A stretch of DNA of 64,000 nucleotides, from positions 1-64,000 of the forward strand of contig JAVXUO010001525.1 of NCBI GenBank assembly GCA_033065855.1. The letters run 5' to 3'. The translations under genes and the position numbers were made by a program. Of the stretch, positions 1 to 64,000 are shown piece after piece. Every line of letters begins with the position of its first letter. The stretch's first letter is position 1. The stretch is from Escallonia rubra (lineage: Eukaryota > Streptophyta > Magnoliopsida > Escalloniales > Escalloniaceae). The notes beneath the pieces are model-generated. The model saw nothing but the letters and a program-made list of their open reading frames with translations. It did not search any database and was not told where the DNA came from.

Positions 1-1101
1 GCATTTGTTGTAAGTGATACCATTCTGAATTGCATTAGTTCGAGACTACCAGAGTGAGCAACGTTTAAGCATTTGGTATTGGGTTCATAGTGATATGATA
101 TTATATTTTATTCTGTTAACTTAATTGCCAAATTTAGGTTAATTATTGTATTTTTTATTGAGGATTCTTAGCCTCATATAGCTTAGATCGAGGTAAGGAC
201 TTTTATCCGAACCCTAAATTCATCGACTTGTATTGATATTTATACTTTTAGTTTGTTTGTGAGCATCATTGGACTCTGAATTTGAATTGATATGTTGTCT
301 TATTGCCATTGAAACCCCGTTATCGAGCTTTTACCGTTTATTAAAATTCATGTTGATGCTCATTATTTATTGTCCAATCGAGCATTGAACTATATGTTGA
401 ATTACCAATTTTTGTCCTTCTGTGTATTGATATGAGAGTTTTTATTGGTGTGTATCGGAGGGAGTTGGTGTACATTGAAGGAGTTAGAGTGTATTGGTGT
501 GGGTTAGTACCTTGATGGACTAGCTAGTGTACATATACATTTGTAGTTTGTGTTAGTAATCACTGTCTGTGTGGCTTTGCTATGTGTTACCATGCACTGC
601 TTGTGTGGCTTTGCAATTGCTCATGTTCAAAGTCATATGTAATTGTTTGCATCGTTTATGTAAGTCATATTGATATCTGATCGAATGGGATTGAGTTCAA
701 TATCTCTCTCATAGCGTAGTCATATTAAATCTGTAAATTGTTTGTATCACTCCATCGATTCTTAAGCAATCTTATTGAGCTCTCAAAAGCTCACCCTTAT
801 TTGATTGCTTTCTGCAGGTAAGGATCACCAGTAGACTGCTTGGGATTGGATTTTGAGCCGAGCGAAAGCGTTTTATTTATGTTCCTTATTGTTTATTAGA
901 ACCCCTGCGTGGGTGAATATTATTATTTAGTATTTATTAGAATTAGATTTGGTATTTAATCTATGACAGTATTACATTACTTGATGGTTTAGTTGCTCTG
1001 ATAAGTCTGTGGGATTATTTTTGGTTGAGTTTGAGGGTAATACTGTCTTAATGTAAAAGATCAAGTGAGTGGTTAACGTTCTAGATTTCCAGGGCATTAT
1101 A
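1..1101 (+). mobile_element. 3' portion of a 5' LTR, degenerate Ty3/gypsy-type element
   Basis: This stretch is a diverged copy of the sequence at about 3880-4970. Shared blocks include the phrase around 'ggtattgggttcatagtg' and the end block around 'atggtttagttgctctga'. The reverse complement of the LTR end at 56359-56520 is also recognisably related. The LTR end is read as 'ccagggcattata', after which a tRNA-primer-like site begins. The 5' start of this LTR lies outside the window. No coding potential is seen. Assignment to the gypsy superfamily rests on the LTR pair layout and on the 'tttcgaggacaaaatt' signature before the 3' LTR; the lineage is inferred. Confidence 0.65.
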
Positions 1102-2401
1102 GTCGGTATGAGAGCATAGGTATTACAATTCTGTAGAGTCGTAACTAGACTGATGAGAGTGGAGTTAGAACCGAAGTTTGGATCATGTACAGTGCAAGTC
1201 ATATGTAATAATTGCTTAGTACTTTAGTACACCATAGGCTTGAAGTTAAGCTTGCCATTATTAAGTAGATTATGCAAAGAGTACAGTTTTGTATGTTATC
1301 TGAAAAGCGTAGCAAAAGCATGATCAACTAGAAATTGATTTAATTGGTTGAGTTTGTAGTGGAGTAAATATAGTTCAGTGAGTTTCGTACTAGCTAAGTC
1401 ATAACTCTTTCGAGATTCAGTAGTGATATCTGGTTGGCTGGATTATAGAATCATAGGTTATAATCTGAATCTTATAGTATATTAAAATGTTTGAAGTTGC
1501 TATGAATTTTACTGAAGCTGTTATTAATGTTCTCGACTTGTATTTTGGAAGTTATATGTGACATTCGATGATGATTATGAATGTTGTCTCTTGAAGTTAG
1601 AGAGCTTAGGACTTTGAAAGTAACATGGTCTCTTGAGGTTTGAGACATGACAAATCTGAAGGAAGGTTTCCTTTGGAATTGGTTATGTTAGATTTGAATT
1701 CTCAATTATTAGTTTCGAAAAAAAAATCATGTAAACATAGGTTTTCAATTAAGTGAATTTGGAATAAGGGCTAAATTATTAATCATCAAGGTCATCAGAG
1801 GTTCTGGAACCGTTATAGCACAAGTGATAATCTAATAGGTTTGAGCTTGATGTTATGATTTGAAACTGAATTGTTATGTTTGAATATTCGTGGGACATGA
1901 ATTTCGATGCAGAGTTTAGGATGTTCCACTATTATGTTGTTGGTATGAGAGCTATGTAGCGAAAGTCTAGTGCATGGACGTTATAAGTGTTTATGAAATT
2001 CGAGGACGAATTTCTTTAACAGAAGAAGAATGTAATATCTCGGTCCCAAATTAAGATGAAGATTGACTATGATAAATTTACTTGAACCATTAGCGACGAT
2101 TTAATGGGATAAATGAAGAAAGGGTAAACTGTAGAGATAGCGTTTACAGTGTAGCAGAGCTTGTGAGTACTGATATTTGAGGTAATATTTATCGGTGAAT
2201 CAAATGTGTTAAACACATTGACACTTATACTTGGTAAGTCACTTGAAATTGTATTTGGGGTGATTGCCAACCGTTTAAATGGATCTAGTAATACATGCAC
2301 TTAGAGTGTATATCGGTGAATTTTTTAGGTCGGACATGATTAAGAGTAACAATCTAAGGAACACCAAATTTCGAGGACAAAATTATTTAAGGTGGGAAGA
2401 A
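1102..2401 (+). mobile_element. Non-coding internal region of the same LTR element, with PBS and polypurine region
   Basis: Directly after the 5' LTR, 'gtcggtatgagagcatagg' is a decayed form of the initiator-tRNA-Met primer site (consensus tggtatcagagc), here at 1103-1114. The interior is only 1.3 kb and shows no gag or pol. It holds two copies of the plant gypsy pre-LTR signature: 'attcgaggacgaatttctt' near 1998, followed by 'aatgtaatatctcgg', and 'tttcgaggacaaaatt' near 2369, followed by purine-rich 'aaggtgggaagaa' just before the 3' LTR. The first copy looks like the edge of a second element end, so the interior may be a fusion of two ends. A large deletion derivative (LARD-like) is the best reading. 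Confidence 0.55.
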
Positions 2402-4970
2402 TGTAACACCCTGAACGTTGGTACTTTCTATCCGGTTATTTTGTTTCTTTAGCAACATATTTATGATTTTGTTTCTTTGGGCTATTTAGCAATGATTGGC
2501 GTGAGCAAAAATATTGACAACCTTTAGAGATATTTTTTAATTTAATGACCATAAGTGCGTTCTTTTTCTTTTTTTTGTTGCAATGGCAAAAGGAGGGATC
2601 AAGGGAGAAAAATCTAGCCTCTGAAAAAGGAAGGAAATGAAAGCCAAAGGTAGAGGGAATAGTGGAGAGGAAAGTGAAGAAAATCAAGAATTTGGGTTTA
2701 TTATGATTTTCGGTTACTTTCAGAAAGAGAGAGAGACTGAACGAAGCTCTGTGTCAGAACTCGGCGAAGGGCCCAATTCCAGTAAGGCTTCTACCATTAT
2801 TTTTTCCGAATTAATCTATGTGTAAGGGTTTGTATTTTTGTTGTGGTAAGGAATCGAATTAACTGTCAATATCTTATTCATTACTTATTCGGTTCATGTG
2901 TTCTTGCACTTTTCTGAAAATCTTGTTACGCTTGCCTTAACTTTTCAGTTTTAAGTTTCCTTAGATTTTCAATTCTTCATACTGAAAAATGACCTTAATA
3001 TCGATGCCTGGGGAAGTCTAGAAATTTTTCTATTTCTGGCAATCACTTCGAATTGCTATAAAATCTTCATTCGTTATTGGATCTTAGCGATTCTTATATT
3101 TCTGGAAACTTTGAAAGTATAATTTAATTTTGTAGTTTTGAATTTTTTGAGATTCTTCAAAGTTCAGCTTCAAAATAACCATTGAAAAAAATTGTTCTGC
3201 ACAGAGATGTGTTGTTTCTGTCAGCCATTTCGATTTGCTATAGAATATTCCTTATTTATTCTTTTTTAGTGATTCCTGTCTTTCTAAAAACTTTAGCAAG
3301 TCAATTTTAACTTGTAGTTTTAAGTTTTCAGAGATGATTCGGCTTCAAAATGGTCAATGTACAAAACTAGTTTTTTGCTCTAGAATTACAGATCAATCCA
3401 TTTTGATTTGCTTTAGATTAATCTTTTCTCATTTTTCTTACAAGAACTTCTACATTCTGAAATCCGTAAAGAGCTCTCTATAACTCTTTTGTTTTGTGTT
3501 TGATCAGAATCTTTTTATTTCTTGGTCGAAATTGTCCTTAAATAATGTTGGTCAGTGCTAAAAGATCATTTTATTTTTACCTAAAAATTTTATGGTTACC
3601 TCGTATTTTTGTGATACTTTAGTGTCTAAGATTTCTTAGTAATTCAGTGTTGTTTACTATTTTAATGATAATTTTTACCTAACGAGCATTTAACTATCGG
3701 ATGGGGATTTTTTAGTATAAATATCCCTAAAGGATTTTTAGGCTGAAAATCAGTTTAGTTTAAATAAGAAGCTATTTTGAAGTATTTTTGGAATTTTGCT
3801 GGTTGCGATGGCTATTAGGGATATTTTGATAATTTCACGTATCTGATCTTGTTGACCGTTAGGGGTATTGGTAATTTCTGGATAGCTTTGGTTGTAAGTG
3901 TGATCCACTCTTAACTGCGTAGTTTCAAGAGTATCGGAGTGAGTAACGTTTAAGCAATTGGTATTGGGTTCATAGTGTTATGATGTTAGATTTTATTCTG
4001 ATAATGGAATTGTCCGATTCAGGTTCATTCAAGAGTTTTTTTATCAAAGTTGCTAAGTTTCGCATAGGTTGGGTTGAGGTAAGGAATTTTATATGAGCCC
4101 TATATACATTGACTTGTATTCGTATTTATTCTTTTAATTTGTTCTTGACCATCATTGGACTCTTAATTTGAATTGATATGTTCTGTTATTGCCATTAAAG
4201 CCCCTTTGCAAGCCTTTACCAACTATTGGAATTCATGTTAATGCTCATTATCTATTTCCCATTGAGCATCAAATTATATATTGAATTAGCGATCATTGTC
4301 GATATGTGTATTAACATAAGAATCTATATTGGTGTGTATTGGAGGGAGATGGTCTGTATTGGAAGAGTTGGTGTGTATTGGTGTGGGCTAGTACCTTGAT
4401 GGATAAGCTACTGTACATACGCATATGTATTTTGTGTTAGTGAGCACTACATGTGTGACTTTGCTAATTTTACCATACACTGCCTGTGTGGCTTTGCAAT
4501 TGCTCATGTTCAATATCATCTGTAATTGTTTGCATCGTATCTGAAAGTCATAATGATATCTCATCAAATAGGATTGAGTTGAATATCTCTCCCATATTGT
4601 TATCATATTAAATCTGCAAATCGTTTGTATCACTCCACCGATTTTTGAGCGACCTTACTAAGCTTTCTAAAGCTCACCATTATGTAATTCTTTTCTGCCA
4701 ATAGACTGCTTGGGATTGGGCTGAGAACCATACGAGAAAGTTTGATTTAAGTTACTGTATTGTCCATCAGAACCCTTGTGTGGGTAAAATTATTATTTAA
4801 AAATTTTTAGACATAGATTTGGTAGTTCATCTATGACATTATTACATTCTTGATGGTTTAGTTGCTCTGACAAGTCGGTGGTATTATTTTTGGTTGAGTT
4901 TGAAGGTATTAATGTCTTAGTATAAAAGATCGAGTTAGTTGTCAATGTTCTGAATTTCGGGGGCATTATA
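2402..4970 (+). mobile_element. 3' LTR of the degenerate gypsy-type element
   Basis: The LTR begins 'tgtaacaccctgaacg' right after the purine tract and ends around 'tttcgggggcattata'. Its last 1.1 kb matches the 1-1101 segment throughout, with many substitutions and small indels, so the insertion is old. The terminal TGTAACA start is shared with the LTRs at 55924 and 59849 on the other strand. No open reading frame of interest is present. Confidence 0.65.
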
Positions 4971-5162
4971 TGTCCAAAGTGTGAAAAAAAAATTGCATCA
5001 AATTTGCCCAACGTAACTATTGTATGAATGAAGTAGGCAAGGTATTGCCCCTTAGAGATATAAATAACTAAATTGGTGCGGTTAATAAACTCATATTAGT
5101 TCCCTTGTCTTGCCCTAAGTATGCTAAAAAAATATTTAATAAAGTTGTTTTATGAGAATATT

Positions 5163-5196
<34 letters not shown>

Positions 5197-5825
5197 CAAT
5201 TGTAATATCCGATACGAACCTGTAAGCACCGGCAATGATCATTTTAACCAATACAACCGACACACACTAGTATTTGAACCGATACTAAATAAATTTCATC
5301 CAGTTGCGTGATAAATCAGGTATATGCCAATAGAAATGAGGAGGTACTATATTTACAAATATACCAAAGACAGCCGATTGCCACCCCACTACTTTTTCCA
5401 AAAGGCTCCACATCCAACCACAAGCCACGACCCCATACCTCCTTATTTCCCAACACAACGGAAGCAATATCTCTGTTTGTTGTGCAAAAAGGCAAGTGCA
5501 GTACAGAGCCAACACCATCCCATCAGATACTATGGGAAAGTGGTAGGGCTCATGTACGTACAAGCCCATTTCCAAAGTCCAATGCAATTGGGGTCCATCA
5601 CTCGATCTTTGAGTCATTGACTCTTCATAGATAAGTTTCCGATTTCATGACCAACGACCTCACCTGCAAAAATCATGTGACTCACATGACTGAGTCTGAT
5701 GTGGGTGGGGGGCTCACCAGATTTGGCTGATCCTGGCACTGGGGTCCCTGCGGATTTTCAAGGATTTTTCTTTCTTGGTTGAAAGAAAGTGATTTCTATC
5801 AATAAAGTGGCCGGAGACGAATTAA
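4971..5825. other. Intergenic, no gene recognised
   Basis: AT-rich DNA with an (AG)n microsatellite at about 5167-5196. Around 5290-5640 both strands are open for about 110 codons, but none of the translations resembles a known family and the frames overlap each other, so no gene is called. Confidence 0.5.
5167..5196. repeat. (AG)n microsatellite
   Basis: About 15 uninterrupted AG units, seen directly. Confidence 0.95.
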
Positions 5826-6246
5826 GGTACCGTTTAAAAATTGGTTGGTTTTCAATTTGTTTCCTCCAGTTTTGTAAATTAAAGAAAAATAACACGTTTG
5901 ATACACAATTTTCTTTTCTTTTTTTTTCAGTTTTCAAAACGGGGCTATTTTTTAAAACTTTCATTTTAGAGTTTTGAGTTTCAGTTTTGGTTTTATTTTG
6001 GGACCACCGCCCGCCGCCGAAGGCCAGCCACCCTACTGGCCCCACCACCGCCACCGCAACCACAACTAAAGAAAAAACTCAAAATTAAAAATTGGGTAAT
6101 CAAACACTCGAAAGAAAAAACTCAAAATAAAAACTGGACAATCAAACACCCATTTATTTTTGTAAAAAATAAAAACTAAACTGGTTTTTGTTTTCGGTTT
6201 TTTTAGAAATAGAAAATCAAAATTGAGAATGATTTTAAACATAACC
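5826..6246. mobile_element. Tourist-like MITE (PIF/Harbinger type)
   Basis: A 421-bp AT-rich unit. Its ends are imperfect inverted repeats: 'ggtaccgtttaaaaatt' at the left, and the reverse complement of the right end reads 'ggttatgtttaaaatca'. It is flanked on both sides by TAA (5823-5825 and 6247-6249). A three-base TAA/TTA duplication with a GG..GTTTAAA terminus fits PIF/Harbinger MITEs. No coding capacity. Confidence 0.7.
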
Positions 6247-7215
6247 TAAGAAACAGTTCCCAGTATAGAGGGGAGACCGACATCTTTGAGACATCCCCTA
6301 CGCGGCCTCAATCCTCCTACAAAACGAACGGCATTCCGACAATCTACAGAGGCACAGAGCTCCATACAAATGAAGCAAATTAGTAAAACAAGATAAACAC
6401 CCACATCGACACAAGTCGGCTCCTCTTACTGTAGGTGGGGATATTACCCCTTGTCACGAATCTGGCAAAGCTGTAACTCAAGCCATCCCTGCAAAGCGAG
6501 TATGAGCTAACGTACACCATGTCCCTGTACATGTAGTTACTCATGCTCTCGGTAAGCCACGCACCACCGCAACTCGCACTTACCCATCAGGTAAAAACCC
6601 AACAGATGGTTGCACAACTCACTCACCAAAGAACCAAACACCAATACCACCACACAAATTTGACGCCAACCAACTAAATCGGGGGGGTGGGGGGAAGCGT
6701 GGACCCTGCCGGCCACCTGCAAACAAAAGACAGACATGCAAAGAATATCTCTGCATTTACGGAGATTGCCTCTCCGTCATGTCATTTCTCTTTCACTATG
6801 TCCAACGGCATAACTCGGGAAAATTGGCACAGAGGGTAACGATAATTAGGAGATCCAAGAACAGATCCTAGATCTAGAGTTTATTGTATCTAAATACTTA
6901 CCGACACACTACACGATGAGGATAGGGTTTTGTTCTCTTAGTCCCTAGCGGGAGAGAGGAAGGAGATTAGAGAGCGCGAGGTTACCAAAAAAATGATTTC
7001 AAAATCAAGAGTTTGCGAGAACCATCTCGTGCACTTTTATGCTAATAATTACCTCATCGCGTTGCTGTAGCAACGACCTCCAAGCGCGTAGATTAGCTAG
7101 TAAGGGATTGTTAAAACTTAATTGAAAAAGTTTTACCACCCATATGGTCTTACCCGGTTTGGATGTGTGAAAAACTTAATCATACTTTTGTGCACACAAA
7201 AAAAAGTTAGTGTAA
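6247..7215. other. Intergenic, nothing recognised
   Basis: Mixed-composition DNA with no ORF of recognisable family and no inverted or direct repeat of note. A short G-rich stretch lies at about 6680-6695. It could hold the untranslated end of an unrecognised gene, but nothing supports that. Confidence 0.4.
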
Positions 7216-7224
7216 TAGGAAAAA

Positions 7225-7556
7225 GGAATAATACTATTTTACTCCCCTGAACTATCCCCGTTTTGTTATTTTGGTCCCTGAACTTTAAAATTCGTTAAAT
7301 CAGTCCATATACTTTGCATCGTCATCAATTTAGTCATTCCGTTAGCATTTCTGTTAAAACTCGAGGGTATTTTAGTCAAATAATGAAAAAATATGGGATA
7401 ATATCATTTTAGTCTCCTGAACTATCCCCGCTTTTTTATTTTGGTCCCTGTACTTTAAAATTCGTTAAATCAGTCCATGTACTTTGTATCGTCATTAATT
7501 TAGTCCCTCCGTTAGCATTTCTGTTATAAATTTACGGATATTTCAGTCAAGCCCTA
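7225..7556 (+). repeat. Left compound TIR of the MULE (two tandem units)
   Basis: Unit 1 starts at 7225 and unit 2 at about 7395. Both run from 'gggataat..attttag/act' through 'gaactatccccg', 'aaaattcgttaaatcagtcc' and 'ccgttagcatttctgtta'. The second unit is preceded by 'aatgaaaaaatat'. Confidence 0.85.
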
Positions 7557-7658
7557 GCCTTATAGTCCTCAACCTCTCCCCCTTACCTTTCTCTATCTTC
7601 TCCCTTCCCCGTCTTCCTTTCCTCCCTTTCTTCTCCATCCTAGCAGCCACCACCAAAA

Positions 7659-8144
7659 TCATGAACTCCTTGACAATCTAGCAAATCTAGCCTCGTAGTC
7701 TTTCACAGTTTCATCCTCTCCTTGCTCTAACTTTAAGAACTCTTCCACCATATCATCCTTCACATTTCTAGGGAAGTATTTTGTAAGAAATATTTCCTGG
7801 AAACGTGCCCAAGTCAAAGCATGTTCCTCCTCAACATTCAAAGTTCTCTCGACCATTTTCCACCATTGGTCAGCCTCATTTTCTAACTGGTATATGGCTA
7901 AGTCCACTTTCTGACGATCGGTGATGTTTAAGAGCTTAAATCTCTTCTCTAACTTGCTCAGCCAGGCCTCCGCATCCTCTGGCTTATCCGCCTTAACAAA
8001 CGTGGGACAGTTCAAACGGTTGAATGCCTTGATGGTATCTGCAGTCAAGAGAGTAGGAAGGGCTTCTGCTTCCACGTTGACCCCAGTAACATTATTACCC
8101 CTACGACCACCACTAGTACCCCCTCTAGCTGCACGCGGCGGCAT
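7659..8144 (-). pseudogene. Truncated gag of a Ty3/gypsy element (retrotransposon gag domain)
   Basis: A 161-codon reading frame. The start MPPRAARGG is about 185 bp after the LTR end. An R/G-rich N-terminus is followed by the capsid-type gag domain: residues about 45-155 with 'LNCPTFVKADKPEDAEAWL', 'YQLENEADQWW', 'FQEIFLTKYFP', and 'LEQGEDETVKDYEARFARL'. This is the usual pattern of plant chromovirus/Tekay-like gag proteins. Homology stops abruptly at 'ARLSR', near 7668, where the sequence becomes MULE-specific and a stop follows. The zinc knuckle, protease and pol are therefore absent. The protein would package element RNA in an intact copy; here it is a fragment. Confidence 0.85.
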
Positions 8145-8327
8145 AGCTCCTGAGATAGCGAAAAACTTATAAGATCACAACTTATTGTTTAAATGCCACA
8201 AACTTAAGTACTAATAAAGCTAGACTTCTGAACTATATCTCAAACATCATAAAAATCATTCCAAATCATTGAAAGCTTAAGTTTAAAGAGTCTACAGAAT
8301 CTTAAACCTATGCTCTGATATCAAATC

Positions 8328-10589
8328 TGTCACGCCCCGACCCGGAGGCGGACCTACACATACTATTTCAAAATATTCCTGCTTACCAGAAATATAATAC
8401 CCAAAGAATTTTACCAAGAACATAACCTCAAAATGATAATCAGAGCTCTAAATGTATCCCAAATCAAAAGCATTTGTATTTATCCTCAAAGTCTAATAAA
8501 TGCAGCGAAAATCTAATAACAACCAGGCATAGGCACCCTCTGCTGAAAAGAGAGTTAAAAGCTTTATATCAGGGTAGTCTCGAGCAGAACTCTGATATAT
8601 GGAACGATGCAGAGCAGCTCTTTAAGCCATATAACATTGCTTGCCAAAGGGTAAGCAATTCCAAAAACATCACAATGGCATGAAGTATCGGACTACAAAT
8701 TATATCATGCGAACCTGATGACGGCATGTTATGTCACAGCACATGTTCAACATACATTAAAACAATGGCCCTCTGTTTCATGAGTTCCTTCTCCTTCCGT
8801 GCCCATTGTCAGCAGAGCAGTTCTTGAAGTGCTTGCTATGTAAATATGCATGGTTCTATACACCTTCTAGAGCCTTATTTTCCATGTTTGTTTATGACGT
8901 CAAGAACTATGCACCTTGTAGTCCTGCAATTCAACTCTATTTATGTTGTGGAGTACCCAGCTCATTTTTTTCCTTTTTTCCCCTACTTTACTTGAGAATA
9001 GGAATCCACGACTTCCCAAACATTGGAGTTACCAAAAGCTACTTAATCAAACTATTACAAGTTCTCATTTTCAAGTCACTAAAAAGAGTCTACAATTAAA
9101 TAACAATTCTGACTCATGCTTATATATAACTCCTCTACTGATGTCTCAGCTTAAATACCTGAAATGGGAGGAGAAAGGGGGGTGAGCACAAAGCCCAGTA
9201 AAGATCACACGCACACACCCACAGAGTACAACGCAGGAATCCAATAATATGTAGCTGAGTCAAAACGAAACATATAAAAACAAAGTGCAAAGACGATAGT
9301 AAATCTTGGCACGACAAATCTCATTACGGGATATTAACCCATCAAAGGTCGAATCAAAGTCAAAAGGCCATAATCAAATAATTGAACTAATAATCAAAAC
9401 AATACAATCACGTAACACGTGACTGTAAAGCACGTTAACCTAAGCACGCGGAGGTTCTAAGTTCAAAGTTGCATACCGGTAGCAATTACCATATCATGTC
9501 ATGGCATCACGTTAACATAAGCACGTGAAAGTTCTAATATTAGTTCAATTCAAAGGGTGTCCAAAGGACGTCAAAATATCTCAAAGACATAAAAGTCACA
9601 GAATACCAAAAATTTTAATTTTAAAAAGGAGGGCTTAACATTATCAGAAAACACTCAATATTAGACTAAAATTGAAGAGGACGAAGAGACGAGCTCAACG
9701 AAAATAAATACGCTTGAATCCGAGTTCTCATGAGCTATGAATTCTAAAATAACGAGATACGAGCCAAAAAGATTAACTAAAGTACAAGAACTACTTACTA
9801 TGTGACACATGAAACATCTAGCCAAAAGCTTTTCACGCCACCAGATTGTTTGGTTGTACTTGGGTGCAAATTTGAATCAGTAAAGAAAAGGGAATCGGGA
9901 TCAATCGTACGGCCCCCAAAAACAAAACAAAAAGAATGGCAGGTCACCAGAACTAGGAAGAAAAGCTACGGCCAAACAGGTCATGGCACGATTTTCTTAA
10001 AACAGGGCGATTCAGCCAAGGATCCAAGAATTGGTAAATCTGATAAACTCAACAGAAAAGACTTTACACACAAACAACGAATTCTTAAGTTATCGGTATT
10101 ACAGGCTTGGCAAAAACAATTCTAATTCAAAGAGTTTATCAATCTCGTATCTTTTAACAATATCAAGTTGTTTAGAAGCGGATGTTATGTATGTAACTCT
10201 TACCTCAAATCACGCTACAAGATTCGCAAAGTTGCGTAACCCTCCGAAAGTATCAAACCTAATTAATAAAATCAACCACTAAGATTAAAATCTTCAAATC
10301 AATTATATTTTGATTAAGGTTTAGGATCGATCACTTACCAATTGTGAGTAGAAGGTTGAAATCCCCAAGCCCTAATTTTCTCTTTCTTTTCCTCTCTCTA
10401 AAAGATCAGACTCAATTTAACGATAAAACACAAACTAACCAGTCTTTTTATTTCTCTAAACTTGGTAAATTACTCCAAAGGCCCCTAAAGATATGTTACT
10501 TATTCAAAAGGAATTCCAAAATATTATTAAAAGTTCAAAAGTAACTCAAGAATTAAAATAATTAACTACATATTATTTGTGGTATTACA
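8328..10589 (-). mobile_element. Minus-strand LTR of a Ty3/gypsy element, inside the MULE
   Basis: Read on the minus strand, the LTR starts 'tgtaataccacaaataat' at 10589 and ends '..cggggcgtgaca' at 8328, giving TG..CA ends. It is followed at once by a primer site like tgatatcagagca (complementary to initiator tRNA-Met) at about 8312-8322 and then by the gag fragment. This order, LTR-PBS-gag, fixes the orientation. No second LTR is present, so the copy is the 5' part of an element only. It was either inserted and then deleted, or captured together with gag by the MULE. Confidence 0.7.
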
Positions 10590-10763
10590 GAACAGGTCTT
10601 CTTGTGGCTGAGAATGGTGGTGATCGAACGGCTGGTGGTGATGGTTGATTTATGGTGGTGGTAGCAATGGTGGAAAGGCGGCGCGGGGGGGGGGGGGGGG
10701 GGGGGGAAGGGGGTGGTGTGGGTTGGGGGAAGGCAGAAATGGAAGAGATATGAAATATTTTTT

Positions 10764-11095
10764 CATTATTTGACTGAAATATTCCTAAATTTATAACAGA
10801 AATGCTAACGGATGGACTAAATTAATGACGATGCAAAGTACAGGGACTGATTTAACGAATTTTAAAGTACAGGGACCAAAATAAAAAAGCGGGGATAGTT
10901 CAAGGGACTAAAATGGTATTATCCCATATTTTTTCATTATTTGACTAAAATACCCCCGAGTTTTAACAGAAATGTTAACGGAGGGACTAAATTGATGACG
11001 ATGCAAAGTACATGAACTGATTTAACGAATTTTAAAGTTCGGGGACCAAAATAACAAAACGGGGATAGTTCAGGGGAGTAAAATGGTATTATCCC
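10764..11095 (-). repeat. Right compound TIR of the MULE (two tandem units)
   Basis: Reverse-complement counterpart of 7225-7556, again two tandem units (about 10770-10925 and 10926-11095) with the same spacer around 'atattttttcattatttgac'. Confidence 0.85.
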
Positions 11096-11104
11096 TAGGA
11101 AAAA

Positions 11105-11434
11105 TAAGCTTGTCAACAATCGCAGGTGAGGCATATAAAAAACCCGTACAGTCTAAAAACTTGCTAGCCATAGAACGCTAAAAGGGAACAAGCGCGTTTT
11201 CCCGTTGTGAGGACTGGTGCGAACTTTAATCCATTAAATAGCTCGTTTAGGAACAACAATCTAGACTAGACTCTCTCTTTCTATTTTCTAGTAAACAAGG
11301 TTGAAAATTTGTTCATACTTGTAAAAGAAGAAACGTGTATTCAATTTTTTTTTCCATTTTCCAATGCTTAAGAGGAAAAAGCTTCCATCATTGAACAAAC
11401 TAAATGGCAAATGGACAAAAATAGCCGAGAAATA
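11105..11434. other. Intergenic, nothing recognised
   Basis: AT-rich spacer between the MULE target duplication and the Stowaway MITE. No ORF or repeat seen. Confidence 0.4.
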
Positions 11435-11804
11435 CTCCCTCCGTCACTCATAAATCGATCATATTTCTTTTTTGAATAGTCCTACAAAAATTGCTAACTT
11501 TCTAAATCAAAAGAGATTATTTAGGTGTTTTCCATATTTACCATTTTTACACTTTTTTATTCAATTTTTCTCTCCATATTTAACTTTTCACTAACTCATT
11601 TCCTCTCTCCGGCCCACTTTCTTAAAAAAAATTATTTTATTTATCTCTCCATATTTAACACTTCACCAATCAATTTTGTATCTCCTAGTCTATTCTCTTC
11701 CCCCCTTTCTCTAAAGGGTAAAAAACAAAACACAGAATATATAACATAAATCCTTAATATGCGTGTCAAGTCAAATGTGATCAATTTATGTAGGACGGAG
11801 GGAG
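11435..11804. mobile_element. Stowaway-like MITE (Tc1/Mariner type)
   Basis: A 370-bp element with ends CTCCCTCCGT at the left and ACGGAGGGAG at the right, flanked by TA dinucleotides (11433-11434 and 11805-11806). This is the canonical Stowaway terminus and target. The interior is AT-rich and non-coding. Confidence 0.88.
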
Positions 11805-11806
11805 TA

Positions 11807-13553
11807 ACTTGCACAAAGTACACTCAACCAAAAAGAACCCAACTACAAGACAAACCAATAAAAGCTCCATGATCAACACTAATATGCAAATTAATCCCCT
11901 CATTTTCTTTTTGTTAAAAGATCAATTTGTCACTATAGTATATTTTTAACTTCAGAAGAAAACAATAAAAAAAAGTATGAAAAAGATATGAAAATAGTAC
12001 TTTCTTGATAGGGCTGCAAATGAACAAGCTTTTCATGAACAAGCTCATAGATCATTAAATAAAAGCTCATTCTTGATCGCTTATTAAACAAGCCAATTGA
12101 GCTTGAAACAATAAAATTTAGCTCGTTTAATAAATGAACCGAATATGAAAAATTAAAATCGTTCACAAACAAGCTCGTGAATAGCTCGGTTATTAATAAA
12201 TGTATTTCCTACACCTTTAATGGACATTTGACCAAGCATCAAATGAAACTATGGAAGTACCTCGAAAGGCTTGAAAATAGATCATAAGCTAGTAACTTAA
12301 CAGAATATTGACTGGACACTGGGAGTGATTCCAGGGCACAGGTACCAAAGCCATGCGTGTCCAAAAAGAGTACAATGTGGCAACAGCAACATGGAAACAA
12401 AGACATTAAAAAAATTGCTGCCTGAAATGAATCGCTGCCAACAGAGCAAGTACTGCTGCAGCAGCAGATTTTCTGGCACTCTTAACTCACCCTCGAGTCT
12501 GACTCTCTTAAGCTTCCTGGTTCTGGTAAGCATGCACCACCAGTACGTACAAAGGCACTGGGTAATAAACACAGGTTATTGACCATTATTAACCGCCTGT
12601 CTGAGAGGAGAAGCAGATGCAAAGATTTTACTGGGAAAGAAACTACAGTGCAACCCACGTTCATGATTAACGACTAAGGTTTTCAAGTATTGAACCAGCA
12701 TTAACAAATAGAAAAGAAAATATGTAGAGCTACTCTCTCCAAGAGTAGCAATTCAAACGGTTAAATGAAGACTTAAAAAGTAGGAGGAGCATCACACAAT
12801 AGTTCCTATAAGTTCGGTTTATTGCTGAAACCAATGGTCTTCTCAAAGTCGTCTTCAACGCTGCATGAAGGGAGACGAGTTTACTCATTAGCAAATAATT
12901 ATCTCTCTTCCACGGTTCAGTGGTTCACCAATGGATGTAAAGAATCCATAAGATCTGCTGCTTAACATACACGGGATGGAAATAAATTTTAAAATCCAGT
13001 GCAGATAACGGAATAAAACAAGAAGTATACAGCCGAAAAATGTTAGCTGAACCATATGATGTCAAAGTTCCTATTCACAAATTTTTTAAAGCACATCGTT
13101 TAGGAACAGAGTGAAGAAAGTAATTTAGCTGGCCTGCAGATAAGCACATTCTGACTGAAGGTTCCGTATTTAGTTCCAGGGAGTGACATGTGACATCTGG
13201 AACAAAACCTAAATGCCAAGAGACATGGACATGGGCTTTTTGAAAGCAAAACATCTGTACAAACATCCATGCATTAAGACATTTGTGAAGCCCGTAACAG
13301 ATTGCCATATTGCTGAGAGGATAGTATTAGCGTAACTATTTCCACAAGATGGAAACAAATAACAAAGAAGATTTAAATTACTTCGGAAACAGAACACATA
13401 GGCCACTGCTTGGCTCAATGATAGGAAACTGCACCGTCTAGCATGAAATAGCGGTGTATGCAGTTTACCCTTTGCAGCAAGCTGATTATGCTGGACCACA
13501 CTGCATAAAGGCCTTCGTGTAGAATGTACACAACCAAAGTTTTTCTATGTACC
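11807..13553. other. Intergenic / downstream of the second fibrillin-type last exon
   Basis: No recognisable protein. At about 12008-12190 there is a stretch of 'gaacaagctc..agctcgttta' sequence typical of dispersed plant repeats, without clear ends. The part immediately left of 13553 may include a 3' untranslated region of the minus-strand exon at 13554-13653. Confidence 0.35.
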
Positions 13554-13653
13554 TCATTCTTTCCATTCATAAGGAGCACGGTCAACAACCAAATAATCTC
13601 CACGAATATCCTTTGCAACTCGAAGATCATCATCAAGGTACACACAATCAAAC
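13554..13653 (-). CDS. Second copy of the fibrillin last exon (alternative terminal exon or paralog remnant)
   Basis: Read on the minus strand, an acceptor 'ctgcag' is followed by exactly 100 nt ending in TGA, the same length and phase as the last exon of the fibrillin gene at 18043-18142. It encodes FDCVYLDDDLRVAKDIRGDY then LVVDRAPYEWKE and stop. Compared with the other exon, 25 of 32 full codons encode the same residue; seven codons differ only synonymously and seven change the residue, mostly conservatively (E to D, I to L, V to A). This pattern suggests selection on the protein. No matching exon 1 or exon 2 is seen between here and 18043. It may be spliced to the upstream gene as an alternative last exon (intron of about 5.4 kb) or be the survivor of a tandem duplicate. 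Confidence 0.65.
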
Positions 13654-16600
13654 CTGCAGATAATAGACATTTGTCGATGTTAAAGATTCTGTGAGAAATG
13701 CCAAGATGTAACAGCTCTGAGAAAAGACAAACATTTAGAGATTTTCTTGTCCGAAAAGATAAATAAGGCAGGACCAGACGATATTTACTATATACCGTCA
13801 AAGAGAGTTGTGAGAAGACTGCTTTAGCAAGCTTAGAAGACGACCGCAACGTGTGTGCTAGACTAGACCATACTATAAGCCAGAATTGGGAGGCAGGAGA
13901 AAGATAGTTCTTTCACTAGTGAAGGTTTTGCAAGTCATCTTTTAGGGAAACAGAGAATCCTAAAGTCGGGGAGTTCTCGAAAATTTTCAACACACTACGG
14001 AATCAAGTAATAAAAGCACGTGATAGGAGCATTTCACTTTGTCATTTGAAATAACAATAACTTTACAGTCTTCTATAGACTTGATAAGTTATATTTTGGG
14101 TCACAAAAAGTCTTCTATAGACAGGAAGACAACGGAGAACGAAACAAAAATATTCCCTGTCAAGAATTTGGATTTCTTCCCCTGTCAAGATATAAAACTC
14201 TTGTTGTCATATGCAAGGCACAAGCTCCTTCGATGACCTTTCATTTGCTCACAACAGCTAAAAGTTTATAGTTATGCCCTAAAAAGGGTGGGGAAAATAG
14301 ATGCTCAGGCGATAAGACTTTGTTCAAAAGGATTTTCCTAATTCTACTTACAAGGTATCGTTAAGACTTTGCTCAAAAGCCGTCTGCAATGGTCATAACA
14401 ACAGAGTACTGACAAGTATACAATGGTGCACGGACTAGTTGACCAACCATGGTCTTCCTCATGAGTTTGGGCTGGTAATCGCTAGGGATCCTCCACAGGG
14501 GTCAAGAGAGCTTCTTAATTATTAATTATATGGAGTTGCACAGCCCAGGGTCATGTCTGCTAATTTAGTTTTGTAGTTGCGTTTGGCTCTCGGCCTCGTT
14601 TGTAACCCAAAAAAGAAGTCTACAATAGGCTGAAATAAGGATCAGGAGAAACAGAGAATGTATTGTCATCAACTAATCAACGCAAACATTTAATCACAGG
14701 GCACTTTGATATTATCATATTTTGCAAACCGATGACAAACGAAACAAAGTACAGTTTTAATACACAGTGTCAAAGAACTCAAAGCACTTAAAACAAAGAC
14801 GTAACGTTAAGCATTTGGATAGGAGAATATTTCAAACCTAAGGAAGACAATTAAACAGTTGCTCTCCGTACTTAAGTCCTCCCTAATCAGTCACATGCTA
14901 CAAGTACATCACATCTCCGCAGAGGATTCGAGAAGCTGCTTGTTGATGCATGAGTGCAATGGAGTCAATTAGGCATTGAAATGTTCTACTGCGGAAGATG
15001 CTGCAGAGCATGTCATATCTACAGTCTACGTTCGCAGCCCTAATTGTCCATAAGCTTAAACAGTTGGAAATTTCTTCAAGTTCTCAAGGAAATTCTTCTA
15101 CTAATATCATTTTTTGTTATTGGGTCTCACTGGACAGCAAGGACGGTAGAGAAAAGGCACCTGTTTCTAGAAAACTGTGCAATACTTGTAATTCTCCTCT
15201 TAGATGCCCAAATTCAAAGTAGCATTGGGGGTGTACTTTATCCTTACATCAGAACCATAGATGACCAATCAATAGTTTTTAGATCTCACTTCTTAGTTTG
15301 AAGCATGCCTATTGAAAACAAGTCTACACATGGACCATCTCAACTCTCAGTCTCTGATACATGTAGGCAACAATTGCACAAGCCTCACGACTTTAGCTTT
15401 AGACGAACAATAAACGATTGGGGTATATTAAAACAAGCGGGATCCGGAGCTTTATCTCTCATTCTCTCTTCATTACCTTCGGGTAATTCATCCTCTTCAA
15501 AAGGAGCTCAAGAGCCTCTTTAGTATGCTGCCCGAGAACCTTAAAATTAATTCCTCCAAAGAAAAGCAGTAGTTGACTTGGTTCTGAGAGAGGACACTGG
15601 TACACCCGGCACTACAGTCAAGCTCCGCCTTCTGGGGAGAACTCCTCCACCACCGCAATCCTTCAAATCTGATTTAAGCTTTTAAGAGAACTAGCGACTC
15701 AGTAGTAATTGATGCTGCAATCCCCTGTTGTAGATCATAGCTCTAAATTTTGTCCAGAACAAATCTCCCCTGATAAAGTAAACAATTAGCTTCAATTTCA
15801 AGGTCCGCATACCATGAAAACTCCTCCCTTCCAAAGGCCGACTCCCCTCCAAAGCATCTAGGTCCTGAATAGCAGACAACACCCAAGCCAATCTCACATC
15901 AACCCTGCCAGAGACCTCTTTGTTCAAGATCTTGAAATTGCTTTTTAAAAGTGTCAAGTTTTAAGCCAGATAAAAAGAGTACACCTGACTAGCAGTCCAT
16001 CATTGTCAAGAAGCGAAGTGGACATGATCAGAATTTGCTGAGGCAAACACAGTCTGAGTGACTCACGAACCTTTCTTCCCAACTTGGAGAAGTCAGGAAT
16101 CTGTCAATTCTAGAATATGAGCCATTGTCAGCCCCACGAGACCAAGTACATATACCACCTTCCTATAGAGTATCAACAGGCTTTGTCCTGATAAAAAAAA
16201 AGGTGTAAATTTTCCTCATGTCCACAGAAAAGTAATAATATCCTTTTTCACAAGATATAAAGATGACGTAAAAATCACCCCTAAATACCGCAATCTCTCC
16301 CACCTCCGAGATAAACACCTGAGAAGGTCCATGAAGTATCCTCATCTAAGGCTTTCAAAAGACAAGAAAAACAAAGGTAACCAGCATCCAACTTGGAGAA
16401 GGCAAGAATCCAACATCACTAGTAACCACACCCAACTTCAAGATGCTAGACACTTTGGGAACTTAATGGTCATAATGGTGATGTGGACAATGCTAAGGCC
16501 GATGGAAACGAAGATATTTTGTTTTGCTTATTCCTATGTAGATGAGAGGAAATAATTTAAGCATGTTTGAAGAGTTCAAGGAAACTATGGCTCCTGAGTT

Positions 16601-18042
16601 CCAATTATGGGAATTATATCACAATATTTGGGCCTTGACACATGCTTAAGTTCAAGATGCTAGACGTTAGCCTCGTCAATATGCCCGTAGAACATAGACT
16701 AAGATGGTCAAAGCTACATACAGGAGAATGGTAGATCCCACAGTTTGTACAAGTCTTATGGGAAGTTTAAGCTACTTGGCATGCACAAGGCCTGAAACAG
16801 TTTTCTCCGTTAACCTTGGGAGCGGATACATGGAAGTCACCTCCTTGAATTCACATGAAAATCGGTCATAGAACGCCTTGCTACTTAGAGGTATACTTGA
16901 TGTTTCAATTAACCCTCTCAAAGCACTAAGCCTTTGAACTTGCAATAGCAATTTTGCCGTAGATTTATGTCGTAGAAAAAGCACCACTTTTTCCTGTGTT
17001 CTTCATTGGGAGGATATGTATCTTGCTGTTAATTTCTTGTGCTTGTCATGCTATATCATCGACATGGGCCTTCGTTTGGGAGGGCCAGTGGGAATAAATG
17101 AGTTGTGCCAAATTCATGGGAGAAGAAGAGGTAAGGTAGAAACCAGACCTGAAACCCAAGTCAATTTGCGAGGTTTGCTGGAATTTACGAGAAATGCAAC
17201 TTTTGGATAGAGGAGAGTTAATTATAATGATTCATTTAACCAACTGAAGTAGCTTAGATTAGTGCTAAGTACAGTTAAATTGAGATTAAAAGTTTAAGGC
17301 AAGCACCAGAAAAAAAATGTTCAAGGAAACAAAACGCAAAAAACTGAACTCTGGATCAAGGAAGATATAAGGGGACATTATAACTCAAATGGGCACCGTG
17401 TATCATCAACTTTGAGCAGATGGGAGATGGTTTCTTGAGTTGACTTCAGTGGTCACAAAAGTAGGTGACCAGGAGCAGATTATTAACAAGGATTGGGGGA
17501 GTAACATAGTAGCTCCTCAAAGGGAAATGATTGTTTCCAGGATTTGTCCTTCATCTTTTTTCTTCTTTATTATTTTCATAACTATCCCACTTTAGGTAAT
17601 GTAAGCCAGTCATTTAATTGAGAAACTTGTGTATTAGAGGTGTGGTCAGCTGCCACTGATGCATTACTCAGTCAAGGTGAAAATGAAAGTGGACTAGTGC
17701 CAGAAAACAAATAAGAATGATCAATCACTACTTGATACACTAATAGTTGAGACTTCCAAAAAATCTCCAAACACTGACGGAAGGTCAGCCCATTCACGGT
17801 AACAGCACATGTCTAAACGAAACAGGCTACAGGTCAATAGATGGCACCAACAAATCTAAAAGCGCAAAGAAGAGAAACCATATCAAAGGAAAATATTAAC
17901 AACTATCCAAGATTTGAACATGAAGCAATAACAACACAGATTAACATGGAGCCAACTAAGCTGGAGTAAACATTTTGAACAAAGTGAACCAAAAATAAGT
18001 TCCGACTACGAATATATTGAAGTACAGAGATATTCTTCACCT
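13654..18042. other. Region between the two fibrillin-type last exons, no exon recognised
   Basis: 4.4 kb of AT-rich DNA. I looked on the minus strand for a second exon 1 ('TWRLVWTTEKEQ'-like) or exon 2 ('GKDWELPLPPFGQG'-like) and found none. Several short ORFs (for example 15691-15957 minus and 16772-16987 minus) do not resemble a known family. No TIRs or LTR ends were recognised. Confidence 0.4.
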
Positions 18043-20055
18043 TCATTCTTTCCAAGAATAGGGAGCACGATCAACAACTAAATAGTCTCCCCTAATATCT
18101 TTCACAACTCGAATCTCCTCGTCAAGGTACACGGACTCAAACCTACACAAAGAAGATGTCCTCGAACCCAATCACAAAGCCAGGGGGGGAGGGGGGGGGG
18201 GGGAGGGAGGGAGGGGAGAGAGAGAGAGAGAGTCATAACAAAAAACAGCCCACTCTTCCCACTTCCAAACCGGTAAAGCAACCAAAAACCTCAGAAAGAA
18301 CAGCCACCAATTCTAACTGCTGACGTACAATTGAAAGAACCATTAATGACTTTGGAGTACTAAATCAAATGAAACAGTTTTTCCCGGTCAGTGATTCCGT
18401 TTATTGTTGAGCATGTATAATGAGCATTCTCATGTATAGCCGGGCAATTATATAAAGTTTAATTCTCAGTTGCACGTATCATGTAGGTACTTGGCATAAT
18501 TTATGTAAACACCACCTGCGACAGTTTACATAGTGCAATTATGGTCAGTAGGACAACGTGATACACGAAACATACAAGGGAACCTCACAAGTGCCAACCA
18601 ATCCAATGATGTGAATAATTGTTATTTAGTTAGAGGACATTAACATTCTTCATTGGGCTAATACTTTTTCAACCATCAGCAGTTGTAGATACTTTTTCAG
18701 TAAACTAAAGCAGTGCCCTACCCACAATTAGACAAGAAACCGAGACAAAAGCATAACAAAAGATGAATCAGAAGAAAAATTCCCTCAGAAGATGATAATA
18801 CAAATAGCCGTTGCTAAAATACGTTGAACGGACCCAGAGTCAACCAAACTCTACAATTACGTTCGGAACAGTGAAAATCTAGACTTCACAGAAGTTACCT
18901 GTGACGACATTGAGAATGTTAAAGGTCGTGAAATATGCATTAAAATTGTAAACTAAAGGCAAAGTTTTTAAGATCTTATAGAAGCATACACATATGATGC
19001 AGGTTGTGCAACATCTCAATGAGCTGCCACAGTCTCAAATGCTAATGTAACACCAAAATCAAAACATAAGCACTCACCATCCTTGCCCAAATGGCGGCAA
19101 TGGAAGCTCCCAATCTTTCCCGCGTAGAACGGCACTCGTAAATCTGCAACAACACGTACAGCATTAGTTCTACAAATACCATTACCCTAAACCAAGAAGG
19201 AAACAACAATGCTCCCTCCGTTTCATAATCTACCCCTTTTGACTTTTTGCAATTTCTAGGATTTAATTCGAGCATCGAAAAATGGGATTAAACTTATATG
19301 CAAATATTATATGTTTAGAAAAAATGGTTGTTTGACGAGTCAAATTAGAGCAAAATCAATGAGCAAAGTTGATGTTTTACAAGCTCAACTTTCATTCTAG
19401 GAACTCTCCAAAAGGTCAAAGGGACAAAACTTATACAACTGGGGGAGTAATAATTATAGTTCACAACCCAATCTGCATATTTCCTGTTGCATAAGAATTT
19501 AAATTCACCTACCTACTTCCATAGATGCTCAATCACTTCCAATAATAGAAACATCTTTTAAATTGACCCCATATTTATTTACCTAAAATTCACTCGTTGC
19601 TGTGAAGCAATTTCGATGTTGGACCGAACGAAAAACACCCCATCAGGCGGAAAAGTGATCACATTGTTCAGAGCCCGGTTCTCCACATCGATGACCTGCA
19701 AAACATCGCCGGCCCTCGTCCCGAAAAAACCGGCGTTCTTGATGATGAACAGCTGTTCTTTCTCCGTGGTCCACACCAGCCTCCACGTGCCCGACAGAGA
19801 ACTGCCCGTGGTGACGGTGTCGCGGCCCAGAAGGGCGACGTTTTCAATGGCGTCGACGATCTGGGAGAGCTTCTGGGGTTCCTTCTGGGTGGCGAGGCCT
19901 CGGTCCTGGTCGGAGATGAGGCTGAGGAGGTGGGATTTGGCGGAGAGCGCTTGGTCCGTGAGCGAGGAACGGGTGAGGGTGGGGTTGAGTCGATGGTGGG
20001 GTTTGAAGGGGGGGGGGTGGTTGGAAATGGCGGGAAAGGATAGGCATGTGGCCAT
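18043..20055 (-). CDS. PAP11: PAP/fibrillin family protein, plastid-lipid-associated protein 11 type, three exons
   Basis: Exon 1 is 20055-19583, exon 2 is 19143-19078, exon 3 is 18142-18043, all with GT..AG borders. The joined length is 639 nt, giving 212 residues and a TGA. Residues 1 to about 40 are S/P/H/T-rich with few acids, a likely chloroplast transit peptide. The fibrillin lipocalin-like domain follows: 'LLSLISDQDRGLATQ', 'LSGTWRLVWTTEKEQLF', 'GDVLQVIDVENRALNNV', 'PPDGVFFVRSNIEIAS', then exon 2 'FTSAVLRGKDWELPLPPFG' and exon 3 'DIRGDYLVVDRAPYSW'. From knowledge of the family, fibrillins bind lipids at thylakoids and plastoglobules; the specific role of this subgroup is not well defined. 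The length and C-terminus fit PAP11 (FBN9 group); the subgroup name is from memory. Intron 1 holds a MITE. The start chosen is the ATG that opens the transit-like peptide; an upstream ATG at 20153 is out of frame. Confidence 0.9.
18182..18232. repeat. G/A-rich low-complexity tract in intron 2
   Basis: Runs of G followed by (GGGA)n and (GA)n, lying in the second intron of the fibrillin gene (18143-19077) close to the acceptor side of exon 3. On the coding strand this is a long C/T tract, so it could extend or blur the polypyrimidine signal. Confidence 0.85.
19212..19447. mobile_element. Stowaway-like MITE inside fibrillin intron 1
   Basis: The left end is CTCCCTCCGTTTCATAAT, and the reverse complement of the right end reads CTCCCCCAGTTGTATAA. 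The right flank is TA; the left flank is TG, so the expected TA duplication is decayed. At about 236 bp it makes up roughly half of the 439-bp intron 1. Confidence 0.65.
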
Positions 20056-20722
20056 GGAGGAGGGGAGGATGGAGCTAATATGGTGAATTTGGGCGTTTGA
20101 TCATATTCTTTGATGGTTAGTTTCTGTGGCGCCTGCTTCAAACGCACGTCCATTGCAAGTTTTTGTCTCTCTCTTCTCTTTTTTGGGAAAATGTGCTATT
20201 TCTATTAAGTTCCGGTTGAATTGAATTGCAGAATTAAAATTGAAAAAAATTATTCAATCAAAGAAACATAATTAATTAAAAAAAAATTAACTTCATTCTT
20301 TTTATTCAAATTTACACATAATTGACTTGCGCACATGTTTTCTTCTTTTAAGATTGCTCTACTCCATTTTTGTTGTTCTTTTTATTCAATTTCACAATAA
20401 AATTACTATAGGATTAGAAATCCATAAGTGAATATTAGCCAAAAAAATTAGACCATGTCTGCATCTTCACTGTAAATTGACCTTTTCTTTTTTCGGATTT
20501 GAAACCAAAAAAAAAAAAGTGACCTGTTGTTGCGAGCTTGTTTGTAACTTCCAGATTACTTCAATAAAGTGGGAGGATGGAAGAAAGCTAACTATTAAAC
20601 CATTGCTTGGTTTTAGTGCATTTACAATTTATATTATGCACTCAACATTATTTTTACCCATACTTAATTATCTTGAGAGTTTACATAGGCTAAATGGCAT
20701 TTAAACCCCTATGGTTTGAACA
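20056..20722. other. Upstream region of the fibrillin gene
   Basis: AT-rich sequence with poly-A and poly-T runs. On the minus strand a CT/GA-rich stretch lies at about 20165-20185, a plausible 5' leader, but no convincing TATA box was found. The segment 20700-20732 is the left flank of the large MULE. Confidence 0.35.
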
Positions 20723-21051
20723 TTGTTGCAAAGGGATAATTCTATTTTAGTCCCTTATACTTTCTTCGTTTTTTTATTTTTGTTCCTATACTTCAAAATA
20801 TTTTAAATCAGTCATTATACTCTGTGTTGTCATCAAATAAGCCATTCTGTTAGCTTTTCCCGTCCAAAATGATCATGTGACATGCATGTGCTCTACTTTT
20901 GGAGGCTATTACTGTCAAGCCATCCTTTTAACCTGTTTTAAAGGGAGAAATGGACACATTTGGGCGGGAAAAGTGTCTTATATGTTTACCCAACTGTGCA
21001 AATGCAAATGAAGGGTAAGAGGGAATTGAGGAGAGAAGAAGGAAATGGGCG

Positions 21052-21418
21052 AAATGATGTGTCATTCTAGGAAAAGAAGCAAGGTTGTAACCTCTTTGAT
21101 GGATGCTAATCTTGGGAGAAGTTTCTCAGTTGCAGCGGTTTTGTGGTAAGTAATTTGATGCTCTATTTTTCGATAATGCTCCATTTTTTAAGTTGTAGAA
21201 AATTTTGAGGTTGATGCTCCATTGTTTCAGGTGAATGGAGGCTGTGGGCTTTTTGCATGGTTGGATCCCCCAATGTGTGATAGATCGAGAGCTCTTATCC
21301 CAGGTTTACTAAGAAATATGAAAAAATTGAGATGAATTTAACAACTGTTAGGAAGAGAGAGAAGCTGTACTGGGGTATTGTTGTGGTGTTGCTAACTTAT
21401 ATCTTTTGTTGTAAGTGA
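21052..21418 (+). pseudogene. GRF-type zinc-finger protein with C-terminal membrane helix, degenerate
   Basis: Two blocks separated by an intron-like segment (donor ggtaag near 21146, acceptor tttcag at 21230). Block 1 contains 'MCHSRKRSKVVTSLMDANLG', and block 2 'VNGGCGLFAWLDPPMCDRSR' followed by 'ALIPGLLR'. Plant GRF zinc fingers read C-x-C ... TSxTxxNPGRRFxxC ... CxFFxWxDPPM. Here the second cysteine of the first pair and the cysteine after GR are lost. After LLR a single-base shift breaks the frame, beyond which a K/R-rich helix and the hydrophobic segment 'YWGIVVVLLTYIFCC' end the protein. The plus orientation is opposite to the transposase. The GRF assignment is from family knowledge and no search was run; function in transposition is unknown. 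Confidence 0.65.
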
Positions 21419-22439
21419 GGGTGCAACAATGTGTTTCCTTGGTACAGTGATGAAACGAATTAAAATCTTGTTGTTGGAACTGTTTATTTTACCTTATTGA
21501 TGTTGTAGAAGTACTATAACACTGCATGCAAAATATAGTGATATTTAACACTTAAAAATATTAACAACAATCTGGCAATACAATGATATCTACCACCGCA
21601 AACTACTAACAAGAGTTTGCCAATGCTGAACAGAAAAAATACATATATAGCTCAAATCCTGAAAAATATTGTTCCAACTTGATTGCAAAAGCAATACATT
21701 GATATCTTATAATTTTACAACAAGTTTTAGGCCAACTGGCAAATTTCAGAGCCAACAAAATAAACTGGCAAGTTTCAGGCATGTTCACAACCACTTTGAG
21801 CATTACAAAGGCAATTACATGTCAAGTTATATGTCTACAACCATTTAAGCCCACAAAAATTTTTCCAAAATAACATGCCTAATTACAATCAATGACCATC
21901 TTCAAGTCAATGACCATCATCAAAGTTTTCCTTCCTTGTCACTTGGTTGTTCCCCACTTTGTTCATTGCCGACTCTAGCAACTGCTTGTAACGATGATAG
22001 TGTGACACACCTTTTGCCCCTGTAGTTGAATGAAGCTTCCTTGACTAAGGTGCTACCTATTTTATGCATGACAGGGGGTGATAGTGGCCTAAACATAGGG
22101 TGCTTATCGCTTTGGATGTCATAAGAACTTGGAGGTTGTTATGAACCATTAACCAATAGATAATTGTTGACAAAAGTCATGGGTTCAAACAATCACACTA
22201 AAATTTTGTAAAACACAAAACAATAAAAACAAGTGAAAAAACCAACACTCACAGCAAAACTGCAATTTGAACCAGTAGGCCTCCACACTAGTCTTAAGTT
22301 GGTTGTGACATGGAGGCATGAACCTGTAAAGCAAAACAACATAATAGACATAAGTTGCCAAAGACTGGAATATGCACAAAATAAAAATCTTGTAAATGGA
22401 ACTTATCACACATTTGGCATTTGACTTGAACTTGTCTGA

Positions 22440-22930
22440 GGTCTTGGTCTAGGGCTTTGCCTTGAACCTGCAGCTAGTCTAGGCCCTTGCCTGACGTGCA
22501 TCTGGTCTAGGCCCTTGCCTTGGACCTGCAGCTGGTCTAGGTCCTTGCCTTGGACCTGCAGCTGATCTAGGTCCTTGCGTTGGACCTGCAGCTGATCTCA
22601 ACCCTTGCCTTGGACTTGCAACTGGCCTAGGACCCTGACTTGGACCTGTAGCTGGTATAGGGCCCTAACTATGACCTGCATTTGTCCTGGGGCCATGACT
22701 TATAGTTGATATTGGTCCTGGGCCCTACATTCTTAGACTTGCTAGTATTGGGCCCTGCCTTGGACCTGTATTTATCCTAGGGCCCTGATTTACAGGTATT
22801 GTTGGTCTTGGACTTGCTGGTCTTGGGCCTTGCCTTAGACCTGCATTTGTCGTGAGGCCCTTATTTACAGGTGTTGTTGGACTTCGACCTTCATTTGTCC
22901 TTGGGCCCTGATTTGAAGCTGTTGCTGTTC
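22440..22930 (-). repeat. 30-bp coding minisatellite in the transposase tail
   Basis: Tandem, progressively diverged 30-bp units such as 'gacctgcagctggtctaggt' plus 10 more bases. On the minus strand the open frame reads a ten-residue repeat RQGPRPAAGP. Low-complexity G/P/R/Q tails are common after the zinc knuckle in plant MULE transposases, so this is probably the C-terminus of the protein encoded just upstream. Confidence 0.75.
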
Positions 22931-23706
22931 TTGAGCCTTGTCTTATTGCCTACAAGGCCAATTTAGATTGTTATATAAGTACAGTTAGAAGATTCAATTA
23001 AGATTGCTACAAGTTCAAGTGTCCTTATAGGTGGCTTTGATCTTCTCCTTTTCTCAATAGTTGCATCAACATAATCAAGCGCAGCTGCTTCATCCATCGT
23101 ACATTGGTTACTTGCATTAATATCACTAACCCCAGCTGCATTCCTTGAGTCATCACCAACCTCAGCTGCAGTCCTTGAGCCATCATCAACCTCAGATGCA
23201 TTTTGCCTAGGTTTCTTCACTCTTTTCACATAGGTTGTGGTTATTGGTTTATGGCATGTTCTTCTATTGTGTTGTAGCTCTCCACAATTATTGTAAATTA
23301 AACTTTCCTTGAACTTCCTCAGTTTATTAGGATTCTTTTTGGGATTAATCTCATTAACCTTTCTTTTCATGTTCTCTTAGGTCTAACAACGGATGGGAAT
23401 GGTGGAGGTTCCCTGACTATGGCCACTGGTCTTCATTCTTTATTGGATAAACAATGTTTTCATATGCTTTTTCGAATGTCATCTTCTAGTGGTACTGATG
23501 TACATAGAACTCAAGGTTTTCTCTTAGCTTGTGGATTGTTAAAACTGCATGTACGCAAGGAATCCCTGTTAAGTCCCATCTTTTGCACCTACATGTCTGT
23601 TGTCTTACATCAACATCATGATGTCCACCATTTAACAAGACTACTTGAAACTTACGTGCACCAGAAAACTCAACCCACACACATGTTTGACTCATTTTTG
23701 GCCTTT

Positions 23707-23710
<4 letters not shown>

Positions 23711-23762
<52 letters not shown>
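23711..23762. repeat. (TA)n microsatellite within the transposase pseudogene
   Basis: 26 uninterrupted AT units, seen directly. The tract lies between the catalytic core and the SWIM finger on the minus strand and would add alternating Tyr/Ile residues. Confidence 0.95.
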
Positions 23763-23767
<5 letters not shown>

Positions 23768-24126
23768 ATTGTTGGACATAAAGGCCCAACTTTGGTTGCA
23801 ATAAACTCTCTCTGCTTCATCATCCTCTTCATTAAGTACAGTCTTATCTACTCTAATAGGCTGATAAGGAAAGCTCCCTAGCTTTGACAATTGCAGCATT
23901 AAATGACTCAGAATGGTTATGTAAAAGCATGTCACACTTTGAAAATGTGTTAAAGTGTGATCTACTCCATTGCTTTCGATCCTTGTCTCCTAACTATTCT
24001 AAAGTATCTCTACTTAACTTCCACATCTCCAGTATCTCATGCTCAAACCTTGTTGGGTATGTTGTTCTTGCATAAGCCCACAATTGATCTATCAATGCCT
24101 TGCAATTATACTTTACTTTAAAGTTA

Positions 24127-25641
24127 GGCTTAATCCCAAAATTGCGCCCTCAAGTTTACCTCCAGTACAGCTTTAATACCCAAGTTTGAAGGTGTGACAA
24201 ATAAGTACCCTACTTTAAAATAGCGTATCAAATCAGTACCTCGGCTAATGGACGACGGATGTCGTTCGAAAGTCAGAGGGGTAGGACTGTCATTATTTTA
24301 AAAAGGTGGTTTTACTTAAAAAAGTTTAGGTACTCATTTAGTACGGTTTACTTTTCATAAGTACTCCTTTGGTATGATTTACTTTTACTACTTTTGCTTT
24401 TCACAGCCATTCAACTTTGGTACGATTTATCCATTACCACCATCACCCATCAGACCACCACCACTGTCGTCGCCGAACACTGTCGTCGACCACCGCGTGT
24501 CACCATCGCCACTACAAACCCAACGCGACCGTCACAAACCCAACACCGTGTATGGCCACTACCTTCATAAACTCAACACCGCCGCCACATTCCCAACATT
24601 GTCGACCATCGCACACTACCAACACCACCGCAGACAGTAAGAGGCTTGAAGCAAAATACATAAACCTTGGGATTAAATTAGTAAGTGTCTGGTCTCCCCC
24701 GCATTCACTCTATTAAGGTTCTCCTAAATCCCCAAATTAGATTAATCAGTACCATTCAAACTCTGCCCGCAACCAAGCCACAGATTCTATAGAACCGTGT
24801 CACCCGAAAAGAGAAGATTGTGCACAAATGCCGTGTTATAACCAGTACCCGAGTTTTTGGAAATTGGTGCTCAGTCAATCGACGGTGATGATGTCGCTGC
24901 GTAAGAGTTGCCATGATGGTGATGTCAGGTTGTGGTGGTGCTGGGTGCACCAGTGATGGTTGTTGGTCTTAGGTCTTGGATGTGACGCCGACGGTGATTA
25001 GAGATTGATTTGGACACCGGTGGTCAGGGACGATAGTGGTAAACAGGTCGGTAGGTAATTGGTCGCTAGATCGATGGTGACGGTGGTGCGTTCACTGGTG
25101 TGGGAAGTAGAAGTGGCCAGATCGGTGGTGAGGGGTCACTGAAGTAAGTGGTGGCAGTGGCAAGACCGGTGGTGATGGCGGTGGGTCACTGGTGTGGACG
25201 ATGAGGATGAGAAGTGATTACGGTGGTGGCTCCGAGATAACAAGGAGACGGTGGCTTAGATGGAGCGAGGGAGGGAGGGAGGGAGGGAGGGAGGGAGGGA
25301 GGGAGGGAGAGAGAGAGTGATAAAAAAAAATTGAACATTTAAGATAGTGCCATATCGAACGGCTGTGAAAAGCAAAAGTAGTAAAAGTAAACCGTATCAA
25401 AGGAGTACCTATGAAAAGTAAACCATACCAAATCAGTACCTTAACTTTTTAAGTAAAATCACATTTTTTTAATAATGACAGTCCTACCCCTTTGACTTTC
25501 TAACGGCATCCGTTGTCCGTCAGTCGAGGTACTGATTTGGTACGCTTTTTCAAAGTTAGGTACTTCTTTGGTGCACCTTCAAACTTGGGTACTAAAGTTG
25601 TACTGGAGGTAAACTTGAGGGCATAGTTTTGGGATTAAGCC
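24127..25641. mobile_element. Small non-autonomous MULE nested in the transposase pseudogene
   Basis: A 1515-bp element with TIRs of about 290 bp. The left end is 'ggcttaatcccaaaattgcg', and the reverse complement of the right end starts 'ggcttaatcccaaaactatg'; both continue through 'cctcaagtttacctccagta'. The flanks TTAAAGTTA (24118-24126) and TTAAATTTA (25642-25650) are a 9-bp duplication with one mismatch. The interior is GC-richer, with many CAC/CCG and GGTGGT triplets, and a (GGGA)n tract near 25266-25311. I recognise no captured gene. The TIR is related to that of 29693-30972. Confidence 0.88.
25266..25318. repeat. (GGGA)n microsatellite
   Basis: About 11 GGGA units followed by GA units, inside the nested MULE. 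Confidence 0.9.
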
Positions 25642-28437
25642 TTAAATTTACTTAGCAAGTGTTGCACACAAAACCTGGAAATAAGATTGTGGATAGAGTT
25701 CTTCTAAGGCTTAAACCAAATATTTTTGCATGTCTGAGATAAAGGTCCAAGAAGATTGATTGACAATATTCAGTTCACTGCCTAACAGCTCTAAAAACTA
25801 CTTCCAACTGTCTTTATTCTTACTCTCAACTACAGCAAATGCTAAGGGCCACATTTGGTTATTTGGATCAACCCCAACAGCAGCAAGTAATATGCCCTTA
25901 TATGGACCCTTTGAATGGCACCCATCTAAGCCTATCAGTGGCATACATTCCTGAAGAAACCCCCTCTTGTAACAACCATAACACAAGTACACCCTAAAGA
26001 AGGTCTGCCATTATTCTCTCTTGGAAGTTTAACTTGCAACTCGCATGTGGAACCAAAGTTGCTTCTTTTAATTTCTTCTATGTAGTCCCACGCTTACCAT
26101 ATTGCTCGTCAAAGTTTCCTCTAAGCATTGCATGGTCTTTTGTTGAGCTCTGTATAATATACCATGACTAGCATCCACTACATAATCATAATAAACTTGC
26201 TAACCAAATGAACTAACAGACCATTATGGGTTTATTTTGAACTGATGAACATATTTTTTGGCCAACCACCCAGCTTTAAGGCTTCAGCAGCTTGTTGCTT
26301 GATACTCTTCCACATGTATGTTCGTTCACATAAGTTTTCACAGGCAATGTATTATTCCTAAACATTTTTAGGCAAATATACTCCATGGATAACTCCCATT
26401 ATTACAGACTGCCCTAACCCTAGACCTTTCATTTTTCTTCCATGAAATGGGAATACCTTTATTCATTGCATACTCTCTAACAATAACTTTAAACTCAGTA
26501 TGTGAGCTAAAAGACTACCCAACAACAAAGGTAGGTTTTCTCATATCCGCCTGAGTAAATTTTGGGTAAAGGGGCTTCTTAAATGATTTCTTGCCTTTCT
26601 GTGACCCATCATCTTCATCAGATGAGTCATCAACACTTCTGGGTTCATCTAATGACTGCAGTTTCTGGCTTAAAATCCATTGGACTCCAATCAATGTGTG
26701 CATTATCTAAAGCTGGGTTTGAGGTAGGTCGAGTTGACTCATTTATGTCTTAGGTTGCATCAGTGCTGTCAAGGGTTGGTTCATCAAGGTTAGTTGTTGC
26801 TCATTAATGTCATTAATGTTTTGGTTGGGCACATTACTTTTTTGGATTGGAATTATAACAGCCTCAATACCTACTTGCACTAGTTCACAATCTTCATCAA
26901 CAGATACTGGGTAATCACTGTCATAGTGTTTTGGTTGTTTACAAGCTCATCCTCGATGCTACCATCTCCACCAATATCTTTTGCATTGCCATTATGCCCA
27001 CGAACTACATTTCCTTGTCCATCACCATCCACAGCGTTGTCATTAACTTCATTAATCTCATCAACAATTACTTCAGGGGTACTAATACCCACACCATTTC
27101 TACCATCTTCATTGATGCCATCAACACCTTCATTCATGTCACCACCACCTAACTCTAATCCATTGGTATCTACGTCAACCTCACCTAAATTGCCACCATT
27201 TTCACCAACTTGACTCTCTAACAAAAGTGGTGCAGCACTATTCTTAAGATACACTTCAATGGTTCTATCAGGTGATAAACTGGCTAGCATACTACAAAGT
27301 CATCATTTGTTATATATACTAAACCAATTTCCAATGGCTCTTGGGGGAGTCTAAAGTAGTACCTACATGGGCCATCATACCCTATCTGCATTACTAACTT
27401 ATCTAGTTCCCACATACACATAAAATCAAGATCACAATTCATGACTTGATCAAGAAAGCCCTCCAAATAAGCATACTTAGCTAAGAGTTTAATAATTCCA
27501 CCATGATGAAGCTTAATAGTGAAAAGCTCAGATCCAACAGCTGCATAAGAGTTCAAAAAAGGTATTGAATTAACTAAATTAAACTACATTGTACTACTTA
27601 TAAGAGATAAGTAACTCTATTGCTCATATTTAACTGTATCGCTTATGTATTGCTGGGGGGAAACAACATATATGATTTCCTTTGCAACGAGGGACCATTT
27701 GGTCAGAAAAAGCATATTATATAGCAGAGGCCACAGTACATCCACTATCGTGCACATACACCAAAGCCCACATTTAAAATGCAAACTTTATAGCTTTTAG
27801 TCTATGTAATCCTAAACCAACAAATTAGAATCCAATTTTTAACACTTTAAAACAGACAAAAAGCAACAATTATATGCCAACACCAATTTGTTTATGCCAA
27901 AAACAAATACGTAGACAAAATACTACAGATCAAAAAGGCATTTCATCTAGGTTTTTATACATGAAAAAAACATAAATTCGAAAAAAGCATTTTACGTGAA
28001 AGAAAAAAAATTACAGACCATAAAAGAAAACTTACGGTAATTGGATTTCTTTGCACTTGATCCACGTTTTTCCTTCTATCAAGGCATACTTTTCGATTGG
28101 GAATGGAAGTTTCAAACACTATGATCCTTCCTAATTCCCATCCTTCCTTGCCGATTTGTTTGAAACTGTTGGCTTTTATATTGTTCGTTCATTCTTCAAC
28201 CAAAAAACCCCAAAATCCAGTCCATTTTGCATGGCTTGATAGAAATACCCTCCAAAAATAGATCATGTGCTTGTCAGGTGGTCATCTTCAACGGGAAAAG
28301 CTAACATAGGGGCTTATTTTATAACGGCACATAGTATAAGGATTAAGGACTCACTTAAAGTATTTTGAAGTACAGGGACCAAAATAAAAAAGCGGGAAAG
28401 TACAAGGGACTAAAATAGAATTATCCCTTTTTGCAAA

Positions 28438-29683
28438 TAAAATCATGTAGTTTTAAATTAAGCAACTAACCCCTTTCCATTTTAAAATTCAAGCAATTGG
28501 GGCCAAAATTCAGCCTACTGTCTAAATTAAGTGGACGGTCATCTGTCTTTGCCACTCACGTGCCCTTTATAGAGGGGCAAAATTGTCCCTCAATTATTCT
28601 ACCTTATACCGACTCCACGGCCACAAAGCTTCATACCTCTGGCCACCGGTCATTATCCTCGTGAACTCCATGCTACCGGCCTTTGTGATCGTTGATGACC
28701 ACCACTGCCACCAGCTCCACCAACTTTCTTTACCGCCATGATCCATTTACTCATCCATTTACTAATCAACTTTCTCTACCGCCATCATCCATTTATCTAT
28801 CCCAACCCCACCAACAGAACCCATCATCAGCATAACGCACAAACCATTTACTTATCAATTGTCTCTACTTCAGATCTTTATTGGGCTACTTGTGTAAATA
28901 CTAATTAAAACAATATTGTGACTTTGAACGTGATGGGGCTTGGAGAATTTTTTTAAAAGTCCTTACATTGATGAAACTAGTAGTTGATATTAGTTAGTCA
29001 CCAATCTAATTAGACTGGGCATTGAAATAGTTTTTGATTTAGACTAGGACTTTGATTTATAATTTAAGTATGCTAGGAATTAAGAATTCAAGTCATATTA
29101 TAATCACATTAGCAAACTATATAAGAATGAGAAAGACGCAAGAACGCTCATTTTCTTGAAGAGGTAAAGAAGAAGAAAAAGAGAAAATGGCTAGTTAATT
29201 CTTTGCGTTCAAGCATAAGGTTATGTCGGAGGATACTTTTTAAGCTAAATTCATACTTTGAGTTTGAGATAAGAATTTTTATGCTAATTTTCTTTTTCTT
29301 TTACACACCCATATTTTATGCGTTTCCATCTAACTACGATTCGGTTTTGTGATTATCTTTCATTATCCTTTTAACTTTAAGTAAAGGATGATTCTTGTTT
29401 TCTTCAAAGTTTTTTGAAGAAACTTATCGTTCATGAATTTATTTTTTTTGCCGCCATGCGTTCTTCTTTTCTCGACTTATCCCTTCTGATTAAACAAAAA
29501 AAGAAAAAAACAATTCATTCATTAAGTCTTGCCAATTATTTTACTACATAAGCTAAACTACTTTCTGGCCTTTGGTAGCATGATGTGGACATTCGTACTA
29601 ATAACTTTTTTTACCAAACATAAAACATTGATCATATGATTCTTGCCACATGCCTTTTTCTTATCTTCTCGATTTTTGTGTCT
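28438..29683. other. Intergenic spacer between two MULEs
   Basis: Continuation at 28438 of the repeat-like sequence that flanks the large MULE on the left (20690-20732). With the MULE and one duplication removed the text reads on sensibly through 'gttgcaaataaaatcatgt', so the MULE landed in an older repeat. The remainder is AT-rich, with no ORF of known family. Confidence 0.45.
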
Positions 29684-29692
29684 TTAATTTTG

Positions 29693-30590
29693 GGGCAAAT
29701 TCCAAAACTGTACTCTCAACTTTACATTTTGTACAGCTTTAGTACCCAAGTTTGAAGGTGCGCCAAAGAAGAGCCTAACTTTTAAAAAAACGTACCAAAT
29801 CAGTACCTCCGCTTGACGACGGATGACGTTAGAAAGTCAGAGGGGTATGACTGTGAATAACAAAAAAGTGTATCTCAAAAATATGTGGCACTATCTTAAC
29901 CGTTCAATTTTTTATCTTCCTTAATTAATCATTAAAAACTCTCTCTCTCTCTCTCTCCTTCCCTCCCTCCCTCCCTGCACTCTATTTCTTCGCTGCCGCG
30001 GCGTCTACCATACCAAGCATCTCCACAACTACCATCAACCAACAAGTAAAACCCCAAATTCCTAGCATCAAGATAGATTAGAATCTCAACTAAGGCACTC
30101 ATCCCAAGTTAAGCAAGGGATTACAAACTCAATCAAGCCATTGAAAACAACCATCATATTAGCAAAAATCTGTACTATCATTGGCCAATCTGTGAGTACT
30201 TTGATACCCTTGACTATCATTGGTGGATATGTGCATATGGCAAATGCAAACGCAAGCCTTTGACCCCAAAACCCTGATTGGGAAGATCGATCCATGGAGT
30301 CCAAAGAAGAATCTCCTGCCCCTCTTTCAACAGACTTGCTTGGACCCACTATCAGCCGGCAGATGTTCAATCTCAGATCCTCCTAGGTCTGTCTTTTTTA
30401 TCATTGCAAGAACAATTTTCTACTTGTTCTCATTTTCGTACGCCAAAATCTGGCCCACCCAAAGCCACCCACAACCACACCGACAGATCCACGACCATGC
30501 CGACAAATCTATGACCACGCCAGAATCTGGCCCACCAACGGCCACCTACGACCACGTCAAAATCCGGCCCACCGATGCCCACACTGGCAG

Positions 30591-30621
<31 letters not shown>

Positions 30622-30657
30622 CTTGTATCTCTGTGAGTGAGAGATAGAAAGAGATAG

Positions 30658-30709
<52 letters not shown>

Positions 30710-30972
30710 CAAGGGAGAGAGAGTTAATAATCAATTTGTATCGGGAATGTAAAAAAGAACGGTCCACGTCACCACGTGGATAGACTTTATGGATTTTTTT
30801 CATAATGACAGTCATACCCCTCTGACTTTCTACTGGCATCCGTCGTCTGTTAGCCGAGGTACTGATTTGTTATATTTTTTAAAAAGCTAGGCACTTCTTT
30901 AGCGCACATTCAAACTTAGGTACTAAAGCTGTACAAAATGTAAACTTGAGGGTACAATTTTGAAAATTGCCC
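29693..30972. mobile_element. Small non-autonomous MULE
   Basis: A 1280-bp element with ends 'gggcaaattccaaaactgta' and, at the right in reverse complement, 'gggcaattttcaaaattgta'. The TIRs run for about 180 bp and include 'gtacagctttagtaccc'. A perfect 9-bp duplication TTAATTTTG lies at 29684-29692 and 30973-30981. The interior holds CT-rich, (TG)n (30593-30621) and (TA)n (30661-30708) tracts. The TIRs are of the same family as those of 24127-25641, so the two are siblings. No coding sequence is recognised. Confidence 0.9.
30593..30708. repeat. (TG)n and (TA)n microsatellites
   Basis: A (TG)n tract at 30593-30621 and a (TA)n tract at 30661-30708, both inside the small MULE, separated by a GA-rich spacer. 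Confidence 0.95.
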
Positions 30973-30981
30973 TTAATTTTG

Positions 30982-31488
30982 ACCCAAAACTGTTTTTGAC
31001 AATACCTCACTCATCTAATCTTCGATTCAGCTTATTTTTATTTCGTTGCGTTCTTATTTTCACCGTTTGTAGTTTGAGTATATGATGACTATTTTAGGAC
31101 TTCGAATAAATATTTGATGTTTTTATCCAACTATTACTATTTTCGACATGGTATAACCATGATTTTGTGATGCCTAATAATAAGAAGTTGGTAACTGACA
31201 CTCATTGAAATGTATAAATTTAATTTATTTATTCATTTGTGAAATTTGATTAAGTTATCTAAATTTCTATTTGTTTCCTCCACATGATTACTCATATAGG
31301 TATCCTTTTTTAGCCATGTGTCCTAAATTGCTAACTGGGCAACTCGTGCCCACCTCTTTGCTTTTAGTTTCTTTCCATTCCCAGCCAAGATTAGTACGAA
31401 GTTTGAGATGTTAGAAGAGCTTTGGATTTGTTTTGATGGTCGCTCTTGCGAATGGTAGATATTATGAAACTTTCTTTGGATGAACTAT
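30982..31488. other. Left flank of the Tat element, nothing recognised
   Basis: AT-rich DNA without recognised features. It does not resemble the LTR sequence found at the right flank of the Tat element (54136 onward), which is unexpected for a simple insertion. Confidence 0.4.
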
Positions 31489-31779
31489 TGTTCCCAACTT
31501 ATTCTGGTCGTACCCAAGCGCCCAATATGGGTCCCATTTCACGCGAACACGTCGACATTGTCAACGGTCAATTGTTCAACGCATCAAACCGGTCAAAGTG
31601 CGCGCGCCCAAGTCACGTGCATTCTTTGCTTCACACGCCTCACACGCGACTTAGTCACCAATTATTTTATGTCAACGTCACTCACGCTAGCACGTTCGTC
31701 ACACCGAGACCACCCGAACACCTTTTCATAAAAACATCAGCCGACGGTGCATTTGGAGCAACGGGGTCAAGGTGCAAAT

Positions 31780-32395
31780 GGCATTGACCAACCCCAGGGG
31801 GTCGGCCTCGGCCTTCCCCATGCCTCAGGGGTTGGCCTCCGCCATTTTCCCCCGATGGTTCACCCCTTCGCGCAAACCCTTTTTCGCACTTTTTTCGCTT
31901 CATACGTTTCGTACGTGACTCTGGCACCTTGTTCATCATGTGGGTACGATTCTTGGCAGCACGCTCGTCGTAATGCAACTTCCGGATTTGTCATTGCTTA
32001 TCCAAACACCTACTGACGGCGCGCCCGAAGTTTGCCAAAAGGATAAGTGGCCTTGGGCTCCAAAAATGGAAGTTGGCCATTTGGCCTTGGCAAACCCCAG
32101 GGGGTCGGCCTCGGCCTTCCCCATGCCTAGGGGGTCGGCCTCGGCCTCTAGGAAGGGTTGGCCTCGGCCATTTTCCCCCGGTGGTTCACCCCTTCGCGCA
32201 TCCTTCTTTTCGCACTTTTTTCACTTCGTACGCTTCGCACGTAACTTTGGCACCTTAGTCGTCATGTAGGTACGATTCACGTCAACACGCTCGTCAAAAT
32301 GCAACTTTCGGATTCATCTTTGCTCATCAAAACACCTACCGTCGGCGTGCCTAAAGTTTACCATAAGGGGGAGTGGCCTTGGCCTCCCTTCATGG
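31780..32395 (+). repeat. Tandem duplication of about 310 bp in the 5' LTR
   Basis: Two successive copies with clear but imperfect identity; only one copy is present at the matching place in the 3' LTR (about 51950-52240). Both copies contain repeated GGCCTCGGCC/GGCCTTGGCC blocks. Confidence 0.75.
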
Positions 32396-32809
32396 GAGTT
32401 GGCCATTGGCCTTGGCCAACCCCTAGAGTCGGCCTCGGCCTCCCCAGAGGTGGTGACCTTGGCCTTCCCCCAATGTTTGGCCTATGGCCTCCCTCCGTTC
32501 CCCCCCGCGCGTGCACTTATTTTCTCGAGCCTTTGCACCTCTGCGATGTTTACGGACGTTCGTACATCAACCTCGCGACGTCCGTCGTACATCAACCTCA
32601 CGACGTCCGTCGCCCGTGACCGCGCACTGCTCCCGCGATGCCCGTCGCCCAAAGTCGCACGCTACCACCAAATAACCTGTCGTCGACGACCGCATACCAT
32701 CACTCCCAACTTTGTCATTACTACATGTTGCATTCATTATTTTGTTATAACAAGCACACTCAACTCATGCCCCATCTCCGGGACACCCGACGCACGCCCG
32801 TGCGCCGTC

Positions 32810-33720
32810 TCCGGGAAGTTCGTCACCGCGCTCATGCGTCATTCTCATCATACGTGCCCCCGGAACCAAGTATTGATCCCCGACGTTCGTCGCCGCGGAT
32901 GTGCACCATTCTCATCATACGTGCCCCCGGCACCAAGTATTGCTCCGCGACGTTCGTCGCCGCGCCACTTTCATAACATGTGCCCCCGGCATCAAGTATT
33001 GTCTCTGCGACGTTCGTCGCCGCGCCCGTGCGCCACTTCCATAACATGTGCCCACGCACCAGGTATTGTCTCTGCAATGTTCATCGCCGCGCCCGTGCGC
33101 CACTTTCATAACATGTGCCCCGGCACCAGATATCGTCTCGTGCTGTAGGCACCGCGCCCATGCGCCACAATCATGTTACATGCTTCCGGGATGGGCTCAC
33201 AGCCTTAAAGCCATCGCCGTCTCAATCACGGGGGGATCCGGCCCTCGCAGCGGGATAGACTCACAACCTTATAGTCATCGCTGCACCGGGATGGGCTCAC
33301 AACCTTAAAGCCATCGCCGTCTCAATCACGGGGGGCTCCGGCCCTCGCAGCGGGATGGACTCACAACCTTATAGTCATCGCCGCCACGAGATCGGCTCAC
33401 AACCTTAAAGCCATCGCCGGCACAATCACAGGGGGGCTCCGGCCCTCACAGCGGGATGGGCTGACAACCTTAAAGCCATCGCCGTCTCAATCACGGGGGG
33501 CTCCGGCCCTCACAGCGGGATGGACTCATAACCTTATAGTCATCGCCACAACGGAATTGGGTCACAACCTTAAAGCCATCGCCGGCATAATCACGGGGGG
33601 CTTCGGCACGAGGACCCCTCACAGCAGGATGGACTCACAACCTAATAGTCATCCCCACCATGGGATGAGTTCACAACCTTAAAGCCATCGCCGTCACAAT
33701 CACGGGGGGCTCCGGCACAA
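32810..33720 (+). repeat. Two tandem arrays in the 5' LTR
   Basis: The first array repeats 'gcgccacttycataacatgt' and 'gcccccggcaccaagtattg' at about 60-bp spacing. The second repeats 'cgggatggrctcacaacctta' variants with 'aagccatcgccg' and 'cggggggctccggc' at about 50-140-bp spacing. The same arrays with fewer units occur in the 3' LTR at about 52610-52960 and 52995-53340. Confidence 0.75.
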
Positions 33721-34160
33721 GGACCCCTTGTAGTGGACTCTGAGCACTGAGCTGCGAGCATGTCCAATCATGTTACCGTTGATCGTCGACACCACCAGGA
33801 CAATGACCCACGGGTCAGTTCGGGACGGAAGCAAGTCCTTGGAGGGCATCGCGCCTAGTCCGCCTAGCAGTTGGCTATATGGGCAACCCTCACCACTGTC
33901 AGGTTATCTATGCGTCTCTTGACGCATCTTGTGGGATTCAGTAAGGGCTTGGACCGGTGGCTGGAGCAACGGGCTTACTCTGATCATGCTACCGCTGTGT
34001 GGTCAGTCTTCTCAGACAGGTAGAGCGACGCTGTGTGGGGCAGGCAACGCAAATTTAGGAACCGGTAGTCCAACGGAGAATCGGTATTTTAGGACCCCTA
34101 GTGACGTGTCACTCCCAGCGGACGACATGTGGCACTTTATGACATAAGCACACTGTTTCC

Positions 34161-34168
34161 TATAAATA
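34161..34168 (+). promoter_or_regulatory. TATA box of the 5' LTR promoter
   Basis: TATAAATA within 'tttcctataaatagtgcac'. It lies about 385 bp before the LTR end, a normal place for the U3/R border. The matching site in the 3' LTR is TATAGATA (53776-53783). Confidence 0.7.
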
Positions 34169-34546
34169 GTGCACTTTATGACTCAAAATACGACTTTTGG
34201 CTCATTCTCACGAAATCACTTTCTCATTCTAGAATTTGGGAGATCTTGGATTCTAGAGAGAGAAACACAAATCGGACATAACCTTGGACCGTAACTTTGG
34301 ACCGTGACTTTGGACCGTGACATTGAACCTCGACTCTGACCTTTGACTTGGATTGTCGACTACCGGCCGTGTTCGTCTCAGCCTCGTCTCCGCAGCACTG
34401 CCACTCCTCACGGCCTGTCTGAGAAGCCTTGCTCTTGGCCCTAATTCTGTGCTTGCTGTCTCTCACTTTATATAATTGGAAGCTGACTTGGACTGCAGCC
34501 TTTGTGGCACCTTCACGTAGGTACGAACCAATTTTCCTTGGCATCA

Positions 34547-34570
34547 TTTTGGCACTCCGTTAGGGAGGTG
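34547..34570 (+). other. Primer-binding-site region of the Tat element
   Basis: Immediately after the LTR end, 'ttttggcactccgttaggg' has the form TTTTGGC..CCG..GGGG seen at this place in Tat elements, with substitutions. The cognate tRNA is not identified. Confidence 0.45.
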
Positions 34571-34612
34571 AGCATCGTATTGCAGTATGCCTACCTTCCA
34601 CACTCAGTCTCC

Positions 34613-36488
34613 ATGCCTATACAACGAAGAGTTACGAGGGCTACTAGCCAAGGCCTCATTCACACCGTGCAAGAGGAGGATCACCTCGGTGAACAAGAAG
34701 GGACTAATGCCATGCGTCTCCAAGACCAGCCACTAGCTACCGCACCTGACATACAAGTTGCAGTCAATGCGGCCATCTAGTAGTTTTTTCCCACTATATC
34801 CACTCTTATGACAGCCACGATGGAGATGCAAAAATCCATACAGGCGATGGCCTCCCAACAAACCATTGCACCAATCCAACCCTATGAACCTAGGTCAGCT
34901 CTTGACGCCGCTCAGGCCCCAGTGTCGCGACCACCACCGCCTCAATCATCTAGACCCTTGGCGGTAGGACTTGCGACATCTTGCCTCATGTAGCTGATGC
35001 ACTGCATCCCGTGATGCCATCACGCCGACCTCAAGCAGACCTTGGACCCGTGCTGCAACAGATTCACCCTGTCCCTGCACCTCAGTGCATGCCGACACGA
35101 AGCTCATCCGAAACCCATGACTCCATTTAGATGGAACCTAACCCTTACCCAACCGAACAACATCAAACCACTGGCCAGGTAGTGGACATGTCTCGCCCAC
35201 CCACCCATGCCCATATACAACTCCCACCACAAGCCCCTGTCATATATCAACCCTCCGTTGCACATGTCCACCACGTTGTTCCTTCTGGGGGCTCGGGGGC
35301 TCGGGGGCTCGCGGCATCCCAGCCAGCCACCACCCTTTAACCGTCCATGACGACCCGTCTCCCAACTATGTCACTCGTTCAGACTTGGAGACACTCATCC
35401 ATCGCTTGTCACAAAACTCTACGTATGATCCCTCTGCCTACCTAACAGGCCACGCTCTATATGCTAATGATATTGCCACCATACCCTACCCCTCAAAGTA
35501 CAAACAACCAGCCTTTGTGCTCTTCAACGGACGCGAGGGCAATGCCCGTGAGCACTTAACGAGATTTACAGGCTCATTGGAGCAGTATGGTCCAGGAGAC
35601 AGCTTGAAGTTGGGGGAATTCCACAAGTCCCTTACATGTTTGGCTTACACGTGGTACCACCAGATCCCTACCGGGACTGTCCACGCATGGAATGACATGG
35701 TCCAGTTGTTCTTAGATAAGTTCCACTACGAGGCCGAACGTGTGACCATTGTTGATATTGTTGGCATCCGCCAGAACCAAGGGGAAGACTTGAATAAGTA
35801 CGTGCAACACTTCCATCTCAAATGCCTTGAGTGCACGGACTTCAGTAAGGAAGAGACCCTAGTTCCCATATGCATCAAGAACATGACAGACGTATACCAG
35901 GTGCATATCGAGAACTTACAGTTGAAGTCATGGGGCCACCTCAAGGAAACAGCCCGCCGTACTTACGACATGGTCGGCCCTGTCAAGCCATGGAAGCCTC
36001 GACCGCAAAATGCACTACTGGCCTCAGTAGACACTCCCAGCCCTCAGCATAACAACAACAACAGCAACAGCTACACTGGCTTCAAGCGTCAATTCCCATA
36101 TGGGGACCAACGCTCCGACAAACGCAGACAACGGGAGCCTGCACCCGACTATCCATGCAATCTGAATATAGTGAAAGAACTCTTGGCGGAATGGGTCGCC
36201 AATGACAACAACTTCCAATTGCCACCAGTGCGGATCCCCATCACGGAGGAAGAAAGAACCAGACCCAACTACTGTCCTTTCCATCAAGCCCTTGGCCATC
36301 CTCTCAAAAACTGCCATGCACTGCGAGCCATCTTTGCAAGGAAGGTCGCGTCAGGCGACCTACAGCTATGGAAAAACAACGATGTGCGTAGGCACCCCTA
36401 CCCACCCCACGGTAACAACAATCGAGAGCATCATGTGCTTATGGCCGCTACTGACCACATCAAGCCTCTCATCCCGAAGCCCCTGTAG
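34613..36488 (+). pseudogene. Tat-type gag, broken by stops
   Basis: The likely start is MPIQRRVTRAT at 34613. This frame stops at 34780, and further pieces follow (34808-34993, 35131-35340). The longest open part, 35385-36488 (367 codons), holds the gag capsid-like domain ('GREGNAREHLTRFTGSLEQY', 'TWYHQIPTGTVHAWNDMVQL', 'QNQGEDLNKYVQHFHLKC') and a C-terminal zinc-knuckle variant C-x2-H..GH-x4-C ('YCPFHQALGHPLKNCHALR'), typical of Tat-lineage gag. An intact gag would assemble particles and bind element RNA. At least three in-frame stops separate the N-terminal part from the capsid domain. Confidence 0.82.
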
Positions 36489-36553
36489 AGGGCATTCCTA
36501 CGGTCACACCTTGTGTACCCTCCACTCCTCAGCCAGCGTCCTCAGTCGGACAG

Positions 36554-37917
36554 ATGACGAAGATCAAAAGATTTTTTGATGAAATGGGGTTTTCACCCGC
36601 GGCACGAACCTACCTCTCGAACTGTCTAATCGAGGTCACCACGGGCCTCGGCCCTGAATATTTCGCTGCCCAAGCCGAACTCAGACACGTCTATTCTACC
36701 GTATTAATTTTCTCAGATGAGGACTCACCACCAATCGAACACCACAACCGACAGTTGTACCTCGAATGCACCGTTAACAGCACGAGCTTCCGTCGTGCCT
36801 TAGTAGATGCGGCGCCTCAATCAACATCATACCTTTCATCACCTTGCAACGGGCCGACATTCCCCCAAGAAAAAACATCTGCGACCCCGTCAAGATTACT
36901 GGCTTTGGGCAGGGTCCCCAGTTGACCCTCGGCCATATCACTGTCGACCTCATGGTCGGAACTGTCTGTCGCGACACAACTTTTCACGTGATAGACAGCG
37001 AGTCTGCTTTCCACCTCCTGCTCGGCCGACCCTGGATCCATGTTAACAATGTTGTTCCCTCAACGTACCACAAGTGTGTAAAACTGGTGGTCGATCATGT
37101 GGGACATGAGGTAGCGATGACAATCCCTGCAACTAAGGCCCCCTTCGAATGTGTTGAATCTTACTTCGTCGAGGCCTCCTTTTTCACTGAGCTCGCCGAG
37201 GATGGTGAGAATGCTACTCATATACATTCCACCAAGTTGCCCAATTGGGATGAGCTGTGTGGAAACAAGCCTTCCAAGTCCAAGACCAAGAAAAGTACCA
37301 AGAACAAGGGATCAACCTCGGCGCCTCCTCCTACTGCCACGACCAAATCTCTCCTTCATCCCCCAAGTCCAAGAAGCAAACGGCCGAACCAACCTTCCAA
37401 CGCATCGTCAAAGACGGCAAAGTTATCTACCAATTATGATGGTGTGCGGGGGCTTCAGGTAGTTCGTCATCTGACCCTGACCCGCCCGTGGAAACTAAAT
37501 GGTGCTGCGCGGGCGAGCATTGCCCGCCAGACCCTGAACTCACCCCGGCCGCTGCCCCGCCCTGCTATGAAGACGGCCCTCGACCGCAGGCCAAAGATCT
37601 CGAAGAAATTAACTTGGCTGACCCAGGCGAGGAACCTCGACTGACATACATTGGCACAAAACTCGCCCCGGGCCGAAGAGAGGAATTGGTTACCCTCTTT
37701 CGCGAATATCGCGACGTATTGGCATGGAGTTACAACAAGATGTCTGGGTTGGATCCTGCCTTGGTGACACACCATCTCAACATTGCTAACGGGTTCAGCC
37801 CTGTCCGATAACATCCGCGATCCTTCCATCACAAGCTCGAATTGAAGATCAAGCAAGAGATCGAACGACTTCTACAAGCTGGCTTCATTGAGCCCATCAC
37901 TCATCCTATATGGTTGG
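36554..37917 (+). pseudogene. pol part 1: aspartic protease and N-terminal part of reverse transcriptase
   Basis: The protease region begins with 'QLYLECTVNSTSFRRALVD'. Directly after this the reading frame shifts, exactly at the catalytic Asp-Thr/Ser-Gly motif, and continues in another frame from 36844 ('FHLLLGRPWIHVNNVVPS', the conserved C-terminal part of the protease). A linker rich in K/S/P follows, then another frame change near 37480. The RT begins around 'LTYIGTKLAPGRREELVTLF' and 'YRDVLAWSYNKMSGLDPAL'. A CAA-to-TAA change at about 37809 stops the frame, after which 'IKQEIERLLQAGFIEPITH' is still readable. The coding sequence is cut at 37917 by a solo LTR insertion. Confidence 0.82.
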
Positions 37918-39971
37918 TGTGACACCCTCAACCCAGGCGACATCACCGGGCTGAGTTATCAACCATAATCACATTCAAAATCCTGTGATGAATACAGAGC
38001 AACTACATCCTCATACTCATACATCATTAATAGACGCTCCAAATTGCGTCCTTACAAAAATTTCTTACAAACATACATCATATTGCAGCGGAAGACTTTC
38101 AAGTCTTTAAACAACATGAAGGTTTACAACCTAATATACGACTGTAGTCGTAGGACTCTTAACAACCTATCTCGCAACTCAATCTTTATCCCACAATTCC
38201 TAGCTGGTCTTACCTCACACAACTGATCCCATTGCTCAACTTTTCTAGCTTGTGTCTTTTTCCTTTCTAGTAGGTTCTCCTTGATCAACCTTATGGCCTG
38301 CACAATACAACATAAGGAATGAGTACAAATCGCCCAGTAAAGACAACACGAGGAGTATTGTGTACAAATGATTCAAGAGACTCGGAAGAATAATAATCAT
38401 CTCAACGATAGAAATGAATCAAGAGTTCCAATAAATTTTTTACATTAGCATAATTGTCAAACGATAATTTTTCTTTCGTTAGACTGAGCGGCTTTAAGGC
38501 CCAACAGAACAGCATTACTGCCACCTCCTCATGGACTGGACTGACTGACCGACTATGCAAGTGAACCCGAAATCCAAGGTCATAAAGATAAACATCATTG
38601 AAATACAAATCATAAAAATCATCAATATCAAAATAAATTCAAATGCAATGCACATGGACACGACGGACATGACTCGACCAAACACGACAGACTCTGCTCG
38701 AGCAACATTCATCCTTTTTGGCCAATGATCATAATTCATAGGCCATCCTCCTCATATTAATGTCCCATTTTACGGGATGTTCATCTCAGTCTCAAGTAAA
38801 TTGAAGAGACACTGTCAACAAGCAGGGAACTCATTTAGAGTGATTTCCCTTACCACGTTACAGCCAAACAACAAGACTTCATCAACGGGGCGGACTAAGG
38901 GAAAGTTTGTTCCACCTTATGTCCTCAACAACACAGCTCAACAAGGAATACCGGATCAAAAGATCAACTGGTGTTCAGACCTAACAACAAGAGTTCAACG
39001 TAACATCATCAACAGGACGGACTTGGGAGAAGATTACCACAAGCCTCAACAATGTTCTTACATAAGAGGAATTTCGACTACCAATAAGTGCCGACATCTC
39101 ACAACAACACACAACGACTTCAACAACATCATCATCAACGATAGGGCGGACTCGGGAGAAGTTGCCACAAGTCCTCAATAGTGTTCTCAAAGAGAAGAGA
39201 TATCGACTATCAATAATTGCCGGCATCTCACAACCACCACACAATAACCCCTATACAATATCATCATCGACTTCAGGTATGCTAATCGAATCGAATCATA
39301 GCATACTAGGACACGCATCATCCTCATTAAATTCTATCAACAGGACGGACTAAGGGAATTTATTCTACCCTATGTCCTCAACAGCACAATTCACATATGC
39401 GTATACCGGTCACAATGACTACCGGTGACTAATTATAACAACAAGAATTCAACAACACGTCATCAACATGGCATGCTAATTGAAACAATGAATTAGCATA
39501 TGAGAACCGCGTTGTCCTTACCTGATTGGCTTATAGCCGAAGTAACTCGCAATCTTTGATCGCAACGAGCTGCATCACTTAGTCAAATCATACCCTGCTC
39601 GTTAGTCATCATTCAACATATACACATTCCTTATTCTACCCCTTCCTATTTAATCGTCTATAGCGTCTTATGACAGCTTGTTAATCCAGTCCAATAACTG
39701 GATCATTAATCCAGCCTTATCGACGCCTCCACAGTAATCACTTCCATTATTTAACGTATTAACACCACTCCTCACTTCCCACAACTCCGAACGCTTAATT
39801 ACGCGCGTTCCTTAAAATTTAGCGCTAACGTGGCAATTTATCAAAATACCCTCTGGCAGCCATCGCCCCAACAAACATCTCAAAACAACTTTAAACCAAC
39901 TTTTTGGGTGTCTTACACCCCTTCTAGAACTAAAAGTCATTCGGAAAATTTTATATGAAAAATTACCAAAA

Positions 39972-41489
39972 GGGGTAAATGTACTTTAACCCCTATACTT
40001 TAAGGCGGTTGCACTATGGCCCCCCCTACTTTAAAAAGTTGAACTAAACCCTCCTGAACTCATCAAAACCGGGCAAAATGGACGGTTTCCATCCAAGTTA
40101 ACACAGTTTTTGGGCGGGAAGTGTTTGGCGCCCAGATCTTGCATTTTCAAGACGAAACTACCCCTTTGACCCAATAAAGTGCTTAAGGCTTGCAAAAAAT
40201 CACCCAAAAAATCACCAATTTCATTTCACTCCATTTGCAAACCCTAGAAATTTTACAAAAGGTGACCATTTTCATTTCAATTCATTTGCAAACCTTCCTT
40301 TCAAAGGGTAACCACAAAAAAAAAGAATTTTATTCTGAAATTTTGAATTTTCAAATTTTAATTTCAAAAATGCAATGGGTATACCCGAACCCATACGCCT
40401 GACCCGCGCCCGCACTCTTTGGCACTTCCTCACAGTCACAGGCCGACCCAAATTCGACCTACTCCATGCCCACTTGACCCGACCCGACCCGACTGTGCCC
40501 TTCCCAAGCCCTAATTTTTTTCCACTGAAAACCCTAATCTCTATCCATGCGCCGCCAACCCTCCTTCTGGCATCTCACGCCGGCGCTCCATTCTCTGCCG
40601 ACAGCCCCCCTCCCCCCGTCGACGGCGCCGACCCATCCTCTTCCTTCCTCTTCTCTCCCCCGCCCTCCACTGCCCCAACCGCCAAGCTCTCCGCCGGCAG
40701 CCCCTTCCCCGCCATCGGCGACGCCAACCCCCTTCATCTCTCTTCTTTCCTCTTCTCTCCCCCGCCCTTCGCTGCCACAACAACCGGAGCTCTCCGCCGG
40801 TAGTCCCTTCCTTGCCATCAGTGACGCCAACCCCCTCCCTCTCTCTTCCTTCCTCTTCACTTCCTCTCCCCTCCCTCCCCCCGCCCTCCACTGCCCCAAC
40901 CACCGAGCTCTCTGCCAGCAGCCCCTTCCCCGCCATCGGCGACGCCAACCCCCTCCCTCTCTCTTATTTCCTCTTCTCTCCCCCGCCCTTCGCTGCCACA
41001 ACAACCAGCTCTCCGCCGGCAGCCCCTTCCCTACCATCAGTGACGTCAACCCCCTCCCTCTCTCTTCCTTCCTCTTCACTTCATCTCCCCTCCCCCCACC
41101 CCCGCGCCCCGCTGCCGTAACAGCCCCGCTGTCGTAACAACCCCGCTATGTCGTCAGTCCCCCTCCCCCCCTGTCGGCGACACTGACCCCCCTCTCTTCC
41201 TTCCTCTTCTCTTTTCTCACCACCCGCGGCTGCAACAGCCCCGCGGCGCCGCCACCGCCGCTGCTCCTTGCTCTTCTCTTCATTCTCCCTTCACCCACCC
41301 CAAATGGTTTGAGAGGATTTTCAGTTATGTTTAAAAGAAGGGTAGTTGTGACATTTCAGCAATCTCAGTTACGGCCATTCCACTTTGCCCAGTTTTGATG
41401 AGTTCAGGGGGGTTTAGTTCAACTTTTTAAAGTAGGGGGGGCCATAGTGAAACCGCCTTAAAGTATAGGGGGTAAAGTGCATTTACCCC
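39972..41489. mobile_element. Small MULE nested in the solo LTR
   Basis: A 1518-bp element with inverted ends 'ggggtaaatgtactttaacc' and, at the right in reverse complement, 'ggggtaaatgcactttaccc', continuing through 'aaggcggtt' and 'actttaaaaagttgaactaaac'-like text for about 150 bp. A perfect 9-bp duplication TTACCAAAA lies at 39963-39971 and 41490-41498. The interior is a GC-rich tandem array (see 40680-41110) that keeps long frames open on both strands without resembling a protein family. The TIR is unrelated to the other MULEs in the window. Confidence 0.88.
40680..41110. repeat. Higher-order tandem repeat, about 220 bp, inside the MULE
   Basis: The phrase 'ccttccccgccatcggcgac' occurs near 40702 and 40922, and its variant 'ccttccttgccatcagtgac' near 40804 and 41023. 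Alternating units of about 101 and 118 bp therefore form two copies of a period of about 220 bp. Plus-strand translation is rich in P, S and L, but the minus strand is equally open, so coding is unlikely. Confidence 0.75.
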
Positions 41490-43147
41490 TTACCAAAATA
41501 CCCCCTCTAGGCGGCAAATTACCGAAATGCCCCCGGGGGTTCACTATCACCCCAACGCCCCAAATCAGCTTCAATACAAGCTTTCAGGTGTTTTACAACT
41601 CTTTCCGGACTAAAAAATCCTTTGAAAAACTTTATCGAGAAAATTACCAAAATACCCTTCTCCGGGTGGCAAATTACTAAAAATGCCCCCTGAGGGTTCC
41701 CAGCATAAGAAAAATCTCAAAAGTGCTTTAAAATGCTATTTTAATCCTCCTGAATTCATTTTTGAGCTAAAAAGTATTTTACAAAATTTTCGCCCAAAAA
41801 TCTCGAACCGGCGTCCGGACCGAGCGCTTAAAAGCCCGTTCGGCCAAAAATGGCTAACGACTTCAGAATGACCTAAAATCTTGGGAAATGGAACTTCTCA
41901 GCATCATAGAGTCCTCATAAAAATTTTGCGCAAAACCGCGCTAGTTTTTTTATTTTAAATTTTACCGTAAAGTTCCAAACTTCCCGCATCCACTTACCCT
42001 CTTCCCGACCTCGGAAACATATGAAATATTTCCACAACACAGGTCTTCTAAAAATAACTAGGGTCTCTTTCTCATACTTTGGCTAAATCTGTCTTGAGAT
42101 ATTTTTAAAAATTCAATCAAAGGACCGAAATAACCCTACCACTTTTAGTGACTATTACAGTCACTATTCATGTATAAATGAATCAAACCCACACTATTCA
42201 CGCACCTGCACTTCATCTTCTTCCTCACTGCCGAGCTTCTCAACTTCGCGGCCATGGGATTCAACCTCTTTTCTCTTACCAATTTCTTTGTAAACACACA
42301 CAAAAACACTACTTACACCCTCCCCATCTCCATGCTACCTTCCCCCTCCCTTCTTCCTCCATCACCATGCCCCCTACACCCACACGGCAGCAGCACCAGC
42401 TGCTGCCTTCTTCCTTTCCCTCTCCCTTTTCCCCTTTCAAGCTCCCGTAGGGCACTATCTCCCTCACCGTGCACGCCAGCAGCCTTCCCCCTTGCACTAC
42501 ACCACACGCTGCACCACCACCTTGCTGAAAATATACACATTCGCACCCCATCAACACACACAGCACCGTGTATCAAAGTTGTGCACTTACTCACACAGAA
42601 CGCACACACAGCAGTCCTGTGTTGCTGTTCTTCGTCCCTCACCCTTGCACCCACACACACAACACTAAAACACATACTGAAATACAAGAATAAATTGAGA
42701 GTCTTACCACTTTAAGCTTCCTCCTTTCTATTTCTTAGTCTGCTTCTCTCCTTTTCTCTTTTTGGTTTCGTTTCTTCTTGTCCGAAACTCCCTAATCCCC
42801 AAGACCCAATATTAAATCTTTTAAGTTGCTTAGTCAATCTAAAGCAGGAGGTGGCATCTCCTTATCCGGGACTTCTGAAAAATTGACACATAAGGCTAAG
42901 TTTTCAAAAATTACGAAATAGCCCCTTAAATTCCAGAATTTACAAAATGACCCCGGGAGTTTCAAAAATTATACTCTTGCCCCTAACTTTTCAAAATTAT
43001 ATTTTGACCCCCAAAACCACACTAACCCCCTATTTAGCTCCCTAACACTTAATCATCACCAACATATTGCTACTTAATAAAAATAGCACCCCTTAATTAA
43101 TCAAACTCAAGGTTAGATTAATTTCTGGTATTTTCCGGGGTATGACA

Positions 43148-43860
43148 GTTGGCTAATGTTATTCCTGTGTAAAAGAAGAACGGCCAAGTCCACATTTGTA
43201 TTGATTTTCGGGACTTGAACAAGGCATGCCCTAAAGACGAGTTCCCATTTGCCCAACATCGACATGCTTACAGAGGCAGTTGCCGGACACGAAACCTTAT
43301 CTTTCATGGATGGTTTCGCAGGCTACAATCAAATTCGGATGAACCCCGATGACTATGCCAAGACAGCCTTCTGCACTCCTATGGGTAACTTTTGTTGGAA
43401 AGTCATGCCCTTCGGCCGTAAGAACGCAGGTGCAACGTATCAAAGAGCAATGACAACAATCTTCCACGACATGATACACCGCACAATGGAGGACTACGTC
43501 GATGATCTTATCATCAAGTCCAAAAAGGAAAGTGATCATCTCACGGACCTTCGAGCAGTCTTCGATCGTTGTCGACAATACAACATGCGGATGAATCCGT
43601 TGAAATGTGCCTTTGGAGTCTCCTCCGGAAAATTCCTCGGCTTTTTGGTCAGTCGACAGGGCATCGACGCTGACCCTTCTAAGACTGCCTCCATTCAAGA
43701 GATGCCCCCTCCCAAGAGCACCAAACAGTTGAAGAGCTTCCTCGGAAAGGTTTCTTACCTCCATCGATTCATCATTTCCTTGGCCAAACTTATCACACCC
43801 TTCCAGCACTTAACGCGCAAATTAAAGCACACTGTGGAGTTGGGGTGCACCCCAACAACA
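43148..43860 (+). pseudogene. pol part 2: C-terminal reverse transcriptase with catalytic YVDD
   Basis: Resumes directly after the solo LTR with 'LANVIPV', a TAA in place of a Lys codon, then 'NGQVHICIDFRDLNKACP', a frame shift near 43240, and an open stretch from 43249: 'VAGHETLSFMDGFAGYNQIR', 'CWKVMPFGRKNAGATYQRAM' and the catalytic 'MEDYVDDLIIKS' at about 43490-43520. The thumb and connection region 'KCAFGVSSGKFLGFLVSRQG' then 'KQLKSFLGKVSYLHRFI' follows. All core RT blocks are recognisable, so the enzyme decayed late. Confidence 0.88.
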
Positions 43861-44820
43861 AGCATTCGACCAGATCAAGGCAGTCCTCATGTCACCGCAG
43901 ACCATGGTCGTGCCACAACGAGGTATCCCACTCTTGTTTTACCTGACCTCCACGCCTAGATCCATAGGGGCACTGCTTGCCCAAGAGGTGGATGGAGTGG
44001 AGTGCCCAGTTTATTATCTCAGTAGATCGATCAGGGGGCCCGAAGCCAATTACTCTGAGCTCGAGAAGCACTGCTTAGCCTTGGTCTATGCCTCGCAGAA
44101 ATTCAGACATTAGTTCTTGCCGCACCAAATCACACTTGTCACCAAGGCCGATCCACTACGATACATGCTCATGCGCCCTGCCCTGTCTGGTCGACTCACT
44201 CGTTGGTTGTTGCTTTTGGCCGAATTTGGATTATCCATCAAGAATCCTACAACTCTACGGAGCCAAGCACTTGCAGACCTTTTGGCCTTCTTTCCGCACC
44301 AACAATATGAACCGACCTCAGATCAATTGTCTGGGGAGGAGACGACCCTGATCTCTGACATCGATGAATTATGGACGCTTGAGTTTGACGGCTCAGCCAC
44401 TAGCAAAGGTCCTAATGGAGCTCCCCTTCGGTAAGGGGGTGCTGGTATTGTCCTTTGAAATTCAGAGGGTGTTACCACATACCTATCCTTCAAGCTTGCA
44501 TTCCCGGTGTCTAACAATGAAGCTGAGTATGAGGCACTTGTCATTGGCCTCATGCTGGCTACCAGTATGAGGGCTAAGGCATTGTGGGTGAAAGGAGACT
44601 CGAACTTGATCATGAAGCAGGCCGACGGGGGGTTTGCAGTCAAGGAGCCAGCCTTGGCACCTTATCCTGCCTTGGTTCAACATTTGGAAGGAAGATTTGG
44701 CCATATCCAATATGAATATCACAACAGATGCCACAGCATTGAACCTAGTCCTGAAGGACACTACTGCAGACGATTGGAGGTAGTCGATTGTAGACCAACT
44801 TAATGCGTCATCTCTTGCTT
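43861..44820 (+). pseudogene. pol part 3: RNase H followed by a second, archaeal-type RNase H
   Basis: The first RNase H is seen as 'LFYLTSTPRSIGALLAQEVD' and 'CPVYYLSRSIRGPEANYSEL', then 'EKHCLALVYASQKFRH' followed by a TAG at 44113. The connector 'LMRPALSGRLTRWLLLLAEF' precedes a second module with 'WTLEFDGSATSKGPNGAP', a stop, 'VSNNEAEYEALVIGLMLA' and 'ALWVKGDSNLIMKQADG', i.e. the D..E..D residues of an archaeal-type RNase H. Tat-lineage elements are known for this dual arrangement. Several stops and frameshifts are present. Confidence 0.85.
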
Positions 44821-44879
44821 ATGCCTCTACCCTTACAGACTTTTTGATGTTGGGAGAGGTCTTGTACAAATAATGCCCC

Positions 44880-46345
44880 GGAGGCACTCTAGCCAGGTGT
44901 TTGGCGCAAGAAGAAGCAAAGCATAAACTACAGCTTGGCCATCAGAAGTGTTGTGGCCTCGACGGCCCCCCTCTATACCGCCGCCTCCAGCGCATGGGCC
45001 TCTTTTGGCCATCCATGCCCAAGGATGCGTCAGACATACAACGGGATTGCCTCGAATGCTTATATGCACCAGATAATGTGGAAGCTCTTGTAATCAACGT
45101 CGAGGGTGACTAGCGTCAACCTTTCATCCAATATCTATCTCATGGGATTCTACCTCATGATCGTAGCTCAGCACGATCTATCAAACGTAAGTCGGCCAAG
45201 TATTTTGTGACGGAAGGCGAGTTGTTTCGCAAGGGATTTTCAGGACGCACCCTGCGATGCTTGCAAGGCGCCCAAGCAGTCGAGGTGATTAACGAAGTAC
45301 ACAATGGTGATTATGGTGAGCATCAAGGCTCTCAGAAGCTGTATGTGGAGTTGCTAAGGTTGGGGTACTACTGGCCGACTATGGAATCCGATGCAATCTC
45401 TCATGTCCGACACTGCCAACCCTGCTAGAGACAAGCTGACAGGATGCACACACCAGCGTCCGACCTCCGCATGATCTTGGCCCCTTGGCCATTCCACTCT
45501 TGGGCTCTCGACCTCATAGGCCCCATCCACCCAACATCTCGAGGTCATACTTGGATTATGGTCGCAACGGAACGTTTCACAAAGTGGGTCGAGGCTATAC
45601 CTCTGCGAAGAGCCACGGGAGGCGTCATCGCCAACTTCTTACAAGATCACATCGTCTGTCACTTTGGTATCCCTCGGTGTATCATATCTGACAACGGCAC
45701 GCCACTCATCAACAGGGATGTCCGAGCTTTCATGGAAGGATACAACATCAACCACGCTACATCCACTCCTTACTACCCACAAGGGGATGGTCAAGCCAAA
45801 GCTTCTAACAACACTCTACTGTGGGTATTATCACGAATGGTCCATGATGCAAGTGGTTCATGGTCCGAGAAGCTAAGCCTTGCACTTTGGGCTTACAGAA
45901 CCTCCAAGCACATAGCAACAAAGACCACACCCTTTTCCCTTGTCTACGGGGACGAGTGTGTAGTACCAGCCGAGATTGTGGTCGCATCAGCCAGACTCTC
46001 CCTAAGCAGTTGGCTTAGGGAGGAAGAAACCAAAATGACCACCCTTGAAGGACTTGATGAAAGGAGAGTCAATGCCTTACGCCGTATGAAGAAATACCAC
46101 GAACAACTCACTAAGGCATATGGAAAGACTGTGAAGCAACGAACATTCGTCGAGGGCGACCTTGTTCTCCAAGCCGCCAAACATGTACGCACCAAGATGT
46201 CAGCCCCCAAGTTCACACCAAATTAGGAAGGACCACTTTAAGTGCATGAAGCCAGAGACAACGGCTCCTACCTCCTGCTCAACACGGAAGATGGACAAAT
46301 CACGGCACCTATCAACGGTCGCTATTTGAAGAAGTATTATGCATG
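44880..46345 (+). pseudogene. pol part 4: integrase, with a catalytic Glu-to-Lys change
   Basis: Two zinc-finger-like modules precede the core: one at about 44960-45060 ('LYRRLQRMGLFWPSMPKDA' then C-x2-C) and one at about 45290-45428 (H-x3-H-like 'EVHNGDYGEHQG' then 'LGYYWPTMESDAISHVRHC' and C). The core (45444-46226) reads 'PWPFHSWALDLIGPIHPTSR' (first Asp) and 'GIPRCIISDNGTPLI' (second Asp). Exactly where the third acidic residue of D,D-35-E should be, the sequence reads GQAKASN instead of GQAEASN. The C-terminal part includes 'ALWAYRTSKHIATKTTPFSL'. After 46226 the end 'INGRYLKKYYA' and a TGA at about 46345 close pol. With Lys at the catalytic position this copy should be inactive. Confidence 0.88.
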
Positions 46346-46810
46346 ACCAGCAGCGGATTGTTCCCCCAGCCCTACCCGCCCAAAGCTTAGAACATTTACA
46401 CACATAACATTTTTTGTATATGCACACCTGTTCATGACTTGTAACTTTTGCTGATTATTAAAAGTTCTTACTTTACTCATGTAATGGCATTTTGGCCCAA
46501 ATACTATCAATGCAAAGATCATTTACTCGCCTCAACTACTGTATGTAATGCACTCTTTCATTTACACATCATTCACTAAGTCGCTTGCTATGGGCGGGGA
46601 AGGGGGAACCACAACGGGAAGACACCGCATGCAAGACATACAAGCACGTCAAAAGCTAAGCATCACCTCACAACAAACACATGTACAAGATCATCATATG
46701 ACTGCCATATCAATATCAACCAAATGTATACAAGTCACAGGTTTGCAGGCCGCTACGGACCAATGACTACTAGCAAAATGAAAAGAAAACGACATCTAAC
46801 GTAAAGAAGT
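46346..46810. other. Spacer between pol and the antisense gene
   Basis: No ORF of known family; AT-richer than its neighbours. It would hold the 3' ends of both convergent transcripts (pol from the left, antisense gene from the right). Confidence 0.4.
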
Positions 46811-48006
46811 AAGCAATGCACCAACAGAATCAGAAGTGTACGACTCCAAAGTTCGTTGCTGCGTCTGTAAGTCGAACCATCTATCATCCAACTCGGCCCG
46901 CTGGCTCTCGATCTCTATCTATCGAGCCTCCGCCTCGGCAAGCCGGACCCGTATCTCGGCCACCTCCCGAGTCATATATGTCAATGCTACATCAAGCATT
47001 CGCCTACGACCCTACCACGCCACCTCCTGTGCTCCTATCATGGTCAGTCCAGCCACGGCCTCAGCACTCTGCCCCCTCGCTCTGATATAGTCGGCCAACC
47101 AATCCAACTAGAAGCCAAATGATACGAAAGGCTCGAGCTCTGACATAAACTCTGATATGAGCTCCGAAGTCCAAGTCGAGGCTGACACCGCACCAAGTGT
47201 CGCCAGCCAATCCACAAATGTAGCATACATCTCCCTGATCAATGATGCGCCCCGCATGGTAATAGCACCAGCAAACGTCTGGGGCTATCTCGCGATAATC
47301 ATCTCCAACCGATGGACTACCGAATAAGACAAGCCGATGCCCTCCCAGGATATACCATCCACCTGTCCGACTGAATACCCGCCACTGGCAACATCAGCCC
47401 TAATCGCCCTACCACCCACTGATCTCACGCCAATGGTAGCAGCATGCATCGCCAACAGAGCATCACCCGCATCTATGGCTGACCCTAACAACGTATCCGC
47501 CACAGGCTCCACAACAGACGACATCGATACCTCATGTCACAGCAACGGATCTCTAACCACTGCATGTGTAGCTGGCAACCCGTCATGTGCTCTGGTCGGA
47601 GCATCCGGCTCTCTACTGGCCCACCAATCATCACCCTCAAACATGTGACCCATCGGGCCACCGAATACCTCCTCGACCAAGACAGGCGACGGACTCGGAT
47701 GACTAACTGGCTCGACCGGCTCCACAACATCTGCTGATGTCTGCTCCGGACGACTAACCGGCTCCACAATGTAGGCTGCTACCTGCTCCACCGTCGTGGC
47801 CTCCTTAAAGGCCTCACTATCCACCGGCTCCCCTCATAGGCCGACTCGGCCTCTATCTCCTCGACCGCATCGGCCGCATCCACATCTGTCTCCTCGTCCT
47901 CCTCAGCTGCCTCAGCATCCATCCCATCAGTATCATCAGTGACAGCCTCGGCATACTCCGTGGTGTCGTCTGAGTCCACGCCAATGGCCTCATCATTATC
48001 ATCGAG

Positions 48007-48101
48007 CTCTTGTAAAAAAAAAAAGATAGAGAGAAGAACCTTATAACACACTTAACATAATAATTGGCAACTGTACAACGAAAGCAAAACATTACACTAA
48101 C
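48007..48101 (-). other. Intron in the antisense PMD gene (95 bp, phase 0)
   Basis: On the minus strand the donor is TATGAG|GTTAGTG and the acceptor TTTTTACAAGAG|CTCGATG, preceded by a long T-rich tract. The junction joins LEEYDYE to LDDNDEAIG in frame. Confidence 0.7.
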
Positions 48102-49255
48102 CTCATAGTCATACTCCTCCAGCATCTCCCGCGGCCTCTTCGGCCTGCGTCCGCCACCTGCCGAAGGACCTGCGCATGTCCGTTGTGCACCCTCCATCAT
48201 ACCCATTCTCAATGACGAAATGGGACCCTTGCCGGCACCCTTGGCACACGTCCTGCTGCCGCAGACGCTCGTGGCCCGCGCGCTGACACCGGTACATCTG
48301 ATACACCCGGAAGTAGTACCGACATGCCACACTGCCTCGCGACCTGTGCTGTGACCAACCCCAGTCCTCTGTCCCAAGCAAAGACGTCGACTTGCTGCCT
48401 GTTGGGTGGCGCCTACGACAACCACTCTGACCACGTCACCAGTACATGCTCCCACTATCGCGCATACTCAGCCGTCACTACTCATGTCGACAGCGTCCCA
48501 GGCCTCCTCCACTCCTCTGTCGGTACTGGCCACTTCCGCGACCCCTCCAAGATCGTATACCCAAAGGCCCTTCTCACATCCCACGCCCTAGTGTAGCCAC
48601 ATGGGGGCTCTAAATAATTACCGAAATTCATAGATAATCGGTCGGAACTGTATCTCGCCACGTAATATTTGTTCATAGCCGGCTTCCCGCCATCATCAGT
48701 CAATACGGGAAGCCATCCCAGAAAGTACGCCACTAGCAAGGCCACCGCCGTGTCCGTCAGCTCATCTCGACTGTGTAGTCGCACAATAGTGTCCTGCAAA
48801 TCAAGCCATGGAGGAGTACCGTACGAGCAATGCATGCCTATATACGGATGGGGAACGCACTCATCTCGATCGTCAAATATGTCTGACAGATCACGCCCGG
48901 GCTTTTTCCCGCCCACCTAAGCATATACTCGGCCACCCGCATACCAGATCGACACCTCACACGACCTGCCCGGCCGAGTCACCGTAACCTTCCTCGGCGG
49001 CGGATGTACCCCCTAGGCCGATAATCCATGTAGACCTCGAATAGATACCGATGTAAAAACATCCAGTCTACATACGTCGTCACCTGATAGCGTCCATATG
49101 ACCTCTGCACGTCATTGGAAAACTGATCCAGACGCGAGTACCAGGTGCCTAAGTAAATGGGGGCCAGCCCGACGCTACCGCCCCCAGCCATCCTAACGGC
49201 CAACTTGAACACCCTCGGGGAAACGCCATCCTCCGACGTCCCCTCAAATACAAAC

Positions 49256-49459
49256 CTACAAGTATAAGAGCATACAACATCTATATGACATCCCCACCCT
49301 GTTAAGAACGTAAAGTGCGACGCATGGCAGTATGACTACGCTAACTTTCCGAAGCATGAATTTTTTTTTCTAAGTATAGGATTCAAAATTCTATGCATAC
49401 AAGAGCAATTGAACTACAACATGCAAAAATACTAAAGGGAAGACATTAGAAACGTGTAC
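49256..49459 (-). other. Intron in the antisense PMD gene (204 bp)
   Basis: On the minus strand the donor is TTGAG|GTACACG (exon ends at 49460) and the acceptor TTGTAG|GTTTG (exon starts at 49255). Joining AG with G keeps the frame and places 'FLAMFLL' directly before 'EGTSEDGVSPRVFKLA', the expected order in PMD proteins. Confidence 0.75.
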
Positions 49460-50703
49460 CTCAACAAGAACATGGCAAGGAACCCCGCTAGCTCATATCT
49501 CTCGTCCTTATAGCAAGGACCCATGCGAAAGTTGCTCGCCGACACCGACTTTTGCCCGGGTAGCGTGGTTGCCGTACCATAGAAGTGTTTGATCCACCCG
49601 TTGTACGTACCCTTTCGATGGCTCCTTATCACTGAGGCAAACCCCTGCAGTTCCTTCACCATCAACCGTTCCACCGCCGTCAACTTCAGTTCACAAGCAT
49701 TCTCCGTCCCGTGCATCAGCAACCCCGTCTCAGCATCATCACGTCGAGAAGCGTCGGCCCAATCTCCCCAAATACAGTAATGAACGTATGCGTCTGCGCA
49801 CTCCATATAGAAAGTAACAAAGTCAAGCCCTTAACATCCCTCACCAGATCAATCACCTTGAACGTCGCCTCTATCGCAGCCACCAACCCCAACGCCTCCA
49901 ACCTCTCTACCCACGCCGACTACTCCAACATGTACGTGCACCAAAAGTTCCACCCCACCGGCATGGTGTTGTGGCCCTTGAACATCACCGGCGACCACAG
50001 CATATCTAGTCGTTCCGCCAACAAACCCGGCACGTACCTCGACGACATCACCGGGGCAACCTCCCCACTCGGCGCATGAACATACGGCGAAGGAACCATC
50101 GGACTCTCCGCCATCGACGTCACACCTTAAGGACCCAAAAACACATCCGCAGCCACTCTCTGGCCTAGCTCTCTCCAAAGCTCCTAGGGCGGGCATCCGG
50201 GCACCGCCCCCCTCGCTGTCAACAATTTATTGGTTTGTCTTGGAGTTGGATCAAAGCTCATCGCCCCACCATTGAAGCTCAACGCCCCCCGCTACCTTGA
50301 TCGGCGCGGCCTCGTCATCTCCAAACATGTCGTCCGGTGCTGACAATGATTGCCTGCTCGCTCCACCGCGACGTCGTGCACTTTGCTTCTTCCTTGTCTT
50401 TTTTGGTACTCCACCATCATTCCCATCACCTTGCGGAACGGAGTCGCGCACCCCGCCCCCGCCCCCGCCCGAACCTTGGCCTCGCGGGCGGCCTCGGCCC
50501 TTCTCTCCCGCGCCATCCTTATTTCCTCTCTTCTTCTTTCTTCTTCTCCTTTCTTCTTCTCCTTTCTTTTCTTCTTCTATTCTTCCCCTCTCCTCCCTCC
50601 CTTCCTCAACCCTCTCCATTCCCCCTTCTCTCCTCTCCATCTCCTCTTCCCCTCCCCCCTCTCCGCTTCCCCTTCCCCCCTTCCCTTTTCTCCCGCGCCA
50701 CAC

Positions 50704-51667
50704 CCACCCTCGGCCTCGGCCACCCGGGTCGGCCTCGGCCTAGCCACCTCCCCCACTCCCTCAACCCCTTTCATCCCCTCAACTCCCCCTCCCCCACGCC
50801 CAACACCCTCTTTCCCCAACCGACCGGCGGCCTTGGCCTCGCCGGGATGCCCGTCATCAACCCCCGTCCCCCTTGAACATCCCTTCCCCCATCTCCAAGC
50901 CCCCCTCCCATGCCTCCTCTCCCACGCCAGTCGGCCTCGGCCCGGCGGTGTGCCTTGGCCGCCGTCGCGGTTTGCCCATGGCCACCTCTTCCCCCATTGC
51001 CCCTACCTTGTTGCATTCTTCTTGCCTCTTATGATGTTCTCACTCTCATGGGTCTTCAAGATCCAACTCTTTCCTCTTCTTCTTCCTCTCCTTTCTTTCT
51101 CTCGTATGTGCTCTTAATTTGGCTAAGTTTTTCTCCCTCTCTCCCAAATATTGAAAGACTCAAGACTCCCACCTAACTTTCCCCCCAAAACTTTCTAAAA
51201 TCATTCAAATCTTAAAGTTTCCCCCCAAAACCCGAACAACTCTTTTAGCGTTCCATGACTTAGCGCTAACTCCTTTCTTGCGCGCTCTCATTTTTCAAAA
51301 TAATACTATTATTTTCACGTTCATAATTTTAAACCACTAATACAATTTTCACGTAAACCCATTTCCGAATAAATTCTTCTTTCGCGCTATTTATTTTTTC
51401 ACGCTAACGTTAACATAAACGCATATTCCGTCGTCTTTTCATGGCTCTACTTTTTTCTCGATTTTGCTGTTACGCTGTGCACGCTACCCCTTTAAAAAAA
51501 ATTGCAAATCACAAATTTCAAAGAATCCTCCGCTCCCTCATGTCTTTCATTACTATCGCGCCCGTTGCTCAAGATTTGACCCCGGCACTTTTTTTCAAAG
51601 ACCGATGCTTATGCCTGCGGCGCCCGCTCGGGTCGCCCCTACGCGCACACCACACGCAGGAGGCTTA
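50704..51667. other. Region between the antisense gene start and the 3' LTR
   Basis: C/T-rich on the plus strand. At about 50695-50970 it repeats GGCCTCGGCC/GGCCTTGGCC, the same motif that recurs in both LTRs. AT-rich from 51170. This is where the promoter of the antisense gene would lie, but no TATA box was recognised with confidence. The polypurine tract before the 3' LTR is weak ('gcaggagg' at about 51656). Confidence 0.45.
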
Positions 51668-54135
51668 TGTTCCCAACCCATTCTGGTCATACCCAAGGGC
51701 TCACCAGGGGTCCCGCTTCACGCAAGCACGTCGACGGATGCAACGGTCTTTTTTTCCAACGCATTAAACCGGTCAGCGCCCGCTCGCCCAAGACACGTGT
51801 TTTTCTCGCTTCGTGCGCGACTTAGGCGCCGATTATTTCGCGTCGACGTGACTCACGCTAGCACGTTCGTCACACCGAAACCACCCGAGCACCTTTTCAT
51901 CAAAAATGTAGACCGACGGCGCAACCGGAGCAACGGGGTCAAGGGGCAAAGGCCTTGGCCAACCCCATGGGGTCGGGCTCGGCCTCCCATGGGGGGTTGG
52001 CCTTGGCCTTCCCCCCCCCCGGTTCTTCATTTTTCGCGCAAAGTCCTTTTCGCACTTTTTTCGCTTCGTACGCTTTGTATATGACGTCGACACCTTGTTC
52101 GTCATGTGGGTACAATTCATGTCGACACGCTCGTCGTAACGCAACTTCCGGATTCGTCTTTGCTCATCAAAACACCTACCATCGGGGCGCCCGAAGTTCA
52201 TCGAAAGGGGGAGTGGCCTTGGCCTCCCTTCATAAGAGTTGGCCATTGGCCTTGGCCACCCCCTACGGTCGGCCTCGGCCTCCCCAAGGGTGCTTGCCTT
52301 GGCCTTTCCCCAATGTTTGGCATATGGCCTCCCCCCCCCCCCACGCGCACTTGTTTTCTCGAGCCTTTGCACCTCCACGATGTTTACGGACGTTCGTACA
52401 TCTACCTCGCGAAGCCCGTCGTACATCAACCTCATGACGTCCGTCGCCAATGACCGTGCACCGCTCCCGCAATGCCCGTCGCCCAAAGTCACGCGCTACT
52501 ACCAAATAACCCGTCGTCGACAACCGCTTACCATCACTCCCAACTTTGTCATTACTACATGTTGCATTCATTTTTTTGTTATACCAAGCACACTCAACTC
52601 ATGCCCCGTCTCCGGGACACCCGACACGCGCCCGTGCGCCGTCTCCGCGACGTTCGTCACCTCGCCCGTACGCCATTCTCATCATACGTGCCCCCGGCAC
52701 CAAGTATTGATCCGCGACGTTCGTCGCCACGCCCGTGCGCCATTCTCATCATACGTGCCCCCGGCACCAAGTATTGTTCCACTTTCATAACATGTGCCCC
52801 CGTCACCAAGTATTGTCTCTGCGACGTTCATCGCCGCGCCCGTGCGCCACTTCCATGACATGTGCTCACGGCACCAGGTATTGTCTTCGCGACGTTCGTC
52901 GCCGCGCCCGTGCGCCACTTTCATAACATGTGCCCCGGCACCAGATATTGTCTCGTGCTGTAGGCACCGCGCCCATGCTCCACAATCATGTTACATGCTT
53001 CCCGAATGGGCTCACAACCTTAAAGCCATCGTCGTCTCAATCACGGGGGGCTTCGGCCCTCGCACCGGGATGGGCTCACAACCTTAAAGCCATCGCCGTC
53101 TCAATTACGGGGTGCTCCGACCCTCGCAGCGGGATGGACTCATAACCTTATAGTCATCGCCGCCACGGGATGGGGTCACAACCTTAAAACCATTGCCGGC
53201 ATAATAACGGGGGGCTCCGGCACGAGGACCCCTCGCAGCGGGATGAACTCACAACCTAATAGTCATCACCGCCACAGGATGAGCTCGTAACCTTAAATCC
53301 ATCACCGTCACAATCACGGGGGGCTCCGGCACGAGGACCCCTCGCAGCGGACTCTGAGCACTGAGCTGCGAGCATGTCCACTCATGTTACCGTTGATCGT
53401 CGACACCACCAGGATAATGACCAACGGGTCACTCCGGGACGGGAGCAGGTCCTTGGAGGGCATCGCGCCTAGTCCACATGGCAGTTGGCTATAGAGGCAA
53501 CCCTCACCACTGTCAGGTTATCTATGCGTCTCTTGACGCATCTTGTGGGATTCAGTAAGGGCTAGGACCGGTGGCTGGAGCAACGAGGTTACTCTGATCA
53601 TGCTACTGCGGTGTGGTCAGTCTTCTCAGACAGGTAAAGTGACGCTGTGTGGGGCAGGCAACACGAATTTAGGAACCGGCAGTCCAACGGAGAATCGGTA
53701 TTTTGGGACCCCCTAGTGTGGTGTCACTCCCAGGGGACGACATGTGGCACTTTATGACATAAGCACATTGTTTCCTATAGATAGTGCACTTCATGACTCA
53801 AAAGATGACTTTTGGCTTATTCTCACGAAATCACTTGCTCACTCTAAAATTTGGGAGCTATTGGATTCTAGAGAGAGAAACAAAAATCGGACATAACCTT
53901 GGACCGTAACATTGAACCTTGACTCTGATCTTTGACTTGGACTGTCGACTGCCGGCCATGTTCGTCTCAGCCTCGTCTCCGCAGCACTGCCACTCCTCAC
54001 AGCTTGTCTAAGAAGCCTTACTCTCAGCCTTTACTCCGTCCTTGCTGTCTCTTACTTTATATACTTGAAAGCTGAGTCGGACTGCAGCCTTTGTGGCACC
54101 TCCACGTAGGTACGAACCCACTTTCCTTTGCATCA
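51668..54135 (+). mobile_element. 3' LTR of the Tat element
   Basis: A 2468-bp LTR, 'tgttcccaacccattctgg' to '..cctttgcatca'. It follows the 5' LTR along its length but lacks the 310-bp duplication and several array units. Its TATA box reads TATAGATA. It ends exactly where the sequence of a minus-strand LTR begins (54136), so the element lies inside that LTR. Confidence 0.88.
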
Positions 54136-55924
54136 AAACCATCGCTTTTCAATATAAACATAGGGATGCGTATCAACTCAATCCCTTAAATCAATAATCA
54201 TTTCAAAATAATTCATGTGCAATAAAACAGAAACATGAAACATTGAGCATGAGTAGTATGATGTAGCAAAGCGACCCCGGCAGTGCTCAATACGCTTTAC
54301 ATATGCATATGTACACTAACTAGTCCATTTAGGTACTAGTTTAACCCAACCAACAGACCATCCTTATAACTTCAGCAATACAGACCATCCTTATAACTCC
54401 CAGATTACTAACTCATGTCAACATTGAGAAGCAATAAATAGAATTGAAAATATTTTACGGTGATTGAGTCAATAAACAAATAAGTATGAATCAGAATTTC
54501 AAACGATCGCTAAACGGCTCAAATTAGGGTTTCCCTGACATTTCCAAATATTTTCATGGAAATTTAATAAAACCATAGTGCAATAGTATTTGCAAAATAG
54601 TTGAGATAAAAACATCTGATTTAAGAATAATGAATAGGGTTCCGAGAGAAAATCCTTACCTTGATCAAAGTTATGCTACCTCGATCAAAATTCTTTGAAT
54701 AAACCTAGATTGGCAATTCATTTGTTAGAATACAATCTATGTCTAATATGTTATAAACCCTAATATCAACTACCCACCACATGCCCACTTGTAACCCCAA
54801 AATCGCGTGACTCGAAGCGGGTCCCGTACACGACCAACCTAACTGAAAACCTTGTACGCTACTTAATGCGTAACGATAACCTAAAATTCATAATAAATTA
54901 AAATAAAATATTTTTATTGCTTAAAACATTATAACAAGTTAAAATATGAATTTTTTGAATTTTTAAATATTTTTTAATTAAAAATAATTTCTTTGGATGC
55001 AATAAATGCATCGAGTCTTCCTCTTTCTTCTATTCTTTTTACACACCCACTCACATATATGTGACACACACACATCACTCACTCACTGCCTCACTCTTAC
55101 GGCAACCATGGCTGCCTCTAAACCCAATTAACAACCATTTTTTCTCTCTAAAGGCAGCCATTCATGGTTGTCTCTCTCACTAAATTGGCCCCTTCATGGA
55201 TGTTCTTTGGTGGCGTCGCGAATATTGGTTGATGGCAGCTTACTCCCTCTCCTTACACGGCAGTCGCCTCCATGGCAAGTCCATCACAGCCCTTACACAA
55301 TTTGTTCTCTTTCCCAACGCAGCCACGTAATTCTACAACCATTATTTAAACAAGAGAGAAACCGGACCTTACCCGAAATTTGCCGGAAAACTCTTCTTCG
55401 CGTTCGTTCTTCGTCTCTGTTCCACGTTCTCTCTCTCTCTCTCCCTTAAGCGTTTATAGAATATATGGGACGAGAATTAGGGTCGACTATGGCATCTTAG
55501 TTGTGCATATATATAAACAAAACCCTAAAAAGACAATTACTAAAAAAAACCCTAAAGTTTCGTTAGTTATTAATACCCTAAAGTACCCACGACTTTTTAT
55601 TATTACAAAATAGTCCAAAATAACTATTTACAATAGAATAATGCCCTAGGAAAATTTTAACGGGTTGTTACGCTACCCCGCTTCACTAATCGTCGCTAAA
55701 TGTATAACGATGTTAAAAAAATATTGTCGCTAAAAGTCGCTAATAAAAATACCAATGCTAAGTTAAATGTATTGTCGCTAAAAAGTTACCGATAAAATTC
55801 CATTCATTGCAATCGACGTTAAATCTTTCATATAAAAGTCGCTATAAGGTATATTAATGCTAAGAAAATAAATTGTCGTTAAAAAAATCAAAATCAATCC
55901 GTTAAATTATATTGTGGTGTTACA
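54136..55924 (-). mobile_element. Truncated 3' LTR of a minus-strand LARD-like element
   Basis: On the minus strand the LTR starts 'tgtaacaccacaatataa' at 55924 and matches 56855-59849 closely, block by block, down to 54136, where the Tat element cuts in; about 500 bp of the LTR end is missing. Compared with the other LTR it lacks about 1.2 kb (counterpart about 57690-58930), the break falling near 'aatgcaataaatgcatcgag' at about 55000. Confidence 0.82.
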
Positions 55925-56358
55925 TTCTTCCCCACTTATAAAAATTTCGTCCTCGAAATTTCATTTACTTATAAGATCGAAGAACTACGCCCTTACTATG
56001 TAACTCCCAAACGAAGATGTCACTGAATCTTACACATAACCTCCAAAATAATGAGTCAAGAACATCCATAGCAACTTCGATCGTTTCACAATACTATAAT
56101 ATTTCGATTATAACGTAGGATTTCATAATCCAACCAACCGGATATTGATACTCAACATCGAAATAATTAGCCAATTCCTATAAACACTCAAATCAAACGA
56201 TCTAACCACTATGCTTTCACTGCACACTCAGATATCTGGCCACTACTAAGGTCCAACTAAGTCACTAAAGTTTTTGCTAACGCTCTTGTCAAAACTTAGG
56301 CTTTTCCTAACTTGTTTCTAAAGTCTGCAGAATCATATACCTAAGCTCTGATACCAAC
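55925..56358 (-). mobile_element. 434-bp interior of the LARD-like element, with PBS and polypurine tract
   Basis: On the minus strand, TGGTATCAGAGC (complement at 56345-56356) two bases after the LTR is a perfect initiator-tRNA-Met primer site. At the other end 'atttcgaggacgaaattt' and the purine tract 'aagtggggaagaa' (55925-55937) precede the next LTR. Nothing between them codes for protein. The element keeps only what is needed in cis for reverse transcription and integration. Confidence 0.82.
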
Positions 56359-59300
56359 TGTAACATCCCGAGATTTTTGGAACGTTAACACTCACTCGAC
56401 CATAAACACTAAGGCAATAAAACCCTCAAACTCAACCAATTTAGAATCATTAGCCAGTCAGAGCCACTAAACCATTGAATAATATAGTACTCTTAGCGTA
56501 CTATCATAATTGAAAGGACAAGACTAAGTAAAAATTTCTAAATAACAATAATAACCCAGGCAGGTGTTCTAATGACCAAAACTAAAACTTAAATTCTCTT
56601 TGCCTCGCTTGGCTCTAATCCATACTCAGGTAACCTAGTGCTGGTTATCACCTACGGAAAGGAAGTCAAAGGAGAGTGAGCTTTCGAGAGCCCAGTAAGG
56701 TCGATCAAAGATTTTTAAACAACAAAAACGATTCGGATGATTTTACATTTAAACCAAATAACAACTTTTAAAATGGGAAAACATAACGATTGAAATGATT
56801 TTCTATATACAATCAAATGATAATTTTAAAAAGAGTTTTCAAAGAAAACCACAGCATTTCAATATAAACATAGGGATGAGTATCAACTCAATCCCTTAAA
56901 TCAATAATCATTTCAAAACAATTCATGTGCAATAAAACAGAAATAGAAAACATTGAACATAAGTAGTACGATGTAGCAAAGCCACCCCGGTAGTGCTCAA
57001 TACGCTTTACATATGCATATGTATACTAACTAGTCCATTTAGGTACTAGTTTAACCCAACCAACATACCATCCTTATAACTCCCAGATTACTAACTCGTG
57101 TCAACATTGAGAAGCAATAAATAGAATTGAAAATATTTTACGATGATTGAGTCAATAAACAGATAAGTATGAATCAAAATTTCAAACGATCGCTAAATGG
57201 CTCAAATGAGGGTTTCCCGGGCATATCCAAATATTTTCATGGGAATTCAATAAAACCATAGTGCAATAGTATTTGCAAAATAGTTGAGATGAAAACATCT
57301 GAGTTCAGAATAATGAGTAGGGTTCGGAGAGAAAATCCTTGCCTCGATCAAAGCTATGTAACCTCGATCAAAATTCTCTGAATAAACCTAGATTGGCAAT
57401 CCATTTGTTAGAACACAATCTATGTCTAATATACTATAAACCCTAATATAAACTACCCACCACATGCCCAATTCTAACCCCGAAATCGCGTGACTCGAAG
57501 CGGGTCCCGCACACAACCAACCCAACCGAAAATCTTATACGCTACTTAATGCGTAACGATAACCTAAAATTCATAATAAATTACAATAAAATATTTTTAT
57601 TGCTTAAAACATTATAAAAGGTTAAAATATGAATTTTTTGAATTTTTAAATATTTTTGCATTAAAAATAATTTCTTTAAATGCAATAAAATCCATAAATA
57701 GCCATAATTGTCTCAAGCTGAAAATAAAGTCCCATAATTTTTTAAGAGATTAAAAATATGTATAAAAATTATGGAAATTGAAATCAGAATTTAAAAAGAA
57801 TTAAAACTATTTTTAAATTTTTAGTTTTGCGAAAACCAATGCGATAAGGAAACTATACAACATAAACTCTAAAAATTACCAAACTTAAACTGGGACTTAT
57901 TTATACCATAAAAACATTACTCTAAGTTTTCCAAAACATTTTCATGAGTTTAAAGGCTCCAAAATATTTTATAAATCTGAGTTTACAGAAAATATTAAAA
58001 ATACCTACGATTTCAGAAAATTAAAAAATTTTGCCCCAATTTCTTATATAGCCTAATGTATTATACTATAAAGTTTCACGTTCAAAAAATCATCGTACGC
58101 TATCAAATGCTCGCATCGTACTTAACACTAACCCAATACCCAATCCGCACTTTTCTTCTCCTTCTTCTTCTCCTTCTTTGTTACAGCCCACATATAAACT
58201 CACAGCCAATAAACTCACAGCCCACTCACATCACGGCTACTGCCTCATGGCAGTAGCTTCTTCCCTTCTCATTTCACCCTTACACCTACAAACACATTTT
58301 TTCACTCACTCATACACATTAATAGCACACACTAACTCACATACACTCTTATTTCAATTCACTCACAGTAGCCCACCATTTCTTTTTGCACCCACATATG
58401 TATAGGCCTGTGTAATTACACAATCACACATGCACGCACATATCTCTTACAGCCATTCACTCCCTCCCTACACACACCCTCTTACACACACACACAAAAA
58501 GTACCTTGTTGTACACATAAAACTGTGCAGCCTCTTCCTTCAACCACACACCTGGACTTCACACACCTCACCACTCTCACACTTGCACCAATTTCACTTG
58601 CATAACTCACATCCACTCTAAAACATAAACACATGTGCATGCACACACCATTTCACTCACTACTTCACACATACTTCCTTATTTTACACACCATTTCACT
58701 CACTACTTCACACATACTTCCTTATTTTACACACCATTTCACCCACATATACTCCACTATACATCAAAGCACACCGCCACATCCCAGAACCCTCTACACT
58801 CATTATTCCCACCATATATATAGACACACACCTCATCTCACTAGTTAACCAACCCCCATTACCTCAACAAAAAAAAACATAACCACATTCAAATATCACT
58901 TCCACATGCCCACTGCCTCACGGCAGTGGGTCTCCCTCTTTCTCCTATACTTTTTACACACCCACTCACATATATGTGACACACACATCACTCACTCACT
59001 GCCTCACTCTTACGGCAGCCATGGCTGCCTCTAAACCCAATTCACAGCCATTTTCTCTCTCTAAAGGCAGCCCTTCATGGCTGTCTCTCTCTCTAAAAGT
59101 GCCCCCTTCACGGCTGTTCTTTGGTGGCGCCGCGAACATCGGTTGACGGCAGCTTACTCCCTCTCCTGGCAGCTTACTCCCTCTCCTTACACGGCAGTCC
59201 CTTCCATGGCAACCATCACAGCCCTTACATAATTTGTTCTCTTTCCCAACGCAGCCCCGTAATTCTACAACCATTATTTAAACAAGAGAGAAACCGGAGC

Positions 59301-59849
59301 TTACCCAAAATTTGCCGGAAAACTCTTCTTCGCGTTCCTTCTCCGCCTCTATTCCACGCTCTCTCTCTCTCCCAGTCTCCCTCAAGCATTTACAGAATAT
59401 ATGGGAAGAGAATTATGGTCGGTTGTGGCATCGTAGTTGTGTATATATATATAAGCAAAACCCTAAAAAGACAATTACTAAAAAAAACCCCAAAGTTTCG
59501 TTAATTAGTAAAAAAATGTACCCACAACTTTTTATCATTACGAAATAGTCCAAAATAACTATTTACAATAGAATAATGCACTAGGAAAATTTTAACGGGT
59601 TGTTACGCTACCCCGCTTCACTAATCGTCGCTAAAAGTATAACGATGTTAAAAAAATATTGTCGCTAATAAAAATACCAATGCTAAGTTAAAAGTATTGT
59701 CGCTAAAAAGTTACCGATAAAATTTCATTCATTGCAATCGACGTTAAATCTTTTGTATAAAAATCGCTACGCGGTACATCAATGCTAAGAAAATAAATTG
59801 CCGTTAAAAAAATTAAAATTAATCCGTTAAATTATATCGAGGTGTTACA
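56359..59849 (-). mobile_element. 5' LTR of the minus-strand LARD-like element
   Basis: A 3491-bp LTR, minus strand 'tgtaacacctcgatataa' at 59849 to '..tcgggatgttaca' at 56359, with inverted TGTAACA/TGTTACA ends. It contains CA-rich stretches (58430-58850) and a short tandem duplication at about 58645-58740 ('caccatttcactcactactt'). The sequence is non-coding; apparent ORFs are low-complexity H/T/S/P. Confidence 0.82.
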
Positions 59850-59945
59850 TTTATTTTGCTTCTCTTAGGTATATAATTAGAGAAAAGTAGCTAATGGCCT
59901 CTTGTATTATACGCGTTGTGCGATTTCCACTTCCACTTCAAATTT

Positions 59946-60728
59946 GGGCACCCTAAACGGATATCGTAAATTCTGACAGCGAGTTGACTAACAATTTTTT
60001 TTTTCAAAAATTAAAATTTTGCCCTTTCATCATTTCCTCCTCTCTTCACTCCCCCTGTCAAACCCCCTCTTATAACTGCTGCCCATATCCCCCCACCACT
60101 CATTACCGACCACCAGACACTCTCCAGGTAACCCATCAACTCATTGCGCATACACTAATAAAACTTTGTAAACACCCCCCCCCCACCCACACACACTATA
60201 CGTGTGTGTGCGCATCATGTGTGTAGGTCTATGTCTGTGAGTGCATGTAGTCGGTATGTGTTTTAGTGTGTGTTTGTGTGTATGCTTGTGAGTGCATGAA
60301 GTGTGTGTTTTCAGTGTGTGTGTGTGTGTGTCTTCACTACATGGGTGCCAGTGTTTTATGTGGGTGGGTATGTGCATCTTCACCATATGTGTGTTTGTGT
60401 GTGCGTGTAGTAAGTGTGGGTGGGTGGGTGGTGAGTGGATGTGTTCTTGTGTTTGGGGGGGTGGCACCTGTGGTGGGTGGGTGGGTGTGTCTCTTGGTTA
60501 TGTTTGTGTCTGCGTGCAGTCGGAGGAGGGGGTGTGAGAGAGCATTGTCTGTGTAGTGGTGGGTGATCGACAGTGGAAGTGGGTGGCAAGGTGGGGTGGT
60601 CGACTTCGTGGAAATGAGAGAGGGGAAAGAGAATGAGTTTAAAGAATGACATTCAGCTAAAATATGGCGAGGAATAGGGCTATTTATGCTATTTCACGCA
60701 ATTTATAATAGATCCGTTTAGGGTGCCC
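59946..60728. mobile_element. Small TIR element, class uncertain
   Basis: The inverted ends GGGCACCCTAAACGGAT are perfect over 17 bases (59946-59962 and 60712-60728). I see no convincing target duplication. The interior carries C-rich runs and a long TG-rich, microsatellite-like stretch (60190-60540). A non-autonomous DNA transposon is likely; the superfamily is unresolved. Confidence 0.6.
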
Positions 60729-61549
60729 AATCTATCGTTAGATATAATGAGAACACTCATTTTGGTATAACATCTTTTTTGATGTTGATATAACTCATAT
60801 ATAAACTCACAGCACCCTGCGACATGAAGTCATGCCTACGGTTTCTGTTGCTGCATCTTGTCAGCATTTCTTGTTATCTTGTGATATATTCGGTCATACA
60901 GTCACCGATTATCAATAGTCAAACGTTCACACCACCGCATGTTACCAACGCATCTAGTGAATCAGAGCACTTTGCTATCCTCTGTCGTTAGCGTCGCTAA
61001 GCTCAGGCCACCAACAAATCGAGTTTAATTGTCGTACAGTAAATCGATAAAATGCGGCAAAAATCTTTATTGATCACCCAATGACATCCTGCTTAGACGG
61101 ATTCCTCGTCCTTTAACTCTATATGCTCGTCCAGCCGAGCAGACATATATATGGTCTATTTATATTACTCATACAGTTCTTATGCGACCGCGCCCTACAT
61201 ATAGGCTAAAAGATATCTCTATAAACTCATGCTTTCTCAAAGGCTGGGGGCTCTATATCTTATGAGATGAGATCATCAACTTAACAGGCTTAATGCCTTA
61301 TGTCTTATTAGACAGGGGGGCTTCGCAACAATGACCATATTACGGGCTCCATGCCCCGCACCTTCTTATTTAACATCACGACAACAAAGTACCTGTTACG
61401 TTGCTAGTAGCCCTCAAGGGTGTGTGCGGGAACTCTTACTTCCATCAAACCTTAAGGGTACTTGCACGAGCTTTCTGCTCCATTAGCCCACAAGGTCCCT
61501 CAAGGGTGACAAGATAGAGCTCAAGTTTTACCCGAACTTTAGGTACAAT
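60729..61549. other. Spacer, possibly old LTR remnant
   Basis: Contains phrases such as 'aaggctgggggctctatatc' and 'ggggggcttcgcaacaatga' in the style of plant gypsy LTRs, but no paired copy or ends are in the window. No ORF of interest. Confidence 0.35.
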
Positions 61550-61851
61550 TGTAATGCCCCGAATTTTCGGAGCGTTAATATCAAATAAACAAAGTAAGAA
61601 AACCTCAAAATATCAAAAATTCTTCTAACTGGTCATTCAGAGCATCTGGTAATCAATCCCAAGGATACATCAATAAATGCCATAGCGGCCAAAATTATTT
61701 ATATAATCCAAATTACTCCGACACGGAGTTCTAAAATAAAATCTAAACAAATTCAATTTGTCTTAATCATTACATCTGAAAATACTAATACTTATTTTGA
61801 GATAAAAACTGCTACCTCTCAGTCACACAGCTAGCCCTGTAATCCAATCCA

Positions 61852-63136
61852 TGTAGGTCCCTAAATACACCTAGAGGGGGGTGAATAGGTGTTTTACATC
61901 TTTGAGTATAAAATAAAAATGAGATTACAAAGTAATGACATATATAACAATAATAAATTCAACACAGAGATTTATACTGGTTCGGCCCCACCAGCCTACG
62001 TCCAGTCCCCGAGCACTCCGCACAAGGGAGACCTACTCGAGCCTTTCACTAACCAGCTAGCTTCGGGTGCTAGCTCAAACCGCATTACAATTTCCGAAAC
62101 CCTTCCAAGGTTTCCAACAGTTTACAAATGAAAAGAGAATTACAATTGAAATACAACAAACAAACTTCTTCTTGAGTAGATGTTATAATGAATAATCTTA
62201 GACTAAGCCTTCTTAGGTGGGAAGATCTATATTCTTTCAAGAACCAAACCACGAAGCTTATAATAAACTATCTCAAAGATGAACCCACTCAATAGAGAAT
62301 AGATGAAAATGAGAGAACAAGATGAGATGGTGTTTTGAGATGAGTTAGAGAGAGTATTGAAAAAATTGGCAATGAGTATTTTAAATGCTCTCAAGGATCC
62401 CTTTTTATACTAGAGAAGAAAATGAACTGTTGTGAAGGGAAAGCCTGAAAATTGATTCGACTGAAACATAAGTTTGAGTCGGCTGAAAGAACTACTCTAA
62501 GAGATCGGTCGACTAAAAACTTAGTGAGAAGAGACATTGAAGAATTGAGTCGACTGAAACATAAGTTTGAGTCGACTGAAAGAATTACTCTAAGTAAGAG
62601 ATCGGTCGACTGAAAACTTAGTGAGAAGAGACACAGAAGAATTTATTCGACTGAAAACTCCATTTCATTCGACTGAAAAGTTTTGGCTTCGACTGAAAAC
62701 TTTTGCTTCGACTAAAAACTTTGGCTTCGACTAAAACCTTTTGCTTCGACTAAAAACTTTGGCTTCGACTAAAAACTTTTGGCTTCGACTAAAAAGTTAT
62801 TTTTAAGACAACAACGAAGGAACTGCACAATTTCGTCGACTGCAAAATGTTTGCCTTCGACTGAAACATTCAGTTTTGGTTCTTTACTTGAATTTCTGTG
62901 AGATCTTTTAAGAAGGACTTAGAAATGCTAACATGGATAAAATAGACTCCAGGTTCTTGCATCTTCAATGTAGTCCGAGTCTTTGAATCCCAAATCCAAG
63001 TCTGAGTTCAAGCTTTGTCCAAGGCATGTGGTTCTTTACTTGATTAAGATAAATCCTGAAATGTTTATCTTAATAATGTTGTCAGATTAATGTTAGAGAT
63101 AATAAATTTGGAATCATAAAAAACGATAAATCAACA
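61852..63136 (+). mobile_element. Putative solo LTR, 1285 bp
   Basis: Starts 'tgtaggtccctaaatacacc' and ends '..gataaatcaaca' (TG..CA). The flanks ATCCA and ATCCC form a 5-bp duplication with one mismatch, and the host LTR reads on across the gap. It contains 'cctagaggggggtgaatagg', a phrase common in plant repeats, and a TATA-like 'tttttatactag' near 62402. It has an internal duplication and TCGACT-rich repeats (62450-62870). Its superfamily is not established. Confidence 0.6.
62450..62870 (+). repeat. Tandem repeats built on TCGACTgAAA
   Basis: Two copies of a unit of about 95 bp ('gactgaaacataagtttgag' .. 'gagaagagaca') at about 62455-62640, followed by short units of about 19-21 bp, 'ttggcttcgactaaaaact', at about 62690-62800. 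Confidence 0.8.
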
Positions 63137-64000
63137 ATCCCACCTACTGATCACCTGAAAGGAAAACAACAAGGAAGTGAGCCAAATGCACACTAAGGTC
63201 GCCCAAACGACCAATCAAAAGGAATACAAAAGTGTCTGAGAAAACGAGATTACAGAGGTACATAATTTTAATGGAACATATGTCAGACCGAATTTGAAAA
63301 TGCCAAAATATATCTTTGTATAAAGCCAGACACTAGAGAGTCATTCAAAATAAGGTCACCATGCCATCACTGACACATAGGACAAGGTTCAGAAAATAAG
63401 AAGGCAATCTTTAGCTCATCCCACTGAACTAGCCCACATTTCAATCCACGTGGGTAAGTCAGAAATAGAAGCGTCACATACATTGTGACATGGCTCACGA
63501 AATTTAGTGCACTTATGTTCAATAGATGAGAAAGGACACTAACGAAATGCAGAGACAATCTAAACTGATAGATCATATACACCTCATGGGCCACGGCTCA
63601 CCATGTGCCTCACCCATAAGTTACGCAAAATGATGCACTAGAACTTAACAGATACTTACAAAATTCAAGTGTGGTATTCAAACAATTTTAGAACTTACTC
63701 AGAAGGGTACTTATGTTGAAAAGAATAAAATCACAGGAGTTGAACCAACAGAATCGGAGTTCATTTGAACAAATTATTATCAACTGGATTGAAAGCAAGG
63801 GATTACACCTAAGGTACAATACTACTGTAGATAGCTTTTCCCATTTAAGTTAAAGAATTAGATGACCTAGAATAAAAGCATGGAATGAAAGAGTGGATAA
63901 TGATGACATGCATGATACAAAAAAAAACTCATGCTTGTCCATGGCATGCCAGAAGTCAACTGTATGGCATGCGTGGAGGCTGGAGGATTCATAAGTCTAC

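Follow-up and report, generated by a model that had tools for sequence, protein, structure and literature searches.

Genes for plant mobile domain (PMD) proteins have already been described in angiosperm retrotransposons. PMD clades A1 and A2 are reported to be encoded only by Gypsy retrotransposons, and the Gypsy-borne clades are widespread among angiosperms (Ikeda et al. 2017, PMC5418596). In the Ogre clade, 57% of elements carry PMD (Neumann et al. 2019, PMC6317226), and a screen of plant LTR elements found PMD to be the commonest non-canonical domain, in consensuses from ten species. Within the literature on PMD in LTR elements, the available text of the Ogre study (PMC6317226) contains no statement that the Ogre PMDs are antisense genes on the 3′ side. 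Antisense extra ORFs between pol and the 3′ LTR have been published for Grande, RIRE2 and Retand (PMC11963269, PMC7264820). One of them, Grande gene23, is described in a review as driven by a promoter of its own and as encoding a nuclear product (PMC7264820). The antisense domains given in the available part of a 2025 Retand survey are TRP28 and five others, with PMD unlisted (Vicient 2025, PMC11963269). Among host PMD proteins, MAIN and MAIL1 partner with PP7L to act in silencing as well as in gene expression (PMC7156037).

The window, that is, the whole 64,000-nucleotide stretch of Escallonia rubra DNA analyzed here (contig JAVXUO010001525.1), contains an ordinary, decayed example of a PMD gene in an element of this kind; such genes in such elements are already known. 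A first-pass annotation had placed an antisense PMD gene inside a Tat retrotransposon and had noted that extra ORFs, often antisense, are familiar from the Tat lineage. Because Gypsy and Ogre PMDs and Tat antisense ORFs have been published, this interpretation is mostly not new. Beyond that annotation, we find that the gene is broken, that it contains apparent introns, and that a nested insertion interrupts pol.

The host element

Self-comparison for LTRs and Pfam profiles delimit a Tat-type Ty3/gypsy element at 31489-54135 (Table 1). Two LTRs enclose gag, reverse transcriptase (RT), RNase H (RH) and integrase (INT) in Ty3/gypsy order; no Pfam match to a protease domain was obtained in the element. 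An RVT_3 domain lies between RNase H and integrase (44459-44803), and a second RNase H at this position characterizes Ogre and Retand, the angiosperm clades of Tat (PMC6317226). The element is called Tat, as in the first-pass annotation, because RT_RNaseH, then RVT_3, precede the integrase, and it appears to belong to the Ogre/Retand group, as a member of either of these two clades. RT homologues number 4,153 matches, and lineage labels are absent among the 120 listed. The open stretches 36778-37644 and 37440-37811 overlap, leaving no visible gap in this damaged copy. PF04195, the antisense TRP28 domain of Retand, is absent from seven minus-strand open stretches and from the read-through of the PMD gene, a scan that covered only a small part of the tail at 47827-46799 in its own frame.

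The LTR pair is 89.1% identical over 2,465 aligned positions (K2P 0.119). At substitution rates of 1.3e-8 or 6.5e-9 per site per year, this divergence corresponds to an age of about 4.6-9.2 million years. No target duplication of 4-6 bp was found around 31489-54135 (flanks ACTAT and AAACC); age or rearrangement may explain its absence. A stretch resembling a primer binding site, TGGCACTCCGTTAGGGAGG, directly follows the 5′ LTR. Ogre elements have a primer binding site for tRNA-Arg; the window contains no tRNA gene with which the stretch could be compared. Tandem arrays of 36-109 nt units occupy 52644-53350 within the 3′ LTR, and matching repeats occur in the 5′ LTR.

Table 1. Features of the Tat-type element, its nested insertion and its antisense PMD gene (window coordinates).
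Feature	Position	Strand	Basis or detail
5′ LTR, TG...CA, 3,058 bp	31489-34546	+	direct repeat with 51668-54135
Primer binding site-like stretch TGGCACTCCGTTAGGGAGG	34550-34568	+	directly behind 5′ LTR
gag	35142-36488	+	PF03732, E = 1.7e-7
RT region, start, one stop	37608-37916	+	tblastn of P0001, 48.5% over 103 aa
Nested insertion in RT, TG...CA, 5,230 bp	37918-43147		GTTGG on both flanks
RT remainder and RNase H start, three frames, one stop	43149-43996	+	PF00078, E = 1.2e-25; tblastn of P0001
RNase H	43826-44434	+	PF17919, E = 3.6e-20; PF17917, E = 2.3e-12 and 6.5e-4
Second RNase H, aRH type	44459-44803	+	PF13456 RVT_3, E = 1.7e-9
Integrase, zinc-binding and core	45114-46226	+	PF17921, E = 8.1e-11; PF00665, E = 1.9e-11
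Tail, five in-frame stops, charged at end	46799-47827	-	acidic overall
Acidic linker	47830-48009	-	28 D+E, 0 K+R in 60 aa
Possible second intron, 95 nt, GT...AG	48007-48101	-	GTTAGT...ACAAGAG; outside homologue coverage
Possible C-terminal PMD half, two stops	48458-48961	-	open stretch; no Pfam match at E ≤ 1
PMD exon with LAPIYLGTWYSRLDQF block	48982-49254	-	PF10536, E = 1.3e-3 alone
Apparent intron, 204 nt, GT...AG	49256-49459	-	GTACAC...TTGTAG
PMD after frameshift	49459-49728	-	tblastn of P0121/P0122, 60%, gap-free
First PMD exon part, three in-frame stops	49719-50276	-	tblastn of P0121/P0122, 65-67%, gap-free
Putative N-terminal stretch, mildly basic	50254-50535	-	19 K+R, 13 D+E in 94 aa
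3′ LTR, TG...CA, 2,468 bp	51668-54135	+	direct repeat with 31489-34546

Nested insertion and other repeats

The 5,230-bp insertion in RT is bounded by a perfect 5-bp target duplication (GTTGG), and the tblastn match of RT to protein P0001 stops at 37916 and picks up again at 43149. The insertion is perhaps a solo LTR, since self-comparison showed no internal LTR pair. It contains a 113-nt inverted repeat (39970-40082 and 41379-41491, 95% complementary), which flanks a GC-rich tandem array at 40633-41102 as a second nesting layer.

Further repeats lie elsewhere in the window. Direct repeats at 1-1101 and 3885-4970 (80% identity, 3.9 kb apart) have a layout like that of an LTR pair. A minus-strand retrotransposon gag match at 7659-8174 (PF03732, E = 2.9e-14) is flanked by inverted repeats at 7224-7550 and 10770-11096. 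A SWIM zinc finger, a domain that occurs in MULE transposases, is encoded on the minus strand at 23486-23989 (PF04434, E = 1.6e-7). Downstream of the Tat-type element, there are two interleaved pairs of direct repeats (54135-55006 with 56845-57689, 90%; 55015-55926 with 58930-59851, 88%), the first starting at the final base of the 3′ LTR. Rfam gave zero matches across the window.

The antisense PMD gene

The end of the integrase (46226) is separated from the 3′ LTR by 5.4 kb, and the minus strand there encodes a PMD gene, as the first-pass annotation had proposed. A read-through of this gene, in which X stands for each stop or break and the first intron is omitted, matches PF10536 over profile positions 9-168 of 347 (E = 1.3e-18). 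Its score of 67.8 bits exceeds the curated cut-off of 34.9 bits, below which the single parts fall. Individual minus-strand stretches match weakly (49335-48979, E = 3.5e-4; 49862-49719, E = 2.3e-6), as does 50261-49719 with X at its stops (E = 2.1e-5). The second half of the profile is unmatched, and the stretch 48961-48215 has no match at E ≤ 1.

A homologue search with the 708-residue read-through returned nothing at E ≤ 0.001 among 7,994 candidates, and one limited to the PMD part returned 2 matches at E ≤ 1 among 857. With the PMD part as query, the Escallonia rubra PMD proteins P0121 and P0122 are homologues (E = 3.0e-37 and 1.5e-34). In tblastn against the window, both align gap-free at 60-67% identity, P0121 with 118/181 and 54/90 identical residues (E about 1e-90) and P0122 with 122/182 and 53/88 (E about 1e-92); on the reversed window, used as a control, their best match reaches only E = 1.1. 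Viral contigs scanned with one PMD exon and with the alignment yielded no relative, and the product has no match among solved structures at E ≤ 1. The structure prediction of P0122 (with P0121) has a mean pLDDT of 30 and was not used.

The P0121 alignment is gap-free over 271 residues at only 60-65% identity, which points to coding constraint before the copy died and suggests that the protein of the antisense gene was then under selection. Alternatively, the RNA itself could be what matters, an antisense transcript pairing with the sense RNA to feed small-RNA silencing of the element or of related PMD genes. Tea is reported to have 175 PHAS loci, sources of phased small RNAs, at PMD genes (PMC10673657), and dsRNA from antisense ORFs has been raised as a possibility in a review (Vicient and Casacuberta 2020, PMC7264820). 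The gap-free similarity to the Escallonia proteins favors a past protein, and the two readings are compatible; we consider the RNA role rather unlikely.

The architecture described in the first-pass annotation is largely recovered. Both motif blocks that it quoted are found (THTFITVFGEIGPTLLDV and LAPIYLGTWYSRLDQF), as is its acidic linker (48009-47830), and its limits of 46811-50703 were about right: the last codon lies at 46799 and the N-terminal stretch extends to about 50535. The basic N-terminus stands in part. The stretch 50535-50254 is mildly basic, carries the cluster PKKTRKKQSARRRG and resembles the first residues of P0121 and P0122, as judged by eye only. It is in a different frame from the PMD start, and for this reason we only infer that it is part of the PMD gene. 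The charged tail also needs qualification, being charged at its end and acidic overall, and it is interrupted by its in-frame stops. A look for TATA motifs on the minus strand gave none ahead of the gene within 50500-51700 and one at 48844.

The segment 49459-49256 is read as an intron because similarity to P0121 and P0122 ends there, the PMD profile resumes beyond it, and its ends are GT...AG. A second intron at 48101-48007 is possible, judging solely from splice-like ends and the open acidic stretch behind it. As far as its sequence goes, the antisense gene seems to keep two introns. Sense-oriented introns tend to be lost through splicing and copying of the element RNA; antisense introns are not introns of that sense RNA. 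The apparent introns of the PMD gene fit this general consideration.

Such introns are also what a host gene would bring, had an intron-bearing host PMD gene been caught by, or inserted into, a single element or close family. Several observations speak against a one-off capture of this sort. No inverted repeats of at least 14 nt are present within 46227-51667, the site and orientation are the usual ones for Tat-group accessory ORFs, and Gypsy-borne PMD clades are reported from angiosperms widely (PMC5418596). Moreover, P0121 and P0122 lie on different Escallonia contigs and are 82% identical to each other, as would fit a repeated family. We regard the one-off capture as unlikely. Nor is there support for the idea that a DNA transposon brought in the antisense region, given the same lack of inverted repeats.

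Decay of the copy

Across the 271 residues covered by P0121, the PMD gene has three stops and one frameshift. Over about 382 residues, the RT/RNase H matches to P0001 contain two stops and change frame twice, and from these lesion counts the genes on both strands decayed at similar rates. The stops, the frameshift and the broken pol mean that the element copy is dead, and this copy cannot make a whole PMD protein. The possibility that the host took over this copy as a gene has practically no standing: we found nothing in its favor, PMD decay has kept pace with that of RT/RNase H, and domestication was rejected on the lesions in the 271 residues.

Interpretation

The locus is probably one more element-borne PMD gene of a known type, in a copy that is dead. 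The gene is taken as part of the element because its site and orientation match those of Tat-group accessory ORFs. Counting against this explanation are the half-matched PMD profile, the Retand survey without PMD, the lack of a stated antisense orientation for the Ogre PMDs in the available text, the low confidence of the structure prediction, the lack of an upstream TATA motif and the missing target duplication. If it is correct, the Tat-type lineage (Ogre/Retand group) would carry an accessory antisense PMD gene of its own, presumably throughout the lineage. In live members, an antisense promoter would drive the gene, its transcript would presumably be spliced, and the product, in which a PMD is followed by the acidic linker and the charged tail, would probably be nuclear. 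This protein, related to the host MAIN/MAIL1 module, might act on chromatin or transcription for the expression or survival of the element. A nuclear, chromatin or transcription role is favored because the Grande antisense product is nuclear and MAIN and MAIL1 act with PP7L; drawn by analogy, the chromatin role is put forward only tentatively. It is a very long shot that antisense placement lets the element carry an intron-bearing, regulated PMD gene that competes with the host MAIN/MAIL1-PP7L silencing module.

PMD proteins are both host silencing factors and retrotransposon cargo, and the order of these origins is left open by Ikeda et al. (2017, PMC5418596), as is the direction of transfer, with a leaning toward host domestication over capture by elements. 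Adoption of a host gene by the element, which the first-pass annotation suggested as one option, is the less favored of these directions and no more than a possibility here. To this question the present locus, a clearly bounded antisense PMD gene that has apparent introns and sits in a Tat-type element, contributes a single data point. Where introns fall in host PMD genes and in those of elements could reveal the direction of transfer.

Comparison with known systems

Like the reported PMD-A1 and PMD-A2 genes (PMC5418596), the gene described here is a PMD inside an angiosperm Ty3/gypsy element; the copy here, however, is broken, and it is likened to them by domain. The Ogre elements with extra ORFs matching pfam10536 (PMC6317226) are, like the present one, very large members of the Tat group that carry PMD and have their second RNase H placed between RH and INT. 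The present element may be either Ogre or Retand; the Ogre PMDs are given without a stated orientation in the available text of that study. MAIN and MAIL1 of Arabidopsis (PMD-C; PMC7156037, PMC5418596) belong to the same domain family, a likeness by name only, and are host genes, whereas the PMD here is element-borne. Retand, Grande and RIRE2 (PMC11963269, PMC7264820) have the same antisense gene site and a likewise long internal region, but their antisense ORFs are reported to encode TRP28, SMC-like and other domains, where the Escallonia element encodes a PMD.
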